Shown piece by piece: positions 1 through 64,000 of a stretch of 64,000 nucleotides of DNA. Location: contig JANQMU010000015.1 of assembly GCA_028279875.1 (NCBI GenBank), positions 1 through 64,000 on the forward strand, given 5' to 3'. Position 1 is the stretch's first letter, and the number at the start of each line of letters is the position of its first letter. Under the pieces are notes generated by a model. The model made no database searches. It had not been told where the DNA came from and was given only the letters and a program-made list of their open reading frames with translations. A program made the translations under genes and the position numbers. The stretch is from Rhizobiaceae bacterium. Its GTDB lineage: Bacteria; Pseudomonadota; Alphaproteobacteria; Rhizobiales; Rhizobiaceae.

Positions 1-120
1 TACACTCCTTCCAAGGCACCTTTGCTCTCCCCGCAAAGGGCCAAAAGTGTAACCCATGTGTCCGGAATGAAATGTCACCCCTGTCTCAGGAAGGACAAAA
101 GGGTCCATACCGATCAGTTG
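1..120. other. Left-edge intergenic sequence with a short hairpin
   Basis: No gene is supported here. A 7-base perfect inverted repeat (CCTTTGC at 19-25, GCAAAGG at 33-39, 7-base loop) lies downstream of the minus-strand gene that ends at 121. It could help terminate that transcript, but no T-run follows on the minus strand, so a terminator is only possible. Confidence 0.35.
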
Positions 121-1224
121 CTATTGGTCCCACCCGGCTTCAAGATAGGCAAGGCGCGGTTCCGTCAAGCTGGTGATGACCAGTTCGCCATTGGGTCCGG
201 GCGTCGCGCCAGTCGTCAGCGCGTAATATCCCTGCGGCCCCTGCACCGTCTCCAGAACCCGGCCGTCGCCATCCATGCGGACCACGAAACCATAGCGCTG
301 CGCCTGGGGCCGTATCGATGCCGGCAGCCGCTGGATGATCTTGCGCAGAAACGGTTTGTCCGACACCGCGTCGGCGATCGCGGAGCGGGGACTGACCAGG
401 CCAAGCCAGAATGAATCCCCGCGATCGCGGTTCAGGTTGTCCGGGAATCCCGGGAGGTTCTCGATCACAGTCTCGACATCACCTGCCTTGTCGCCGGTGA
501 GCCAGAGTTTCAACACCGAATAGGTGCCGGTTTCGGCGATCAGCAGATAGCTGTCATCGCCGCCGAGCGCCACACCATTGGCAAAATGCAGGCCATCCAG
601 AATGATTTCTGTCTGACCGGTGGCCGGATCATATTTGAGAATACGGCCATTGGGGCCGTGTTCCATCAGGTCGAGGAGAGATGCCTCATAGGTGCCGCCC
701 TCCTGCCGGGCGCCGAATTTTGTCGACGCATCTGAAAAATAAACGATCCCGGATTGTGCGACATCCAGATCATTGGCGTATCGGATCGGTGAACCATCGG
801 CCGTCTGGTCCGACAGCAATGTGACCTTGCCATCCATCTCGATGGCCATCAGCCCGCGATAGGCATCGGCGACATAAAGCCGATCGTCCGGACCGAATTC
901 GAGGCCCAGCGGCCGCCCGCCCGTCATTGCGAATTCTGCGGTAACACCGGAGTCGAGATCGACCGTCAGGATCGCGCCATCATGGGTAGCAACGCGGATG
1001 AGACCGTCGCGCCCCAGCACCGCGTCCTCGGGGCCGGAATGGTCGCCAAGCGAGATCAGCTTCGGCGTGGCAAGCCGTTCGTTCGGGACGAAGTCGCCGA
1101 CATAGCCTGCGTCTTCCGGGGCATCCCAGGCGACGGGATCGATCGGCACCGGCCAAAACAGCAAATAAGCAGCGGCGACAAGCAGTGCTGTAAGGACTGT
1201 GCCAAGCAATATTCTCGAGGACAA
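121..1224 (-). CDS. SMP-30/strictosidine-synthase-like beta-propeller hydrolase, membrane anchored
   Basis: One hydrophobic segment lies at the extreme N-terminus (LLGTVLTALLVAAAYLLFWP) and the rest resembles the six-bladed propeller of the strictosidine synthase / APMAP / gluconolactonase superfamily. Visible repeats include GLEFGPDDRLYVADAYRGL and the family-typical NDLDVAQSGIVYFSDAS and FANGVALGGDDSYLLIAETG stretches. This topology suggests a periplasm-facing lactonase or esterase; the substrate cannot be told. There is no in-frame ATG near the 5' end. A TTG at 1224 lies 9 bases after GGAG and is my preferred start; the frame stays open to a TTG at 1257. The gene stands alone; its nearest neighbour, an alkylation repair gene, is 150 bases upstream. 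Family assignment is good, function uncertain. Confidence 0.8.
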   Translation of the reverse strand: MSSRILLGTVLTALLVAAAYLLFWPVPIDPVAWDAPEDAGYVGDFVPNERLATPKLISLGDHSGPEDAVLGRDGLIRVATHDGAILTVDLDSGVTAEFAMTGGRPLGLEFGPDDRLYVADAYRGLMAIEMDGKVTLLSDQTADGSPIRYANDLDVAQSGIVYFSDASTKFGARQEGGTYEASLLDLMEHGPNGRILKYDPATGQTEIILDGLHFANGVALGGDDSYLLIAETGTYSVLKLWLTGDKAGDVETVIENLPGFPDNLNRDRGDSFWLGLVSPRSAIADAVSDKPFLRKIIQRLPASIRPQAQRYGFVVRMDGDGRVLETVQGPQGYYALTTGATPGPNGELVITSLTEPRLAYLEAGWDQ

Positions 1225-1373
1225 CTTCACCGGCTCCAAAGCATGCAACCCACGCAAGTCTTATCGGTGATGCGGGCCCGGTGGCAATCGCCAAAGGACC
1301 GAAAAGCCGTGAAAGTCGAGGTTTTCCTGCGGTTGATGAAATGCTGCACTTCGGTGGCCGAAACGGGGTGATC

Positions 1374-2504
1374 CTACACGATAAGATCGAATTCGGCGCC
1401 TCCGAAGCCAAGTCCGTTGATCTGGATTTCAATCCGGTGAACGCCGCCATAATAGGTACGCGTTGTGATCGGTTTGAACGAATGTGTCTTTTCAAGCCGC
1501 GTCTCGGCCCGTCCCGGCAGCTTGACCGTCTTCCACTTGAAGACCTTCGGAGAGGTTTGGCCGTTTGCCTTGCGGTGATGCACCACATAGTCGACGACCA
1601 GTTCCTGATCGCTGTTCGTTTCCGACAGCAATTGCGCACTGAGCCGCAGATCGTGCCCGAAGTGGACCTTCGTCCTGTCGAGGCTGAGCGATGTCAGGGA
1701 AACCTGCGGTTCGACATAGCCGAAGGCCTTGAGCGTCGCCTCATGCCCCTGTTTGATCAGCGTCCGGCATGCATGGCGAACGAGCTTCTTGCGGCGACTG
1801 TCCGGTTTGCCGGCCAGCCACTTTCCAGCCAGCGCCGCCACCAGATCGGGATGGTCCTTGGCGATATCGTTGAGATTGTTGGCAACCGACCGGCGGACAT
1901 AGTCCTCGGGATCATCCTTCAGCGTCTCCAGCACCGGCAGGACAGGCGCCGGGTCGGCGACGAATTTCGCCAGCCGCATGCCCCAGGGCAGGCGAGGGCG
2001 GGTGCCCTCCGAGGCAAGCCGCCGGACATGGTAGTTGTCGTCCCGCGCCCATTTGCGAACATGCTTCATGGCCCTCTCCGGATCCCGGTCGAGGAAGGGA
2101 CGAACCGCGAATTCGGAACTCATTCGCTTGGTCATCTCCCTGAGCACATCCATGCTGAAATCGAAATGGTCGAGCCCATGCCTGGCAATATAGTCGGCCA
2201 TCGGCATCACCGCCCATCCGCGGATGCCGTGCTCGTCCATCGACTGATCGGACAGGTCCACATCATCGGCCGGATGGAGGGCGCTGACCAGCAGATTGCT
2301 TGCGGCGATAAAGTCGACCGGCAGGGCGGCTTCCAGTGCGGCCAGGATATGGTTCGACCGCTGCTTGAGCTCCAGCGCTTCTAGCCCCTCCGTCGCCGAT
2401 TGGGTGAAGGCGCCGCCATCGAAGCGATCACTGCGGCGTGCCAGATGCGCGCCCATCTGCGCAATCATTGTCGGGTTGAAAAGATTCTTGAACGGTTCCG
2501 GCAC
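1374..2504 (-). CDS. alkC: AlkC-type DNA alkylation repair protein with C-terminal Ig-like domain
   Basis: The first two thirds are HEAT-like helical repeats of the AlkC/AlkD DNA glycosylase superfamily, which excises 3-methyladenine and related cationic lesions. Visible family features are the opening VPEPFKNLFN, the segment KHVRKWARDDNYHVRRLASE followed by GTRPRLPWG, and YVRRSVANNLNDIAKDHPDL. The last 110 residues or so are beta-rich (from YVEPQVSLTSLSL) and fit the Ig-like domain known for the AlkC branch. I chose the GTG at 2504: GGAG lies 7 bases upstream and the protein then begins VPEPFKNLF as the family does. An upstream extension to 2630 is open but looks non-homologous (CQEWCAYVSSDGRN). 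A perfect 12-base inverted repeat lies just upstream. Confidence 0.85.
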   Translation of the reverse strand: MPEPFKNLFNPTMIAQMGAHLARRSDRFDGGAFTQSATEGLEALELKQRSNHILAALEAALPVDFIAASNLLVSALHPADDVDLSDQSMDEHGIRGWAVMPMADYIARHGLDHFDFSMDVLREMTKRMSSEFAVRPFLDRDPERAMKHVRKWARDDNYHVRRLASEGTRPRLPWGMRLAKFVADPAPVLPVLETLKDDPEDYVRRSVANNLNDIAKDHPDLVAALAGKWLAGKPDSRRKKLVRHACRTLIKQGHEATLKAFGYVEPQVSLTSLSLDRTKVHFGHDLRLSAQLLSETNSDQELVVDYVVHHRKANGQTSPKVFKWKTVKLPGRAETRLEKTHSFKPITTRTYYGGVHRIEIQINGLGFGGAEFDLIV

Positions 2505-2564
2505 CGTGCTTCTCCATCCATGCAAGCGCAGCATGTTCCTGCCATCTGATGAAACATAAGCACA

Positions 2565-2594
2565 CCACTCCTGACAACCTCCTGTCAGGAGTGG
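2565..2594. promoter_or_regulatory. Perfect 12-base inverted repeat upstream of alkC
   Basis: CCACTCCTGACA at 2565-2576 and TGTCAGGAGTGG at 2583-2594 are exact reverse complements around a 6-base spacer (ACCTCC). The repeat sits 61 bases before the alkC GTG start and after the chemoreceptor terminator. It has no T-run on either side, so it fits a dimeric repressor or activator operator better than a terminator. The bound protein is unknown. Confidence 0.5.
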
Positions 2595-2628
2595 CAAATC
2601 CGGGGTATTCAGAAAGCATTTATTCAGC

Positions 2629-2650
2629 AAAAGGGGGCCCGCGGGCCCCC
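2629..2650 (-). terminator. Rho-independent terminator of the chemoreceptor gene
   Basis: An 18-base perfect palindrome (GGGGGCCCGCGGGCCCCC, 2633-2650) is followed on the minus strand by TTTTG. It lies 30 bases after the chemoreceptor stop codon. Confidence 0.75.
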
Positions 2651-2679
2651 AATTTCAGCGCTGATAACCGGCGCCGCCG

Positions 2680-4887
2680 TCAGGCGGTCATCCGTTCCTC
2701 TTCATCATCATTGGCCGGTGGCTGCTCGCTGGCCGGCTCCGGATGACTGGAAAGCGTGAACTGTGATGACAGTTGCCGCAGCGTGTCGGCCTCGCCGCTC
2801 AGATTGTGGCTGGCGGCATTGGTTTCCTCGACCATGGCGGCGTTCTGCTGGGTCATCTGGTCCATCTGGTTGACCGCTGTGTTGATCTCGCCAATGCCGA
2901 CCGACTGTTCCCGCGAATTGGTGACAATCGTGTCGATATCCTTGTTGATCTCGCGCATCTGCTCGGTGATCTGCTGCAGCGATTCGCCGGTCTGCGTGAC
3001 CTGGCTGACGCCGGTCTCGACATCCTGCGACGATGTCGCAATGAGCGTATTGATGTCGCGGGCCGCCTGTGCCGAGCGCTGCGCCAGTTCGCGAACCTCC
3101 TGGGCCACCACGGCGAAGCCCTTTCCGGCATCACCTGCCCGGGCGGCTTCGACCCCGGCATTGAGCGCCAGCAGGTTGGTCTGGAACGCGATTTCGTCTA
3201 TCATGCCGATGATGCTGCCGATCTCCTTGGATGAGGTCTCGATTTTCCCCATCGCCTCGATGGCACCCTGCACGATCTCCGACGATTTCTGCGTCACGTC
3301 ATTGGTTTCGGCAACGCGTCTTCCGGCTTCCTCGGCCCGCTCCGAGCCGCTCCGCACCGTTGCGGTGATCTGATCGAGCGCGGCGGCCGTCTCCTCCAGC
3401 GAGGCGGCCTGCTGTTCCGTCCGCTTCGACATATCGTTGACCGAAGTCTGCAGTTCCTGGGATTTGGCCTGGATGATATCGGAGCTCGCGCCGACCGACG
3501 CCAGCGCGGTTTCGAGCGCCTGGACCGCAGCGTTGAAATCGACGCGGATACTGTCGAGATGATCGACGAATGTGTCGTCGATCTGGTAGGCGACATTGCC
3601 CTTGGCGAGTTCACCCAGCCCGGCGGCCAGTGCGCTGACGGCGGTGTTCAACGCTGCCTCTTCCTCGGCTTTTTGGGCTTCGCGCTCTCGGCGTTCCTCC
3701 TCGGCCTGCGCCCGTTCATTGGCCGCACTTTCCTCAAGGGCGATCTTCTCGATGGCGCTGTCCTTGAGTGTCTGGACGGCGCGCGCCATTCCGCCAAGTT
3801 CGTCACGGCGCTCGGTGCCTGTGACCTCGCTTTCCAGATCGCCGTCCGATATGGCGCCGACCACGTCGGTCAGCAATCCGAGCGGCCTGGTCACGCTGAT
3901 CGTCATCAAAAACGCCAGCACGATGGCCGCGATCGAGGCGGCGGCGGTCAGTGCTGACAGCACCCAGACTTCGCGGTAGCGGGCGGTCGACAGCACATCG
4001 GCCTCATGTTCGACGTTCACGGCGACCGTCTTTTCCAGCTCAAACAGCGCGGCGATGCGATTGCTGGCCACCGCAAACCACGCCTGGGGCGCAATCTGCG
4101 AGAGGTCAGCATCCGGTTCGGATATCTTCCGACGCATCGCCTCGATGTCGGTCACCGCCGGGGCGTCCAGCATTGCCTGATAGGTGCTGCGGAAACGCGG
4201 CGGTTCGTTCTGCATGAATATCTTGATCAGCGCGGTCTGCACGTCGCCGAAGGCCTGGAACGTCCGCAACTCGGCTACGGTCATGGAACCACGTGCCAGC
4301 GCCCCGGCGACAAAGCCGCGCTCAATTCCGGCGCTCTCCTTGGCCTCGCCGAGATCGATCAGTCCGGTTGTCGCGATCGCGATTTCCCCGACCGGAATGG
4401 CGCCGGTTGCCGTGTGCCCGATCTGCAGCCCGGCTCTGATCACGGCCGTGTATTTCGCCATGGCGTCGGACAGCGACAACTGCCGGCTGTCGACGAGATC
4501 GCGCTCGGACAAAAGCTGCCTGGCCTGTCTGAGGAATTCCCGCAAGGCGCCGCTGACCTCGGCATTGCCGACATCCGCAAGCCGTTCTTCCGTCCGTAGA
4601 AACGGTTCCAGCCTGGAATCGGCGTCTCTTCGTGCATCGACAAGTCCGGCCTGCGGCGTTGCCGCGTTGCCGCCGAGATAGATGGCTGACTGGCCGCGCT
4701 CGGTCTGCAGATCATCGATGAATTCATTTACTTCCAACACGGTCTCGACCATGATGACGGTGTGGTTCAGCGCCTGTGCCTCCTGCAACGTGCGCGTAAT
4801 CAGGATACTCGAAATGATCACAAGTGCGATCATTGGAACGGCGATGGCTATAGCCAGCCGCTTTGATACCGAAAGTTTAGACATCAT
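2680..4887 (-). CDS. Methyl-accepting chemotaxis protein with NIT-type sensor domain
   Basis: About 735 residues from the ATG pair at 4887/4884, which follows GAGGGGG. Order: N-terminal membrane helix ([18 protein letters not shown]), a periplasmic helical NIT domain ([11 protein letters not shown], residues about 55-290; this family includes nitrate/nitrite sensors), a second membrane helix ([20 protein letters not shown]), HAMP ([22 protein letters not shown]), a charged coiled coil (residues about 390-420), then the MCP signalling hairpin with its hallmark tip [20 protein letters not shown] and [20 protein letters not shown]. The acidic C-terminal tail ends EEERMTA and lacks an NWETF-type CheR tether. 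No che genes are nearby. The ligand is not proven; nitrate or nitrite is a family-level guess. Confidence 0.92.
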
Positions 4888-5051
4888 GAGCCCCCTCGAA
4901 TGTCTGAAGTGATAGACCAAATATTTTGGGAGCTCGCGTTTAACGACAGGTTAACTGTAAATTATGCAACAATATCAAAGAGTAGAAAAGTAATGGCCCT
5001 GTTGTTCTTCCGACAACCATGGAATTTCAGTGGTTGTAAAACGTTGACCCG

Positions 5052-5759
5052 TCAGCGTCCTGCGATGGACAGCGCCATTTCCACCATGGTGCGCAGCGAC
5101 GATTGCCGTTTTTCCGCGTCGATCTCCTTGCCGGTCACAAGGCAATCGGAGACTGTGCAGATGGCAAGCGCACGCGCCTTGAAGCGTGCGGCCAGCGTAT
5201 AGAGCGTCGACGCTTCCATCTCGACGGCAAGGACACCATGTCGCGCCAGGACGTCATACGACGTCGCCGGATCATCCACATAAAACGTATCCGAGGACAC
5301 GAGGCCGCCGACATGATGCTGAAGCATCTGCGATTCGGCATATTTCACGGCCGATCGCAGCAGGTCGAAATCGGCGAATGGCGCATAGCTGTAGGGCGCG
5401 AATGGCGCATTGTTCATCGCGCTGTCCGTCGAGGCGGAAATGCCGAGGACGATGTCGCGGACCTTGACGCTCGTCGTCAGGCCGCCGCAGGTCCCGACAC
5501 GGATGAGCGTCTTGGCGCCATAGACATTGAGCAGTTCGTGCACATAGATGGCGGTGGAGGGCTGCCCCATCCCGGTTGCCTGGACACTGACGGGATTGCC
5601 GTGCCAGTACCCCGTATAGCCGAGGCAGTTTCGCACGCTGTTGACCTGCCTGGCATCATCCAGAAACGTATCAGCGATCCATTCGGCCCGCAGCGGATCG
5701 CCCGGCAGCAGGACCGCTTCGGCATAATCACCCTTTTTCGCTTCATTGTGTGGTGTCAT
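5052..5759 (-). CDS. deoD: Purine nucleoside phosphorylase, DeoD type
   Basis: A 235-residue protein matching the hexameric DeoD family in length and motifs. These include the N-terminal PHNEAKKGDYAEAVLLPGDP, VRNCLGYTG, GMGQPSTAIYVHEL, the phosphate-site region RVGTCGG, the purine-site VEMEASTLY, and TVSD with the catalytic Asp. It catalyses phosphorolysis of purine (deoxy)nucleosides to base and ribose-1-phosphate in the cytosol. I start at the ATG at 5759, where homology to DeoD begins. It is monocistronic here, between the chemoreceptor and the end of an ABC operon. DeoD is commoner in gammaproteobacteria and Firmicutes than in alphaproteobacteria, where other PNP types also occur, but the motifs are clear. 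Confidence 0.93.
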   Translation of the reverse strand: MTPHNEAKKGDYAEAVLLPGDPLRAEWIADTFLDDARQVNSVRNCLGYTGYWHGNPVSVQATGMGQPSTAIYVHELLNVYGAKTLIRVGTCGGLTTSVKVRDIVLGISASTDSAMNNAPFAPYSYAPFADFDLLRSAVKYAESQMLQHHVGGLVSSDTFYVDDPATSYDVLARHGVLAVEMEASTLYTLAARFKARALAICTVSDCLVTGKEIDAEKRQSSLRTMVEMALSIAGR

Positions 5760-6011
5760 CCGTATCCCCAACTCGCACTGTCCCCGGCGCACACTATAGC
5801 GCGCTGGTTCCCGCCGCCAATATTGTTGGTGCCGATTTTGCCGCCCGATTACACTGTTTTGATCTGTCTCTTCAAAGTCCGGGTCGGAGATTGGACATCC
5901 GGCTCAAGCAAAGACCAATATCGTGATCGACTGATATTGCCGACGCCATGAACCGGCTTGCTGCACCGGCACCAGGGAGGGCGTGTCTCACCACAGCCTG
6001 GGACTGAACAC

Positions 6012-7109
6012 CTAGCGCTCGTGTTCGGCTGTTGCCGGTTCTGTATCGACGGCATTTGAAGGCGGAAGGTCGTCCTCGAGGATCCAGATCGCGTCTTTCG
6101 GAAGATGTATGCTCGTCGAATCGCCGGGTTTGAGTTCGCAGCCGGGTCCGGCTTGAATGTGCCATTCACTGCCTTCGATTTCGACGATTAGTTCGACAAA
6201 TGTGCCCATGTAGATGTTCGTTTTCACCCGGGCGGGGACGCAGTTTGGTTCCTGGGAGTTTTCGCGCAGTCCCGCCCGTTCCGGACGTACGGTCAACACG
6301 ACCGGGCCTGATTTGTCGCCGCTTGAGGACGGGTCGATTTCCAGATCTCCGATTGCGGTCCGAATGACGTTTCCATCGCGATGTCCCGCGAGGAAGTTTG
6401 CGTTTCGAAAGAAGCGGGCGACTGCCGACGTCCGCGGGCGATCGTAGAAACTCTTCGGCTCGCCGCTCTGTTGAACGATGCCGTCGAGCATCAGAACAAC
6501 CCGATCAGCCAGCATCACGGCCTCTTCCTGATCATGTGTCACAAAGATCGATGTGATTCCGAGCTCGGCCTGAATATCACGAATCAGTTGTCGCATGGTG
6601 ATGCGCAGATTGGCGTCGAGGTTTGCCAGCGGTTCGTCCAGCAAAAGCACCTTCGGCCGTGCGATCAGGCCGCGCGCGAGCGCGACGCGCTGCTGCTGGC
6701 CGCCGGACAGTTCGTGGGCGCTCCTGGGCCCGAAACCCCCCAGTTCCACCAGCTCGAGCATCTCGTTTACCCGGCGGTCGATCTCGGATTTCGCAATACC
6801 CGCCATCTTCAGGGCAAAGCCCACATTCTGTGCCACCGTCATGGTCGGAAACAGCAGATGTTTTTGGAAAACCAGGACCGCCCCACGCTTTTCGGTTGGA
6901 ATAGACAGCACGGATTGACCGTCAAAACGAATGTCGCCCGATGAGGGTGCCAAAAGCCCGGTAATCATCCGCAGCGTTGTCGTCTTTCCGCAGCCGGAGG
7001 GGCCTAGGAGCGCAACCATTTCGCCAGATGCAATTTCCAGATTGAACGAGTCGACGGCTACGGTTGAACCGAAGACCCGCCGAAGCCCGTCGAGTGAGAT
7101 ATTCGTCAT
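6012..7109 (-). CDS. ABC transporter ATP-binding protein (importer, TOBE domain)
   Basis: A 365-residue ATPase with Walker A ([16 protein letters not shown]), Q-loop region [13 protein letters not shown], signature [15 protein letters not shown], Walker B VLLLDEP and the switch His in FVTHDQ. It carries a C-terminal TOBE-like extension from about residue 240, as in spermidine/putrescine and iron importers of the CysA/PotA group. It energises uptake of the ligand bound by the YnjB-like protein encoded upstream. The start codon overlaps the preceding permease stop as ATGA, showing translational coupling. It is the last gene of the binding protein, permease, permease, ATPase operon. Confidence 0.92.
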
Positions 7110-7948
7110 AGTTTTCCGAACCCTCCCATGACCGTGGAGCCACGGCCCAGCGAACGAGATGTCAAGACAAGAACGAGAACAGCGGGCGCCACGAAAACGA
7201 TTGTGATGGCCGCCGCAACGCCGGCGTTACCGCCGGCCAGGAAGGGAAACAGCAACAGCGGAAGCGTCAGCAGGACACCGCCGCCGATCAACAATGTAGT
7301 GACATATTGGGACCAGGAGATCAGGAAGGTGAAGAGGCAGGCCACAAGAAGACCGGAGGAGATCGCAGGCAGGGTCACGTGGTAGAAGACCCGGTACCGG
7401 TTGGCGCCCAACGTTCTTGCCGTGTCTTCCAACTCCGTACCGTAATTGGAGAACATACTCGACATGACGAGAATGAAGTAGGGGATCGCCGGGATCAGGT
7501 GAACGAGCGCGACACCCGGGACAGTTCCTGTCAGTCCCACTTTGATAAACAGGATATGGATGCCCATCACCGAGACCATTGGCGGGACCAGAATTGGCAG
7601 CAGCAATATCCACTCAATGAGCGCCTTTCCCCGAAACCTCTGCAGTCCGAGAACGCGGGCGGCAGGCAGGCCGACGACAATTGCCATTCCGGTCACCAAG
7701 GCAGCGACCTGAATGCTGTTCCAAAGTGACGAGAAAACACGCGATGAATCGCTGAACGTATAGATCCAGTTGTTCATGCCCCATTTTGCCGGAAGGACAT
7801 CCGGGAAAAACCAATTGGCTGCGATGGACCGTAACGCCACGGCGATCAGCGGCAACAGAACCGTGGTCACCAGTGCCACAACCGTCAAAATGCGGATCGC
7901 CGTTTTCGCCGGATGGGTGTTTTTGATCGGGGAAGGATCGGCCATCAA
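7106..7948 (-). CDS. ABC transporter permease (second subunit)
   Basis: A 280-residue membrane protein with about six hydrophobic helices and the EAA-loop typical of importers (EDTARTLGANRYRVFYHVTLPAI, around residues 185-205), which docks the ATPase. Hydrophobic stretches include IRILTVVALVTTVLLPLIAVAL and ALIEWILLLPILVPPMVSVMGI. It pairs with the other permease (7970-8863) as a heterodimer. Its stop overlaps the ATPase start by 4 bases. In E. coli YnjBCD the single YnjC is a fused permease of about twice this length; here the two halves are separate genes. Confidence 0.9.
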   Translation of the reverse strand: MMADPSPIKNTHPAKTAIRILTVVALVTTVLLPLIAVALRSIAANWFFPDVLPAKWGMNNWIYTFSDSSRVFSSLWNSIQVAALVTGMAIVVGLPAARVLGLQRFRGKALIEWILLLPILVPPMVSVMGIHILFIKVGLTGTVPGVALVHLIPAIPYFILVMSSMFSNYGTELEDTARTLGANRYRVFYHVTLPAISSGLLVACLFTFLISWSQYVTTLLIGGGVLLTLPLLLFPFLAGGNAGVAAAITIVFVAPAVLVLVLTSRSLGRGSTVMGGFGKL

Positions 7949-7969
7949 CGTATCCCCGGTTTAACATAT

Positions 7970-8863
7970 CTAAGCATTGTCGGTTCTCGTGCCGCGCAGC
8001 AGCCTCTTGTAGGCAATCAAAAGCAAGATGGTAATGAACGCCAGGACCAGGGCCATTGCCATCGCCTTTGGCCGGCGAGAAAGCTCCGGTGCTTCGAACT
8101 CACGAAATGCCTGAACGGGCAGCGTCGTCGGAAACGTTTCACCAAGAAGCAGCGGGATCTCGAAGTTTGCGAAGGTGAACGCGAAAACGATGATCGAAGT
8201 GGAAAACACACCAGGTAGGATCAGCGGCAGCAGAACATATCTGAAGCGCTGCCACCTGTTGGCTCCGAGCGTTTGTGCGATCTCCTCATATTGCGGGCCG
8301 ACACTCTGCAGCACGGCAAGTACAACAAGGCCGACGAAGGGGACCTCCTTCCACAGAAATGAGATCATGATCCCGATGCCATATTCGTCGTAAAGAAGGG
8401 CTGGGAAGTCTCTCGGAGAATCGATCAGCCCAAGCCCGACGCTGAAGCGCGCGAAGAGCCCGCTTTGCGACAGAAGCAAAATGGTCGCGCTGGCCGCGAC
8501 CAGATGCGGCACCGGCAGGGGCAGTTGAAAAAGAAACGTCGCGAGCTTGCTGCCACGAAACTGTTCCCTGAGGACAAAACAGAACGCAATCGCCATGACG
8601 GCGGAAAGGATCGTGACCGATGCGGCGATCCGAAACGTGATCCACAACGAAATCAGGAAATTGCGATCGGTCAGAACCGACAGGTAGTGCTCAAGCGTAA
8701 AGTCCGTGAGACCCGCCACCGGGAAGTAACCCACGCTCTGCATGAAGCCAAACAACAGACCACCGCCAAACAAGACAAGGATAATGAGAAACGCCGGGGC
8801 CAGAGCGAAAAAAATACGCCTTCGCGCCCTGGCGTCTTCTATGCGTGCCGATGATGCGTCCAA
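7970..8863 (-). CDS. ABC transporter permease (first subunit)
   Basis: A 297-residue permease starting MDASSARIEDARARRRIFFALAP, with an N-terminal cytoplasmic stretch then six predicted membrane helices. The EAA-loop is EIAQTLGANRWQRFRYVLLPLILPG at about residues 195-220. It forms the translocation pore with the next permease. It is separated from the upstream binding-protein gene by about 120 bases containing a strong hairpin, consistent with differential expression of binding protein over membrane subunits. Confidence 0.9.
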   Translation of the reverse strand: MDASSARIEDARARRRIFFALAPAFLIILVLFGGGLLFGFMQSVGYFPVAGLTDFTLEHYLSVLTDRNFLISLWITFRIAASVTILSAVMAIAFCFVLREQFRGSKLATFLFQLPLPVPHLVAASATILLLSQSGLFARFSVGLGLIDSPRDFPALLYDEYGIGIMISFLWKEVPFVGLVVLAVLQSVGPQYEEIAQTLGANRWQRFRYVLLPLILPGVFSTSIIVFAFTFANFEIPLLLGETFPTTLPVQAFREFEAPELSRRPKAMAMALVLAFITILLLIAYKRLLRGTRTDNA

Positions 8864-8921
8864 GAACCCTCTCCAGATACGGTAAAGAGCGGAATCAGCC
8901 GGCTCGACGGTGCGACAAACC

Positions 8922-8947
8922 CCTGAGACGGCAGGTGCCGCCTCAGG
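8922..8947 (-). other. Intercistronic stem-loop after the binding-protein gene
   Basis: CCTGAG-A-CGGC / GCCG-C-CTCAGG forms an 11-position stem (one mismatch) with a 4-base loop, between the binding-protein stop and the first permease. There is no U-run. Such hairpins commonly stabilise the upstream binding-protein mRNA in importer operons; that role is an inference. Confidence 0.5.
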
Positions 8948-8987
8948 ACGGTAGAGCAGGCGTTTTTTCGTTGAAAGTCAGTCCCTG

Positions 8988-10250
8988 CTAGTTCTCCAGC
9001 ACATTTACCAGCCATCCGTTCTCCAGGTGTGAAACCCAGGAGGCATGGGGTTCGGGCAAGGTGTGTGCACCAAGCTCTTCGAATGTGAGGGTTGCTTCAC
9101 CGCGATCATAACCCGCAAGCTGGGCACGTTGGGCGTCCGACCATGTGGTCACGTCGGACGGGATGTTCCACCCCCACCTCTCAGGATCGGCCATGATCAA
9201 CTGAAACTCCGGGCTGATAATGTGGTTCGCCGCCAGAAGCGCGGCCGGCGCGTTCGGTGCGTTCGAAGGGATCGCCACGTAATTCTTGTTGGCGAGTGTC
9301 CCCGTGTCGAGCACAAATGTTTTCACGGACGGAGGATAACTGCCTTCGGCGATCAAACGTGCCGCATTGCTGGGATCGAGGCGCATGGAAAAATTCACCT
9401 CGGAATTAGCCAGCAAGTCCTGAAGAGCCGCGATGGATGGCGGATAGGTTTTGCCTTCGCGCCACAGATTCGGCTCGATCTCGTTAAGATACGCCCAAAC
9501 CTTGGGCGCCATCTTGTCGAATGCGGCCTGATCGAACGGGCTTTGCAGGACACTGGGGTCGTCGGCCGCCCAGTGAAGAACATGTTTTACGAAGCTCAGG
9601 CCGTGGAAGTCAGGTGGCGCAGGATAGGTGAAGGTTCCCGGATTTGCCGCGATATAATCGCGAAGCGCTTCCAGGTTACGCGGCGGCTCCTCGACGAATG
9701 CTGAATTGTATTCGAAGACAAACTGCGCTGATCCCCAGGGTGACTCGTAACCTTCCACCGGTTCACCGAAGTCATTGGCAATCGAAGGATCCGACCAGTC
9801 GATGTGTTTGGCGTTCGGGATCGACTCCGCCCATGGGCCCAACAGCAGATCTGCTTCGCGCAACGTCCTGTAGTTGTCGCCATTGATCCAGATCAGATCG
9901 ACGGTTCCATCTTCTGTGACCCCCGCCTGCTTTTCCGCCAGGAGAAGGTTGACCACCTCTGCGGTGTCGGCAATCGGTACTCGGTTCAATGTTACATTAT
10001 ACCGATCCGCAAGGGCGCTGCCGAGATAATTGTCGACCCAGCCATTAATCTTGTCGCTGCCACCCCACATGTAGAAATTGACGGTCCCGCCATCGGCTTT
10101 GGAGACAACCTCATCCCACGAGCCAAAGTCGAGCACGCCATGGCTGTCAGCCTTGGCCGGCGTCGCATGTGCGGTCAGGCCGATCGCTAAACCCAATCCA
10201 AGCGCCACTCCCCTGGCGCCCGATCCGAAGTTGAATGCTGGTTGAAACAT
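8988..10250 (-). CDS. YnjB-like periplasmic substrate-binding protein
   Basis: A 420-residue protein with a signal peptide (VALGLGLAIGLTAHATPAKA, cleavage near residue 35) followed by a type 2 periplasmic binding fold. The stretches NFYMWGGSDKINGWVDNYLG, TVDLIWINGDNYRTLREADL, TFTYPAPPDFHG and NLWREGKTYPPS match the YnjB group (the binding component of the uncharacterised YnjBCD system) as I remember it. The ligand of that group is not established. GGGAG lies 7 bases before the ATG. The gene is divergent from a sulfatase, which suggests a sulfated or sulfonated organic ligand. It leads the four-gene importer operon. Confidence 0.88.
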   Translation of the reverse strand: MFQPAFNFGSGARGVALGLGLAIGLTAHATPAKADSHGVLDFGSWDEVVSKADGGTVNFYMWGGSDKINGWVDNYLGSALADRYNVTLNRVPIADTAEVVNLLLAEKQAGVTEDGTVDLIWINGDNYRTLREADLLLGPWAESIPNAKHIDWSDPSIANDFGEPVEGYESPWGSAQFVFEYNSAFVEEPPRNLEALRDYIAANPGTFTYPAPPDFHGLSFVKHVLHWAADDPSVLQSPFDQAAFDKMAPKVWAYLNEIEPNLWREGKTYPPSIAALQDLLANSEVNFSMRLDPSNAARLIAEGSYPPSVKTFVLDTGTLANKNYVAIPSNAPNAPAALLAANHIISPEFQLIMADPERWGWNIPSDVTTWSDAQRAQLAGYDRGEATLTFEELGAHTLPEPHASWVSHLENGWLVNVLEN

Positions 10251-10263
10251 ATGTACACTCCCT

Positions 10264-10275
10264 GAACAATTGTTC
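10264..10275. promoter_or_regulatory. Palindromic operator candidate between binding-protein and sulfatase genes
   Basis: GAACAATTGTTC is a perfect 12-base palindrome located 13 bases upstream of the binding-protein start, in the 171-base divergent control region. It is the best candidate site for the SorC-family regulator encoded beyond the sulfatase. Assignment rests on position and symmetry only. Confidence 0.45.
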
Positions 10276-10421
10276 GCAAAGCCTAGTCGCCGAACTTTGG
10301 TGCGTCAAGTTGGTGGCGAACGACCGGTGCGAAAATGGCCACTATTGCCTGTTGCCAGGGGCTCATGGGACAGTAGTCGGGGTTCGCGGCGGCCAATCTG
10401 TCGGAGAGGGGAGGCATCTTC

Positions 10422-12641
10422 ATGAATTCACCAGTCCAACGGGGAATTGGCATTACCCATGAGGAGTCGGTTCCGCCGCCGAGCCAGCGAAAGTCGGTCA
10501 CAGGCCCGGACATTCTTGTCGTGATGTTCGATGATCTCGGCTTTTCCGATCTTGGTTGTTTTGGATCGGAGATCAGTACACCCAATATCGATGCGCTTGC
10601 CGCTGCAGGCCACCGCTATAACAACTTCCACGCGACGACGCTGTGCGCGCCTTCGCGATCCTGTCTGCTGTCGGGACGCAATCACCACGCAATTGGAATG
10701 CGGATGCTGACGGGAGCACGGTATGATTGGCCGAGCGGCCAGGAGCGCGTGACAAAGCGCGCGGCCTTGTTTTCGGAAGTGCTTGTTCAGGCCGGATGGA
10801 ACACGCTGGCTGCCGGTAAATGGCATCTGCTTCCACAAGACCACCAGGGACCATCAGGGCCCTATGAACACTGGCCGTTGGGTCGCGGTTTCAATCGCTT
10901 TTACGGCTTTCTCGGTGGCGCCGCCAATCACTATTATCCGGAACTGGTGCACGACAATCACCATATCGAGCCGCCTCGAAGCCCAGAAGACGGATATCAC
11001 CTTACTGAAGATCTGATTGAAAAATCCCGCGGTTTTGTTGCTGACCACATCGCACACAGGGGAAGCAGTCCATTTCTTCTTTATCTGCCGCTCGGCGCTC
11101 CGCACGCCCCGCATCATGCGCCCCGTGACTATATGCAAAGGGTGAAGGGGCGCTACGATGCGGGCTGGGACGAACTGAGGAAATCCCGTTTTGAACGTCA
11201 ATTGGAACTCGGGATCACGCCAAAGGGCACGATGCTGCCGGCCTCCAATCCCGACGTCCGGCCATGGTCGGAGTTAACGCCGAACGAGCAGAAAGTCGCA
11301 GCGCGCTTTCAGGAGGCCTATGCGGCCTTCATCGAACACACCGATGCCATGCTTGGGCGGCTGTTCGAGTTTCTCAAGCGCGTCGGTCGCTGGGATAACA
11401 CTCTAATCCTTCTTACATCCGACAACGGTGCCGCGATGGATGGCGGCGAACTGGGGATCATGAGCCGCAGCCATTTCTTCAATTCCATCCCGATCAACCC
11501 CGACGAGATGGTCCATGACCTCGATATTGTTGGTGGACCACGCGCAGATTCCCAATACGCCCGTGGTTGGGCCCAGGCGTCCAATACCCCTTTGAAATGG
11601 TATAAGCGCTACACGCATGGTGGCGGCATACGCGCGCCCCTGATCGCGACATGGGGAAACAGGATGAAATCCCCCGGCCGGATTTTGGGTCAATTTCACC
11701 ACATGATCGATATTGCGCCGACACTCTATGAAGCGGCTGGCGTCTCATTGCCGGATGCCGTGAACGGACATCCACAGATTCCCCTGCACGGAAAGAGCAT
11801 GGTTTATTCTTTCGATGACCCATCTGCCGAGACGGTCCGGCGCAGACAATATTTCGAAATGACCGGTCATCGCGGAATCTGGTCGCAGGGCTGGAAAGCG
11901 GTAACTTGTCACCGGCCCGGCGCGCCCTACGATGACAGCGAATGGGAACTCTACCACCTGGACGAGGATTTCTCCGAGTCGAAGAATCTTGCAGGATCAG
12001 AACCCGACAGGTTGCGGGAAATGATCGCACTATGGTGGCATGAGGCCGGCGCGTACGATGTCCTTCCTCTTGACGACCGTTACATGGAGCTGTTTCGCGA
12101 ATATCGCAAGGACGAGCGCTCACCGCTCTATCGCGGGAGAATCGATTACTATCCACCTCTCAGCCACATCGAACGGCCGGCGACACCCCCGCTCGAAAGC
12201 AGCTGGTTCAAGATCGAAGCGCTGGCTGCCGGAGCCATGGAAGGAGTCATTCTGGCCTATGGGTGCGGTTCATCCGGGTTTTCATTCTACGTGAAGAGCG
12301 GCGAATTATACTTTGAATACAATGCAGTGGGTCCAGTACTCTTAAAGAAAATGCCGATTCCCGATGGCGAGCGCCATGTTCTGGCCTTTGAGTTCGATCC
12401 GAAGGGCGACGGCCAGGCACGTGGGCGCCTGGCTGTGGATGATGCGGTGGCCGACTGGTTCAGTTTCGAGCGCGTCCTGCCTTTCCTGTCCTCAGCTGGA
12501 ATGGATGTGGGAGCCGACAGGTTCGAAACTGTCAGCAAGCAATATTCAGGTGCGTTCCCGTTTGTCGGCGTGCTGGAACGCGTCTCGATCCTCACGGGCC
12601 TTAACCAGGATCATCGTCCACGGCGCCGGGACGACTATTGA
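10422..12641 (+). CDS. Type I sulfatase (arylsulfatase family, long S1_4-like form), cytoplasmic
   Basis: A 739-residue formylglycine-dependent sulfatase. The catalytic signature is C75-A-P-S-R79 within LCAPSRSCLLSGRNHH, a cysteine-type site matured by a formylglycine-generating enzyme (none seen here). Metal-site residues are visible in VVMFDDLGFSDLG and in LTSDNGA. The C-terminal 150 residues are a beta-rich, laminin-G-like extension (from EALAAGAMEGVILAYG), as in the ~780-residue actinobacterial AtsA-like enzymes. There is no signal peptide, so it should act in the cytosol on an imported ester. GAGGGGAGG precedes the ATG by 8 bases. It is divergent from the YnjB-type importer and overlaps the convergent regulator gene by 7 bases. 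The substrate is unknown. Confidence 0.92.
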   Translation: MNSPVQRGIGITHEESVPPPSQRKSVTGPDILVVMFDDLGFSDLGCFGSEISTPNIDALAAAGHRYNNFHATTLCAPSRSCLLSGRNHHAIGMRMLTGARYDWPSGQERVTKRAALFSEVLVQAGWNTLAAGKWHLLPQDHQGPSGPYEHWPLGRGFNRFYGFLGGAANHYYPELVHDNHHIEPPRSPEDGYHLTEDLIEKSRGFVADHIAHRGSSPFLLYLPLGAPHAPHHAPRDYMQRVKGRYDAGWDELRKSRFERQLELGITPKGTMLPASNPDVRPWSELTPNEQKVAARFQEAYAAFIEHTDAMLGRLFEFLKRVGRWDNTLILLTSDNGAAMDGGELGIMSRSHFFNSIPINPDEMVHDLDIVGGPRADSQYARGWAQASNTPLKWYKRYTHGGGIRAPLIATWGNRMKSPGRILGQFHHMIDIAPTLYEAAGVSLPDAVNGHPQIPLHGKSMVYSFDDPSAETVRRRQYFEMTGHRGIWSQGWKAVTCHRPGAPYDDSEWELYHLDEDFSESKNLAGSEPDRLREMIALWWHEAGAYDVLPLDDRYMELFREYRKDERSPLYRGRIDYYPPLSHIERPATPPLESSWFKIEALAAGAMEGVILAYGCGSSGFSFYVKSGELYFEYNAVGPVLLKKMPIPDGERHVLAFEFDPKGDGQARGRLAVDDAVADWFSFERVLPFLSSAGMDVGADRFETVSKQYSGAFPFVGVLERVSILTGLNQDHRPRRRDDY

Positions 12642-13609
12642 GCCGCCACCAAAAAACGAGCTGTGTCTGCGTCGGTCAGCAAAACATTGAACCAACCGCC
12701 ACGAAGAGCACCGAGAATTGGGCGATGCTTTCGCTGCCCTCCGGCGACAAGGACGCTGATATCCAGCCGGGCGAGATCGTGCAGGGCAAGCCCGATTTTG
12801 ACATCATCGGTGGACCAGTAGAGGTGGTTGCCGGCCTCATCAAAAAAATAGCCGAGCGCATCTCCCACCGCGCCACGTCGTGTCAGTTCGGCGAGTGCGT
12901 TGGCGTCGATGGCTTCTTGCTGAACCAACACGGAATCGGCATCCAGAGTCCCCACACTTTGCATTGCGATGTCAGCGTTGCGTGCGTGTTCGAGCGCCTC
13001 GCTAATGGTCGGTTCAACCACAAGCGTTTGCTTGATTTCGGGGCTGGACACATAGGTCGGAGCGGAAATGATCTTGGTTTGACCGCCGATCGCTTCTGCA
13101 AGTTTTGCGGTGATGTCGTAACTGCTGAACCCGCCCCGCGAAAACGATCCGACCCCCTCAAGAGTCATGAAACAGCAATCGACCGGGGCGCCCGGGGCGA
13201 AATATTTTCCCATGCGCGAGATTGTTCGGCCCAATCCCAGTCCCACCACGTGTCCGGGCCTGACCTGATCGACAAGCCAACCGGCCGCCAGCTTCGACAG
13301 GTCTGAAAGAAGCAGATCATCCGTCTCTGATGTTGATACGATCCGAACATCCCGCAAACTGAACTTGGTCAGGACTTCCTGTTCGAGATCAAAGAAGGGC
13401 TCGTCTGGAAAATGTATCCGTGTCTCCACTACACCGGATTGCCGGGCGAGCTTCAGCGTGCGGCTGACGCTTACCCTCGACATGCCCAGCGCGCTCCCAA
13501 TCTCTTCCTGGGAGAGACCTTTCTCATAGTAGAAATGTGCAACACGCGCGCAATTCCTGTGCTGCTCGGCGGAGAGCTTATTCATATTTCCGTATTCGCT
13601 TTTGTTCAT
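12635..13609 (-). CDS. SorC/DeoR-family sugar-binding transcriptional regulator
   Basis: A 324-residue protein: N-terminal HTH (GLSQEEIGSALGMSRVSVSRTLKLA, about residues 31-56), then the SorC sugar-binding domain, a NagB-like fold with GHVVGLGLGRTISRMGKYF and SVLVAGGQRKHRPILGAL. These regulators respond to phosphorylated sugars or related metabolites. An alternative start is the internal ATG at 13585 (MNKLSAEQ), which has a poor GGA nearby; neither start has a strong ribosome site. It is convergent with the sulfatase (7-base overlap) and probably controls the sulfatase and importer. It could autoregulate, but I see no copy of the GAACAATTGTTC palindrome upstream of it. Confidence 0.9.
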   Translation of the reverse strand: MNKSEYGNMNKLSAEQHRNCARVAHFYYEKGLSQEEIGSALGMSRVSVSRTLKLARQSGVVETRIHFPDEPFFDLEQEVLTKFSLRDVRIVSTSETDDLLLSDLSKLAAGWLVDQVRPGHVVGLGLGRTISRMGKYFAPGAPVDCCFMTLEGVGSFSRGGFSSYDITAKLAEAIGGQTKIISAPTYVSSPEIKQTLVVEPTISEALEHARNADIAMQSVGTLDADSVLVQQEAIDANALAELTRRGAVGDALGYFFDEAGNHLYWSTDDVKIGLALHDLARLDISVLVAGGQRKHRPILGALRGGWFNVLLTDADTARFLVAAQ

Positions 13610-14070
13610 AAGTTGGTTTCATATCCTCTCACGCTCTCAACAACAAAACCAGAGAAGCCCTGCACCAAACAACCCAGCGGACCGATGATTGGTGATTGGA
13701 CGTTGATGTCTGGCCCTCCAACGACTGCAACAGCCACGTTCACGGGCGCCATCCCGATCGAACGCTGTCTTCCATTGATTCTTTCAGCTTTATCGCCACT
13801 CCTCCATCTTGAACCCGTCATCGTCAAGTCTTGGCCTAAAGCCGCACTTTCTTCCAACAAATGGGACATTCAAGAGCGGGTGGCGGAGCGAATTTCGATT
13901 GGATCGCCAGAAGTGCGGTGCAGAAATCTTATTAAGCCAACGGAAATATGAAAATCCGCCTGACGAATGGCGATGCCATACCCGTCAGCCAGCCGCACAG
14001 GGATGCGGCGTCCGACATGCTGGGCCCGCCCGGCGGAGCCTGATAACGGCCTCACATTTTCGATTTGATC
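13610..14070. other. 461-base gap, no supported gene
   Basis: A minus-strand frame of 87 codons (13606-13869) overlaps the regulator start as ATGA but has no ribosome site and no recognisable family. I see no repeat, RNA or terminator here. The promoter of the SorC regulator must lie in this stretch. Confidence 0.4.
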
Positions 14071-14463
14071 CTAAATGTCCTCGTCAAAATAGGGTAGGTC
14101 GGCGAGCAGGACATTGACGAAGTCTGGAACCGGTGTCACCGGGAACCGGACCGCCCGAATATGCTCGCGATGTTCCGTCAACGCTTTGACCACTCTGTGC
14201 ATGCCATCCATTAACCGGCCCTCGGCGCACAGGATGACCGGATAGGTCAGATCGGTCTCTTTGACCAATGCCATATGGTGCGCGAGTGATCGTGGTGTCG
14301 GGATCGCACCGGGTTCCTGATACCACCAGTTTTCGTCGATCTCGGAAATATCGTCGATGGGGACGTCGAGAACATCCAGACATTTCGCAGCTCTGATCAA
14401 TTTGTGAACATCCCAGACGCAGGTGTCTGAACCGACCAGGCGGGAATGGTACTGCTTTCTCAT
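14071..14463 (-). CDS. Small ParB-like conserved protein
   Basis: A 130-residue protein from the ATG at 14463, preceded at 8 bases by AGAGGAAA. An in-frame extension to 14544 lacks such a site. The segments IDDISEIDENWWYQ, TPRSLAHHMALVKETDLTYPVILCAEGRLMDGMHRVVKAL (about residues 60-100) and PDFVNVLLADLPYFDEDI match small proteins often labelled ParB-like. The GRLMDGMHRVVKAL core resembles the ParB/Srx nuclease-like fold motif (GxxxDGxHR). No HTH follows, so a role in chromosome partition is unlikely. No functional partner is apparent; the gene stands alone. Confidence 0.7.
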   Translation of the reverse strand: MRKQYHSRLVGSDTCVWDVHKLIRAAKCLDVLDVPIDDISEIDENWWYQEPGAIPTPRSLAHHMALVKETDLTYPVILCAEGRLMDGMHRVVKALTEHREHIRAVRFPVTPVPDFVNVLLADLPYFDEDI

Positions 14464-14682
14464 GAACCGGCTTTCCTCTGAATTGCATGGGCGGGAACGA
14501 TATCCGTGCAAGTCGGATGCATCAACGAACAGCGGTTTGGCCACATTCTATGCGTTCAGGAGCTACGGCGCGCTGTGTGACTGCTCATTGCTGATGGGCT
14601 CCTGCCAAGCCAGGCGGAGGTGGAAATTGAAGCGGCGACAGCTCTTTTGAGCGCTCAGGTCGTAGGCAACCGAAAGACGAGT

Positions 14683-15024
14683 CTATTCCGGTTGATGTAA
14701 ACCGAAGCGCATACCCTGCGGATCCCGGCAATTGCAGAATTTGCCGAAGCCTGATTCCGCCACGACCTCTTCGGCCTCGCCACCCAGTTCACGCACTTTG
14801 CGGGCCGCCGACTCGATGTGTGCGACGCGCAGATAGGGGACCATTCCCCACTCTGGGTCGTTGCCATGGAGGCCCATTCTGCCGCCGGGCGTTTCGAACC
14901 AGCCATTGCTGCCGTCTTCCATCGGCGTGTAGCGCCAACCGAACAGCCCGGTGAAAAACGCTGCCGTTCTTTCAGTCTCGCCGCTGCCCATTTCAACGAA
15001 ACTGACTGTTCCTTCCTCGCCCAT
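14683..15024 (-). CDS. VOC-family (glyoxalase-like) protein
   Basis: A 113-residue single vicinal-oxygen-chelate module, starting at ATG 15024 with AGGAG 7 bases upstream. It shows the beta-alpha-beta-beta-beta pattern: VSFVEMGSGETERTAAFFTGLFGWRY, GWFETPGGRMGLHG, VPYLRVAHIESAARKVRELGGEAEEVV, GKFCNCRDPQGMRFGLHQ. This is the CFP-30B/lactoylglutathione-lyase-like branch with no assigned reaction. It lies beside and in the same direction as the AraC regulator gene (82 bases apart), so the two may be co-transcribed. Confidence 0.82.
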   Translation of the reverse strand: MGEEGTVSFVEMGSGETERTAAFFTGLFGWRYTPMEDGSNGWFETPGGRMGLHGNDPEWGMVPYLRVAHIESAARKVRELGGEAEEVVAESGFGKFCNCRDPQGMRFGLHQPE

Positions 15025-15105
15025 GGCACGACTCCTCGATTGCCTGTGTCCGACGGACATAGGCGGTGTTTCCTGCTCAGTCTTGAAGAAATGCGAAATC
15101 GCCGC

Positions 15106-15918
15106 TCACCGATCGCCGATGCCCGGCAGGTCGCCGAGACGCGCTCGGCGCGCGGTGCCGGGCGGCATGCCTGCCATTTCTGTGAATTCGCGCGTCATAT
15201 GGGCCTGATCGGCGTAACCGCAAGCAATCGCGATTTTGGACAGGGACTCTTTTGTCGTCATGACAAGCGGGTGCGTCTTCTCGAAGCGAATGAGCCGGGC
15301 GTAGCGTTTCGGATCCATTCCTACAGTGTCCTGAAAACGATCCGAGAGCCGTTTGGTCGTCCAACCGACCTGTGATGCAACCGCTGCGATCCTCATTTGG
15401 CCGCCGCTTTCATTGATGAGACGAAGAGTGCGAAGAATACGTCGGTCCGGCAACCTGGCGCGCCAGCGCATTTGCTCCTCGATCCAGGCACCTGTTTCAA
15501 AAAGCGAATCTTGTGTCGACGACGTGCGGGCTCGATCCATCAACTCGTCCGAGCCCGACCCAATCAGATCTGCCAGCGGCGTGGGCCCGCTCCCCGGTGT
15601 GACGCGTTCACCGAGCAGCAAGAGGGGCGCCCATGGCGGCAAGACAATCTCAACGCACGACAGCGCGCCGTCATGCGCCGATCGGGCGGGAGGCGATCCG
15701 GCGGCAATCAGCACCGGATCGTCGATGACACGATCTGCGCCGCCAGAGGAAAGCGAGAGCTTCCCCTCAAGAGGAATGAGGACGAGCGCTCCTGAAGAAG
15801 ACCGTTCGCGCCGCACAACCGGCCCAGGCGATTGCTCGCAATAGGCCACAAGCTTCGCGGAACCAGCGCCGCCCAGGCCTGTCGAGCGTCCACATTCGAT
15901 CGAGAACACTGGCGTCAT
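15106..15918 (-). CDS. AraC-family transcriptional regulator
   Basis: 270 residues with an N-terminal cupin-like ligand region (VLIPLEGKLSLSSGGADRVIDDPVLIAAGSPP) and a C-terminal double HTH (about residues 165-260: RIAAVASQVGWTTKRLSDRFQDTVGMDPKRYARLIRF then LSKIAIACGYADQAHMTREFTEMAGMPPGTARR). It is divergent from the outer-membrane protein gene at 16104, whose block it may control. A degenerate copy of the first 66 bases of this gene plus its upstream region is found at 20398-20487. The effector is unknown. Confidence 0.88.
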   Translation of the reverse strand: MTPVFSIECGRSTGLGGAGSAKLVAYCEQSPGPVVRRERSSSGALVLIPLEGKLSLSSGGADRVIDDPVLIAAGSPPARSAHDGALSCVEIVLPPWAPLLLLGERVTPGSGPTPLADLIGSGSDELMDRARTSSTQDSLFETGAWIEEQMRWRARLPDRRILRTLRLINESGGQMRIAAVASQVGWTTKRLSDRFQDTVGMDPKRYARLIRFEKTHPLVMTTKESLSKIAIACGYADQAHMTREFTEMAGMPPGTARRARLGDLPGIGDR

Positions 15919-16103
15919 GGTGACACCTTAGCGTGACGCCTCCGCTCGAAGCAAAGGAACAGGGCCGCCTTTCGGTACCAAACGCCAGTGCCGACATGTA
16001 AGCACACTCGGCTTGTATGGTGCTTGCAACGGGCACCCGACCCTTGAATTCCTCCGAGATCGCGATAAGTCTCCCGTTGTAGTTGTGTTGTCAGAGGTGG
16101 GGC

Positions 16104-17558
16104 ATGATGTCTGGGTCGCACCACACCGCCTTTGTTCGGCGGACAGGTATCGCTGTTGTGGCTGCATTCGCTTTGGCTGATGCTTCCCACGCGGCGAGCA
16201 GCGACCCGATGCTCATCGTTGATGACGACAATCTGAAGGTCCGAATGCATGTTCAGGCCGGCATCAATGCCGTAGCAGAGGGCAATCTGTTCTGGATCCT
16301 GTCCGACATATTCGCCCCTATTTTCGAGTACGACCCGGATAAAGAATGGATCGAATACTATGTGAAATCCGGGATCAGCTTTTCGCGGACCTGGCCGGAC
16401 GGGGTGACTGGCTACGGAAAGGCGTCCTTCGTCGCCTCCTACACCCAGGGAACCGATCCCTATGATTTCAGCAATACCGGGCGAATAACGCTCGAGGAGG
16501 CTTATATCGGGGCGCGCAAGACGTTTGACGATTCAGTCGAGCTGGATGTGTCCGTGGGTCCTCAGGAACTCCGTCTTGGAACGGGTATGCTCATTGCCAA
16601 TGGAGGGTCGAGTGGCTTCGAGCGCGGGGCGCTCAAGTTCGGGCCAAGGAAAGCCTGGGAGATGGCGGCTATCGGCCGGCTGACCCATGGCCGCACCAAG
16701 GCAACGGCTTTCTACCTGGACCCCAACGAAATGCCTTCGACGGACAACAGGAACCAACTGGCAGGCCTTGATCTGCGCTTCGATGCGGAAAAAGGTGGTT
16801 ATGTCGGCGGAACCTATGTCCATATTCTGGAGTCCGACAATCCCTATCCGCAGGTTGTACCGGGGGGAAGCGGCGCGCCGACAATCGTGGAAAATGCGCG
16901 AGAAAAACTGAATGCGGTCGGCTTCTACGCTCGAACAAATCCTCTCGAAACCGGATTCGGGTCTTCGTTTATCGGCGTGGACGCCGCGGTCGAATGGAAC
17001 GACAGAACCGACATGCTGGCCTGGGCCGGCCGGTTTCAGGCGGGCCATACCTGGACTGACCGACCATGGTCGCCGTCGTTGACCTACACGTTCAAGACTT
17101 TCTCGGGCGACGACCCAAACACCCCCGGCCAGGAAAGGTTCGACCCCCTTTTCTACGATGGCAATCCGAGCACATGGGCGACAGGCTCAAAGTCCTCCAT
17201 GACCTTCATCAACTCAAATGTGCAGGCACACGAACTGGCATTGAGCGTAAAACCGACAGCACGGGACAAACTGACCTTCCGCTATGCGCATATCCGCGCC
17301 AATGAATTGCGGAGCCCGGTACAGTTCGGCCAGGCAACGCGCCTCGATATTGGCGGTGTCAACAATGTCGTGACCGGTGTCACCGATCCTTATCTCGCGG
17401 ATGACTTTTTTGTTGAGTACAGCCGGACCATCAATCCGAACACCTTCCTGACCGCGGGCCTCAGCGCCTCCCTGCCCAACGAGGGTCTCAACCTGGCGGC
17501 CGGCCGAGACCTTCCGGTTTGGTATGGAGGCTTTCTGAACCTCGTGGTCAACTATTAG
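16104..17558 (+). CDS. Outer-membrane beta-barrel protein, alginate-export-like
   Basis: 484 residues from ATG 16104 (AGAGGTGGGG just upstream; the next ATG at 16107 is equally possible). A signal peptide (RRTGIAVVAAFALADASHA) is followed by alternating amphipathic strands with many Tyr/Trp/Gly, such as YYVKSGISFSRTWPDGVTGYG and ITLEEAYIGARKTF. It ends in ...YGGFLNLVVNY, an aromatic C-terminus fitting a barrel. The SVGPQELRLGTGMLIANG region and overall length resemble the alginate-export (AlgE-like) porin family, which also includes many channels unrelated to alginate. Followed 59 bases later by a secreted serine hydrolase and then an MscS channel, all on the same strand. Specificity unknown. 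Confidence 0.72.
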   Translation: MMSGSHHTAFVRRTGIAVVAAFALADASHAASSDPMLIVDDDNLKVRMHVQAGINAVAEGNLFWILSDIFAPIFEYDPDKEWIEYYVKSGISFSRTWPDGVTGYGKASFVASYTQGTDPYDFSNTGRITLEEAYIGARKTFDDSVELDVSVGPQELRLGTGMLIANGGSSGFERGALKFGPRKAWEMAAIGRLTHGRTKATAFYLDPNEMPSTDNRNQLAGLDLRFDAEKGGYVGGTYVHILESDNPYPQVVPGGSGAPTIVENAREKLNAVGFYARTNPLETGFGSSFIGVDAAVEWNDRTDMLAWAGRFQAGHTWTDRPWSPSLTYTFKTFSGDDPNTPGQERFDPLFYDGNPSTWATGSKSSMTFINSNVQAHELALSVKPTARDKLTFRYAHIRANELRSPVQFGQATRLDIGGVNNVVTGVTDPYLADDFFVEYSRTINPNTFLTAGLSASLPNEGLNLAAGRDLPVWYGGFLNLVVNY

Positions 17559-17617
17559 CCCGACCGCGAAAACCAAAGGACCTCGCGGGCCGAAACCTGA
17601 ATGCAAGGGAGCCGAAA

Positions 17618-18964
17618 ATGCTTGGATACGCACTTGTTCCGATACAACTGTTTGGACTTGCCGCCGTGATCCTGGCGACCTGGGTGCCACTATCGGCCCA
17701 GGCGTCCGACCCATTGGATGCCATCGCTTCCGATCCCAGGAAACTGGGATGGATGCAGGGTTTTCCGCCACCGCCCGACAGGCTTATCACACAACCGGAT
17801 GCCAACTATTTCAGCTTCCCCAAGCTGCGCTGGTCGGTCTGCCATCTTCGCGAATTTCTTCCGACCGAACAAATCAGCCGCGGGCTCGGTGCGCCGGTGC
17901 CACTGGAATATCTCAGGCCGCATGAGTTTGCCACGGAGCGTCAGAAGATTGACGCTCTGACGTTCACGCCGATGAATGCCGAAGAACCGATGACCTGGGA
18001 GGAGTCGCTTTATGCCAACTACACCGATGGCATCCTGATCATCCACAGGGGCCGCGTCGTCTATGAGCGTTACTTCGGATGCCTTGAAGAGGACGGCAAA
18101 CACGCCGCCATGTCGATGACCAAATCGATTACCGGGCTCTTGGCCGAGATCATGGTCGTCGAAGGCGATCTCGACGAAACGCGTCCTGTTTCGGATGTGA
18201 TCCCGGAAACCAGCGAGAGCGCCTTCGGCAGTGCGACCATCCGGCAGGTCATGGATATGACCACGGGGGTCAGGTACTCGGAGGATTACTCTGATCCCAA
18301 CGCTGACATCTGGCTCTATTCCGCCGCGGCAAGTCCGCTACCGAAACCGGAAGATTATCAAGGCCCCAACGGTTACTGGGAATATCTTCAACAAGTGGAA
18401 CCCGAGGGCGAGCACGGCTCCGAGTTCCATTACAAGACGATCAATTCCGACATGCTCGGCTGGATTATTTCACGCATTTCCGGCAAGTCGGTGACAAGAC
18501 TGGCGTCGGAACGGCTTTGGAGCCGTATGGGTGCCGAGCAGGACGCTTATATGACAGTCGATGGCCTGGGCGTACCATTTGCAGGCGGTGGATTGACTGC
18601 AGGTTTACGGGATCTCGGCAGAATTGGCCTCCTGATGCTCAACGAAGGCGTGATCAATGGCGAGCGCCTGTTTCCGGCGGAGGTTGTCAGAAACATCCGC
18701 GAAGGCGGTGATAGGAGCAAATTCGGTGGCGGATTCCCGACACTTGCCGGCGGAAGCTACACAAGCCAGTGGTGGGTGTTCCACAACGCGCACGGCGCTT
18801 TCGCGGCACGTGGTGTGCACGGCCAAACCATATACATCGATCCGAAAGCCGAAATGGTGCTGGTTCGCTTCGCATCGTTTCCGCAAGCTCAGAATGGGCG
18901 TATCGATCCGACATCACTCCCGGCCTACCAGGCCGTTGCGGAATACCTGTTGACGCGGCCTTAG
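17618..18964 (+). CDS. Secreted serine hydrolase, class C beta-lactamase / NylB-like family
   Basis: 448 residues from ATG 17618, preceded at 7 bases by GGGAG. A signal peptide (PIQLFGLAAVILATWVPLSAQA) is followed by a penicillin-binding-type fold. The catalytic Ser-x-x-Lys is in MSMTKSITGLLAEI (about residue 167), the Tyr motif in FHYKTINSDMLGW, and a late HGQTIYIDP replaces the KTG box. These residues, in particular YKTINSD, resemble 6-aminohexanoate-dimer hydrolase (NylB)-like esterases/amidases rather than true beta-lactamases. Its export beside a porin suggests periplasmic hydrolysis of an incoming ester or amide; that is inference. Confidence 0.87.
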   Translation: MLGYALVPIQLFGLAAVILATWVPLSAQASDPLDAIASDPRKLGWMQGFPPPPDRLITQPDANYFSFPKLRWSVCHLREFLPTEQISRGLGAPVPLEYLRPHEFATERQKIDALTFTPMNAEEPMTWEESLYANYTDGILIIHRGRVVYERYFGCLEEDGKHAAMSMTKSITGLLAEIMVVEGDLDETRPVSDVIPETSESAFGSATIRQVMDMTTGVRYSEDYSDPNADIWLYSAAASPLPKPEDYQGPNGYWEYLQQVEPEGEHGSEFHYKTINSDMLGWIISRISGKSVTRLASERLWSRMGAEQDAYMTVDGLGVPFAGGGLTAGLRDLGRIGLLMLNEGVINGERLFPAEVVRNIREGGDRSKFGGGFPTLAGGSYTSQWWVFHNAHGAFAARGVHGQTIYIDPKAEMVLVRFASFPQAQNGRIDPTSLPAYQAVAEYLLTRP

Positions 18965-19045
18965 TCGCAGCTCCTGGGCGCAGAGTTCGCCGGATCGGCA
19001 CTCGCAATTCCAGGCTGACAGAAACTCAAATCTGCAGGTCACCAT

Positions 19046-20374
19046 ATGCCCAACACATCGATACGCATCGTCCTGACGGTTCTTTTCTTCGCGATGTTCG
19101 CAGATGCCAATGTCCCGATAGCCGCGATGGCGCAGGTCAGTACACAGAATGATCCCGCCGCTGCTGTCACCACGGAACCTCGGACAACTGACGATCCGGA
19201 GATTTCAACGGACAAGCTCGCGCATTTGCTGGTTCCCCTGACGAAACCGGAGCTGGAAGAACTGGCAAAAACCTGGATTGCGATCGTCAAGGCAAAGACC
19301 CAGGACGTTGCCGACAAACAGGTCGAGTTTATTGAGAGGGAAGGGTCGGTCGGTCAAAGCGAGTATGATGCGTTGGCGCGGTTAGTGGAACAGCGCGCGG
19401 CACTGCTTGAAAAGTTCAGCATGGTCGTATCGGGCCTGGAGATGAAGGGAGGTGACGAAGCCCTTGTAAAGGAATTGCGAGCCTATCGGGCTGCCGTGAT
19501 CGCCGAAGAAACACGTTTGGCCAACCCGCGAGCCTTGCTGAACGCCGGCCTGGAATGGCTGGGCCGCGCTGATGGCGGCCTTGCGCTGGTGTGGTACCTG
19601 GTCATCATCATCCTTTCACTGGGCGTGCTCGTGCTCATGGCGCGCTTCTCGCGGCGGTTTGTCGGCCGATGGATCGGCAGGATTCCCAATCTGTCCAAAC
19701 TGCTTCAGGCTTTTTTGGTCGCGGTGGTCTACTGGATCGTTCTGGTCATCGGACTGCTTGTGGTTCTCTCGCTACTGGGTGTTGATATCACCCCGGTATA
19801 CGCCATGATCGGGGGCGCATCCTTCATACTGGCGTTTGCCTTTCAAGACACGCTTTCCAACCTGGCAAACGGCCTGATGATCATGATCAACAGGCCGTTT
19901 GATGAAGGAAACTATGTCCTTGTCGGCGGCGTTGGGGGAACAGTTCAATCGGTCAGCATTGTTGCGACGACAATCACGACGCCGGACAACCAAGTCATTG
20001 TCATTCCGAACAAAACCGTTTGGGGCAATGTCATCACCAATGTGACAGCCAGTGAGACCCGACGTGTCGACCTGGTCTTTGGTATTTCCTATGAGGACGC
20101 GATACCCGACGCGCTTCGTGTCATGACCGAGACAGTGAAACGGCACCCCCTTGTGCTTTCGGATCCTGAACCGACAATTCGTGTCAACGAGCTGGCGGAA
20201 AGCTCGGTTAACTTCGTGTGCCGCCCTTGGGCGAAGACCATAGATTATTGGACTGTTTATTGGGATCTCACACAACAGGTCAAAGAGGCATTTGACGAGG
20301 CAAACATCTCAATCCCGTATCCACAGCGCGACCTGCATCTTAAGGGCGGCACGGAACTGATAGACGCCAATTAG
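19046..20374 (+). CDS. MscS-family mechanosensitive channel protein
   Basis: 442 residues. A signal peptide (IVLTVLFFAMFADANVPIAAMA) leads to an ~140-residue helical periplasmic region, then membrane helices near 185-210 and 225-260. The MscS core follows: pore-lining helix VYAMIGGASFILAFAFQDTLSNLANGLMIMINRPF, beta domain NYVLVGGVGGTVQSVSIVATTI with TPDNQVIVIPNKTVWG, and the alpha/beta C-terminal domain ending PQRDLHL. It acts as an osmotic release valve or small-solute channel. It starts 81 bases after the serine hydrolase and probably shares its transcript. Confidence 0.92.
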   Translation: MPNTSIRIVLTVLFFAMFADANVPIAAMAQVSTQNDPAAAVTTEPRTTDDPEISTDKLAHLLVPLTKPELEELAKTWIAIVKAKTQDVADKQVEFIEREGSVGQSEYDALARLVEQRAALLEKFSMVVSGLEMKGGDEALVKELRAYRAAVIAEETRLANPRALLNAGLEWLGRADGGLALVWYLVIIILSLGVLVLMARFSRRFVGRWIGRIPNLSKLLQAFLVAVVYWIVLVIGLLVVLSLLGVDITPVYAMIGGASFILAFAFQDTLSNLANGLMIMINRPFDEGNYVLVGGVGGTVQSVSIVATTITTPDNQVIVIPNKTVWGNVITNVTASETRRVDLVFGISYEDAIPDALRVMTETVKRHPLVLSDPEPTIRVNELAESSVNFVCRPWAKTIDYWTVYWDLTQQVKEAFDEANISIPYPQRDLHLKGGTELIDAN

Positions 20375-20397
20375 GGCATCGGGCGCGAGCGGCCCAT

Positions 20398-20487
20398 GCT
20401 TCGCGGAACAAGCGCCGCCCTGGGCTGGGGGCGCACACATTCGGTCGAGAATGCTGGAGTCATGGCAAGACCTTAGAGTGACGCCGC
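20398..20487 (-). pseudogene. Broken copy of the 5' end of the AraC regulator gene
   Basis: About 90 bases resemble 15852-15942 in the same orientation. They share the block GCTTCGCGGAAC, the start-codon region (GTCATGG on the plus strand) and the upstream CCTTAGNGTGACGCC. On the minus strand it reads MTPAFSTECVRP, against MTPVFSIECGRS in the intact gene. A one-base gap then shifts the frame and similarity stops. It is a relic that flanks the porin, hydrolase and channel block. Confidence 0.6.
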
Positions 20488-20516
20488 CTCGTCCTTCGCC
20501 CGATCATGCGCCCGCG

Positions 20517-21641
20517 TCAGCTCTCCTGCGCCACGGATCGCCGGAAGAGCAGGAGGCTTATCGTCAAAAGCACAGTGCCCAGCAGGGCCATCCACAGGAA
20601 CTCCGGCCAGACCGTTTCGATTCCGGCGCCCTTGAAGACGATGGCCTGGCTTGCCGCCATGTAGTGGCGCGACGGCAGGATAAGCGTTCCGGCCTGCAAC
20701 CAGCCAGGCTGGCCTTCGACCGGTGTCTCGCCTCCCGACAGCATCAGCATCGGCAAGATCGTCAGCATGACCAGGAGCGCGAACTGCGCCATGGACCGCG
20801 CGAGCGTTGCAAGGAAGACCCCCAGCGCCGTCGCGGTAAAAAGAAAGAGTGCCGTGCCAATAAGAAACAGCGCCTTCGATCCGGTGATGGTGATACCCAG
20901 GGAGCCCTGCAGCACAAATGTCAGCGACAGCCCTGCCGCGACGAGCACGACCGCGGCGTTCGCCCAGATCTTCGCCATCGCGATGTCGAAGGGCGTGAGC
21001 GGCATGGCGAGCAGATGTTCAATCGTTCCATGCTCACGCTCGCGGATCATGGCAGCACCTGTGAGGATCGTGGTCAACCACATGATCTGGCCGATCAGCG
21101 CAACAATGCCGGCAAAACGCACCGTGTCCCGGTTCGGGTTGAAGGCACTGCGCAGAACGAGATCCACCAGTGGCGGGTCCGCCAGGTCTGCCCCGATCGC
21201 GAACCGGCTGATCTCGGAACTGAGAATGTTGGTGATATAGTTTGCTCCGATCCCGGCCTGTTGCATCGCCGTCGCGTCGATCAGGACCTGGATCTCCGGC
21301 GCGCGGCCGGCGCGGACATCCTTCTCGAATCCGGGCGGCACGGCGACGACGAAGAGGAATCGCCCCGCATCCATCTGCGCGGCGCCGGATCCCGGCGCGA
21401 TCTGGATGACGGGCTGGAACTCCGGTGGAAAGAACGCCGCGGCAAGGGCGCGCGAAAGGGGTGAGTTGTCCTCGTCCGCAAACGCGATCGATGCGTTGTT
21501 GACCGAGCTTGCGACCCCGGTCGCCTCCATCACCGGCGCCAATGTGAATGACCAGGCCAGCAGCGCTATCATCACCCAGTCGCGGCGCAGGCTCACCATC
21601 TCTTTCAGACCCAGCCAGAAGATGCAGCGCAACCGTTGCAT
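20517..21641 (-). CDS. ABC-2 type exporter permease, YhhJ-like
   Basis: 374 residues with the ABC-2 layout: an N-terminal membrane helix (WVMIALLAWSFTLAP), a ~150-residue periplasmic domain (to about residue 180), then five to six helices including ALIGQIMWLTTILTGAAMI. The conserved REREHGTIEHLLAMPLTPFDI loop is present, and it ends RSVAQES. It is the third gene of an operon ordered as E. coli yhiI-rbbA-yhhJ; the start ATG abuts the previous stop (TGAATG) and is preceded by AGGAG. It should form an exporter with the fused ATPase-permease. Substrate unknown. Confidence 0.88.
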   Translation of the reverse strand: MQRLRCIFWLGLKEMVSLRRDWVMIALLAWSFTLAPVMEATGVASSVNNASIAFADEDNSPLSRALAAAFFPPEFQPVIQIAPGSGAAQMDAGRFLFVVAVPPGFEKDVRAGRAPEIQVLIDATAMQQAGIGANYITNILSSEISRFAIGADLADPPLVDLVLRSAFNPNRDTVRFAGIVALIGQIMWLTTILTGAAMIREREHGTIEHLLAMPLTPFDIAMAKIWANAAVVLVAAGLSLTFVLQGSLGITITGSKALFLIGTALFLFTATALGVFLATLARSMAQFALLVMLTILPMLMLSGGETPVEGQPGWLQAGTLILPSRHYMAASQAIVFKGAGIETVWPEFLWMALLGTVLLTISLLLFRRSVAQES

Positions 21642-24338
21642 TCACTTCTCCTGCGCCCGCAGCGCCAGGGCCGCGATCACGGTGAACGCCGGCCCGAAGC
21701 AGGCAAGCGCCAGGATATCGGGACTGAGCGCCTCCCAGCCCAGGCCCTTGGTGAAGGCGCCGACATTCAGGTGCAGAAAGTAAGATGACGGCCAGAGCGA
21801 GCCGATCGTCTGGGCACCGGCTTCAAGCGTGGAGACCGGCTGCAGCAGGCCGGAAAACTGGATGGTCGGCACGACCGAGGCGATGGCCGTGGCGAATGTT
21901 GCGGCCACCTGGCTCGACGTCATCGTCGCGATGAGCAGCCCATAGGACGTGGTCGCCCAGACATAGAGCAACGCGCCAATCGCAAGGGGCAGGGGATTGC
22001 CCTTCAGCGGCACTCCGAAGACCACGATCGTCATCGCTGCCAGCAGCAGGAAGTTCGCGAAACCGATGGCGATATAGGGGATCTGCTTTCCGATCAGGAA
22101 CTCAAAGCGCGTCGTCGGGGTCACGTAGAAATTGGTAATCGATCCCAACTCCTTTTCCCGCGCCACGCTGACCGCCGTCAGAACGGCCGGCAGCATGATC
22201 AGCAGGATCGCCGGCATGGCGGGGGCCATCGCTGCGATGCTCTCGAAGCTCTGATTGTAGCGAAAACGCGGTTCGATCCGCGCGATCTCGGTTTGGCGGA
22301 CGCCATTGTCGCGGGCCAGCACGTCCAGAAAGGTCCGGTGCAGTCCGGCGACATAACCCTCTACCGTCTCACCCTTGAAGGGAATTGCACCGTCCACGGT
22401 TGCCAGCACTTCGGTCGGCTCGCCGGCGCGCAGCTTGCGCCCGAAATCGGGCGGCAGCTCGACGACCAGCGAAACGTCGCCCGCGGTCAGCCGCCGGCGG
22501 CCTTCGGCGGCGCTTTCCAGCGGCGGTGTCGGTCCAAAATACCGCGATCCCTCGATCTCGGAGACATAGGCGCGGCTCTCGGGACCCTGCGACAGATCGA
22601 GGACCGCGAAATTCAGTTCCTCGATGTCCAGTGTGATCCCAAAGCAGAACACCAGCATCAGGAGAGCCGATCCCAGGAAGGCGAAGGCGAGGCGCACGGG
22701 GTCGCGCCAAACCTCGACCGACTCGCGCCGCGCATAGGCCATGGCCCGCCCGACGCCGCCTCCGGATCCGGCGCGCGTGGTGTCGACCGAAACCGAGGGG
22801 GCTGCCACCGGCGCCGGGGGATCCGCGGCCTCCAGAATCGCGATAAACGCGCCTTCCAGGCTGTCCGCCCCCTGTGCGGCGATCAATTCGGCCGGCGTTC
22901 CTTCGGCAAGAACCCGGCCCGCATGCATGAACGAGACCCGGTCGCAGCGCTCTGCCTCGCCCATGAAATGGGTCGAAACGAAGATCGTGACATTGTCCCC
23001 GCGCGACAGCTCGACCAGCAGCGCCCAGAACGAGTCGCGTGCATCGGGATCGACGCCCGACGTCGGCTCGTCCAGGATCAGTACGCGCGGGCGATGGATC
23101 ACGGCAACGGCCAGCGACAAACGTTGCTTGATGCCGAGCGGCAGCGTGGCGGCCAGCGTGTCGCGGTGCGCGGTCAGCCCGAAGCGTTCCGTTAGTTCGT
23201 CGATCCGCGCCTCCTGGTCGGCGATGGCGAAGATGCGGGCGTGGAGCTGGAGGTTCTGGTGCACGGTCAATTCGCCGTAGAGCGAGAATGCCTGGCTCAT
23301 ATAGCCGATCTCGCGGCGCAGCGCGCGAAGGCGTGCGTCGACCGGTTTTCCAAACAGCGACGCCTCTCCCGAGCTGATCGGCAAAAGGCCCGTCAGCAGT
23401 TTCATTGTCGTCGACTTGCCGCATCCGTTCGATCCCAGGAACCCGAAGATTTCGCCAAGGTGGATCGAGAAATCGACGCCATCGACCGCAGTGAAATCGC
23501 CGAAGTGCCGCGTCAGCCCGCGCGCGGTGATCACGGGGTCCCCATCGCTCCGTATTGCGGGCACAATGTCCGGCTCGGATGGCTGTTTTCCAAGCGCCTG
23601 AAGCTGCCGGTAAGCGGTCTCGAGGTCTTCGGCCTCGCCCTTCAACGCGTTCGGACTGCCCTGGAAGAGCGCCCGTCCGGCATCCATGGCGACAATCCAC
23701 TCGAAGCGCTCGGCCTCGTCCATATAGGCCGTCGAGACCAGTATGGAGAGCGCCGGATTGTCGTCGCGGATTGCGTCGATCAGCGCCCAGAACTGACGGC
23801 GTGACAGGGGGTCGACACCGGTTGTGGGCTCGTCCAGGACCAGCAGTTTCGGGTCATGGATCAGTGCACAGCAGAGCCCCAGCTTCTGCTTCATGCCGCC
23901 CGAAAGCTTGCCCATCAGCCGGTCGGCGAAGGGCGCAAGGCCCGTTGCCGACAGCAGCGCCGCGATTCGGATGTCGCGTTCCTCCCGGCCCTGCCCGAAA
24001 AGACGCGAGAAGAACTCCAGGTTCTCGCGTACCGACAGCTCGGCATAGAGGTTGCGGCCCAGCCCCTGTGGCATGAAGGCAATGGCCGGGCTCACGCGGC
24101 GGCGATGCGCGAGATCGTCAATCGGGCCGCCAAGGACGTCAATCGTTCCGGTCTGCAGTTTCTTTGCACCGGTGATCAGCCCCAACAACGTCGACTTGCC
24201 GACCCCATCGGGCCCGATGAGCCCCACGAGTTGACCGGTCGGCAGGTCCAGCGACAGCGCGTCCAGAGCGGTGTGTTTGCGGTAGCGGTGCGTGACATCC
24301 ACGATGCGGATCGCAGAGTCGGCGCCCCCAGCACTCAT
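21642..24338 (-). CDS. RbbA/YhiH-like ABC protein: two ATPase domains fused to an ABC-2 permease
   Basis: 898 residues from ATG 24338, which overlaps the HlyD gene stop as ATGA. Two nucleotide-binding domains: the first (about residues 10-230) has LIGPDGVGKSTLLGLITG, LSGGMKQKLGLCCALIHDP and LLVLDEPTTGVDPLSR; the second (about 265-490) has FLGSNGCGKSTTMKLLTG, LPLGIKQRLSLAVAVIHRP and VLILDEPTSGVDPDA. The second signature is LPLGIKQRLSLA rather than LSGGQ. A six-helix ABC-2 permease follows, with a large periplasmic loop and SVAREKELGSITNFYVTPTT. Length and order match E. coli RbbA (ribosome-associated ATPase). Given its HlyD and YhhJ-like partners, export is the likelier role here. Confidence 0.9.
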   Translation of the reverse strand: MSAGGADSAIRIVDVTHRYRKHTALDALSLDLPTGQLVGLIGPDGVGKSTLLGLITGAKKLQTGTIDVLGGPIDDLAHRRRVSPAIAFMPQGLGRNLYAELSVRENLEFFSRLFGQGREERDIRIAALLSATGLAPFADRLMGKLSGGMKQKLGLCCALIHDPKLLVLDEPTTGVDPLSRRQFWALIDAIRDDNPALSILVSTAYMDEAERFEWIVAMDAGRALFQGSPNALKGEAEDLETAYRQLQALGKQPSEPDIVPAIRSDGDPVITARGLTRHFGDFTAVDGVDFSIHLGEIFGFLGSNGCGKSTTMKLLTGLLPISSGEASLFGKPVDARLRALRREIGYMSQAFSLYGELTVHQNLQLHARIFAIADQEARIDELTERFGLTAHRDTLAATLPLGIKQRLSLAVAVIHRPRVLILDEPTSGVDPDARDSFWALLVELSRGDNVTIFVSTHFMGEAERCDRVSFMHAGRVLAEGTPAELIAAQGADSLEGAFIAILEAADPPAPVAAPSVSVDTTRAGSGGGVGRAMAYARRESVEVWRDPVRLAFAFLGSALLMLVFCFGITLDIEELNFAVLDLSQGPESRAYVSEIEGSRYFGPTPPLESAAEGRRRLTAGDVSLVVELPPDFGRKLRAGEPTEVLATVDGAIPFKGETVEGYVAGLHRTFLDVLARDNGVRQTEIARIEPRFRYNQSFESIAAMAPAMPAILLIMLPAVLTAVSVAREKELGSITNFYVTPTTRFEFLIGKQIPYIAIGFANFLLLAAMTIVVFGVPLKGNPLPLAIGALLYVWATTSYGLLIATMTSSQVAATFATAIASVVPTIQFSGLLQPVSTLEAGAQTIGSLWPSSYFLHLNVGAFTKGLGWEALSPDILALACFGPAFTVIAALALRAQEK

Positions 24339-25330
24339 TCGAACAACTCGGGTGGAATGCGCCTCTGTAGCGTTTCCGGCCATGCGTTGTCGGGGGCGAG
24401 TCGGATTACGGCGATGCCTCGAAGACCGGTCTTCACATGCTCGATCCTGCCCTCAACCAGGTCCTCCGGGATGCGGACGCGGACGCGGAACACAAGCTGC
24501 TCACGTTCACTCATCGTCTCGACCTGCTTCGGCGTGAACTGGGCTTCGGGCGAGACGAAACTGACGGCTGCGGGGATGGCAAAGTCCGGGAGCGCATCGA
24601 GCACGATGCGCGCCTCGGCGCCAATGGGCAGGAGCCCGGCCTCGCCGGCCGGGAGGAACACCTCCATATAGACATTCTCGAGGCTGAGCAGCGTCAGGAT
24701 CGGCCCGCCGGCACCGACGACTTCACCCGGCTCCGCCAGTCGGTAGAGCACACGCCCCGGCATCGGCGCGAAAAGGGTACTGTCCTCGATTTGCGCTTCG
24801 ATCCGGCGAACCTCGGCCTGCGCGGCCGTGATCCGGCTGTCGGCGGTCGCAACCCGGGCCCTGGCCGCGCCCAGCACGGCTTCAGCGACCTGGTGGACGG
24901 TTTCGCGTTCCTCGAAGACGCTCTGGGAAATATTCTGGCCGGCCAGCAGCGTCCTGCCGCGCTCCAACTCATGCGATGCCCGGCGCAGCTCGCTCTCGCG
25001 CTGGACGACCACCGCTTCGGATTCCGCCTTCGCCTGGCGCGCCAGTGCAACCTCCGCTTTGGCCCGGTCAAGTGCGGCGGAGAGCTCGTCCGTGTCCATC
25101 TCGACCAGCACATCGCCCGCGGCCACCAGGCTGCCCTCTGCCGCCATGACCCGCGCCACGCGTCCGGCGATCGTCGGCGCGATATCGACCTGCTCCGCCT
25201 CGATCCGCCCATTGCCCTGGACAAAGCCGTCCGGCAACCCCTCTCGGTTCTCCGAGACATACACGTAAGTTGTCGCCCCTGCGATCAGGAGCACCGCGGC
25301 GGCGAGAATTGCGCTTGTCGTTTTTCTCAT
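24335..25330 (-). CDS. HlyD-family membrane fusion / secretion adaptor, YhiI-like
   Basis: 331 residues from ATG 25330. N-terminal anchor (ILAAAVLLIAGATTYVYV), lipoyl half-motifs (GNGRIEAEQVDIAPTIAGRVARVMAAEGSLVAAGDVLVEMD and DSTLFAPMPGRVLYRLAEPGEVVGAGG), a helical hairpin of about 100 residues between them (LARQAKAESEAVVVQRESELRRA...), and a beta-barrel domain. It spans the periplasm and connects the RbbA/YhhJ-like inner-membrane complex to an outer-membrane factor not encoded here. First gene of the operon; upstream sequence to 25627 should hold the promoter. Confidence 0.9.
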   Translation of the reverse strand: MRKTTSAILAAAVLLIAGATTYVYVSENREGLPDGFVQGNGRIEAEQVDIAPTIAGRVARVMAAEGSLVAAGDVLVEMDTDELSAALDRAKAEVALARQAKAESEAVVVQRESELRRASHELERGRTLLAGQNISQSVFEERETVHQVAEAVLGAARARVATADSRITAAQAEVRRIEAQIEDSTLFAPMPGRVLYRLAEPGEVVGAGGPILTLLSLENVYMEVFLPAGEAGLLPIGAEARIVLDALPDFAIPAAVSFVSPEAQFTPKQVETMSEREQLVFRVRVRIPEDLVEGRIEHVKTGLRGIAVIRLAPDNAWPETLQRRIPPELFE

Positions 25331-25627
25331 GACCTGGCGTCCGATATTTGACGGCACCTTTGGAGTTTGTCCCCAAACCGCCGGCAGCATACCCAATGTT
25401 CCACGAAGGCGACGCTTCCGATATGCAACAGCCCGGCGGAGTTCATCGCCCGGCGATTACGCACCGACGGTCCTGAAACGAAAATGCCGGCGATCGCCTC
25501 CCACTTTGCATCAAGAACTGTCTGGATCCGCCCGATTACAGCGGTAATTCTGCCATCTGTAACAGAATACGGAACTTCGTTGGTTGATGTGTATCAAGTT
25601 AACGGGCGTCGTATGGACTCCGGGCTT
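25331..25627. other. 297-base gap holding the exporter promoter
   Basis: No gene is supported. An imperfect dyad (ATTCTG at 25547-25552 and CAGAAT at 25563-25568, 10-base spacer) could be a repressor site for the exporter operon, but it is short. Confidence 0.3.
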
Positions 25628-26155
25628 TTACCCGCTTTCCCCTGGATCGGTGTGATGTGGATGGAGAAAGGCCATGCCGATGGCGTCGAAAAATGCGCCG
25701 TCGACAAATATCGCATCGCGCAGCACGCCTTCTTCGGCAAATCCGGTCTTTCGGTAAAGGCCGATCGCCCGCTGATTATCTGCACGCACATTGAATTCGA
25801 TGCGCGAAATACCGGCTTCCTTTGCCTGTTCTTTCGCCGACTCGATAAGCTGCAGGCCCAAACCCTGGCCGCGAAACGGCGCGATGACACCCATGCCAAG
25901 CGTTCCGCGATGCGCATGCGCCGGGAAATGGTGTCGCTGGATATCACACCAGCCCACGACTTGATCCCCGGCGAGCGCAACCAGGTGTGGATTTCCCTGC
26001 TGCAGGCTTTTGAGGACAAATTCCCTGGTGTCCTCAAGTGGCGGAGCGTGAAGAAATGTCAGATATTTCCTTTCGCATGCGACCTCATCGAGAGCGCGAT
26101 GAAAGCTGTCGATGTTCTCGGGTCTGATTGGCTTGATCGTCGCACTTACTGTCAT
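25628..26155 (-). CDS. GNAT-family N-acetyltransferase
   Basis: 175 residues from ATG 26155 (MTVSATIKPIRPENIDSF). It has the full GNAT core: TIKPIRPENIDSFHRALD strand-helix, VGWCDIQRH, the acetyl-CoA loop GMGVIAPFRGQGLGLQLIESAKEQA (Q/RxxGxG/A) at about residues 100-124, and RIEFNVRADNQRAIGLYRKTGFAEEG. Such proteins acetylate amines on small molecules or protein termini; the substrate is not predictable. The start lacks a strong ribosome site; a longer frame to 26260 is unlikely because the added residues are not family-like. Confidence 0.88.
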   Translation of the reverse strand: MTVSATIKPIRPENIDSFHRALDEVACERKYLTFLHAPPLEDTREFVLKSLQQGNPHLVALAGDQVVGWCDIQRHHFPAHAHRGTLGMGVIAPFRGQGLGLQLIESAKEQAKEAGISRIEFNVRADNQRAIGLYRKTGFAEEGVLRDAIFVDGAFFDAIGMAFLHPHHTDPGESG

Positions 26156-26491
26156 CGCAACATATTCATCCCACGCCTCGGATTTCGAAAAACAACACCG
26201 GTCGGTGCGCGTGTCCCGCCGCCGATACCATTGACCATTCACCGGAATGTCGCAATTCAATCCACCTTCCGATCACGCGCTATTTGTTGGCGTTCATTCA
26301 TTTTTCCTCCAGCATCCGCAATGAACGGTCACCTTGGGCCTACTCACAATCAACTGCGTTGGTGCAGTGAAAGGAACGGGAGGAATGTCAATCGCGGCCT
26401 TTGCCATCGTTCACGCTTCACCTTGGATGCTGCTTCATAATCCGCTGAAAGAGATATTTGAATTCTTCCGCGCCAAATCGAAAAGCTGACG
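26156..26491. other. 336-base gap, nothing recognised
   Basis: I find no credible reading frame, repeat or RNA. It holds the GNAT promoter and the 3' flank of the HIT gene. Confidence 0.4.
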
Positions 26492-26980
26492 TCAATTCGC
26501 CAGCCGTGCCTTCAGTTTACAGCGGAGTTTGGTCGCCAACGAAGCCTGTTCCTTTGATGTGACTTCCAGAACGCCGTTCTCAGCCATCACAGCATGGAAC
26601 TGTTGCTGTTCGTATGGAACACCTGGAGGTAGCGGCACTACATGCCAATGCACATGTGCATTGCCCTGGTGGCTGCCCAGCGACATGATGTAAATGCGCT
26701 CGGTAGGAAGGGTCGCTCTCAAAGCTTCAGCGACATCGTAGACCACCTCGTTTATCTTTCGGAACAAAACACGGTCCCCGGTTACGTCTACAATATGCTT
26801 TCGTGGCGCAACAATCGTGTACCCGCGCAAAGTCGGGTACCGGCTGAGGAATGCAACGACGTCTGTGTCGGCGTGGACCAGTTCGTGGTGGTAATCAGGA
26901 TTGCCGCTTAGATATGAACACACAAAACAAGGACCCCGTCTTGATCGTTCAACATGTTTTGACAGATCGAATGCCGGCAT
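26492..26980 (-). CDS. HIT-family nucleotide hydrolase/transferase
   Basis: 162 residues with the histidine-triad active site HVHWHVVPLP at about residues 109-118 (H-phi-H-phi-H-phi-phi) within GSHQGNAHVHWHVVP. Upstream are the typical CFVCSYLSGNPDYHHELV, DVVAFLSRYPTLRGYTIVAPRKHIVDV and KINEVVYDVAEAL segments. Such proteins hydrolyse nucleotide phosphoramidates, dinucleoside polyphosphates or adenylylated intermediates. The N-terminal Cys pair (CFVC) may bind zinc as in related HIT proteins, but with the usual ligands not all visible this is tentative. Monocistronic. Confidence 0.88.
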   Translation of the reverse strand: MPAFDLSKHVERSRRGPCFVCSYLSGNPDYHHELVHADTDVVAFLSRYPTLRGYTIVAPRKHIVDVTGDRVLFRKINEVVYDVAEALRATLPTERIYIMSLGSHQGNAHVHWHVVPLPPGVPYEQQQFHAVMAENGVLEVTSKEQASLATKLRCKLKARLAN

Positions 26981-27346
26981 CGAACCGCCCCTGATTTAAG
27001 TGTTGCACATCAACGAAAAGCCTAGCCGGTGTTGTTGTTTTCTTGAAGTCGCGTTTTTCATTTCGGCTTTGTCGGTTACCCAGAGGTCTACTTTCGCATT
27101 ATCGGCAATCACATCAGGCATATGGATCGGACTGCAATGGGCTCGCTCCGGCTGAATCCTGCAGCGCAGCAGCTTCTCTTTTGCGGAGTTGGGGTGAGTT
27201 TCAATCACGGCCCGGAGCGGGCATTCTTCCCGGCGGAAACGATGACAGCTTTATGTCAAGAAGAGATGCTGCCGGCCATTGGAAAACAGTGGCAAGGTCG
27301 CTAGTGTTTTCTCTGGCACACCTTAACAAGGTCACGTGAGGAACTT
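26981..27346. other. 366-base gap between HIT and membrane protein genes
   Basis: A 60-codon plus-strand frame (27122-27304) has no ribosome site or recognisable family. No repeat or RNA structure stands out. The promoter of the downstream GTG-started gene should be near 27300. Confidence 0.35.
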
Positions 27347-27772
27347 GTGAAAAGTCAAGTCGTCAATTTGATGCCTTACCTGCTCCTGGCTATCTCAGCC
27401 GTCTTGGTCGGCTGGGGCGCATTGGGCCTTTTGGAGTACTTCATTCCCGCCGTTGTGCTTGGTTTGCAGAACGAAAAGTTTCCAGCCGGGCTGCAATTTC
27501 TGCATTTCTTTTCCATTTTTGTTACGGGTGCGATCTTTATCGCTGGGTATTTCAAACGCTGGCGCCATACGCCATTCGCGACCATCGTTATGTACGCCGT
27601 CCTGGCAACGCTCTGTTTTGTTGAGACGGTTGATTTTGAAGCTTTTGGGGGCGGTCCAACGCGTTTCATCCCGATGGCAATAGAATACGTCGTATACCTT
27701 TTGTTCTCGGCCTACCTGCTATCCTCCTCCGCGATGCGCCATCACTTTTTCCAAGGCTCCAAGATGGCATAG
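27347..27772 (+). CDS. Small four-helix integral membrane protein, unknown function
   Basis: 141 residues starting with GTG, preceded at 5 bases by GAGGAAC. Four hydrophobic helices are visible (YLLLAISAVLVGWGALGLLEYFI; FLHFFSIFVTGAIFIAGYF; ATIVMYAVLATLCFVETV; MAIEYVVYLLFSAYLLSS). The C-terminus is basic and short. I do not recognise the family. No neighbour shares its strand closely enough to suggest an operon. Confidence 0.72.
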   Translation: MKSQVVNLMPYLLLAISAVLVGWGALGLLEYFIPAVVLGLQNEKFPAGLQFLHFFSIFVTGAIFIAGYFKRWRHTPFATIVMYAVLATLCFVETVDFEAFGGGPTRFIPMAIEYVVYLLFSAYLLSSSAMRHHFFQGSKMA

Positions 27773-27939
27773 GGGGCACGAAAGCAAAAAGATCCGGGAT
27801 CAGATTTGTAGCCGATCATTTGCGCCGCAGCGAACGACCGCTGTCCCCCTTTGAGACCCTGGCGATATCAGACATAGGCCCGCGACAGATCGACCGCCGT
27901 GGCTATGCCCGAGTCATCCTTTAGGAGAACACGCCCATA

Positions 27940-28773
27940 TCAGCCCCCGGTTTCGGGCGGGGCGCCGCCGATGCTTTCCGTGATCCGGTCGGCAGCCTGC
28001 CGCACCAGTACGCCATATTCATTGAGAACCCGGTCGGGAATGCGCACCGTCGGGCCCGAGACGGAAATGCCGGCGATCGCTTCGCCATGGGCATTGTAGA
28101 TCGCTGCCGCGACGCAGCGCATGCCAAGCGTGCGTTCCTCATTGTCGATCGCCCAGCCGCGGTTGCGGGTGGTTTCCAGTTCGCGGCGCAGGGCCTGCGG
28201 CTCGCAGATCGTATTGTCCGTATAGGCCGCCAGCCCCTTGTCGCGCATCCATGTGTCGAGCCGTGCGGCGTCGAAATGGGCCAGCAGTGCCTTGCCGATG
28301 CCGGAGGCATGCATGTGCGCGCGAGTCCCGGGCCGGTGAAAGGCGCGGATCGGTTCATGCGTCTCGACCTGGGAGACAAAAACCACATCGCCACTGTCGG
28401 CGACCGCCATGTTAGCCGTTTCACCGGTTTGCGCCATGAGCTCGCGCAGCATCGGCCGTCCCGCATCGACGACCTTGATGCGCCTGGCGAACGAACTGCC
28501 GATCCGGAACGCCTCGACGCCGATGGACCATTGCTGGCTGTCGGGCCGGAACTCCAGATAACCGAAATTCTGCAGTGTGATCAGCAGGCGATGGGCAGTC
28601 GATGCCGGGATTCCGGCCCGCTGCGACAGGTCGGTGAGGCTGAGGCTGTCGGCTTCGGCGACAATGCCGATGAGCAGCAGAGCACGCTCCAGCGCCTTGA
28701 CGTTCGAGGCCGGCTTGTTGGTCGGCCGGCTGCGCGGCCGGCCGCGCGGCCGGGGGGTGTAGCGGTCTTCCAT
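27940..28773 (-). CDS. bhcR: IclR-family regulator of the beta-hydroxyaspartate cycle
   Basis: 277 residues: a basic N-terminal extension (RPRGRPRSRPTNK), a winged HTH (SLSLTDLSQRAGIPASTAHRLLITLQNFGYLE, about residues 43-75) and the IclR effector domain (about 95-265; SGDVVFVSQVETHEPIRAF, ASGIGKALLAHF, MRCVAAAIYNAHGEAIAGISVSG). It is divergent from bhcABCD, the arrangement known for BhcR in Paracoccus, where it binds the bhc promoter and responds to glyoxylate. Identity rests on family plus context. Confidence 0.9.
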   Translation of the reverse strand: MEDRYTPRPRGRPRSRPTNKPASNVKALERALLLIGIVAEADSLSLTDLSQRAGIPASTAHRLLITLQNFGYLEFRPDSQQWSIGVEAFRIGSSFARRIKVVDAGRPMLRELMAQTGETANMAVADSGDVVFVSQVETHEPIRAFHRPGTRAHMHASGIGKALLAHFDAARLDTWMRDKGLAAYTDNTICEPQALRRELETTRNRGWAIDNEERTLGMRCVAAAIYNAHGEAIAGISVSGPTVRIPDRVLNEYGVLVRQAADRITESIGGAPPETGG

Positions 28774-28966
28774 GGAGCCCAGTATCCGGGTTTGCGAACG
28801 CCGTGCAACACTTAAAAAATATTTTTGAAAATCTGAATGAAATAAGGAATATACAATAAAAACAGCAAGTTATGATAAAGTCAAAAAAATGAAATATTTT
28901 TTCGGAAAAATTGCGAAAATCGGCCCGGCCCGGCATTCTGGTGGCGCTGACCATTGAGGACCTGTC
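28774..28966. promoter_or_regulatory. Divergent bhcR-bhcA control region
   Basis: A 193-base region whose middle (about 28805-28920) is strikingly A+T-rich in an otherwise G+C-rich locus. It contains related blocks, AAAAAATATTTTTGAAAATC near 28815 and GAAATATTTTTTC near 28891, which are plausible BhcR half-sites. GAGGACC sits just before the bhcA ATG. Confidence 0.5.
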
Positions 28967-30166
28967 ATGAGCGACCAGAATCCGGTTTTCATCCCCGGCC
29001 CGACCAACATACCCGAAAGGCTGCGCCGCGCCATCGACGTGCCGACGATCGACCATCGCTCGGAGCAGTTCAGCGCGATGTTCGCGCCGGTTCTTTCCGG
29101 GCTCAAATCCGTCCTGAAGACCGGCAACGGCGAAATCGTCCTGTTTCCGGCCAGCGGCACCGGCGGCTGGGAGGCGGCGATCACCAACACTCTGTCGCCC
29201 GGCGACACGGTGCTTGCCGCGCGCTACGGCATGTTTTCACACCGCTGGATCGATCTGTGCCAGCGCCACGGCCTGAATGTCGAGATCATCGAGGAGGCAT
29301 GGGGCAACGGCGCGCCGGCCGACCGGTTTGAAGAGGCTCTGACCGCCGATGCGCAGCACCGGATCAAGGCGGTGCTGGTCTGCCACAATGAAACGGCGAC
29401 CGGCGTGCGCAGCGATATCGCCGCCATCCGCGCGGCGCTGGACGCGGCCGGGCATCCGGCGCTGCTTTTCGTCGACGGTGTCAGCTCGATTGCGTCGATG
29501 GATTTCCGCATGGATGAATGGGGCGTCGATCTGGCGGTGACCGGATCGCAAAAGGGCTTCATGCTGCCGGCCGGCGCCGCCATTGTCGGCATCAGCCCAA
29601 AGGCGTTACAGGCGATGGACAAGGCGAGGTGTCCGCGCTGCTATTTCGATTTTCGCGACATGCTGGACGCCAATCCCAGGGGCGGCTATCCCTATACACC
29701 GCCGCTCAACCTCATTGCCGGGCTGAACGTTGCCCTGGAAATGCTGCTGGAGGAGGGGCTGCCGAATGTCTTCGCCCGCCATCACCGGATCGCGGAAGGC
29801 ATTCGCCGCGCAGCGTCCGCCTGGGGCCTGACCTTGTGTGCCGCCAGCCCGCGACTCTATTCCGAAACGGTTTCGGCACTGTGCGTTCCGGCTGGCTTCG
29901 ACAGCGGCAAGGTGGTGACTCACGCGGCGAACAAATACGGCGTCGCCTTCGGTGTCGGCCTTGGCGAGGTGGCGGGAAAGGTCTTCCGGATCGGTCATCT
30001 CGGCTCGATGACCGATGTCATGGCGCTCTCCGGAATCGCCACGGCTGAGATGGTGATGGCCGATCTGGATTATCCGATTGCGCTAGGTTCGGGCGTCGCC
30101 GCCGCACAGGACTACTATCGCAGCAGCCGTAATGCGTCCAAGGTGGGAGCGCCTCAGGCCGCATGA
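28967..30166 (+). CDS. bhcA: Aspartate-glyoxylate aminotransferase
   Basis: 399-residue fold type I class V aminotransferase. The PLP lysine is in AVTGSQKGFMLPAGAAIVG (about residue 190), with PASGTGGWEAAITNTLSPGD binding phosphate and LLFVDGVSSIASMDF holding the ring-contacting Asp. In the BHAC it makes glycine from glyoxylate using aspartate, regenerating oxaloacetate. By sequence alone it could be a serine-glyoxylate aminotransferase; the identical bhcRABCD gene order settles the assignment. Its stop overlaps the next frame, indicating coupling to bhcB. Confidence 0.93.
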   Translation: MSDQNPVFIPGPTNIPERLRRAIDVPTIDHRSEQFSAMFAPVLSGLKSVLKTGNGEIVLFPASGTGGWEAAITNTLSPGDTVLAARYGMFSHRWIDLCQRHGLNVEIIEEAWGNGAPADRFEEALTADAQHRIKAVLVCHNETATGVRSDIAAIRAALDAAGHPALLFVDGVSSIASMDFRMDEWGVDLAVTGSQKGFMLPAGAAIVGISPKALQAMDKARCPRCYFDFRDMLDANPRGGYPYTPPLNLIAGLNVALEMLLEEGLPNVFARHHRIAEGIRRAASAWGLTLCAASPRLYSETVSALCVPAGFDSGKVVTHAANKYGVAFGVGLGEVAGKVFRIGHLGSMTDVMALSGIATAEMVMADLDYPIALGSGVAAAQDYYRSSRNASKVGAPQAA

Positions 30167-30177
30167 GGGAAACGACC

Positions 30178-31146
30178 ATGTATATTCCGACATTCGACGA
30201 TGTCAAAACCGCCCATGAACGGGTCAAGCCGTGGATCCACCGTACGCCGGTGCTGACAAGCAGTTATTTCGACGATCGCACCGGGGCGGAGCTGTTCTTC
30301 AAATGCGAGAACTTCCAGAAGGCCGGAGCGTTCAAGGTGCGCGGCGCCTCCAATGCGGTGTTCGGCCTCAGCCGGGACAAGGCGAAATACGGTGTTGCCA
30401 CCCATTCCTCCGGCAATCACGCTTTGTCGCTGTCCTATGCGGCCGGCAAGCGCGGCATCACGGCGACCGTGGTAATGCCACGGACCGCGCCTGATGCCAA
30501 GAAGGACGCCGTGCGCGGCTATGGCGGCATGGTGCGCGAATGCGAACCGTCGACCGCGGCGCGCGAAGCCATGCTCAACGACGTCGTCGACGAGACCGGC
30601 GCGGATTTCGTCCACCCGTATAACGACCACCGGGTCATCGCCGGGCAGGGCACCTGCTCCCTGGAACTGCATGAGGATGCCGGCCCGCTCGACGCGGTGG
30701 TCGCGCCGATCGGCGGCGGCGGGATGATTTCCGGAACCTGCCTGACAATGTCGGCCCTGTCGCCGCAGACCAAGGTCTATGCGGCTGAGCCGCAGAATGC
30801 GGATGATGTGTACCGGTCCCTCCGCGAGGGCCGGATCATCGAGGACGATGCGCCGCAGACCATTGCCGACGGCCTTAAAGTATCGCTTCGCCCGCGAACT
30901 TGGCATTTCGTTTCAAACTATGTCGCCGATGTGCTGCTGGTGAGCGAGGAGGAGATCGCCGAGGCGATGTATCTGGTCTGGCAGCGCATGAAGATCGTCA
31001 TCGAACCGTCCAGCGCTGTCGCCGTCGCGGCGATCCTCAAAAATCGGGACCTGTTTGCCGCAAAGCGCGTCGGCGTGATTGTCACCGGCGGAAATGTCGA
31101 CCTAACCAAGCTGCCCTGGATGCAGGGCCTTGGCGTACCGAAGTAA
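30178..31146 (+). CDS. bhcB: beta-Hydroxyaspartate dehydratase
   Basis: 322-residue fold type II PLP enzyme of the serine/threonine dehydratase group. The PLP lysine lies in FKCENFQKAGAFKVRGASNAV, the substrate loop is HSSGNHALSLSYAA, and the phosphate-binding glycine loop is PIGGGGMISGT. In the BHAC it removes water and converts (2R,3S)-beta-hydroxyaspartate to iminosuccinate. I prefer the ATG at 30178 (MYIPTFDDVKTAHERV), which has AGGGA 7 bases upstream, over 30163, which overlaps the bhcA stop. Confidence 0.93.
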   Translation: MYIPTFDDVKTAHERVKPWIHRTPVLTSSYFDDRTGAELFFKCENFQKAGAFKVRGASNAVFGLSRDKAKYGVATHSSGNHALSLSYAAGKRGITATVVMPRTAPDAKKDAVRGYGGMVRECEPSTAAREAMLNDVVDETGADFVHPYNDHRVIAGQGTCSLELHEDAGPLDAVVAPIGGGGMISGTCLTMSALSPQTKVYAAEPQNADDVYRSLREGRIIEDDAPQTIADGLKVSLRPRTWHFVSNYVADVLLVSEEEIAEAMYLVWQRMKIVIEPSSAVAVAAILKNRDLFAAKRVGVIVTGGNVDLTKLPWMQGLGVPK

Positions 31147-31160
31147 TCTGGAGAAAAGGC

Positions 31161-32309
31161 ATGAACGATATGAGTAATGCACCCGTGGTGGGCCTGAACG
31201 TCCCGGCCGCCATCGGCATGGATCTGGCGGATGTCGGAACCCCGGCCCTGATCATCGATCTCGACGCGTTTGAGCGTAATGTCGCGCGCATGCGGGACTT
31301 CGTGACATCCCGCGGCATCCGCCATCGCGCCCATGCCAAGACGCACAAATCCGCCGATATCGCCCTCTATCAGGTCGAGGCCGGCGGCGCCTGCGGCGTC
31401 TGCTGCCAGAAGGTGTCGGAAGCCGAAGCCTTGGTCGCCGGCGGGGTGAAGGATGTTCTCGTCTCGAACCAGGTGGTGGACCGCGCCAAGATCGACCGGC
31501 TGGCGGCAATGGCGAAGCGCGCCCGGGTGCTGGTCTGCGTTGACGATGCCGGCAATGTCGATGACCTGTCGGCGGCGGCGGCGCGCCATGGCGTGACGCT
31601 GGAATGCCTGGTCGAGATCGATGTCGGCGCCGGCCGCTGCGGCGTGCAATGGGGTGCACCGGTGGTCGAACTGGCCAGGAAGATCGACGCGGCGCCCGGC
31701 CTGACGTTCTCCGGCCTGCAGGCCTATCAGGGCGCCGCCCAGCATGTTCACGATTTCGAGGAGCGCCGGGCGAAGATCGACGCGGCCGTCAAGATGGTCG
31801 CCGATACGGTGGCGATGCTGAAGGACGCCGGCATGGAATGCGACATTGTCGGCGGCGCCGGCACCGGCTCCTACTATTTCGAAGGCGACAGCGGGGTCTA
31901 CAATGAGATGCAGTGTGGCTCCTACATCTTCATGGATGCCGATTACCAGCGCGTCCTCGACCGCGACGGCCATTTCATCACCGATTTCGAGAACAGCCTG
32001 TTCATCTACACCGCGATCATGTCGAAGACGAAGGCGGACAAAGCGATTTGCGACGCCGGGCTCAAGGCGCAGAGCGTCGACAGCGGACTGCCGGTCATCT
32101 TCGGCCGCGACGACATCGAATACATCAAATGCTCCGATGAGCACGGCGTCATAGCCGACCCGGATAACGTATTGAAATTGAATGACAAGTTGAAGCTGGT
32201 GCCCGGCCATTGCGACCCGACCTGCAACGTCTATGACTGGTATGTCGGCATTCGGAACGGCAAGGTCGAAGCGCTTTGGCCGGTGACGGCGCGCGGAATG
32301 TGTCTTTAG
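31161..32309 (+). CDS. bhcC: beta-Hydroxyaspartate aldolase
   Basis: 382-residue fold type III (alanine racemase-like) PLP enzyme of the D-threonine aldolase family. The N-terminal barrel begins VGTPALIIDLDAFERNVARM with the PLP lysine in HRAHAKTHKSADIAL. The C-terminal metal site region is VPGHCDPTCNVYDWY. In the BHAC it condenses glycine and glyoxylate to (2R,3S)-beta-hydroxyaspartate. The ATG at 31161 follows GGAGAAAAGG, 15 bases after bhcB; the open frame extends upstream inside bhcB but that part is not homologous. Confidence 0.93.
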   Translation: MNDMSNAPVVGLNVPAAIGMDLADVGTPALIIDLDAFERNVARMRDFVTSRGIRHRAHAKTHKSADIALYQVEAGGACGVCCQKVSEAEALVAGGVKDVLVSNQVVDRAKIDRLAAMAKRARVLVCVDDAGNVDDLSAAAARHGVTLECLVEIDVGAGRCGVQWGAPVVELARKIDAAPGLTFSGLQAYQGAAQHVHDFEERRAKIDAAVKMVADTVAMLKDAGMECDIVGGAGTGSYYFEGDSGVYNEMQCGSYIFMDADYQRVLDRDGHFITDFENSLFIYTAIMSKTKADKAICDAGLKAQSVDSGLPVIFGRDDIEYIKCSDEHGVIADPDNVLKLNDKLKLVPGHCDPTCNVYDWYVGIRNGKVEALWPVTARGMCL

Positions 32310-32346
32310 GGTCGTGGCCCTGATCCCCGTTTGGCCGGAGGAGGCC

Positions 32347-32375
32347 CCCCGTCTGCGCCGACGGCGCGGGCGGGG
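32347..32375 (+). other. Strong hairpin between bhcC and bhcD
   Basis: CCCCGTCTGCGCC (32347-32359) pairs with GGCGCGGGCGGGG (32363-32375), a 13-base stem with two G-T wobbles and a 3-base loop. No U-run follows. It may attenuate or process the transcript, lowering bhcD relative to bhcABC. Confidence 0.55.
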
Positions 32376-32404
32376 CTGGTAGCGAACAATGTCAGGATGA
32401 TTGT

Positions 32405-33370
32405 ATGCTTATTGTGTCCGAAGAACGTGCCAGCGAACTCATGACGGAGACGGCGGGCTTTGCCGCCGTCGAGGCGGTCTTTGCGGCAATGTCGCGGGGT
32501 GAAGCCTATAATTTCCCGGTGATCCGCGAGGCGATCGGCCACGCCGATGCCCTTTATGGGTTCAAGTCGGGCTTTGACCGCGCCGGCCTGACCCTCGGTC
32601 TGAAATCCGGCGGCTACTGGCCGGGCAACATGGCAAGGGGCCTGCCCAACCACCAGTCGACGGTTTTCCTTTTCGATCCCGACACTGGCCGCCCCACGGC
32701 TATGGTCGGCGGCAATCACCTGACGGCGATCCGCACGGCGGCGGCAAGCGCCATCTCGATCCAATATCTTTCGCGTTCCGATTCGAGGACGCTCGGCATG
32801 GTGGGCGCCGGCCACCAGTCGCATTTCCAGGTTAGGGCCGCCGCCGCGCAGCGGTCGTTCGAGCGCGTTGTTGCCTGGAACTTTCACCCGGAAATGCTGG
32901 ACGGCCTGGAGAAGACCGTGCGCGGCCTTGGGCTCGACTTTGAGCGCCTGGAACAGCCGGAGCTGTGTCAGGCGGCTGATGTCATCATCACCATCACATC
33001 CAGCCAGGATCCGCTGCTGATGGCCGATTGGATCAAGCCGGGAACCCACCTGGCCTGCATGGGCACCGACACCAGGGGCAAGATGGAGGTCGACAAACAT
33101 CTGGTGGCCGCGGCATCCGTGTTCACCGATGAAATCGCCCAATCCGTGACCATCGGGGAAACCCAGCACGCGGTTGGCGACGGTCTGTTGGCGAAAGACG
33201 CAATCACGTCCATCGGCGATGTCATCAACGGCACCCATGAAGGACGGACGTCGCCCGAACAGGTCACCCTGTTCGACGGCACCGGTGTCGGCCTGCAGGA
33301 TCTGGCGGTCGCCCGGGCTGTGGTCGATATCGCCCTTGACCAGGGCGTTGGCCAGCGGGTCGATCTCTGA
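32405..33370 (+). CDS. bhcD: Iminosuccinate reductase
   Basis: 321-residue member of the ornithine cyclodeaminase / mu-crystallin family. It shows the substrate-binding LTLGLKSGGYWPGN region, GNHLTAIRTAAASAISIQYLSR, the nucleotide-binding LGMVGAGHQSHFQVRAAA (GxGxxxx) and CMGTDTRGKMEVD. In the BHAC it reduces iminosuccinate to L-aspartate with NADH, closing the cycle. It follows bhcC by 95 bases that contain the hairpin above, and is the last bhc gene. Confidence 0.92.
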   Translation: MLIVSEERASELMTETAGFAAVEAVFAAMSRGEAYNFPVIREAIGHADALYGFKSGFDRAGLTLGLKSGGYWPGNMARGLPNHQSTVFLFDPDTGRPTAMVGGNHLTAIRTAAASAISIQYLSRSDSRTLGMVGAGHQSHFQVRAAAAQRSFERVVAWNFHPEMLDGLEKTVRGLGLDFERLEQPELCQAADVIITITSSQDPLLMADWIKPGTHLACMGTDTRGKMEVDKHLVAAASVFTDEIAQSVTIGETQHAVGDGLLAKDAITSIGDVINGTHEGRTSPEQVTLFDGTGVGLQDLAVARAVVDIALDQGVGQRVDL

Positions 33371-33471
33371 CGCTGCACGCCTTACGGCCTCAATTTGTCG
33401 GCGACGCCATCCGGCGGATTGAACGCGCTTTGTTAGCGGCGGTTTAAGACAATACGGGCTAGGATGCGCGG

Positions 33472-36400
33472 ATGATTGCGGCCGGTCACATGGCCGCAAG
33501 GAGCAACGCGCGGCCCGTTATGAAACGAAACAAAGGCGAAAACCGAAAGCTCGAACAGGTTCTCGATCAGAACGATCGCCGTGGCGAATTGTGGATTGCG
33601 GCTTTTCAGGCGCTTGTCGCGATCACGATCGTGGCCTTTCACCTTGTATCGGCCCTGAACAATGATTGGCGGACCCTCAGCACCTCTACGCTGACGGTCA
33701 GCGCTCTCATTTTGATTGCCTGCCTGCTGCGCGTGGCGCTTGCCAAGCGACAGCCGCTGAACAACCTGCTTCTCCATGCGCTGACCGTCGCGGACGGGGC
33801 GCTGATCTACGCGCTCATCGTCTCCTACAGCGCGGCCTACGGGCTGCCCGTCGACAGCTCCTTCAGGTCGCCGACGATTGTATTTCTCGTCGTTTATACC
33901 GGTGTGCGTGTCCTCAGATTCGATCCGGTCCCCATTCTGGTGGCGGGTGCCACCGTTCTCGTCGGCTGGTTTGGCCTGTTCGCCTATGCCATGCACGCCG
34001 GCGCCACGACGACCAGGTCCTACGCTGACTATGTCACCGGCTCCGGCGTGCTGGTGGGGGCCGTCGTCGAAATGGCTGTCGGTTTCGCCGCGCTCGTTGC
34101 CTGCCTGGCCATCGCGACCGCCTATGCTCGCAGATACATTGCAACGACCGTCCATGTCGATGATCTGATGTTCGCCAATCTGCTCGCCGAGGAGAACATC
34201 GCCCGCCAGAGGGCGATCTTGAACTCGTCGGTCGACGGTATCGTCATCGTCGACGAGAACGGCATGATCGAGCGGGCCAACCCGGCCATTGAAAGACTGT
34301 TTGGCTTCACCCAGCCCGAACTCGTCGGCAACAGCGTCGCCATGCTGATGAGTGAGCAGAATGCCGCCGCCCTGCGTGCCGGCATTGCGATGTTTCTGGA
34401 GAAGGGCGAGAGCCCATTGGTCGGCAGAAGCTATGAGTCGGAGGCCCTTCACCGGGATGGTCACACATTTCCCATCGAACTCTCGATCAATGAATTCAAG
34501 AGTTCCGGCAAACAGATGTTTGGCGGATTCATTCGCGATATCCGCCAGCGAAAGGCGGCCGAAGCTCGCGAAAAGCTGGCGCGTGCGCAATTCGAGGATG
34601 CGGTCACCGCGGCGATGGACGCCATCATCATCATTGACGAAGCCGGAGACATCGTCAGCTTCAACCCGGCGGCCGAACAGATATTCGGATTTTCATCGAA
34701 GGACGTCGTTGGCCGGCGCATGGGCGATCTCATCGTCCCTGAACGCTATCGCGAGGCGCACGCCAACGGAATGCGGCGTTACATGGAGACCGGTGAGGGG
34801 CCGGTGATCAACAACCGCATCGAGATCCAGGGCCTGAAGGCGAATGGCGAGGAGATCGAGATCGAACTCGCCATCAAGGACATTGAGGGGCCGAACGGCA
34901 AATCCTTCATCGGATATGCCCGCGACATCTCACTGCGCAAGCGGGCGGAGCAGGAGATTGTCGAAGCCAAGACCCGGGCCGAAGCCGCCAATCAGGCCAA
35001 AGCCAGTTTCCTTGCGATGATGAGCCATGAGATCCGCACGCCGCTCAACGGCGTATTGGGCATCATGGGCCTCTTGCAGGACAGTGAATTGAACGGGGAG
35101 CAACAACGCCTGCTCAAGACCGCCAGGAATTCCGGCCGCTCGCTGATGCATATCATCAACGACATTCTCGATTTTTCCAAACTTGAAGCTGGTCGGATGG
35201 ACATCGAAAAGAGCTCCTTTTTCGTCGACAGCCTGGTCGACAGCGTGTCGAGCCTGATCAGGACCGGAGCCGATGAAAAGGGTTTGTCCATCCATTGCCA
35301 TATCGGCAAGACGGTGCCCCATGTGCTGTTCGGCGATCCGGATCGGCTGCGACAGATATTGCTCAATCTGGCATGGAATGCCGTGAAGTTCACCGAGCAG
35401 GGCTCCGTGAAGCTGTCGGTTGAAAATGAAGGGTCCGAGGAAAACCCCGCCATCCGCTTCAGCGTCACGGACACCGGCATCGGGATCGCGGAGGACAAGC
35501 AGGGCGAGCTCTTTGCCGAATTCGCCACGATCGACGCCAGCTATTCGCGCAAATTCGGTGGAACCGGCCTTGGCCTGGCGATCTGCAAGGCGCTGGTCGA
35601 GGCGATGGACGGCAAGATCGGCTTGAACAGCCGTCCGGGAGAGGGCTCGACCTTCTGGTTCGAGGTGCCCCTGGAGCCCGGCGATCCCGCCGCGGTGCTC
35701 GAGGAGGAACATGATGCGGCCGACGACGTGCCGAACGGCCTCAGCGGTCTGCGCGTCCTGCTCGCCGAAGACAATGTCACCAACCAGCTTGTGGCGGTCA
35801 GCAATCTCGAACGCATGGGCTGCAATGTCGACATCGTCAGCAATGGGCTGGAAGCGGTGGAGGCGGCCGGCGCGAGACCCTTTGATGTCATCCTGATGGA
35901 CGTGTCGATGCCGGAAATGGACGGCATCGCCGCCACGCGGGAAATCCGCCGCCGCGAGGGGCACAATGCCGACACGCCGATCATCGCGCTCACCGCCTAT
36001 GCGCTCGACGAGGATCGGCAGAGGGTTCTGGCGGCCGGCATGAATGATCTGGTCTCCAAACCGGTCTCCCGGCCGGATCTGGCGCGGGCCATCGCCCGCC
36101 AGACCGCTGCTGTAGCAGGACACGAAACCGCCGATCACGCCGAGGCCGGCCCGCAAATGGCGCATATCGACCAGGCGATCATGCGGGCCGCGATGGATGG
36201 CATGGACTCCGACCTGAAATCACGGCTGCTCGCTGAATTCAGGAAAGACATCGCCAGACAGGTCGACTTGGCGGTCGCCGCCCATGCGGATGCGGACTGG
36301 AAGGGCCTCGAAGCCGCAACCCACGCGCTCAAAGGCGTTGCGGGTACCCTGGGCGCGGTCGGCTTGCAGGCCGAGGCGTCCCGGATCAACACCCGGTGCC

Positions 36401-36519
36401 GTGGTGACGGGGATGCTGTCGATGCGGCCGATGTCGCGGCGCTGAAGGCGCTGTCGGAACAGGTCCTTGCCGAGCTTGATGCGCTTGAGCCGCGCATGGC
36501 CGGCGCAGACGCGGATTGA
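33472..36519 (+). CDS. Hybrid sensor histidine kinase (membrane, PAS-PAS-HisKA-HATPase-REC-Hpt)
   Basis: 1015 residues. About five to six N-terminal membrane helices (residues ~38-225) form a non-periplasmic sensor. Then come two PAS domains (~243-355 and ~368-485), HisKA with the phospho-acceptor H519 in MMSHEIRTPLNG, an HATPase domain with GTGLGLAICKALVEAM, a receiver with D810 in LMDVSMPEMDG, and a C-terminal Hpt with H951 in THALKGVAGTLGA. This is a full phosphorelay in one chain, as in LuxQ/ArcB-like kinases. The partner regulator starts 9 bases after its stop. An alternative start is the ATG at 33520. The signal is unknown. Confidence 0.93.
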   Translation: MIAAGHMAARSNARPVMKRNKGENRKLEQVLDQNDRRGELWIAAFQALVAITIVAFHLVSALNNDWRTLSTSTLTVSALILIACLLRVALAKRQPLNNLLLHALTVADGALIYALIVSYSAAYGLPVDSSFRSPTIVFLVVYTGVRVLRFDPVPILVAGATVLVGWFGLFAYAMHAGATTTRSYADYVTGSGVLVGAVVEMAVGFAALVACLAIATAYARRYIATTVHVDDLMFANLLAEENIARQRAILNSSVDGIVIVDENGMIERANPAIERLFGFTQPELVGNSVAMLMSEQNAAALRAGIAMFLEKGESPLVGRSYESEALHRDGHTFPIELSINEFKSSGKQMFGGFIRDIRQRKAAEAREKLARAQFEDAVTAAMDAIIIIDEAGDIVSFNPAAEQIFGFSSKDVVGRRMGDLIVPERYREAHANGMRRYMETGEGPVINNRIEIQGLKANGEEIEIELAIKDIEGPNGKSFIGYARDISLRKRAEQEIVEAKTRAEAANQAKASFLAMMSHEIRTPLNGVLGIMGLLQDSELNGEQQRLLKTARNSGRSLMHIINDILDFSKLEAGRMDIEKSSFFVDSLVDSVSSLIRTGADEKGLSIHCHIGKTVPHVLFGDPDRLRQILLNLAWNAVKFTEQGSVKLSVENEGSEENPAIRFSVTDTGIGIAEDKQGELFAEFATIDASYSRKFGGTGLGLAICKALVEAMDGKIGLNSRPGEGSTFWFEVPLEPGDPAAVLEEEHDAADDVPNGLSGLRVLLAEDNVTNQLVAVSNLERMGCNVDIVSNGLEAVEAAGARPFDVILMDVSMPEMDGIAATREIRRREGHNADTPIIALTAYALDEDRQRVLAAGMNDLVSKPVSRPDLARAIARQTAAVAGHETADHAEAGPQMAHIDQAIMRAAMDGMDSDLKSRLLAEFRKDIARQVDLAVAAHADADWKGLEAATHALKGVAGTLGAVGLQAEASRINTRCRGDGDAVDAADVAALKALSEQVLAELDALEPRMAGADAD

Positions 36520-36528
36520 GGTGACGCG

Positions 36529-37926
36529 ATGTCAAATGAGAACAACAATGTCCTGATTGTCGAGGACAGCGGATCGATCGCAGTGGTCTACGAATCCTGG
36601 CTGAAAAAGGCCGGTTTCTCCGCCCAGGTCGTCGATACCGGTGAACAGGCGCTGGAACACATCCGCACCGGCGCATTTCGCGTCGTGCTTCTCGATCTGC
36701 AACTGCCCGATATCAGCGGCCTCGACGTGCTCGACGCCATCGTTGCCGAAGAGTTGGGCGTGACTGTCGTCGTCGTCACCGCCAGCGGGTCAATCATGAC
36801 GGCGGTCGATGCGATGCGGCGCGGCGCCTATGACTTCGTCGTCAAGCCGGCGGCCGAGGAACGGCTGGTTACGACCACGCGCAACGCCATGGAACGGGAG
36901 GTGCTGCAGAAGGCCGTCAGCCAGATTCGCTCAGACTATGCCAAAAAGGGCGGCACCCACGGTTTTGTCGGCAACAGCCTGCCGATGATCGCCGTCTACA
37001 AGACCATCGATGCGGTGTCGCAGTCGAATGCCAGTGTCTTCATCACCGGTGAAAGCGGCACCGGCAAGGAGGTCTGCGCGGCTGCGATCCACAATGCCAG
37101 CCCGCGCCGCAAATCCCGGTTTGTGGCCCTCAACTGCGCCGCCATTCCGAAGGACCTGATTGAATCGGAGATTTTCGGCCACCTGAAGGGGGCGTTCACC
37201 GGCGCCACCTCGGATCGGGACGGCGCCGCCCTTGCGGCCGATGGCGGCACGCTGTTCCTCGACGAAATCTGCGAAATGGACATCGCCCTTCAATCCAAGC
37301 TGCTGCGGTTTCTGCAGACCGGCACGGTTCAGAAAGTCGGCAGCGACAAATCGACCAAGGTTGACGTGCGCATTGTCTGCGCCACCAACCGGGATCCGGT
37401 GCGTGAGGTCGAAGAGGGGCGGTTCCGCGAAGACCTGTTTTACCGGCTGCACGTTGTGCCGGTGTCGCTGCCGCCGCTCCGCGAACGCGACGGCGATGTC
37501 GTGGACATCGCCCGCAGCTTCCTGAAGGAAATCGCTGCGGAGGAGGGCAAGTCCTTTGGCGACTTCGCGCCAGAGGCGGAGGATGTGCTGCTGTCCTATC
37601 GCTGGCCGGGAAATGTGCGGGAACTGCAGAATGTGATCCGCAATGCAGTGATCCTCAATGAGGGCGACACGATCGGCCCGGACATGCTGTCGGTGTCCGG
37701 GACCGGGATCGTCGCACCGCGACCGGGCGACACACAGGCAAAATCACCGGTCGTGGAGGTCGATCAGATCGTGCTCAATCTCGCCCAGCCCTTTGCGAAG
37801 ATCGAAAGGGAGATTATCGAGGCGGCCATTGCGCACTGTAACAACAGTATCCCCAAGGCGTCGCAGATGCTGGATCTCAGCCCGTCGACGATCTACCGCA
37901 AGAAGGAAAGCTGGGAACAGGAATAG
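36529..37926 (+). CDS. Sigma-54-dependent response regulator, LuxO/NtrC type
   Basis: 465 residues: receiver (1-120) with D56 in VVLLDLQLPDISG and K in DFVVKPA; AAA+ domain (about 145-375) with Walker A GESGTGKEV, the sigma-54-contact loop GAFTGA, Walker B TLFLDEI and RENLFYRL-like REDLFYRLHVVP; and a C-terminal Fis-type HTH (IPKASQMLDLSPSTIYRKKESW). It should receive phosphate from the Hpt of the preceding kinase and activate sigma-54 promoters. Three such candidate promoters with upstream LuxO-like palindromes lie in the polysaccharide locus just downstream, so that locus is its likely regulon. Confidence 0.94.
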   Translation: MSNENNNVLIVEDSGSIAVVYESWLKKAGFSAQVVDTGEQALEHIRTGAFRVVLLDLQLPDISGLDVLDAIVAEELGVTVVVVTASGSIMTAVDAMRRGAYDFVVKPAAEERLVTTTRNAMEREVLQKAVSQIRSDYAKKGGTHGFVGNSLPMIAVYKTIDAVSQSNASVFITGESGTGKEVCAAAIHNASPRRKSRFVALNCAAIPKDLIESEIFGHLKGAFTGATSDRDGAALAADGGTLFLDEICEMDIALQSKLLRFLQTGTVQKVGSDKSTKVDVRIVCATNRDPVREVEEGRFREDLFYRLHVVPVSLPPLRERDGDVVDIARSFLKEIAAEEGKSFGDFAPEAEDVLLSYRWPGNVRELQNVIRNAVILNEGDTIGPDMLSVSGTGIVAPRPGDTQAKSPVVEVDQIVLNLAQPFAKIEREIIEAAIAHCNNSIPKASQMLDLSPSTIYRKKESWEQE

Positions 37927-37950
37927 GGCGTCGTCGCCGGCGGCGAGCCT

Positions 37951-37963
37951 TTGCAGAATGCAA
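37951..37963. promoter_or_regulatory. LuxO-type activator palindrome upstream of alg44
   Basis: TTGCAGAATGCAA fits TTGCA-N3-TGCAA, the motif I recall for LuxO. Its centre is about 105 bases before the predicted sigma-54 start point. An isolated perfect half-site (TTGCA, 37972-37976) begins exactly 21 bases downstream of this one. Confidence 0.65.
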
Positions 37964-38035
37964 GACGGCATTTGCATTTCTCGCAGCGGCATCTGGCCTG
38001 ACGGAAATAAACAAACAAAAACAGACGTTTGAATC

Positions 38036-38051
38036 TGGCATGTCAATTGCT
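38036..38051 (+). promoter_or_regulatory. Sigma-54 promoter of alg44
   Basis: TGGCAT-GTCAA-TTGCT matches the -24/-12 consensus (TGGCAC-N5-TTGCW), with GG and GC 12 bases apart. It places transcription start near 38062 and leaves an 18-base leader that contains GAGGAG before the ATG. Confidence 0.75.
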
Positions 38052-38079
38052 CCTTCGTGTGTGAACGAGGAGTTCGGAC

Positions 38080-39696
38080 ATGAAGATCATTCGCGAACGG
38101 CCATGTCAGAGGCGGCATCATCGCGTGACCGCGCCGTTGAATGTAACGATTGCCGGGGGTGAAACGCTCACCGCCACCAATTGGAGCCTGGGCGGGCTTC
38201 GCCTCGATGGCGTCACAGCGCCGCTTCCGAAGGTCGGTGCGACCATCGCGCTGGGCCTGCAACTGCCGTTTCAGGGCTTCGACATTTCCTTTGACGTCGA
38301 GGCGACCGTCATGCGGTCCGATGAGGCGGACGGTGTGCTGGGGCTTGAATTCGTTGCGCTCGGCGAGCGCGAGCATGATCTGATGAACCACTTCATTAAC
38401 GATCTCGTGCGCGGGCAAATGGCGACCGTGGAGGATGCCATATGCCGCATCGACGTCCCCGTCACGCCGATCTCGACCGAGCCGGACCCCAACCCGGCGA
38501 GCGCGGTTCCTATCCGGCGGATTCCCTACCGGACGATTTTCATGTCGATGCTCTACGGGGTGATCGGCCTTGCCGTCTTCGGTTATCTTTCGTTTCTCCT
38601 CTACACCAACACCATGCGCATGGAGGTGCGCTCGGCAGTTGTTTCCTCGCCGCTGGCAACGGTCAAAATGCCGCTGGACGGTCTGCTGGTCCCGGTGCGG
38701 CTGAATGTCGATGAGGAAATCCGCCAAGGGCAGCCGATCGCGCGGATTGTCAACACGAAGCTGGAATCGGAACTGGATGACCGCGAAATAGCCCTTGAGG
38801 AGGCGAAGGGCAGGCTGGCGCGGACCCGGGAGAAATACCGGATCGAAGCGGAGCGTCTGAAACTCTATCAGGTGATCAATCGGACCGACCGTCAGATATC
38901 AAAAGCCAGGCTCGAGGCGGCGCGGGAGGCGGTGGCCGCCGCCGACGCCCATTTCGAGCGGATGTCGAAACTGATGGAAAAGGGCCTGATCGTGGCCGCC
39001 AAATTCGACGCGGCGGAATTGCGGCGAACCGAGGCCGAGGCCCGGCTGCGGGAGGCCGAATACGAACTTGAGCGCGACACGGTCATGGATGCCGTATCCG
39101 GCCGGCGCTATTACAATCACAAGGAATTCGTCACCGACCTGGACATGCTTGCCCTGGAAATCGACGAAGCGTCCTCGGCAGTCCAGACAGCGCAAATGCA
39201 ACTGGAAAAATACGAGACGCTGCGCGCCGACCTGACGATAACCGCCCCCTTTGACGGACGGATCGTTTCCGTCAGCCAGCCCGGCGGGGTCACCGTGCTG
39301 CGCAACGAACCGCTCTTTACCATCGAAAAGCGGGAAGCCCCGACGGTGACGGCTTTTCTCGATCAGGACCAGGTGCTTTCGGTGGGGATCGCCGATCAGG
39401 CGAACATCTTCTTTCCGTCGCTCGGCAGGGAGGTCACGGCAACGGTCGTCAAGATCGACCGTAATTCCGCGTTTCTCGATTCCGATGCGTCCCGTTACGT
39501 CTGGAAGGACGGCAAGGAAAAATCGGCGGCGGTGTCGCTGGTCATCGATGCGGCGGAGTATGAGCGCGGCGAGGTTCGCGCTGGACTGCCGGCCGTTGTG
39601 ATGTTTCCCCGCCGAACCCGCAGCAACATCGTGCACAGGCTCGGATCGGCCGTCGGGCTGACCGGCGCCGGAGACGGTCATGACCATTCGATTTGA
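38080..39696 (+). CDS. alg44: Alg44-like PilZ / membrane-fusion protein for polymer synthesis
   Basis: 538 residues. The N-terminal PilZ domain (about 11-115) carries both c-di-GMP motifs: R11-R-H-H-R15 and N34-W-S36-L-G-G39. A single membrane helix follows (about 153-175), then an HlyD-like periplasmic part: lipoyl half SPLATVKMPLDGLLVPVRLNVDEEIRQGQPIARI, a long coiled-coil hairpin (about 225-380), second half TAPFDGRIVSVSQPGGVTVLRNEPLF and a barrel. In Pseudomonas, Alg44 binds c-di-GMP and activates the Alg8 polymerase. This protein is longer than the 389-residue Pseudomonas form, mainly in the coiled coil. It overlaps alg8 by 17 bases. Confidence 0.88.
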   Translation: MKIIRERPCQRRHHRVTAPLNVTIAGGETLTATNWSLGGLRLDGVTAPLPKVGATIALGLQLPFQGFDISFDVEATVMRSDEADGVLGLEFVALGEREHDLMNHFINDLVRGQMATVEDAICRIDVPVTPISTEPDPNPASAVPIRRIPYRTIFMSMLYGVIGLAVFGYLSFLLYTNTMRMEVRSAVVSSPLATVKMPLDGLLVPVRLNVDEEIRQGQPIARIVNTKLESELDDREIALEEAKGRLARTREKYRIEAERLKLYQVINRTDRQISKARLEAAREAVAAADAHFERMSKLMEKGLIVAAKFDAAELRRTEAEARLREAEYELERDTVMDAVSGRRYYNHKEFVTDLDMLALEIDEASSAVQTAQMQLEKYETLRADLTITAPFDGRIVSVSQPGGVTVLRNEPLFTIEKREAPTVTAFLDQDQVLSVGIADQANIFFPSLGREVTATVVKIDRNSAFLDSDASRYVWKDGKEKSAAVSLVIDAAEYERGEVRAGLPAVVMFPRRTRSNIVHRLGSAVGLTGAGDGHDHSI

Positions 39697-41275
39697 CACG
39701 GCCCTTGCGCTGGACGATCCGACGAGGTGGCCGCGCGGCCGGCAAAAATGGACGGCGGCCGTCTGGGGCCGCCTGTCTATCTACGTCGGCATCTGCCTTG
39801 TCCTGCTGATGAGCGTCCCGAATTCCATTTTCGATGCGCAGACCCGCACCATCACCTTCACCATCGGCGCGCTGGGCGCCTGGCGCTACGGCTGGTGGTT
39901 TACCCACGCCGTGCGCGCCCTGATCTACGGCCGGATCGTCTATCCGCGCATGCGCCGCAAGGGCAAGGAAATCTGGGATTCCGGCTGGCGCCCGCGGCAC
40001 CTTCATTTCATGATGACGACCTACCGGGAACACCGCCAGATCACGGAGATGGTGGTCCGTTCCATTGTCCGCGAGGTTAGAGCCTCGGGCGTTCCGGGCA
40101 CGATCTGGCTCGGATCATCCGACCGTTTCGACGAGGATGTCATCGTCGATTTCCTGGAGCGCGAGGCACGCGATGACGACATCACCCTGCGCATCATCCG
40201 TCAGAACGTCTCCGGCAAACGCGCCGCCATCGGCCTGGTGCTGCGTGCCATGTGCCGCCTTCCGGTTCTCGACGACGATCTCGTCGTCTTCATGGACGGC
40301 GATTTCGTGCTCGCCGAGGGCGCCATCGGCCGCTGCATGCCGCTTTTCCGGCTCTATCCCGATCTCCAGGCCTGTACCACCGATGAGGAGGTCGTCTGCA
40401 TCGGCCCGAAATGGATCGAAACCTGGCTGAAGATGCGGTTTGCCCAGCGCCGCCTCGCCATGCAGTCTCACGCCCTGTCCGGCCGGGTCCTGACACTGAC
40501 CGGCCGCATGTCGGTGTTTCGGGCGAGGCACCTCAAGCAGCTGGAGTTCATTCGCCTGCTCGAGGCCGATCATCTCGAGCACTGGCTCTGGGGGCGCTTC
40601 CGCTTCCTGTCCGGCGACGACAAGAGCACCTGGTACTATATGCTCAAGCACAATGCCCATATGCGCTACGTGCCCGACGCCCTTGGCTATACGATCGAGG
40701 TGATCGAAGGGTCGGGCATGGACCGCATGGTTCAGAATTTCCGGCGCTGGTCCGGCAATATGCTGCGCAACGGCGCCCGCGCCATCAAGCTGGGGCCGCG
40801 GGCCATGCCGTTCTTCATCTGGTGGTGCCTGATCGACCAGCGCCTGTCCATGTGGACCATGCTGGTCAGTCCGATGCTGGCGGTTTCGGCGGCGTTACTC
40901 GCCGGCTTCGGTTACCTGCTCTCCTATGTGCTGTTCATTGCATTGAGCCGGCTGCTCCTGTCGCTGGTGCTATGCACTTATTCGCGCAAGGTGGAACTCG
41001 CTTATGCCTGGATCCTCTATCTCAACCAGCTGATCAACGCTTCCGTGAAGGTCTATTGCATTTTCCGCCTCTCCAAGCAGCGCTGGTCGAACCGCGGCAA
41101 CCAGACCGCCGGCCTGGGCGGCCGCAGCCTGACGGAAACGGCGCGCAACGGGATGGCGGCCTGGTGCACCTCGGTCGCCGTCGGATTGCTGTTCCTCGCC
41201 ACCGTCCACTATTCGAGGCTGGTCGAAATCCCCAGCGCCGTGCAGTTGCGCGAATTTGTCGGCCTGTTCCTCTGA
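39680..41275 (+). CDS. alg8: Alg8-like family 2 glycosyltransferase (polymannuronate synthase type)
   Basis: 531 residues. Two N-terminal helices (LSIYVGICLVLLMSVPNSIFD, TITFTIGALGAWRYGWWF) precede a GT-2 domain with the DxD-type VFMDGDFVLAEGAIGRCMPLF, AMQSHALSGRVLTLTGRMSVFRA, the catalytic FLSGDDKSTWYYML and NFRRWSGNMLRNGARA. Several C-terminal helices follow (QRLSMWTMLVSPML..., SRLLLSLVLCTYSRKVELAY). The PNSIFD, TGRMSVFRA, GDDKS and RWxGNxLR segments correspond closely to Pseudomonas Alg8 as I recall it. It should polymerise and translocate GDP-mannuronate-derived chains under control of the Alg44-like partner. Whether the product is alginate proper is unproven. Confidence 0.88.
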   Translation: MTIRFDTALALDDPTRWPRGRQKWTAAVWGRLSIYVGICLVLLMSVPNSIFDAQTRTITFTIGALGAWRYGWWFTHAVRALIYGRIVYPRMRRKGKEIWDSGWRPRHLHFMMTTYREHRQITEMVVRSIVREVRASGVPGTIWLGSSDRFDEDVIVDFLEREARDDDITLRIIRQNVSGKRAAIGLVLRAMCRLPVLDDDLVVFMDGDFVLAEGAIGRCMPLFRLYPDLQACTTDEEVVCIGPKWIETWLKMRFAQRRLAMQSHALSGRVLTLTGRMSVFRARHLKQLEFIRLLEADHLEHWLWGRFRFLSGDDKSTWYYMLKHNAHMRYVPDALGYTIEVIEGSGMDRMVQNFRRWSGNMLRNGARAIKLGPRAMPFFIWWCLIDQRLSMWTMLVSPMLAVSAALLAGFGYLLSYVLFIALSRLLLSLVLCTYSRKVELAYAWILYLNQLINASVKVYCIFRLSKQRWSNRGNQTAGLGGRSLTETARNGMAAWCTSVAVGLLFLATVHYSRLVEIPSAVQLREFVGLFL

Positions 41276-41293
41276 CCGGCTCCCAACGGGCTT

Positions 41294-41306
41294 TTGCCGA
41301 TTGCAC
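41294..41306. promoter_or_regulatory. Degenerate second activator palindrome upstream of the SGNH gene
   Basis: TTGCC-GAT-TGCAC differs from TTGCA-N3-TGCAA by one base in each arm. Its centre is 21 bases (two helical turns) from the better site at 41315-41327. Confidence 0.4.
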
Positions 41307-41314
41307 ATCCGGGA

Positions 41315-41327
41315 TCGCAATTTGCAA
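41315..41327. promoter_or_regulatory. LuxO-type activator palindrome upstream of the SGNH gene
   Basis: TCGCA-ATT-TGCAA, with one substitution from the TTGCA-N3-TGCAA form. Its centre is about 99 bases before the predicted sigma-54 start point. It lies in the 164-base gap after alg8. Confidence 0.6.
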
Positions 41328-41393
41328 TATTTGCACTGACCTGACGGTCCACAGAGGCAGGGCAACCAGCTGAAATATATGAATAAAATTGTT

Positions 41394-41409
41394 TGGCATG
41401 GCTTTTGCA
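41394..41409 (+). promoter_or_regulatory. Sigma-54 promoter of the SGNH-algK-algI unit
   Basis: TGGCAT-GGCTT-TTGCA matches the -24/-12 consensus with correct GG-GC spacing. Predicted start is near 41420, 20 bases before the ATG at 41440. This also argues against longer gene starts near 41389, which would overlap the promoter. Confidence 0.75.
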
Positions 41410-41439
41410 GTTCACCGGGGGAATCAACCGGGAGCGTGT

Positions 41440-42780
41440 ATGATGCGAACCGCGAAACAAACCGTCCGGCGAGGCTGTCTCGCCATTTTTGCCCTCAGCC
41501 TGTGCTGCGCGCTGGTTATCGGCGCCATACCGGCGCTGGTCACCCTCACCGTCGATCCTTACGAATTGCTGGGCGAGCGGACACGTCCGGCCGCCGTTTC
41601 GGAATTGGCCGAAAAGGATCATTACCCGCTTTGGAAGCTGGCCCGCTACCGGCCCGGCAACCACGACACTGTCATTCTCGGCGACAGCCGGGCGAGGGCG
41701 CTTCGCGATAAATACTGGCATGAGCTGGGTGTGACGGGCGCGATCAACCTGGCCTATGGCGGCGGCACCGTTCCTGAAATCCACGCCACCTTCAATCTGA
41801 TCCGCAACGATCCGGCAATCCGCAACATCGTCGTTGGCATCCAGTTGCGTAGCCTCGACGAACGGCACAAGGGCGGCATGAACCGGGTGCCCGAGGCCGT
41901 CAGGCTTCTTGGTGGTCCGATTGAATATTTGAAAAACTGGTCGGTCGCCAAAACGGCCTTCAAGGTGTTCAAGGCGGAAAACCGGCAGACCCTGCAGATG
42001 ATCGGCGGGTTCACACCGTCCCTGGTGACGGCGGCAAGTGCGGCGGAACTGGGCCGTACCGGCAAGGTGCCGCTGCAAACGCTGCTGTCGCCGGATGTCT
42101 GCTTTGCCTGCCCCCTGCCGCAATCCGCCGCCCCGGCCGGCAGACGCCATTACGGCCGTTACGCCATGGTTCACCTGCCGCGCTGGCGCGGCACGCCGGG
42201 CCTGTGGACTAGGTCCTATCCGTCGGAACTGGCAGCTCTGTACGAACCGCAGATACAGCCGCGCGCATTGCCGGTGAAAATCCAGAGACAGGTGGACAGG
42301 AACGGACCGGCCGACTGGCGCGGCTTCGATATTTCGCCCCTCTACTGGCAGCATCTGGAGGAGATCGCGGCCTGGGGACGGCAACCCGGCAGGACCGTCA
42401 TATTCGTCATTCCGCCGACCATTGCCGAGATGCAGGCCACCATCCACCACCACGGGCTCGGCGCACTCAATATCGCGCTACGCGTCGAACTGGCGAAACT
42501 CGGCACGGTCGTGGATTTCGACTATCCGAACATGCTGACCTTTGAGGCGGACAATTTTTCCGACGCCTATCATTTCAGGTCGCCGGTCGCCCGCGCCATC
42601 GTCGGCGAGCTTGCCGCGCTGCTGCCGACCGGCGACGCCGTTCGACGCCTGGCGGCCAAACGTCGCGGTATCCTTGGCTGCGATGGCATCGGCAAGACGG
42701 CAAGCCGGTACGACGTCTCCACCGAGATTTTGATGGTCGACGATAAAAACTGCCGCAACTGGTCGCGGAGGACCCTGTGA
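41440..42780 (+). CDS. AlgJ/AlgX-like SGNH-family O-acetylation protein
   Basis: 446 residues from the ATG pair at 41440/41443 after GGGAG. N-terminal membrane anchor (LAIFALSLCCALVIGAIPALVTL), then an SGNH-type domain with the nucleophile serine in TVILGDSRARALRD (about residue 85) and the Asp-x-x-His dyad in FSDAYHFRSPVARAIV near residue 385. It sits beside an MBOAT gene, as AlgJ/AlgX and DltD-like proteins do, and probably passes acetyl groups to the polymer in the periplasm. Similarity to AlgJ is by fold and context more than close sequence, so I give no symbol. Its stop overlaps the next ATG (TGATG). Confidence 0.78.
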   Translation: MMRTAKQTVRRGCLAIFALSLCCALVIGAIPALVTLTVDPYELLGERTRPAAVSELAEKDHYPLWKLARYRPGNHDTVILGDSRARALRDKYWHELGVTGAINLAYGGGTVPEIHATFNLIRNDPAIRNIVVGIQLRSLDERHKGGMNRVPEAVRLLGGPIEYLKNWSVAKTAFKVFKAENRQTLQMIGGFTPSLVTAASAAELGRTGKVPLQTLLSPDVCFACPLPQSAAPAGRRHYGRYAMVHLPRWRGTPGLWTRSYPSELAALYEPQIQPRALPVKIQRQVDRNGPADWRGFDISPLYWQHLEEIAAWGRQPGRTVIFVIPPTIAEMQATIHHHGLGALNIALRVELAKLGTVVDFDYPNMLTFEADNFSDAYHFRSPVARAIVGELAALLPTGDAVRRLAAKRRGILGCDGIGKTASRYDVSTEILMVDDKNCRNWSRRTL

Positions 42781-43997
42781 TGTCGGAACCCCCAATCCCC
42801 ATGGCGCGGTTGCGCAACAAGGTCCTGATGGCCGGAGCCGGACTGCTGGCCCTGGCTGCCATTCTGACGGGTTTCGCGATCTGGCCGCGACAGGACCCGC
42901 ATGTGTCCGCTCCGGCCGTCGCCAGCGATCTGCGGCAGGCAAGAGCCCATGGCCGGAACGGTGATTGGAGCCGCTCCGCCCGACTGATCGAGCGGCATCT
43001 TGGCAAACGCGATCCACAGGCCAAGCTGGATTATGCGATGCTGCTGATCCGTGGCCGGGGCGTCGAGCGCGACCGTGAGCGGGCCCGGCAACTGCTGCTC
43101 CAGGCCGTCACCTATGATTTTGCCGGTCGTGGCCGGGCGGCGTTCGAGCTTGGCCGCCTGTACAAGGCGGCGACGGGTGAGGACTGCACGCGCATCGCGC
43201 TGGAGTGGTTCACCAAGGCCGCGCAGTGGGATTATGCCAAGGCGCATCTCGAACTCGGCACGGCCTATCGCAAGGGCCTTGGAACGCGTCCGGACGCGGC
43301 GAGGGCCATGAACCATTACGAGACCGCCGCAACGGGCGGTTCTGCGGCCGCGATCTGGTCGATGATCAAAATGGTCGAGATCGGGACCGCCGACATGCGG
43401 CCGGATCTGCAAAGGGCAAGGCTGCTGGCAGAGAGATATCTGCCGCGACTGGCGGCCGAGGCCCATGGCGGCAACGCCTATGCGGCCCGCACCATCGCCC
43501 GGCTTTATCTGGAAGGCACCGTCGTGGCGCGCGACCGTGACAAGGCCGGCCGGTGGTTCACGGAGGCAGCCGGCCTCGGTGACCCGGCGGCCATGCACGA
43601 CCTGGCGCGGCTCATCATGCAGGCCGGCAACGAAGCACAGGATGCCGACAGCGTGCTTGAACTTCTGCGGGAAAGCGCCCGGCGCGGTTACGCGGGCGCC
43701 ATGACGGCCATGGGCCGGCTTCACCTCAAGGAACGATACGGGCTTGCGCGCGAGGAGGCCGTCGACTGGTTCAAACGCGGTGTTGCCGCCGCCCATGGCG
43801 GCGCTATGGAGGAACTGGCGCGACTCCATCTGGACGGCGATCTGGTTATCCGCGATCCGGAAGAGGCACGACGCCTGGCCAGAATGGGCTCCAAGCTCGG
43901 CCATCGCGGATCATTGCGGCTGCTCGACGACATCAAAAGCAGGCAGGACGAATCGTCGAAAACCGTGGACGCCGCGCCTTCATCGAAACGGGGATAG
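42780..43997 (+). CDS. AlgK-like Sel1/TPR-repeat periplasmic scaffold
   Basis: 405 residues from ATG 42780 (GGAGG upstream; one-base overlap with the previous stop). One N-terminal membrane helix (VLMAGAGLLALAAILTGFAIW) is followed by about eight Sel1-like repeats between residues 80 and 380, such as AKAHLELGTAYRKGLGTRPDAARAMNHYETAATGGS and AYAARTIARLYLEGTVVARDRDKAGRWFTEAAGLGD. Pseudomonas AlgK is an outer-membrane lipoprotein with this repeat type that scaffolds the export complex. Here there is no lipobox cysteine and the protein appears anchored to the inner membrane. Confidence 0.8.
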   Translation: MSEPPIPMARLRNKVLMAGAGLLALAAILTGFAIWPRQDPHVSAPAVASDLRQARAHGRNGDWSRSARLIERHLGKRDPQAKLDYAMLLIRGRGVERDRERARQLLLQAVTYDFAGRGRAAFELGRLYKAATGEDCTRIALEWFTKAAQWDYAKAHLELGTAYRKGLGTRPDAARAMNHYETAATGGSAAAIWSMIKMVEIGTADMRPDLQRARLLAERYLPRLAAEAHGGNAYAARTIARLYLEGTVVARDRDKAGRWFTEAAGLGDPAAMHDLARLIMQAGNEAQDADSVLELLRESARRGYAGAMTAMGRLHLKERYGLAREEAVDWFKRGVAAAHGGAMEELARLHLDGDLVIRDPEEARRLARMGSKLGHRGSLRLLDDIKSRQDESSKTVDAAPSSKRG

Positions 43998-44001
43998 GAC
44001 A

Positions 44002-45504
44002 ATGGTCTTCAGCTCACTGGAATTTATCTACCTGTTTTTGCCGCCGGTCCTGCTGGGCTTCTACCTGTTGCGGGCGCTGCGCCTTGAAACCGCGATCATC
44101 TGGTGGCTGGTTCTGGCGTCCTTCGCCTTCTACGCCTGGTGGAGCCCGCCGCACCTGCTGCTGTTGTGCGGTTCGATCCTGTTCAATTACGGCGTCCACC
44201 GCCTGATGCTGCGGCGGCGCTCGCGGCCGCTGCTGGTTTTCGGTATCGCGATCAATCTCGGGCTTCTGGCGGTGTTCAAATATGCCGATTTCCTGATCGG
44301 CAATGTCAACGGGATCGCCAATTTGGAGATGACCGAGCTGGGGCTCGTTCTGCCGCTGGCCATTTCCTTTTACACCTTCCAGCAGATTTCCTTTCTGCTC
44401 GACACCTGGGCAGGGCGCACAAAGGCCTGTGATTTCAAGCGCTACGTGCTGTTCGTGACGTTTTTCCCGCAACTGATCGCCGGGCCGATCGTCATGCAGA
44501 AAGACACCATCCCGCAGTTTCGCCTGTCGGTCTTCCGCAACCGGACGATGCTCAATCTGGTGCTCGGCTCGACCCTGTTCTTTATCGGCCTGTTCAAGAA
44601 AATCGTGCTGGCCGACGGCATTGCGCCCGTGGCCAATGCGGCGTTCGGCCTGGCGGACCAGGGGCAGTCACTGCCGATGGCCGCGTCATGGCTCGGCGCC
44701 GCCGCCTATACGTTCCAGATCTATTTCGACTTTTCCGGATATTGCGACATGGCCCTCGGGCTTGCCCGCCTCTTCGGCATTCGGCTGCCGATCAATTTCA
44801 ATTCGCCCTACAAGGCGCTGAGCATTGTCGAGTTCTGGCGCCGCTGGCACATTTCGCTGTCCCGGTTCCTGCGCGACTACCTTTATATTCCGCTTGGCGG
44901 CAACCGGTCGGGGATCCTGGGCCGGCATGGTAATCTGATGCTGACCATGCTGCTTGGCGGCCTGTGGCACGGGGCCGGCTGGAATTTCGTCCTGTGGGGC
45001 GCATTACATGGCAGCTATCTGATCGCCAATCATCTCTGGACCGGTTCAGCGGTGCGTGGTGCGGTCCACGCCATGCTGCCGCGCGTTCTCTATAACGGGC
45101 TTGCCTGGGGCATCACCATGCTGGCGGTCATCGTCGCCTGGGTGTTCTTTCGCGCCGAAACACTTGCCGGCGGATTGATCATGCTGCAGAGCATGGCCGG
45201 GCTGTCGGAACTGGCTTCGGTCGGCTGGCGGGAAGTGATACCCGGGGCGCAATATGTGCCGGCGATGCTCGCCGCGATGCTGGCGATCGTCTTGTTCCTG
45301 CCGAACGGTCCCGAACTGACCGGCAATTACCGGCCGGTCCTGTTTGCCGCCAAGGAGCTTGTCGGGCCGCGGTCCGGCTGGCTGCGCATGCGCTGGTCGC
45401 CGACACCGGTCTGGGGCCTGTTGGTCGCCGCCGTGGGATCACTGTCGCTGATCCAGATCTACCGCCTCAACGACCTGACGGAGTTCATCTATTTCAATTT
45501 CTGA
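44002..45504 (+). CDS. algI: AlgI-like MBOAT O-acetyltransferase
   Basis: 500 residues from ATG 44002 (MVFSSLEFIYLFLPPVLLGFYLL, the usual AlgI-type opening). About 11 membrane helices are visible. MBOAT hallmarks are YFDFSGYCDMALGLARLFGI, FWRRWHISLSRFLRDYLYIPLGGNR and the catalytic His in LLGGLWHGAGWNFVLWGALHG (about residue 320). It transfers acetyl groups across the inner membrane for modification of the polysaccharide, together with the SGNH protein two genes upstream. It ends 18 bases before the next activator palindrome, and algD then has its own promoter. Confidence 0.92.
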   Translation: MVFSSLEFIYLFLPPVLLGFYLLRALRLETAIIWWLVLASFAFYAWWSPPHLLLLCGSILFNYGVHRLMLRRRSRPLLVFGIAINLGLLAVFKYADFLIGNVNGIANLEMTELGLVLPLAISFYTFQQISFLLDTWAGRTKACDFKRYVLFVTFFPQLIAGPIVMQKDTIPQFRLSVFRNRTMLNLVLGSTLFFIGLFKKIVLADGIAPVANAAFGLADQGQSLPMAASWLGAAAYTFQIYFDFSGYCDMALGLARLFGIRLPINFNSPYKALSIVEFWRRWHISLSRFLRDYLYIPLGGNRSGILGRHGNLMLTMLLGGLWHGAGWNFVLWGALHGSYLIANHLWTGSAVRGAVHAMLPRVLYNGLAWGITMLAVIVAWVFFRAETLAGGLIMLQSMAGLSELASVGWREVIPGAQYVPAMLAAMLAIVLFLPNGPELTGNYRPVLFAAKELVGPRSGWLRMRWSPTPVWGLLVAAVGSLSLIQIYRLNDLTEFIYFNF

Positions 45505-45522
45505 AACGCCTGTGGCGGTTCT

Positions 45523-45535
45523 TCGCAAATTGCGA
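45523..45535. promoter_or_regulatory. LuxO-type activator palindrome upstream of algD
   Basis: TCGCA-AAT-TGCGA keeps perfect dyad symmetry in the five-base arms. Its centre is about 119 bases before the predicted start point. It forms the third member of the set at 37951 and 41315. Confidence 0.6.
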
Positions 45536-45621
45536 CTCCCCGGTCCGATATCGCAAAGAAGAACCAGCATTACACGCACCAGAAATGGGATAACTATATG
45601 CAAAATATAGAAAAATGAGTT

Positions 45622-45637
45622 TGGCACGATCCTTGAA
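45622..45637 (+). promoter_or_regulatory. Probable sigma-54 promoter of algD
   Basis: TGGCAC-GATCC-TTGAA has a perfect -24 box, but the -12 box reads TTGA instead of TTGC, a deviation at a normally conserved base. Predicted start is near 45648, 30 bases before the ATG. Weaker than the other two by sequence. Confidence 0.5.
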
Positions 45638-45677
45638 ACAACATGGCCAGTTTCATCTGTTTTGAAAGGCGACTTCG

Positions 45678-47081
45678 ATGAATGTTCTGGCAAACACCGC
45701 TGAGTTTCAGCACCTCGTCCCGGTTGCGCAGCCCGTCCAGGGCGCCAGCCGGATTTCCATCATCGGCCTTGGCTATGTCGGCGCCGTGTCAGCCGCCTGC
45801 CTGTCGAGCCTCGGCCATCAGGTTGTCGGTGTGGATGTCGATCCCGCCAAGGCGGGCATGATCGCCGAAGGGCGCTCGCCGATCCACGAGCAGAATCTGG
45901 AAACACTGCTGTCCAAGGGCGTCGACAACGATCTGATCTCGGCAACCACCGACATTGTCGATGCGGTCCTGAACACGGATGTGACATTCGTGTCGGTCGG
46001 CACTCCGACATCTTCCGACGGCGGCTGTGATTTCACCTATATCCGGTCGGCGGCAAGGGCCATCGGTGAGGGTCTGTCGCGCAAGAAGGACTATCATGTC
46101 GTCGTCATGCGCTGTTCGGTTCCGCCCGCATCGACCCTGTCGGTGATGGTGCCCGAAATCGAAAAGGCATCGGGCAAGACGATGGGCGACGATTTCGGCA
46201 TCTGCTTCAACCCCGAATTCCTGCGCGAGGGCACGGCCGTTGCCGATTTCAATGACCCGCCCAAAACGGTGATCGGCGCCAATGACTGGTTCGCGGCCGA
46301 AATCGTCGCCGACATCTACCGGCCGATCGACGCCAACCCGATCATGACCACCATCGAGGTCGCCGAAATGGTCAAATATGTCGACAATGTCTGGCATGCA
46401 ACGAAAGTCTGCTTTGCCAATGAGGTCGGCCGGGTCTGCAAGCCGCTGGGTGTCGACAGCCACGCCGTCATGGATATCTTCGTCGAGGACACCAAGCTCA
46501 ACCTGTCGCCCTATTATCTCAAGCCCGGCTTCGCCTATGGCGGGTCGTGCCTGCCCAAGGAGGTGCGTGCTGTCGTCCATCTGGCACAGCAGATGGGGGT
46601 CGAAACACCGCTGTTTTCGAGCCTCGCCGAGACCAATGAGCAGCAGATCGAGGCGGCCGTTGACATGGTGCGCAAGAGTGGCGCCAAGCGGGTCGGTTTT
46701 CTGGGGCTGGCCTTCAAGGCCGGAACCGATGATCTGCGCGAAAGCCCGGTCCTGGAGGTCATGAACCGGCTGATCGAGAGCGGCTGCGAGGTCGTCGCCT
46801 ATGATGAGGCCATCAGCACCGGGACCCGTGTCGCCAATCAGTTCGACTATGTTCGCAATGTCTGCCCGCATCTCGAACTGACCGTGGCCGAATTGCCGAA
46901 ATTCCTGCGGCCCAGCGGCTTCCACGTGATCGATGAAAGCGATGTCGTTGTCGTCTCGCAGAACACGCCGGAGATCCGTCAGATCATCGCCGCGCGGCTG
47001 GAACGGGCGCAGATTATCGACCTGGTGCGGCTATTCACCACGACACCGACATTCTCCTGCTATGAGGGAATTGGCTGGTAG
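45678..47081 (+). CDS. algD: GDP-mannose 6-dehydrogenase
   Basis: 467 residues. Rossmann N-terminus ISIIGLGYVGAVSAACLSSLGHQVVGVDVD (after a ~30-residue extension absent from Pseudomonas AlgD), active-site loop NPEFLREGTAVADF, substrate region EVAEMVKYVDNVWHATKVCFANEVG, the catalytic Cys in FAYGGSCLPKEVRA, GLAFKAGTDDLRESP and a C-terminal CYEGIGW close to AlgD's EGICW ending. It makes GDP-mannuronate, the committed precursor for alginate-type polymers. UDP-glucose dehydrogenase is the main alternative; the C-terminal motif and neighbouring alg8/alg44 favour AlgD. It is followed by a terminator. Confidence 0.92.
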   Translation: MNVLANTAEFQHLVPVAQPVQGASRISIIGLGYVGAVSAACLSSLGHQVVGVDVDPAKAGMIAEGRSPIHEQNLETLLSKGVDNDLISATTDIVDAVLNTDVTFVSVGTPTSSDGGCDFTYIRSAARAIGEGLSRKKDYHVVVMRCSVPPASTLSVMVPEIEKASGKTMGDDFGICFNPEFLREGTAVADFNDPPKTVIGANDWFAAEIVADIYRPIDANPIMTTIEVAEMVKYVDNVWHATKVCFANEVGRVCKPLGVDSHAVMDIFVEDTKLNLSPYYLKPGFAYGGSCLPKEVRAVVHLAQQMGVETPLFSSLAETNEQQIEAAVDMVRKSGAKRVGFLGLAFKAGTDDLRESPVLEVMNRLIESGCEVVAYDEAISTGTRVANQFDYVRNVCPHLELTVAELPKFLRPSGFHVIDESDVVVVSQNTPEIRQIIAARLERAQIIDLVRLFTTTPTFSCYEGIGW

Positions 47082-47112
47082 GAAGCCAGGGCATCCATTC
47101 GACATTGCCTGA

Positions 47113-47137
47113 GGGAAGCCGCGAGGCTTCCCTTTTT
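47113..47137 (+). terminator. Rho-independent terminator after algD
   Basis: GGGAAGCC-GCGA-GGCTTCCC followed by TTTTT, 32 bases after the algD stop. It closes the polysaccharide locus. Confidence 0.9.
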
Positions 47138-47241
47138 ACTGCGATATCCCATCGGTAGCTTCGGCCTGTCCTTGCGAGCGGCTTCACGTTAAAACGGCTC
47201 CCGAGATCGGCGTGGCAATGTCGCCGGAAGGAGTGAGAACC

Positions 47242-47637
47242 ATGATCGAAGGGGCCATACACAACCCGTCCAGGCGTGATCATTTCATGCAGCTCGACGC
47301 GCTCGATCAGCGCGTCACAATCGTGTGGAACGGCAGGGAGATAGCGGTGTCCGACCGCGCTATCCGGCTGCTTGAATGCGGTCGCCGCCTCTATCCGCCG
47401 CAATACTACATCCCGGTGGAGGATATTGGCGCAAGACTTGTCAGGAGTGACAGGACCTCCCATTGCCCATTGAAGGGGAATGCCACATATTTTGATCTCC
47501 ACGGCGAGGATGGCGGCGCAAAGGCTGACGATCTGGGATGGTCCTATGCCGAGCCCTATGATTTTGCCGCGCAATTGGCCGGGCACATCGCTTTCGATCC
47601 CCGGCGGGTTACGATCACCGTCGAGGCGGCGAACTGA
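47242..47637 (+). CDS. DUF427-family protein
   Basis: 131 residues from ATG 47242, which has AAGGAG 8 bases upstream. It shows the DUF427 beta-rich pattern: RVTIVWNGREIAVSDRAIRLLE, PPQYYIPVEDIGARLV, TSHCPLKGNATYFDL, LGWSYAEPYDFAAQLAGHIAFDPRRVTI. Function of the family is not established. The tag gene begins 41 bases downstream on the same strand. Confidence 0.85.
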   Translation: MIEGAIHNPSRRDHFMQLDALDQRVTIVWNGREIAVSDRAIRLLECGRRLYPPQYYIPVEDIGARLVRSDRTSHCPLKGNATYFDLHGEDGGAKADDLGWSYAEPYDFAAQLAGHIAFDPRRVTITVEAAN

Positions 47638-47678
47638 CACGCCGGCCAATAGATGGCGAACAACAAGGGTGAGGGGCC

Positions 47679-48350
47679 ATGCAGGACTTCGAAACCATCT
47701 ACGAACACGCCGCCGGCCGCAAGGGCGGTGCCTCGGCCTTCGAACAGACGCTCACGGCGCCGAAATCGGCAACGGAACTAGCCGCCATTCCCGACGACCG
47801 CTGGCTTTCGATGATGAGCAAGTGCATTTTTCAGGCCGGTTTCAACTGGAAGGTCGTCGAGCACAAATGGCCCGATATCGAGGAGGTGTTCGAAGGGTTC
47901 GACATCGGCCGCATGGGCTTCATGACCGATGAGGATATCGGCGAGCATCTCAGCGACACCCGGATCATCCGCCACGGCAAGAAAATCGCCGCGATCCGCG
48001 ACAATGCCCGTTTTCTGGCGGAACTGGCCAGCGAAAACGGCACGGCCGCCAGCGCCTTCGCGCAATGGCCGGCGGAGGACTATATCGGCCTGCTGGCGAT
48101 GCTGAAAAAGCGGGCCACGCGCCTCGGCGGCAACACCGCCATGTATTTCCTGCGGTTCATGGGCGTCGACAGTTTCATCCTGTCCCGTGACGTGGTGGCG
48201 GCGCTGATCCGCGAAAATGTGGTGGACAAGGCCCCGACGTCCAAGCGCGACCTGGAGAAAGTGCAGGCCGCCTTCAACACCTGGCGCGAACAGTCCGACA
48301 GGCCTCTGACCCATATCAGCCGTGTTCTGGCTTGCTCGGTGGGAGAGTGA
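47679..48350 (+). CDS. tag: DNA-3-methyladenine glycosylase I (Tag family)
   Basis: 223 residues, ATG preceded by GTGAGGGG. It has the Tag-type helix-hairpin-helix fold: LSMMSKCIFQAGFNWKVVEHKWP, FDIGRMGFMTDEDIGEHLSDTRIIRHGKKIAAIRDNARFLAEL, and LGGNTAMYFLRFMGVDSFILSRDVVAAL with the HhH Asp. It would remove 3-methyladenine from DNA. The cysteine and histidine zinc ligands of classical E. coli Tag are not obvious, so it belongs to a divergent Tag-like branch. Convergent with the M20 amidohydrolase, 21 bases apart. Confidence 0.85.
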   Translation: MQDFETIYEHAAGRKGGASAFEQTLTAPKSATELAAIPDDRWLSMMSKCIFQAGFNWKVVEHKWPDIEEVFEGFDIGRMGFMTDEDIGEHLSDTRIIRHGKKIAAIRDNARFLAELASENGTAASAFAQWPAEDYIGLLAMLKKRATRLGGNTAMYFLRFMGVDSFILSRDVVAALIRENVVDKAPTSKRDLEKVQAAFNTWREQSDRPLTHISRVLACSVGE

Positions 48351-48371
48351 TCGGGAAACGGGTCGTGGCAA

Positions 48372-49541
48372 TCACGCCGGATTTTCGCTTTCGAGAATGC
48401 GATTGAGCGTTGACAGAAACATCGATGTGCCGGACCGTATGAGATCATCCGGGAAATCGTAATCCGGATTGTGCAGGGCCGGATGCCCGGTCCCGGCGCC
48501 CAGGAAGAACATGGCTGCCCGGGCGGCGCTTCCATATTCGCCGAAATCCTCCGAAAAGCGCATCGGTTCCTCCAGTTCGGTCACCGCCAGTCCCAGTTCC
48601 GCAGCCGACCGGCGAACCTGATCGACCAGCCCGGTATCATTGGTGCAGGCATGGAAGATATCGTGATAATCGATGGTGCAGGTGAGCCGGTGCTCGTCCG
48701 CAGCCTGCTGCGCGATCGCCGCGGCGCTTTCGACAAGGCCGTCCATCTGCCGGTCCGCGACGGTCCTCAGGGTTGCCCAGATTTCCGCGTCGCCGGGGGC
48801 AACGCCGAACGCCTTTTCGCCGAGATGGGCGTGAACGACCGTCACCAGGGCGAATTTTTCATCCATGGCTGTTGCCGATGAAAGCTGTTCCAGCCGGCCG
48901 ATGACCGAAGCCAGTGCGTGTGCCGGCGAAATACCGGTCTCCGGCATCGACGCATGCGCTGTCTTGCCGGTGAACCGGACGCGCATCCCCCGCGACGCGC
49001 AATGGATATGTCCGCTTTTCACAATGACCTGATGAAGCGCATGGCCCGGAAGATTGTGCAGTGCCAGCACACAGTCGGGTTTGAGTTGGTCGAAGCGGGG
49101 ATCGGCGATGACGGCGCGTGCGCCGGACCCGATTTCCTCGGCCGGCTGAAACAGAAGGATAACCCGGCCGCGAAGCGGGCGCTGCCTGCCCAGGGTGGAT
49201 GCCACGCCGAGCAGGATGGACATGTGCCCGTCATGGCCGCATTGGTGCCCATGCCCGGGACGCATCGAACGGTAGCTTCGCTCTCCGGTCTCGGCGATCG
49301 GCAAGCCGTCGAGCTCGCAGCGAATCATCACCGTGACGCCGGGCTTGCGGCCTTGATACAGCGCCGCCACGCCGGTGCCGCCCAGGCCCTCGACGATCTC
49401 GTCCGGGCCGAAATCGGCGAGAAGCGCGCTGATGCGTGCAGCGGTGCGTTGTTCATGCCCGGACAGTTCCGGCATCGTGTGCAGGTCGCGGCGGATCGCC
49501 CGCAGCGCGGCGAAATGCTGATCGTCCAGATGGTTGGTCAC
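48372..49541 (-). CDS. M20-family amidohydrolase (hippurate/N-acyl amino acid hydrolase type)
   Basis: 389 residues. Metal-site motifs are HQCGHDGHMSILLG (about residue 95), FQPAEEIGSGARAV (about 130), the dimerisation-domain HIHCASRGMRVRFTGKTAHASMPETG, SEDFGEY and a terminal HNPDYDFPDDLI. These fit the di-metal amidases that cleave N-acyl amino acids, hippurate or indole-3-acetyl conjugates. The substrate is not resolvable from sequence. Its ATG overlaps, as ATGA, the stop of a 63-codon upstream frame that looks like a truncated gene. Confidence 0.92.
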   Translation of the reverse strand: MTNHLDDQHFAALRAIRRDLHTMPELSGHEQRTAARISALLADFGPDEIVEGLGGTGVAALYQGRKPGVTVMIRCELDGLPIAETGERSYRSMRPGHGHQCGHDGHMSILLGVASTLGRQRPLRGRVILLFQPAEEIGSGARAVIADPRFDQLKPDCVLALHNLPGHALHQVIVKSGHIHCASRGMRVRFTGKTAHASMPETGISPAHALASVIGRLEQLSSATAMDEKFALVTVVHAHLGEKAFGVAPGDAEIWATLRTVADRQMDGLVESAAAIAQQAADEHRLTCTIDYHDIFHACTNDTGLVDQVRRSAAELGLAVTELEEPMRFSEDFGEYGSAARAAMFFLGAGTGHPALHNPDYDFPDDLIRSGTSMFLSTLNRILESENPA

Positions 49542-49729
49542 AATGGGCAGGCTAGAGCACCGGGCAACATTATTGAAGCCTCTAACGCAAAAGCGTCTGG
49601 ATTGAACGCAATCCCGTGAATCGGACTATCATACCAGTTCATGGTTTCGAAGTCGGCATTCGTCCAGACTCCCCTTGGTGGCAAATCAACGGTTTTGGCG
49701 CCAATCATCGGCGGCGCTGTCAATGCCAT
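49538..49729 (-). pseudogene. Possible truncated conserved gene just before the M20 gene
   Basis: A 63-codon frame whose middle, WTNADFETMNWYDSPIHGIAFNPD, resembles the start of small conserved proteins opening with FExMxWHDxxIHGI. I recall these from memory only. The expected strand-rich remainder is missing: after FALEASIM the frame runs into the M20 start and stops. Either it is a tiny coupled gene (ATGA overlap) or a relic truncated at the join with the M20 gene. The latter fits the nearby low-G+C islet. Confidence 0.4.
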
Positions 49730-49769
49730 GTGTGATTCGTGCGTCTTACTGCGACCTATGCGAGGTTGC

Positions 49770-50120
49770 TTAGTTTGGATCCTTGCAGCCGCTAAGCATA
49801 GTCACCTTCACTGTATGAGCTTTGTTAGCACCACTGTTACAAACACAATGGGTTTGATTGACGGGTGCACAAGTTACATCGAGTACGGGTGATGTACATG
49901 TGAAATCGAACGAGATCGTTGTTGTATTTAAATACTGCTCGTGATCCATTTCATGGCACAGGGGTGCTATATCTGTCTTTCCATGATCGATGGTTGTATT
50001 CTGCTCATTGTTTGTGGTGAAGTTGATATACTGAGTTGGGTTTTGGTGCGTTCCGTACGAGGTTTGCGAAAAGCAGATCATCGTCGCAATTATGGTTGCG
50101 ATCCCAACTATAATTCTCAT
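49770..50120 (-). CDS. Small secreted cysteine-rich protein of unknown function
   Basis: 116 residues: signal peptide (IIVGIATIIATMICFSQTSYG), then an Asn/Thr-rich mature part with six cysteines, spaced as C-H-E-M, FTCTSP, VTCAP, HCVCNSG and ending GCKDPN. Many NxT/S triplets are visible. It has the same closing pattern (CxC, then beta-like V-V, then CKD) as the divergent gene at 50514. Local G+C is near 42% in two 60-base samples, against about 62% in a sample from algD. Family not recognised; transfer is likely. Confidence 0.62.
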   Translation of the reverse strand: MRIIVGIATIIATMICFSQTSYGTHQNPTQYINFTTNNEQNTTIDHGKTDIAPLCHEMDHEQYLNTTTISFDFTCTSPVLDVTCAPVNQTHCVCNSGANKAHTVKVTMLSGCKDPN

Positions 50121-50513
50121 CCCGCAATCTCCTAAGTAGTTCGTGGTCTGCCCCCCGGTCCATCTCTTTGTTATCGGTGCATTTCGGTTGGTCGCGGTGC
50201 AGCTTTTCTATCGCCTCGGCAACCGCTGCGCTTGCCATTACCGACAAAGCGTCACCGAGGATTAAGAGCTTCACGAGATCTCTCACGGATCCCTGCTTTT
50301 CTTCGTATCGGCAACAACAACATCAACTCGACGTAGCGTATCACGTTGTTCAACTATCTCAAGGTGCAGCCTGGTTTAGGCTCAGGACAGATCATCTGAT
50401 ACCGACACTATGTCACAAGCCATTTCCTCTTCCAGCAGACCTCTTCTATAATTGGCCCGTCGATTCTCAACAGGCCATTTCGGAATTAACGGTTGAGTGA
50501 AAGGGAGACGGCC
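50121..50513. other. 393-base region between the two small secreted-protein genes
   Basis: Divergent promoters for both small genes should lie here. A minus-strand frame (50286-50005) beginning with a hydrophobic stretch runs out of frame into the neighbouring gene and is not supported. No repeats or RNA genes seen. Confidence 0.4.
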
Positions 50514-50843
50514 ATGAAAGGCATTATCAGTACGTTGGTATTCTGCGGCACCCTGTCTCTATCGGCAGGCCCGGCGGTGGCCAAGGCGGAGGTGAGTTTG
50601 CACTGCCAAAAGGGGACATGCGCGTACACCGAAGAGCTGGGGCCGGATCAGACCAAACAATTTGAAGGATATTGTGCCGGAGAAGCGGTGTCCGATTTTA
50701 AGATGGTTTGTCATGCCGTGAAAGGTACGACATGCACAAAACCCGTTGCGTCGCCCTTTTCTCAATATTGGAGCTGCACCTGCACGAACTGGAACGCGAC
50801 ACAAAGAAAAAACGTGACGATTGATGTTGAGTGCAAAGATTGA
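50514..50843 (+). CDS. Small secreted cysteine-rich protein, relative of the divergent gene
   Basis: 109 residues from ATG 50514 (GGGAGA just upstream): signal peptide (IISTLVFCGTLSLSAGPAVAKA), then a mature domain with eight cysteines: HCQKGTCAY, GYCAG, MVCHAV, TTCTK, SCTCTNW and a terminal VECKD. The CxC-(~15 residues)-VxxDVECKD end matches the CVC...VKVTMLSGCKD end of the other small protein, suggesting a shared disulfide-rich fold. Function unknown. Confidence 0.66.
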   Translation: MKGIISTLVFCGTLSLSAGPAVAKAEVSLHCQKGTCAYTEELGPDQTKQFEGYCAGEAVSDFKMVCHAVKGTTCTKPVASPFSQYWSCTCTNWNATQRKNVTIDVECKD

Positions 50844-51179
50844 TCTTGTTTGTTCCAGCAAAAAGTGCAGGCGGAACTGGACATCAATACCGGCTTTTAT
50901 TGCCGACGAGTATCGTCACCCGTAAACTATCCGCAACCTTTTGATTAGATTGACGGATTGTGGCTGACTGGCGTTTTGAAATTGACATCCTCATGGCCGG
51001 CAACCATGGAACTCAAGCTTTACGCGGCGGTCGAAATCCAGCCTCAGAGGACCATCAATTGATTCACCCGTTGGGTTCGCCATGACGGCCTCGTGTGATC
51101 CAGAATAACGTATTGATTATTATATCTGAATCGCAAAAAAATTCGCAGAAGATCACAGCTTCACCCGACGAATGCGGGT
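50844..51179. other. 336-base gap, nothing recognised
   Basis: No supported frame. A moderately A+T-rich patch around 51110-51160 lies just after the GGDEF-EAL stop. No clear terminator is visible. Confidence 0.4.
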
Positions 51180-53237
51180 TTAACCGACTTGCCCGGGCAT
51201 CGCCAGCATATCCGTGGAGGCCGGCGCAAAACTCTGATTGGCAACCAGCCATTGCTGGGCGATTTCGGCCGGCATTGCCGGCGCAATCGCATTGCCCTGA
51301 AACTCGGTACAGCCGAGCCGGTGGAGGGCGTCGATTTCGGCCCGCCGCTGCATGCCCTTGGCAATGACCCTCAGATCGAACCGGTTGGCAAGATGGATCA
51401 TTGCTTCGACGACCACGCGGCTGCGCTCGTTGCGGTCGATGTCCGAGATGAATTGGCGGTCGATCTTCACCCGGTCGAACACATTGGCACCGGACTGCAC
51501 CAGGGAGGCAAAGCCGGTTGGAAAATCATCGATCTCCACCTGTATGCCCAGTGCGCGCATGGTGTTGATGGCGGCAAACGCGGACTCGTCCTGCGCCTCG
51601 ATGGCAAGCGTGTCGGCGATTTCCGCGGCGAGATGACTGGCCGGAACGCCGTGGTTCCGGGCCGTGCCCGTCAAGCCCTCGATAAAGCCGTGACGTTGTA
51701 ATTCGTGGCTGGAAACAGTCAGGGACAGCAGGCCGAAATCGAGACCTTCGCGATACCAGTTGCCGGCGGTTTCAAACGCCTGGGCAAATATGATCTGGTT
51801 GAGCTTGGGCATGCGCCCTGAATTTGCCGCCAGGGCAAGGAACAGTTCGGGCTTCAGGACACCGCGATCCCTGTGGTGCCAGCGGATGCGCACATCCACG
51901 CCGACCACACGGCGTGTCGCCACGGAGATCTGCGGCTGGAAGACGGGACGGAATTCGCCGTCGCGCAGCCCGCGGTCGATATCGCCCTCAAGCGTGCGGG
52001 TGTCCTGATGGTATATTCCAAGCCTCTTGGTGAACCAGGCGTAGGTGCCCTTGCCCTGGTTCTTGGCGTCATACAGAGCCAGATCAGCGGCAATCAGCAG
52101 ATCCTCCGCCGACTCGGCATCTCTGGGGTATCGGGCAATGCCGATACTGGACTTGATCTGCGAGGTCACCCCGAGAATGTCGATCGGCCGATCCAGCACC
52201 GCCAGGATGTCCTCGGCAATCGCTTCTAGTTCGTCCTGGGTGGATTCTGCGGTCCGGATGATGATGAATTCGTCTCCGCCCATGCGGCATGCGACCTGAT
52301 CGTCATTGGAAAACCGATCCAGCCGCGCGCCCACCGCCTCGAGCAGCTTGTCGCCATACAGATGGCCGTAGCCGTCATTGATCTTCTTGAAATTATCAAG
52401 GTCGAGATGGAACACCGCGATATTTAGCACCTCGCCGGTGTCGACCGGGGTCGTGGCGTCATGCAGCAATTTGATTGCGAATTCCCGGTTGGCAAGGCCC
52501 GTCAGACCGTCATGCTCGGCGGCATATTGCATTTCGTCGCGCGCGGCGATCAATTCGCGCGTCCGCCTCTCGATCTGGTTGGCCAGCGGGCGAAAGAGGA
52601 GCAGCCAGATGACGGCCAGAAGGGCAAGCGACAGGCCGATGATCAGGATGTGGACATTGCTGATGGCGGCAATGGAGGACCTTGCCTGCTGGCGGTAGAT
52701 ACCGATGACCTGGTCCATGGCGGGCAGGACCTGCGATGCCGCGATCTCCTCCATCGGCCCAAGATAGATGGCAGCCGTATCGGGCGAGTCCGGGGCCAGC
52801 CTGCCGAGCTGCCGGGCATTGGTGATCAGTGACCTGATCCGGTAGTCAAGCTGGTCCGGCGAGGAAAAATAGATGTCATAAAGGCGTTGCAGGGCCGCGT
52901 CGTCATCCCGCGCGGCATTGACCTGCCGGGCGAATTGCGTGTGCATGCGTTCCATCGTTTCGATGGCGTTTTCCAGCATGGCCAGACTCTCGATGCGGTG
53001 CTGCCTGCTGGTGGCGTGGAGGGCCCGCTCGCCCAAGAGGACGATCCGTTGCGACAGCATGCGCTGTTCACTGATGTTCTGAAGGATTTCCGAATCATCC
53101 TGTCCGCGTTCGACGCTGACATTCATCAGGAAATAGGAGGCGCCCAGCAGAACCAGCATGGCAGAAAGTGCCGTCAGATAGGCAATGCGGATCTTGAACT
53201 CGGATTGCGGCCCGAGATTTCTGAACAGACTCCTCAT
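51180..53237 (-). CDS. Membrane GGDEF-EAL protein with degenerate EAL domain
   Basis: 685 residues: membrane helix (ALSAMLVLLGASYFLM), a periplasmic PilJ-type helical sensor (SEQRMLSQRIVLLGERAL, to about residue 195), a second helix (VHILIIGLSLALLAVIWLLLF), GGDEF (about 235-400) with an intact CRMGGDEFIII, and an EAL-like domain (about 415-670). The GGDEF half should make c-di-GMP; no RxxD inhibitory site is visible. The EAL half reads GVDVRIRW for the EALLR region, LTVSS for the metal-binding NLS, and VIAKGMQ for the catalytic AEGVE, although DDFPTGFASL and KIDRQF remain. It is therefore probably not a phosphodiesterase. Its product could feed the Alg44-like PilZ protein. Confidence 0.9.
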   Translation of the reverse strand: MRSLFRNLGPQSEFKIRIAYLTALSAMLVLLGASYFLMNVSVERGQDDSEILQNISEQRMLSQRIVLLGERALHATSRQHRIESLAMLENAIETMERMHTQFARQVNAARDDDAALQRLYDIYFSSPDQLDYRIRSLITNARQLGRLAPDSPDTAAIYLGPMEEIAASQVLPAMDQVIGIYRQQARSSIAAISNVHILIIGLSLALLAVIWLLLFRPLANQIERRTRELIAARDEMQYAAEHDGLTGLANREFAIKLLHDATTPVDTGEVLNIAVFHLDLDNFKKINDGYGHLYGDKLLEAVGARLDRFSNDDQVACRMGGDEFIIIRTAESTQDELEAIAEDILAVLDRPIDILGVTSQIKSSIGIARYPRDAESAEDLLIAADLALYDAKNQGKGTYAWFTKRLGIYHQDTRTLEGDIDRGLRDGEFRPVFQPQISVATRRVVGVDVRIRWHHRDRGVLKPELFLALAANSGRMPKLNQIIFAQAFETAGNWYREGLDFGLLSLTVSSHELQRHGFIEGLTGTARNHGVPASHLAAEIADTLAIEAQDESAFAAINTMRALGIQVEIDDFPTGFASLVQSGANVFDRVKIDRQFISDIDRNERSRVVVEAMIHLANRFDLRVIAKGMQRRAEIDALHRLGCTEFQGNAIAPAMPAEIAQQWLVANQSFAPASTDMLAMPGQVG

Positions 53238-53455
53238 CGGGCCAGTTCAAGATTGCGCGTGGAAGAGCAGCCTGCGATCGGTCCCGTGCACGGGGTGTCC
53301 CCTCGCTGGTCTGTCAGCGTGTTCCCGGCATTGGCGGACAGTCCCATCTTCCCGTCTCCGTGCGCGCCCGACCGGCAGGCATGTCACGAATATACGCAAG
53401 GATGGTTAACCAACTGAAAATGGTTCGATGCTAGCGCCCGGTGCTTCGAGGCCCG

Positions 53456-54643
53456 TTAAAGCCGCACCCACGCCGCGTTCTTTTTCGAGGACTTGACGCA
53501 GGCCTCGATGAAGCGCATCCCGAGGAGGCCATCCTCCACGTCCGGGAAGATGACGCCCTTGGGTATTTTGCCGTTTTTCTTCCGTTTCGCGCGAATGGCG
53601 GTTGCGGCCTCGGTATAGATATTGGCAAAACCCTCAAGATATCCTTCGGGATGTCCGGGCGGGATGCGGGTCACCCGCTGCGCCGCTTCACCGGCTCCGG
53701 CGCCGCCCCGTGTCAGCAGCTGTTTCGGCTGGCCGAATGCGGTGAACCACAACTGATTGGGATGCTCCTGCTGCCACTCAAGCCCGCCCTTCGTTCCGTA
53801 GACGCGCAGCTTGAGGCCGTTCTCGTTGCCCGGTGCCACCTGGCTCGACCACAGCATTCCCTTGGCCGGCTTGTCCTTGCCGACCGCCCTGAACCGAAGC
53901 ATGATATGGGCATTGTCATCGAGCCGTCTGCCATCGACGAAGCGATCGAGATCAGCAGCGAGGCTGACGGTTTCGAGCCCGCTGACGAAACTCGCAAGGT
54001 TCCAGGCATGGGTGCCGATATCGCCGATACAGCCGCCGGCGCCCGATTGCGCCGGATCGGTACGCCACTCCGCCTGTTTGTTGCCGCTCTTTTCTTCCGG
54101 TTCGGTGAGCCAGTCCTGCACATATTCCGCCTGCACGAGCCGGATCGCGCCAAGTTTCCCCTTGGCGACCATCTCGCGCGCCTGACGGATCATCGGGTAG
54201 CCGGTGTAATTATGCGTCAGCACAAACAGCCGGTCACTCTTTCGCGCCAGAGTGGCCAGCTTCCTGGCGTCGGCAAGCGTCGATGTCAGCGGTTTGTCGC
54301 AGATCACGTGAATGCCCGCTGCCAGAAAGGCCTTGGCCACCGGAAAATGCATGTGGTTGGGCGTCACGATCGAAACCGCCTCGATCCCGTCTTCCCGTTT
54401 GGCCTCCGCCTTGGCCATCTCCTGATAGGAGGCATAGCTGCGCTCCGGCTCCAGGCCGAGTTCGGCGCCGGAAGCCCTGGCCCGGTCCGGATCGGAGGAA
54501 AGCGCTCCGGCGACAAGCTCGTAATGCCCGTCCAGGCGCGCCGCCAGGCGGTGCACCGCGCCGATAAAAGCCCCCTGACCGCCGCCGACCATGCCAAGAC
54601 GGATCTGACCGGTATTGCTTGCCGGTTTTGCAGCACTGACCAT
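53456..54643 (-). CDS. Gfo/Idh/MocA-family oxidoreductase (last gene of sugar operon)
   Basis: 395 residues from ATG 54643 (GAGGAGGA upstream). Rossmann N-terminus RLGMVGGGQGAFIGAVHRLAARLDG, catalytic-region ICDKPLTSTL (family usually EKP, here DKP), and a C-terminal beta domain with GGGCIGDIGTHAWN-type Asp/His residues (CIGDIGTHAWNLASF). It oxidises or reduces a sugar or polyol with NAD(P). The substrate is not resolvable. The gap to the preceding gene is 121 bases, larger than elsewhere in the operon. Confidence 0.9.
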   Translation of the reverse strand: MVSAAKPASNTGQIRLGMVGGGQGAFIGAVHRLAARLDGHYELVAGALSSDPDRARASGAELGLEPERSYASYQEMAKAEAKREDGIEAVSIVTPNHMHFPVAKAFLAAGIHVICDKPLTSTLADARKLATLARKSDRLFVLTHNYTGYPMIRQAREMVAKGKLGAIRLVQAEYVQDWLTEPEEKSGNKQAEWRTDPAQSGAGGCIGDIGTHAWNLASFVSGLETVSLAADLDRFVDGRRLDDNAHIMLRFRAVGKDKPAKGMLWSSQVAPGNENGLKLRVYGTKGGLEWQQEHPNQLWFTAFGQPKQLLTRGGAGAGEAAQRVTRIPPGHPEGYLEGFANIYTEAATAIRAKRKKNGKIPKGVIFPDVEDGLLGMRFIEACVKSSKKNAAWVRL

Positions 54644-54764
54644 GTATTCCTCCTCTGTCCCCAATATCTGCCGCCGCTTCTTCTATCAGAGTTGAGGCAG
54701 GAAAATCATCAAAAACTTCCGGCGGCCCACCGTGCCGCGCCGCTGTCCACGGACAATATGGCCG

Positions 54765-55895
54765 TCAGGCGAGCAGGGCGCCAGCCTCGTCCACACCGAG
54801 TGCGGCCGGACGCTCGCATTTTGTCTTCAAGGAAACAAAGCTTCCGGTTTCGCCCGATTCCAGAATGGCCGTCATGATCTCGACGACATGCAACGCCAGC
54901 TCCAGAGAACAGCGATGGGGACGGTTCTGCGATATCGCATGGGCCATGTCGGAAAGGCCGGCGGCGCGGTAATTGGCCAGCATCACGGTACCGTGCTTCT
55001 CGTTTGGTACGCCGAGCGGATGGTCCCAGTGAGGCCGCTCCGCCGCGCCGTCACCGCCCTGCATCAATTCGACATCGCCGCTGAAGAAGTTCGGATCGGG
55101 CAGATAGAGCGAGCCGGTTTCGCCGTAGAGTTCCATCGGTGCGTGCCCGTGCCGCCAGACGTCCCAGCTTGTGCCCATGGTGATCGTCGCGCCGCTGTGG
55201 AATTCCAGCAGGGCATGGATCGTCGTCGGGGTCTCGACGGTGATCTTCTCGCCGTTGCGCGGCTGTGAGGTGATGGTGCGCTCGGCCGACGGTGTCGACG
55301 ACATCGCCGCGACCCGTTTCACCGGCCCGATCAATTGCACCAGATTGGTAACGTAGTAGGGGCCGACATCGAGAACCGGCCCGCCGCCCTTTTGAAAGAA
55401 GAAATCCGGGTTCGGATGCCAGTCTTCCATTCCGTGGCTCATGACGTGGCAGGTGCCGCTGGTGACGGCGCCGATCGCCCCTGAGTCGATCAGTTGCCTG
55501 GCCTGCTGATGCGCTCCGCCGAGGAATGTATCGGGAGCCGAGCCGATGCGCAGTCCCCGGACCTGCGCCAGTTCGGCAAGACGCTCGCCGTCTTCGACGG
55601 AAAGAACGAATGGTTTTTCCGAATAGACATGTTTGCCGGCCTCCAGGATCATTTTGGAGACGTCGAAATGCGCCACCGGAACGGTGAGATTGACGACGAT
55701 GTCGATGTCGCCCGCCCGGACCAGCCCCTCCGGCGTTTCGGCCCGAATGCCGAATTCGCCGGCTCGCGCCTCGGCCGCCTCGATATTGAGGTCGGCGCAG
55801 GCGCGGATCTCCATGCCGCTGAACTGCGGGGCCAGGCGCATATAGGCGGCGGAGATGTTGCCGCAGCCCATGATGCCAATTCCAAGGTCAGCCAT
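54765..55895 (-). CDS. Gfo/Idh/MocA-family oxidoreductase
   Basis: 376 residues from ATG 55895, one base after the isomerase stop, with GGAGGCC upstream. Nucleotide-binding LGIGIMGCGNISAAYMRLA, canonical YSEKPFVLSVEDG with the catalytic Lys, and GGGPVLDVGPYYVTNLVQLIG in the substrate domain. It is translationally coupled to the TIM-barrel isomerase gene, a pairing common in catabolism of oxidised (keto) glycosides and inositols. The exact substrate is unknown. Confidence 0.92.
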   Translation of the reverse strand: MADLGIGIMGCGNISAAYMRLAPQFSGMEIRACADLNIEAAEARAGEFGIRAETPEGLVRAGDIDIVVNLTVPVAHFDVSKMILEAGKHVYSEKPFVLSVEDGERLAELAQVRGLRIGSAPDTFLGGAHQQARQLIDSGAIGAVTSGTCHVMSHGMEDWHPNPDFFFQKGGGPVLDVGPYYVTNLVQLIGPVKRVAAMSSTPSAERTITSQPRNGEKITVETPTTIHALLEFHSGATITMGTSWDVWRHGHAPMELYGETGSLYLPDPNFFSGDVELMQGGDGAAERPHWDHPLGVPNEKHGTVMLANYRAAGLSDMAHAISQNRPHRCSLELALHVVEIMTAILESGETGSFVSLKTKCERPAALGVDEAGALLA

Positions 55896-55896
55896 A

Positions 55897-56652
55897 TCAG
55901 GCCTCCAGCGGGGTTCGCAGCGCCGCAATCGAGCGGGCTGCAAACCGGTCAAAATCATTGGGATTGTCGTGTTCCATGACAAAATAGGATGTCTTCGTCT
56001 TCGCTTTCAAGGCAGCGATGAGCGCCGGCCAGTCGACCGTGCCGTGTCCAACATCGGCCCAGCCGTCCTCGTCGGCGCATTCGCCCTGCGGTGCAATGTC
56101 CTTTACATGGACGGCCGTGATCCTGCTTCCGTAGCGTTCTATCCAGTCCATCGGGTCACCGCCGCCGCGAATGACCCAGGCGATGTCCGCCTCCCAGTCG
56201 ATCTCCGGTGCACTGTCGAGGATGATCCGCTGCGGGATGCTGCCATCGGCAGCGGCAACGAATTCGAAATCGTGATTATGCCAGCCGAAACGCCGGCCGG
56301 TTGCCACGACGCGTTGATGGATGGCCGTCAGGCGATCGGCAAACCGCATCCAGCCGTCCCGGTCGGTCGGCCGGGCCTCGGCATCCAGATAGGGGCAGAA
56401 GATCGATTGAATCCCGAGCGTATCGGCGATCCGCTCAATCCGGTCGAAGCCGGTCTCCATATCGTCGACCGAGAGATGCGCGGTCGGCATGGTCAGGCCG
56501 TTGGCGTCGAGAAGCGCCCGAAACGCGGCGGCATCCTCGAACACGCCGCCGAACCCCTCGACCTGCGTGTAACCGAGCGCGGCGATGCGTTGCAGGACGT
56601 GATCCCAGGGCAGGAAATTGCGCGCGCTGTAGAGCTGGAAAGAAAGTTCCAT
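55897..56652 (-). CDS. Sugar phosphate isomerase/epimerase-like TIM barrel protein
   Basis: 251 residues from ATG 56652 (MELSFQLYSARNFLPW). AP-endonuclease-2/xylose-isomerase-like fold with LGYTQVEGFGG, FGWHNHDFEF, IDWEADIAWVIRGG, VHVKDIAPQG and a C-terminal EHDN, which carry the usual metal-binding Glu/Asp/His set. Members isomerise, epimerise or beta-eliminate keto-sugars. It lies between the transporter ATPase and an oxidoreductase. It probably processes the imported sugar together with the two dehydrogenases. Confidence 0.9.
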   Translation of the reverse strand: MELSFQLYSARNFLPWDHVLQRIAALGYTQVEGFGGVFEDAAAFRALLDANGLTMPTAHLSVDDMETGFDRIERIADTLGIQSIFCPYLDAEARPTDRDGWMRFADRLTAIHQRVVATGRRFGWHNHDFEFVAAADGSIPQRIILDSAPEIDWEADIAWVIRGGGDPMDWIERYGSRITAVHVKDIAPQGECADEDGWADVGHGTVDWPALIAALKAKTKTSYFVMEHDNPNDFDRFAARSIAALRTPLEA

Positions 56653-56689
56653 GTCGATTCCGTTCAATCAAGGAGGTTGATATCTGTTT

Positions 56690-57778
56690 CTAAAGTCTGA
56701 TTTCCGTCTCTGCGTCAAACAGGGATGCCGACGCGGGATCGAAGCCGATCTGCATTTTCTCGCCGGGACTGACGGTGCTTTGTCCGTCCATGCGAAAGCG
56801 GAATTCCTGGCCCGCCAGTTGTGACCAGACCAGCGTGTCGGAACCCATCGGTTCGACGACTTCGACGTCGATTTCCGCCTTGAACGGTTGTTCGCCCGCA
56901 TGGCGGCCGGTAACGATATGTTCGGGCCGGATGCCGAAATGGATCGGCCGGCCGGTTCCGTTGGTCGATGTGTCGAAAGTGTAGCGCGACGCGTCGATCT
57001 GCTGGTCCTGGCATTGTACAAGCGGTTTTTCACCGGTCGACAGCGTGCCCTCCAGAAAGTTCATGCCGGGCGAACCGATGAACCCGGCGACATATTTGGT
57101 GGCCGGATGGTTGTAGATGGCATGCGGCGTATCGAGCTGCAGCACCGATCCGCCGCGCATGATGGCAATCCGGTCGGCGAGCGTCAGCGCCTCGATCTGG
57201 TCATGGGTCACGTAGATCATCGTGTTGCTGAGCTTCTGGTGCAGTCGCTTGATTTCGACCCGCAATTCGGCGCGCAGCTTGGCGTCGAGATTGGACAGTG
57301 GTTCGTCGAAGAGAAAGACGTCGACATCACGCACCAGGGCCCGACCGATCGCCACCCGCTGGCGTTGCCCGCCGGAAAGGGCAGAGGGCTTGCGCTTCAG
57401 CAGCGGCTCGATCTGCAATATCTCGGACGCACGCGCAACCTTGTCGGCGATCTCGGCTTTCGGAACGCCGGCATTCTTCAGGCCGAAGGAAAGATTGCCT
57501 TCGACGCTCATCTGCGGATAGAGCGCATAGGACTGGAACACCATGCCGATGCCGCGGTCCTTCGGCTCCTTCCAGGTAACGTTCTTGCCCTTGATGAAAA
57601 TCTGGCCATCGGTGATATCCAGCAGTCCGGCGATGCAGTTGAGCAGGGTCGACTTGCCGCATCCGGAGGCCCCCAAGAGCACCAGGAATTCGCCATCCTC
57701 GATATCCAGATTGAGGTTCTCCAGCACTTTGACTTCGCCGAAACTCAAAGCGAGATTCTTGATTTCGATGCTCTTCAT
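56690..57778 (-). CDS. ugpC: Sugar ABC transporter ATP-binding protein, UgpC/MsmK type
   Basis: 362 residues with Walker A LLGASGCGKSTLLNCIAG, signature LSGGQRQRVAIGRALVRD, Walker B VFLFDEPLSNLDAKLR, switch VTHDQIEAL and a C-terminal OB/TOBE regulatory domain (HFGIRPEHI). This is the typical CUT1-family ATPase (MalK/UgpC-like). It follows the second permease by 4 bases and powers the sugar importer. The ugpC label denotes family, not glycerol-phosphate specificity. Confidence 0.93.
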   Translation of the reverse strand: MKSIEIKNLALSFGEVKVLENLNLDIEDGEFLVLLGASGCGKSTLLNCIAGLLDITDGQIFIKGKNVTWKEPKDRGIGMVFQSYALYPQMSVEGNLSFGLKNAGVPKAEIADKVARASEILQIEPLLKRKPSALSGGQRQRVAIGRALVRDVDVFLFDEPLSNLDAKLRAELRVEIKRLHQKLSNTMIYVTHDQIEALTLADRIAIMRGGSVLQLDTPHAIYNHPATKYVAGFIGSPGMNFLEGTLSTGEKPLVQCQDQQIDASRYTFDTSTNGTGRPIHFGIRPEHIVTGRHAGEQPFKAEIDVEVVEPMGSDTLVWSQLAGQEFRFRMDGQSTVSPGEKMQIGFDPASASLFDAETEIRL

Positions 57779-57782
57779 AGGG

Positions 57783-58667
57783 TCAGCCTTTCACGGCACC
57801 GGCGGCGATGCCGCGCACGAACAGTTTGCCGGAGATGAAATAGATCAGCAGGGGAACGGCGCCGGTCAGGATGGTCGCGGCCATGTTGACATTGTACTCC
57901 TTGACCCCTTGCGTCGAGTTCACGATGTTGTTGAGCTGCACGGTCATCGGGAAGTTCTGCGTTCCGGCGAAGATGACACCAAACAGGAAGTCGTTCCAGA
58001 TGCCGGTGACCTGCAGGATGATGGCGACGACGAAGATCGGCGGCGACATCGGCACCAGGATCTTCAGGAATATGCCCCAGAACCCGGCTCCGTCGACCCG
58101 CGCGGCCTTGAACAGTTCCATCGGCAGCGAGGCGAAGTAATTGCGAAACAGCAGCGTCAGGATCGGCATGCCGAAGATCGTGTGAATGAAGATGACGCCG
58201 TTGAGGGAGCCGAAGATCCCAAGTTCCCGGGTGATGATCACCAGCGGGTAGAGCATCACCTGATAGGGGATGAAGGAGCCGAAGATCAGGATGGTGAAGA
58301 ACACCTCCGCCCCGCGAAACCGCCAGAAGGAAAGGGCATAGCCGTTCACCGAGGCGATGACGATGGATATGATCACACTGGGGATCAGGATCTGCACGGA
58401 GTTCCAGAAACCGACCTTTAGGCCCTCGCAATAAAGTCCGGTACAGGCAGAGTCCCAGGCCTTCACCCACGGTTCAAAGGTCACTTCGACGGGCGGCGCG
58501 AAGATGTTGCCGAGGCGGATTTCCGGCATGCCCTTCAGCGACGTCATCACCATGATGTAAAGCGGCAGGAGGTAATAGAGGGCCGCCACGATCAGCACAG
58601 AATAGAGCATGATGCGGCCTGGATTGAAAATCCTGCGTGGGCGCGGGCCAATGGGTTCAAGTGCCAT
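57783..58667 (-). CDS. Carbohydrate ABC transporter permease, MalG type
   Basis: 294 residues from ATG 58667, just after the previous permease stop, with AGAGGAAG upstream. Six helices and the EAA-loop ELFKAARVDGAGFWGIFLKILVPMSPP (about residues 200-225). A periplasmic insertion with two cysteines (DSACTGLYCEG) lies after the first helix, like the larger insertion of glucose/mannose-type CUT1 permeases. Partner of the MalF-type permease upstream. Confidence 0.92.
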   Translation of the reverse strand: MALEPIGPRPRRIFNPGRIMLYSVLIVAALYYLLPLYIMVMTSLKGMPEIRLGNIFAPPVEVTFEPWVKAWDSACTGLYCEGLKVGFWNSVQILIPSVIISIVIASVNGYALSFWRFRGAEVFFTILIFGSFIPYQVMLYPLVIITRELGIFGSLNGVIFIHTIFGMPILTLLFRNYFASLPMELFKAARVDGAGFWGIFLKILVPMSPPIFVVAIILQVTGIWNDFLFGVIFAGTQNFPMTVQLNNIVNSTQGVKEYNVNMAATILTGAVPLLIYFISGKLFVRGIAAGAVKG

Positions 58668-58669
58668 AG

Positions 58670-59563
58670 CTACACCCGCTTCCTCTGGCCATATTCGAGA
58701 TAGACCCACGGGATCAGGATGATCAGCACCGTGGTCAGCATCACGGTCGACGCCGCCAGGGCCTGGCCGACATTGCCGCGCTCGAACATGAAATCATAAA
58801 CATATTTCGCCGGAACCTCGGAGGCGATGCCCGGCCCGCCCTTGGTCAGCGCCACCACGAGATCGTAAAGCCGCACGATGCCCGAGGCGATGATCACCAG
58901 GGTGGTGATGAAGACGCCCCTCATCATCGGGATGACGACGAAGATATAGGTCTTCCATTTCGGGATTCCGTCGACCCGCGCCGCCTTCCAGATGTCATCA
59001 TCGACCCCGCGCAGTCCGGCGAGCATCAAAGCCATCACAAAGCCGGTCCCCTGCCAGATGCCGGCGATCAGCAGGGCGTAGATCACCGTGTTGCGGTTGG
59101 AAATCAGGTCGAAAGTGAAACTCTCCCAACCGAGATCGCGGACGGTCTGCTGCAGGCCGAGACCGGGGTTGAGGATCCATTGCCACACCAGTCCGGTGAC
59201 GATGAAGGACAGGGCAAAGGGATACAGATAGATGGTCCGGAACGTGTTTTCGAAGCGAATCTTCTGGTCCATCAGGGCGGCCAGCACAAATCCGACGACG
59301 AGGGAGAATGTAAGCGACACGACCCCGTAAATGGCAATATTTTCGACCGACTTGGTCCAGCGCGACGTGTTGAACAGCCGCTCATATTGGGCGAAGCCAA
59401 CAAACTCATTGACCGGCAGCGAGCGGGACGCGGAAAAGGAATAGATCACCGTCCACAGCGAGCACCCGACAAAGACGACGAGCGTCGCGAAGATCATCGG
59501 CATGGCCGCGATCTTGGCGTTCAGGTTCCTGAGATAAGGATTCGGTCTGGCATCATCCGCCAC
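58670..59563 (-). CDS. Carbohydrate ABC transporter permease, MalF type
   Basis: 297 residues from the GTG at 59563 (VADDARPNPYLRNLNAK), chosen because GAGGAG lies 8 bases upstream. Six membrane helices, and EAA-loop DDIWKAARVDGIPKWKTYIFVVIPMMRG at about residues 190-215. It forms the sugar channel with the MalG-type subunit. The gene begins 75 bases after the binding-protein stop. Confidence 0.92.
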   Translation of the reverse strand: MADDARPNPYLRNLNAKIAAMPMIFATLVVFVGCSLWTVIYSFSASRSLPVNEFVGFAQYERLFNTSRWTKSVENIAIYGVVSLTFSLVVGFVLAALMDQKIRFENTFRTIYLYPFALSFIVTGLVWQWILNPGLGLQQTVRDLGWESFTFDLISNRNTVIYALLIAGIWQGTGFVMALMLAGLRGVDDDIWKAARVDGIPKWKTYIFVVIPMMRGVFITTLVIIASGIVRLYDLVVALTKGGPGIASEVPAKYVYDFMFERGNVGQALAASTVMLTTVLIILIPWVYLEYGQRKRV

Positions 59564-59638
59564 GGTATTCACTCCTCGGGGGAGGGGGGACCAGCCGGGC
59601 AGGCTGATCCCCGATCGCAATTCAGCGACTGCTTGCGA

Positions 59639-60880
59639 TCAGTCGGCGTTTTTGATGATCTCGACGTAGCGCGCCTGGGCTTCTTCCACCGGCATGTCGG
59701 GATCGTTGAAGAACTCGACCCAAAGGTCCTCCATCTGACCCGTGGTGTCGGATGACCAGGACTGCTCACCGCCCGGCAGAATATTGTCCGGGTTTTCAAG
59801 GATCTTGATGCCCTTCTTCATGCAGTCATTGGCGGCAGAAAGGTCGACATCACCGCGGATCGGCAAAGAACCCTTCTTCAGGTTGAAATCGACCTGGACC
59901 GGTTTGGAAACCAGCAGCGACGCCATTTCGAGCTGGGCCGCGACCACTTCCGGATTGTCGTCGGCCGGCTTCGGGAAATAGAACGCATCGCCGCCGGTAT
60001 CGAGGACCGGGTAGACGCCAAGCCCGGGCAGGCAGTCATATTCCTTGCCGGCGGTCTGCCCGGCGACGCTGAATTCGCCCTGAGCCCAGTCGCCCATGAT
60101 CTGCGCGCCGGCCTTTCCGGTGATCACCATATTCGCGGCATCGTTCCACGCCCGGCCGACGAAATTGTCATCGACCATGCCGCGCGCCGAAGCGATGGCT
60201 TCAAAGACCTGCGTCATCTGCGGGCCAGCGGCCGCCTCCAGATCCCGGTCGACATTGATTTTGCGGAAAAGATCGACGCCGCCGAGCGCAACCTGAAACA
60301 CGCCGGCCATGCCGTTGATCTGCCAGGCCTCACCGCCCACGGCGAGCGGGATGACGCCCTTTTCGCGCAGCGCTGGCGCAGCGGCGACGAACTCGTCCCA
60401 GTTTTTCGGTACTTCAAGGCCATTGTCTTCGTAGACGCCGCGGTTCAGCCACATCCACTGAAAGGAGTGAATATTGACCGGTACGCAATAGATACGGCCC
60501 TCATAGCGGCAGCTGTCGAGCAGTTTCGCGGGGCGGATGAAATCGGCCCAGCCGTCTCTTTCGGCGACCTCGGTCAGATCGGTCATCAGGCCGGCCTTGA
60601 CGAGTTCTTCAGCATCGCGGCCCGTGTTGAGCTGCGTAGCGCCCATTGGGTCGCCGCCGGAAATGCGGCTGATGATGATGGGGCGGGCATTGCCGCCGCC
60701 GGCAATCGCGCCGTCGACCCATTTGTGTCCGGTCTTGTTGAAAGCGTCCGCAAACACTGCGACCGCTGCGGCTTCACCACCGGACGTCCACCAATGGGTG
60801 ACTTCCAGTTCCGTGGCAGAGGCAACACTCAGCCCGCCAAGGATCGTTGTCGCCGCGAGCGCGGCCCGAAATCCAGTCAT
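59639..60880 (-). CDS. Sugar ABC transporter substrate-binding protein
   Basis: 413 residues. Short signal peptide (FRAALAATTILGGLSVASA), then a CUT1-type binding fold: LEVTHWWTSGGEAAAVAVFADAFNKTGHKWVDGAIAGGG, YCVPVNIHSFQWMWLNRGVYEDNGLEVPKNWDEF, and ITGKAGAQIMGDWAQGEF. The WWTSGGEAAAV opening and the VNIHSFQWMWLN segment resemble glucose/mannose-type binding proteins of proteobacteria as I recall them. First gene of the seven-gene operon, downstream of LacI-type operators. Confidence 0.92.
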   Translation of the reverse strand: MTGFRAALAATTILGGLSVASATELEVTHWWTSGGEAAAVAVFADAFNKTGHKWVDGAIAGGGNARPIIISRISGGDPMGATQLNTGRDAEELVKAGLMTDLTEVAERDGWADFIRPAKLLDSCRYEGRIYCVPVNIHSFQWMWLNRGVYEDNGLEVPKNWDEFVAAAPALREKGVIPLAVGGEAWQINGMAGVFQVALGGVDLFRKINVDRDLEAAAGPQMTQVFEAIASARGMVDDNFVGRAWNDAANMVITGKAGAQIMGDWAQGEFSVAGQTAGKEYDCLPGLGVYPVLDTGGDAFYFPKPADDNPEVVAAQLEMASLLVSKPVQVDFNLKKGSLPIRGDVDLSAANDCMKKGIKILENPDNILPGGEQSWSSDTTGQMEDLWVEFFNDPDMPVEEAQARYVEIIKNAD

Positions 60881-60945
60881 ATTTTCCTCCCGTGCGGATG
60901 TCTCACTGTGAGTGCATCCGTGCCAAAGCTGGCTGTTAACAAAGC

Positions 60946-60953
60946 AATCGTTT
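60946..60953. promoter_or_regulatory. Auxiliary LacI-type core site
   Basis: AATCGTTT fits the LacI-family core AANCGNTT. It lies between the main operator and the binding-protein gene, 66 bases before its ATG. Confidence 0.3.
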
Positions 60954-60970
60954 CAGCAATGTTCCGTGCT

Positions 60971-60984
60971 TGTAATCGATTACA
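60971..60984. promoter_or_regulatory. LacI-family operator of the sugar operon
   Basis: TGTAATCGATTACA is a perfect 14-base palindrome with the central CpG typical of LacI/GalR-family operators. It lies 91 bases before the binding-protein start. The cognate regulator is not in this window. Confidence 0.7.
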
Positions 60985-61021
60985 TTCAGAAGGATGATAT
61001 GTCCATCAACGATTGTCAAGT

Positions 61022-61035
61022 TTAAATCGATTAAG
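61022..61035. promoter_or_regulatory. Second LacI-type operator
   Basis: TTAAATCGATTAAG repeats the AATCGATT core of the main operator, 51 bases away centre to centre, suggesting cooperative or looped repression. Confidence 0.5.
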
Positions 61036-61163
61036 AGAGTTGTGGGCGGGCCGGGCGTGTTGTCAGAAGCAAGCAACACAGAACGCTTCTGGCGTGCCGC
61101 GCGCCATCGGTGCCCGATTGATCAGGTCGGGCAAACGGCCGCATTCCGGTGCGGAACCCGGCC

Positions 61164-64000
61164 TTATCCACATTCAAAATCTGCGCCTTCGAGTGGCCGG
61201 CAATGCCTGGGCCAGCCCCGCTCACGCCAGTAGTCATCCATCCCCAGATCCTCGATCAGCACCCGGAACGTCTCCGTTTGCCCGACCTGACCAATCCCGA
61301 TCCAGGGCACGAGAAAGGCCTGAAAATTGAAGGCCCGATTGTTCGTATTGCGCTCAAACGCTTCGAGGACCAGATCCGCGCCACCGATGACCTGCAGGAA
61401 TGGGTAGCCGAGAAACCGGGCGTCCTTGTAGGTGTCATATATCGTCTCCGGTGCGGCGTTGCCCACGGCGTCAACCATCGACAGGGCCTGGTCGCGCCAG
61501 GAGGCATCACAGGCTTCGCAGTTCTTCAACAGCGCCCGCAGCCTGTCGACCTGATCGGATTCGAACAGATACCCCATGGTACTGCGCAAGATGAACGGGG
61601 CGAGACCGGGTTCCCCGTCAAAATAGCCGAGTTGATTTTCGAAATTCTCTGGGGTGGGATCGGCCTGTAACGCATACAAGCTCCCGATAAAACCGAGATA
61701 CGGGTTGTACCGATCGATCTGGCCGGCCCGCTCGGTCATGGCAATGGCCTCTTCATCATGTCCTACAATGGCAAGCAGTCGGGCGTAGTCCATCATGGCC
61801 AGAACGTTGTTGGGCTCCTGCGTGAGGACCTTGCGGTACAGATCCTCGGCCGAAGACCACTGGCGTGACCGCCTGTGGACGTTAGCCATGGCGTGCTCGG
61901 CAATAGCGAGATCCGGATCGAGTTCGCTTGCCTTCACGGCGGCCTCGGCCGACCGCCGGATATAGACAGCCGGTGTCATCGTGCGGCCGCCGACCTCATG
62001 GGGAAACACCACGCCCAAGTCGTAGGCGATCGCCAGCGCCGCCCAGCCCGCGGCGAAATCGGGATCGATCTCAACGCTCTTTTGGAGCAGTTCGGTACCG
62101 GTCGCAATTTGCGTGTTGATGCCGTCGCCCCGGCTGCCCGCCAGGCCGATGGCCTTCAGGAACAGCTCATAGGCCTCGGGGTTGCTGGTTCTTTCGGTCT
62201 GGAGGCCGCTTGCCTTGACCCCCAGCGGCGTCTTGAGCGCGGTACCGATCGCATTTGCGATCTTTTCCTGGATAACGAAGATGTCCTCGATCTGGTCGGT
62301 GAAAACACTGGACCAGACCAGAAAACCATCATTCGCTTCGATCAGCTGCGCCTCGACACGCAGATCGTTTCCGGCGCGGCGCACCGACCCCTCAAGCAAA
62401 TACTGGACGCCCAGATCCTCTCCGATCTTTCTAAGATCCTCCGCCTGGTTCTTGAACCGAAATGTGGAAGTCTGGCCGGGAAGCCGGAACTGCCCCGTGC
62501 CCGCTAGCGTGGCCGTGATTTCAATTGTCAACCCGTCACTGAAATTGTCGCCGCTTCCGTCTTCGCTCAGATTTCTGAAGGGAAGCACCGCGATCGATGG
62601 CAGTTCGCCGCCGCCGGCGTGCGACCGCTCATTGCCGGACGGGCCGAATTCATAGCGCCAGATCGTAAAGGCCAGCAGCCCGACAATGCCGGCCACGACG
62701 ACATAGTCGAGAAAATCGCGGTCGCGTGCCGGCGCGCTGCTGCCGGCCTTTGCCGGTATCGTCCGCTGCAGGCCCCTCGGGCTCAGTTCGAAGGCCCAGG
62801 CAATGATGCAGGCGATGGGAAATCCGAGCGCCAGCAGCACCGTGACCAGCGTATCCGTCCAGTCGGGAAGCAGCAGCGGCGCCTTCAGTGCACCGGCGAC
62901 CTGGACGCATAGCCAGGCAACGACCAGATAAAGGCCCGCAACCTTGACGACGTGGCGGCGCCGCAATTCCGCAAACAGGCCCGCAACTCCCGTTCCACCG
63001 GCCATGGTCGGGATGTCCGCATCGGGTGCGCTACCGTTGTTGGCGATCATGGCGGCCGGTCGATCCGCGGCGGCTGCTTCGGCCCCAGTTTCGACATCCG
63101 AATGCGAACCGACCGGCTGCTCGGCGTCATCAAGCACGAATGGCGGACCGTGCTTGGGCCAGTCCAGCTTGTTGAGCGCCACATAGTCCTTGAGATTGAA
63201 TGCGGCGTAGGCAAACGCTCTTCGGCGCATGCGCTCGGGGACATTCTTGTGGGTGAAATTCAGACCAACCGCCACCCGCGCCAGGAGATACTGGCTTTCC
63301 ATGAAGGACAGGCGATCGCCCTCGTGAGTATCGATCCAGGTCGAAACCTCCTGGCGCAGCGCCCTGACCAACTCGATCAGGCCGATATCCTCCGTTCGCG
63401 ATCCCGGTTTTCCGCCCGGATTCCCGTCGCGGCCAAGTTGCCCGAGAATCGACTCCCAGCTGGAGGCGCTGCTGTCGATGCGGGAACCGAGCAGAAAAGC
63501 CGCCTCGAAATAGGCGTGGTCGTAGAACAGGAACTGCTCGCTTTGATAGAATGCCAGATCAATCAGATAGTATTCTGACTCCGGCGCCTGAGGCCGCTCC
63601 ACCAGCACATTCTGGCCGTGCAGGTCACCATGGAAGCGACCGGAAATCATGCGCATCCGAAGGTGGTCCGGGAGCACGACCTTTTCCAGAGCAAAGGCCA
63701 GCGGATTGGGATACCATTGACCTTCGAAGGTGATGCTGGGCACCTCGGGCGCGATCCCGCAGCGGGATGACAGGAAATCATGGATTCGGCCGCCCCGGTC
63801 CGGGTCAAGGCGATAGCCGAGCCAGGAATGCAGAAGTTCCTTTGGATGGCGCATGCCCTTCTGGCGCAGGTAGTTCGGGTTCCAGTCTTCGAGCAGCCCC
63901 CGTGACATCTGACGCGCCATCTGGAGTTGTTTTTCGAAGGTGCAGTCGCTCCAGGGCGTCGCGTATTGCAAACCGCGTCCCGCAATTGCCGACAGAACGG
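61164..64000 (-). CDS. Kinase-like phosphotransferase / transmembrane / TolB-like / TPR fusion (5' end beyond window)
   Basis: The frame is open from 61164 to the window edge, so the N-terminus is missing. Visible order, numbering from a TTG codon at 63971: an aminoglycoside-phosphotransferase-like domain with the catalytic loop ISGRFHGDLHGQNVLVER (about residue 113) and the DFG-equivalent YYLIDLAFYQSEQ; a linker; two to three membrane helices (VAGLYLVVAWLCVQVAGAL, TLVTVLLALGFPIACIIAWAFEL, YVVVAGIVGLLAFTIW, about 345-440); a TolB-N-like domain (LPSIAVLPFRNLSEDGSGDNFSDGLTIEI...YLLEGSVRRAGNDLRVEAQLIEA, about 460-575); and TPR-like repeats to the end. The last two parts occur in many proteobacterial cyclase or CadC-like proteins; fusion to a phosphotransferase is unusual. 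The Lys/N-lobe may lie outside the window. Confidence 0.75.
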   Translation of the reverse strand, partial: VLSAIAGRGLQYATPWSDCTFEKQLQMARQMSRGLLEDWNPNYLRQKGMRHPKELLHSWLGYRLDPDRGGRIHDFLSSRCGIAPEVPSITFEGQWYPNPLAFALEKVVLPDHLRMRMISGRFHGDLHGQNVLVERPQAPESEYYLIDLAFYQSEQFLFYDHAYFEAAFLLGSRIDSSASSWESILGQLGRDGNPGGKPGSRTEDIGLIELVRALRQEVSTWIDTHEGDRLSFMESQYLLARVAVGLNFTHKNVPERMRRRAFAYAAFNLKDYVALNKLDWPKHGPPFVLDDAEQPVGSHSDVETGAEAAAADRPAAMIANNGSAPDADIPTMAGGTGVAGLFAELRRRHVVKVAGLYLVVAWLCVQVAGALKAPLLLPDWTDTLVTVLLALGFPIACIIAWAFELSPRGLQRTIPAKAGSSAPARDRDFLDYVVVAGIVGLLAFTIWRYEFGPSGNERSHAGGGELPSIAVLPFRNLSEDGSGDNFSDGLTIEITATLAGTGQFRLPGQTSTFRFKNQAEDLRKIGEDLGVQYLLEGSVRRAGNDLRVEAQLIEANDGFLVWSSVFTDQIEDIFVIQEKIANAIGTALKTPLGVKASGLQTERTSNPEAYELFLKAIGLAGSRGDGINTQIATGTELLQKSVEIDPDFAAGWAALAIAYDLGVVFPHEVGGRTMTPAVYIRRSAEAAVKASELDPDLAIAEHAMANVHRRSRQWSSAEDLYRKVLTQEPNNVLAMMDYARLLAIVGHDEEAIAMTERAGQIDRYNPYLGFIGSLYALQADPTPENFENQLGYFDGEPGLAPFILRSTMGYLFESDQVDRLRALLKNCEACDASWRDQALSMVDAVGNAAPETIYDTYKDARFLGYPFLQVIGGADLVLEAFERNTNNRAFNFQAFLVPWIGIGQVGQTETFRVLIEDLGMDDYWRERGWPRHCRPLEGADFECG

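Follow-up and report, generated by a model that had tools for sequence, protein, structure and literature searches.

A LuxO/SypG-type two-component circuit as the probable control of an alginate-type extracellular matrix in a Rhizobiaceae bacterium

Which regulator switches on the alginate-type genes of this locus, and through which promoters? The window analyzed here, a 64-kb stretch of DNA from a Rhizobiaceae bacterium, had been interpreted in an earlier sequence-only reading as carrying three transcription units under one LuxO/NtrC-type regulator. The evidence assembled below, which is that of sequence comparison, makes it very likely that an extracellular matrix of alginate type is controlled by a two-component circuit of the LuxO/SypG family. 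The genes for an alginate-like slime polymer and for a secreted calcium-binding protein that accompanies it appear to be switched on jointly by one regulator of the kind used by Vibrio for quorum sensing and biofilm control.

Genes and regulator of the locus

The genes described in this section lie on the forward strand. A hybrid sensor kinase with the Pfam domain order PAS-PAS-HisKA-HATPase-REC-Hpt (33472..36519) is followed after 9 bases by the gene of a LuxO/SypG-type sigma-54 activator (36529..37926), in which Pfam detects a REC domain, an AAA+ domain with the GAFTGA motif and a Fis-type HTH domain; GAFTGA lies at residue 221 and SPSTIYRK at residue 451. The closest solved relative of the regulator is LuxO (5ep0, 1e-137; the next relative, 3e-96). 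Both its solved relatives and NCBIfam thus bear out the activator gene proposed at 36529 as LuxO-like, with a score of 602.5 bits against the LuxO equivalog model NF041946 that falls below the cut-off of 800. Five of the six critical residues of the LuxO DNA-recognition helix, as given in PMC11407668, are identical in the window regulator. In the phylogenetic tree the Vibrio LuxO proteins form their own group (support 100/100) and SypG a separate clade, the window regulator belonging to neither; it joins the alginate-linked regulators of alphaproteobacteria (support 99/98), a clade that leaves out the regulator of G086.

The alginate-type genes begin with an alg44-like gene encoding PilZ and HlyD-type domains (38080..39696, Pfam) and an alg8-like family-2 glycosyltransferase gene (39680..41275, Pfam), for whose product the structure search gave no solved relative at E 0.01. 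The next gene (41440..42780), which the earlier reading named SGNH, is conserved in position in relatives, and its product has zero matches in Pfam, NCBIfam and PDB. We take its start to be the ATG at 41440 and not the program-called TTG at 41389, because the latter precedes the -24 element. It is followed by a Sel1-repeat protein gene (42780..43997, Pfam Sel1), whose likeness to AlgK is weak (32.6 bits against the AlgK model, cut-off 700), by an algI-like MBOAT acyltransferase gene (44002..45504, Pfam; best solved relative DltB), and by an algD-like gene (45678..47081) assigned from structure relatives, the best of which is the GDP-mannose 6-dehydrogenase 1mfz (405 bits; the next, 269). By domains and gene order the locus has the composition of an alginate cluster, namely a GDP-mannose dehydrogenase with an Alg8/Alg44/AlgK/AlgI-like set, the AlgK member being weakly assigned. 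RpoN is encoded in the genome.

Candidate operators and -24/-12 elements

The three palindromes and three -24/-12 elements of the earlier reading were all found at their positions when the letters were re-read. The candidate activator sites, identified by motif match and listed without strand, are TTGCAGAATGCAA (37951..37963), TCGCAATTTGCAA (41315..41327) and TCGCAAATTGCGA (45523..45535); the -24/-12 elements, found by pattern match on the forward strand, are TGGCATGTCAATTGCT (38036..38051), TGGCATGGCTTTTGCA (41394..41409) and TGGCACGATCCTTGAA (45622..45637). The distances from palindrome center to -24 element are 79, 73 and 93 bases, respectively, and the spacing of 79 is also seen in G003. 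The sequences show the -24 GG, the -12 GC, the right spacing and the conservation of sigma-54 promoters, except that the -12 dinucleotide before algD is GA, not GC. The proposed form T[TC]GCA-N3-TGC[AG]A, equated in the earlier reading with the LuxO site, agrees with the LuxO operator TTGCAWWWTGCAA printed in PMC10162802 and PMC11443567. As expected of LuxO, TTGCAWWWTGCAA stands ahead of a predicted sigma-54 promoter in the window, the spacer being an exact W3 in two of the three sites and GAA in site 1. The additional sites noted 21 bases away are present, a half-site TTGCA at 37972 beside site 1 and a degenerate copy TTGCCGATTGCAC at 41294 beside site 2, and a companion of site 3 that had been missed, the right half CGCAA within a word at 45544, can be added. 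Second sites in helical phase number 7 against 0.49 expected (0 of 300 shuffles), at distances picked after inspection of the data.

Within the window the palindrome TYGCANNNTGCRA has 3 matches against 0.72 expected, a count reached in 1 of 100 shuffles, and the -24/-12 pattern TGGCRYGNNNNTTGM, composed after the sites had been read, has 3 against 0.52, equalled in 1 of 100. The loose motif TTGCANNNTGCAA with two mismatches allowed gives no signal alone (26 found, 28 expected).

The -24/-12 elements were scored with a weight matrix typed by hand, like its scores, from the -24/-12 consensus. A score of at least 14 is reached by 35 of 35 start regions of alg44, SGNH and algD genes from 15 loci, among which the window and L035 belong to the same genus and are not independent, versus 2 of 52 control regions; shuffling the same 35 regions leaves 2.1 on average and 7 at most. 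This count omits L165, a sixteenth locus in which kinase and regulator accompany the alg genes and neither alg44 (12.6) nor algD (11.8) has a strong match; with L165 it becomes 35 of 37. Before alg44 the match occurs in 14 of 15 clusters with the regulator versus 0 of 8 without an adjacent one (p 2e-5); when the contigs L160 and L171, absent from that first 2x2 table, are counted, the latter figure is 1 of 10 (p 5e-5), the exception being L160, which scores 14.2 despite having no adjacent regulator. None of the eight clusters that lack an adjacent regulator has a strong -24/-12 match, and their 24 regions contain one 9-of-10 palindrome (L162, algD). The regulator of G389 is separated from the cluster by 34 kb.

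An unbiased scan of 9,216 gapped palindromes over ten loci ranked TTGCA-N3-TGCAA first, with occurrences in 16 of 22 promoters compared with 3-6 in shuffles and 0 of 33 control regions, and the TTGCA-N3 word remains first over all 35 promoters (16). Related genomes carry both the palindrome and the -24/-12 element ahead of these genes, the recurrence on which the sequence-only reading had staked its proposal. One regulator subclade carries TTCGA-N3-TCGAA in place of this palindrome, and the clade-B and f51 loci are without TTGCA palindromes. In group B (groups A, B and C of the scan were defined after the sites were seen) the top word is GATTT-N3, in 7 of 9 promoters with 8 sites; it partly overlaps, in the loci read, the TTCGA-N3 word present in 6 of 9 promoters with 11 sites.

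The regulon and alternative explanations

The whole 6.9-Mb genome contains 23 palindromes versus 5 for the reversed control, and the simulated chance that any 3 of the 23 fall within 7.6 kb is 0.006. The composite TYGCANNNTGCRA-N56..86-TGGCNYNNNNNTTG occurs 4 times (reversed control, 0), in every case before protein genes. The fourth, on a different contig, stands ahead of the genes for an RTX/DUF4114 protein and the type I exporter that goes with it. The single regulator proposed for three units fits every sequence test, but its regulon appears wider than had been suggested. The RTX gene is located within the alginate-type cluster in several relatives, directly after algD in G071, G059 and G370. 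Among 14 RTX genes, 8 have a -24/-12 score of at least 14 and 5 a palindrome score of at least 9; exact composites are missing from 5 of 14 genomes searched, including G150 and G207, the loci of which are part of the 15-locus set. The looser composite TGCANNNTGCR yields no further site in G000; it also matches at G370:C1:1121221 and G433:C1:128729.

We propose that phosphate would travel from the kinase (33472-36519), by way of its own REC and Hpt domains, to the activator's receiver (36529-37926). The activator would bind TTGCA-N3-TGCAA some 70-110 bases before the -24/-12 elements, in many cases together with another site lying 21 or 42 bases off on the same helix face; its AAA+ domain would then drive sigma-54 RNA polymerase. 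Four units would be switched, alg44-alg8, SGNH-Sel1-algI, algD, and the RTX/DUF4114 gene with its own type I exporter, so that polymer and secreted protein may be made together, and c-di-GMP control of Alg44 may provide a second gate. The nature of the polymer and a role for the RTX protein in the matrix are what we infer; the genes, sites and elements, their conservation and their co-occurrence can be read directly from the sequences, and the circuit looks real and conserved.

It is unlikely that, with the -24/-12 elements real, the palindromes serve a different DNA-binding protein and the adjacent LuxO-type regulator acts elsewhere. Such a reading would suit the group C loci and L165, which retain the regulator without the TTGCA palindrome, and the binding of palindrome by regulator is a prediction. 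However, the palindrome is the LuxO operator as printed (PMC10162802, PMC11443567), the recognition helix is nearly that of LuxO by its critical residues (5 of 6; PMC11407668), the sites vary with the regulator subclade, the second sites are in helical phase, and the genome offers no other composite site as a target for the regulator. Still less probable is a quorum-sensing LuxO that works via Qrr-type small RNAs and controls the alginate-type genes secondarily: the family likeness to LuxO would favor it, but Rfam detects Qrr beside luxO in A. fischeri (L133, the positive control) and none in the window or L189, a result on which this candidate was rejected, all four composites precede protein genes, and the LuxO equivalog cut-off is missed (602 of 800 bits). 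That GC-rich DNA yielded three look-alike pairs without common function by chance is scarcely credible, since the 1 in 100 shuffles that match the window count of each single motif are set against the conservation, composite, in-phase and control-region results.

With the LuxO/SypG-type circuit preferred, a broader and tentative proposal is that these regulators form a third, alphaproteobacterial LuxO/SypG branch dedicated to a two-part matrix of alginate-type polymer and RTX protein, the operator having changed along with the regulator from TTGCA-N3-TGCAA to TTCGA-N3-TCGAA in one subclade. Such a branch would suggest that surface-polymer control, and not small-RNA quorum sensing, is the older role of the family. 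If the circuit itself is as proposed, the alginate-type polymer of these alphaproteobacteria would be under sigma-54 and a phosphorelay instead of the AlgU stress sigma factor of the Pseudomonas model, polymer and RTX matrix protein would be joined in one regulon, four named target units could be tested at once, and a natural series of regulator/operator pairs would be at hand for how LuxO-type DNA recognition changes.

Comparison with known systems

The LuxO/qrr system of Vibrionaceae shares the domain order with the window regulator, at 54% identity. The phosphate donor of LuxO is the separate protein LuxU, whereas the window kinase and Hpt form a single protein. The targets also differ, being a small RNA in the LuxO system (Qrr in L133) and protein operons in the window genome. 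The operator TTGCAWWWTGCAA (PMC10162802, PMC11443567) and its spacing to the -24 element are common to both. In the weight-matrix scan of Vibrionaceae and RTX promoters (threshold 13.5) the known qrr promoters beside luxO were recovered in 24 of 29 Vibrionaceae loci. The strict -24/-12 pattern matched 4 of 61 loci and none of Vibrionaceae, where it misses the qrr promoters because their -12 TGC follows another base.

In the AlgB/KinB system of Pseudomonas aeruginosa, according to PMC3815931, an NtrC-family response regulator likewise acts on the algD promoter, and transcription from it requires AlgU (sigma-22); the window differs in its -24/-12 elements and three separate promoters.

The closest precedent in design is SypF-SypG/syp of Vibrio fischeri, in which phospho-SypG drives four syp promoters (PMC3843225). 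There, too, several sigma-54 units lie within one polysaccharide locus, and the LuxO-type sigma-54 activator of L211 adjoins a REC and Hpt kinase and a glycosyltransferase gene, as the window has a REC-Hpt kinase, a LuxO-type activator and polysaccharide genes side by side. By contrast, SypG is a clade of its own; its operator TTCTCANNNTGMDWN was rejected as the window site, with 0 matches in the three window promoters on either strand. The window cluster is also of alginate type, and an RTX protein with its exporter would belong to the regulon as well. The suggestion of an undescribed sigma-54 circuit holds in part: the circuit looks new for an alginate-type polymer, and a similar design, with the LuxO relative SypG at four sigma-54 promoters, was already known from Vibrio fischeri (PMC3843225, PMC10162802).

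Conserved putative operators and promoters of the alginate-type locus

The three palindromes of the TTGCA-N3-TGCAA type (37951, 41315, and 45523) and the three -24/-12 elements (38036, 41394, and 45622) lie exactly where the sequence-only reading had placed them. By comparison, 0.72 palindromes and 0.52 -24/-12 motifs would be expected in the window. In the whole 6.9-Mb genome, 23 palindromes were counted versus five in the reversed control, and the composite of both elements, separated by 56-86 bases, occurs four times versus zero; three of these four composites are the sites already described. The congeneric genome G003 has four composites, three at the orthologous places and one elsewhere (one in the control). 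Composites were matched in nine of 14 genomes searched, the five without a match being G150, G207, G433, G434, and G437.

Of the 397 genomes examined for the order, 23 have an alg44 relative; the promoter comparison covered 15 loci including the window, with the low-scoring locus L165 left out. All 35 target regions with a placeable start, preceding alg44 (14), SGNH (14), or algD (7), contain a -24/-12 match scoring 14 or more in the weight matrix, versus two of 52 control regions before alg8, Sel1, algI, and the regulator gene (Mann-Whitney p 2e-15); shuffled targets reached this score in a mean of 2.1 and a maximum of seven of 35. With one exception, the matches lie 21-75 bases upstream of the start. 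The omitted locus L165 (1120-7650) departs from the conserved pattern: it combines the kinase, a LuxO-type regulator, alg44, alg8, and algD, yet has no -24/-12 match.

Among 9,216 gapped palindromic words scanned in ten loci, TTGCA-N3 ranks first (21 sites in 16 of 22 promoters); over 25 shuffles, the top word covered 3-6 promoters, and none of 33 control regions contained the palindrome. Seven times a second site was found at a distance of 20-22 or 41-43 bases, versus 0.49 in shuffles, with zero of 300 reaching seven. In L036, L153, and L154, whose regulators form one group (100/100), TTCGA-N3-TCGAA is present instead in six of nine promoters (11 sites; shuffled best 2-4), and in L158 and L159 the scan found neither word clearly present.

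As a positive control, the same matrix was applied to 46 luxO loci, each more than 20 kb in length. In 25 of them, including 24 of the 29 assigned to Vibrionaceae by record title, a -24/-12 element and a palindrome of the LuxO type were both detected no more than 1.2 kb from luxO, the best pairs being spaced by 56-104 bases. Rfam located Qrr beside luxO in L133 and did not find it in the window or L189.

The regulator and its kinase

The -24/-12 match before alg44 accompanies the regulator. It is present in 14 of 15 loci with the regulator on the same contig, counting G207 and G186, where the regulator is just past the fetched stretch, and G389, where it is 34 kb away, and in none of eight clusters without an adjacent regulator (maximum score 13.5; Fisher p 2e-5, or 5e-5 with two more contigs, L160, scoring 14.2, and L171). 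A whole-genome search at E 1e-95, covering the genomes of seven of these eight clusters (all but G074), detected no regulator in six; in G414, it gave an incomplete match that lacks the DNA-binding end.

The regulator (36529..37926, forward strand) contains REC, sigma-54 AAA+, and Fis-type HTH domains (Pfam), with GAFTGA at residue 221, and is preceded by a kinase (33472..36519, forward strand) with PAS, HisKA, HATPase, REC, and Hpt domains. Its best solved relative is LuxO (1e-137 versus 3e-96 for the next), and its score of 602 bits is below the NCBI LuxO cut-off of 800. The five Vibrionaceae LuxO sequences compared are 54% identical to the regulator, and three sequences resembling SypG are 50-54% identical. 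Excerpts of PMC11407668 name Ser423, Ile425, Tyr426, Arg427, Lys428, and Leu429 as critical residues of the V. cholerae LuxO recognition helix; the window regulator (SPSTIYRKK) is identical at five of the six, the remaining one being K, as in SypG-like proteins. RpoN is also encoded in this genome.

In a tree of 55 proteins, 11 alg-linked regulators and six from Robiginitomaculaceae form one group (99/98); Vibrio LuxO (100/100) and the SypG-like proteins (100/100) form groups of their own. The L158 regulator is placed outside the alg-linked group and that of L165 beside it, with a program warning of long branches; the regulators of L155, L156, and L159 are not among the 55 proteins. In the Robiginitomaculaceae Litorimonas and Hellea (L079:7923-16711 and L194:4705-9758), the sister regulator and a PAS-HK-REC-Hpt kinase adjoin outer-membrane efflux genes, and in L079 also MBOAT genes. 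LuxO-type palindromes are located upstream of the efflux gene, a putative second target of the same kinase-regulator module. Further composites were seen beside other LuxO-type regulators in Methylovulum, Aquibium, a Thiotrichales MAG, and Pseudovibrio (L144 around 9391, L109:426, L139:9040, and L146:3510).

A fourth site upstream of an RTX/DUF4114 operon

The additional composite in both the window's genome (contig C105) and G003 (contig C77) precedes a gene whose secreted-type product has a DUF4114 domain and RTX calcium-binding repeats; genes for an ABC exporter and a membrane-fusion protein of the HlyD type come next. All but one of 15 searched genomes have a full-length relative of the RTX gene; in the exception, G207, the match covers the repeats only. 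The RTX gene is within the same 20-kb stretch as alginate-type genes in seven of 14 relatives' stretches, as well as in L165, and directly follows algD in G071, G059, and G370; in G389, a composite separates it from a divergent gene with AlgA domains. Thus, the RTX operon that lies apart in this genome belongs to the alginate-type gene set, has been displaced from it, and has kept its promoter type. Of 14 RTX genes, eight are preceded by a -24/-12 match scoring at least 14 and five by a palindrome scoring at least 9.

The alg44-alg8-algD clusters of family f2 and G074 (L161-L164 and L166-L169) lack both the regulator and -24/-12 matches. An RTX/DUF4114-type gene is kept near seven of these eight, and the RTX partner therefore either predates the control circuit or is the more stable of the two. 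In L046 (G019), one frame (570-2075) fuses residues 178-433 of a LuxO-type regulator, its middle and later part, to the later part of AlgD, directly followed by the RTX gene (2115-3989); this looks like either the remains of a deletion in which the intervening alg genes were lost or an assembly fault.

The polymer and comparison with known systems

The best solved relative of AlgD is GDP-mannose 6-dehydrogenase (405 bits versus 269 for the next), and relatives' clusters include AlgA-type and phosphomannomutase genes. Together with the names alg44, alg8, Sel1, and algI, which rest on domains and gene order, this makes alginate the likely polymer. For the SGNH gene, named in the sequence-only reading, profile and structure-relative searches found no family. 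A GGDEF-EAL gene for c-di-GMP turnover (51180-53237), about 4 kb beyond algD on the opposite strand, is of interest because Alg44 has a PilZ domain. In several relatives, among them L153 (14269-16296), a conserved gene lies between algI and algD; its product (35-61% identity) is some 650 residues long and has no Pfam match, and the gene is absent from the window. ParA- and RepB-type partition genes just upstream of the G389 cluster (L155:4489-6781) suggest that this cluster may be borne by a plasmid or chromid. Three f2 alg44 relatives (L060, L062, and L066), seen as search matches, have one in-frame stop each.

The proposal that one LuxO/NtrC-type regulator serves all three transcription units is supported and extended. 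By analogy with LuxO and SypG, the phosphorylated regulator would bind the palindromes and open the sigma-54 promoters. Among the open-licence papers listed by literature searches, none was found whose title or opening abstract reports LuxO-type control of alginate-type genes in α-proteobacteria. At the Pseudomonas algD promoter, AlgU is required and the NtrC-family regulator AlgB binds (excerpts of PMC3815931), and sigma-54 has been tied to exopolysaccharide genes in general (excerpts of PMC3162934). The LuxO and SypG operators are both given in excerpts of PMC10162802, which also report activation of qrr1 by SypG. Around the SypG-like gene of A. fischeri, the gene order of REC-Hpt kinase, activator, and glycosyltransferase is the same as in the window, and the predicted circuit is of the LuxO/SypG kind, in a new form.
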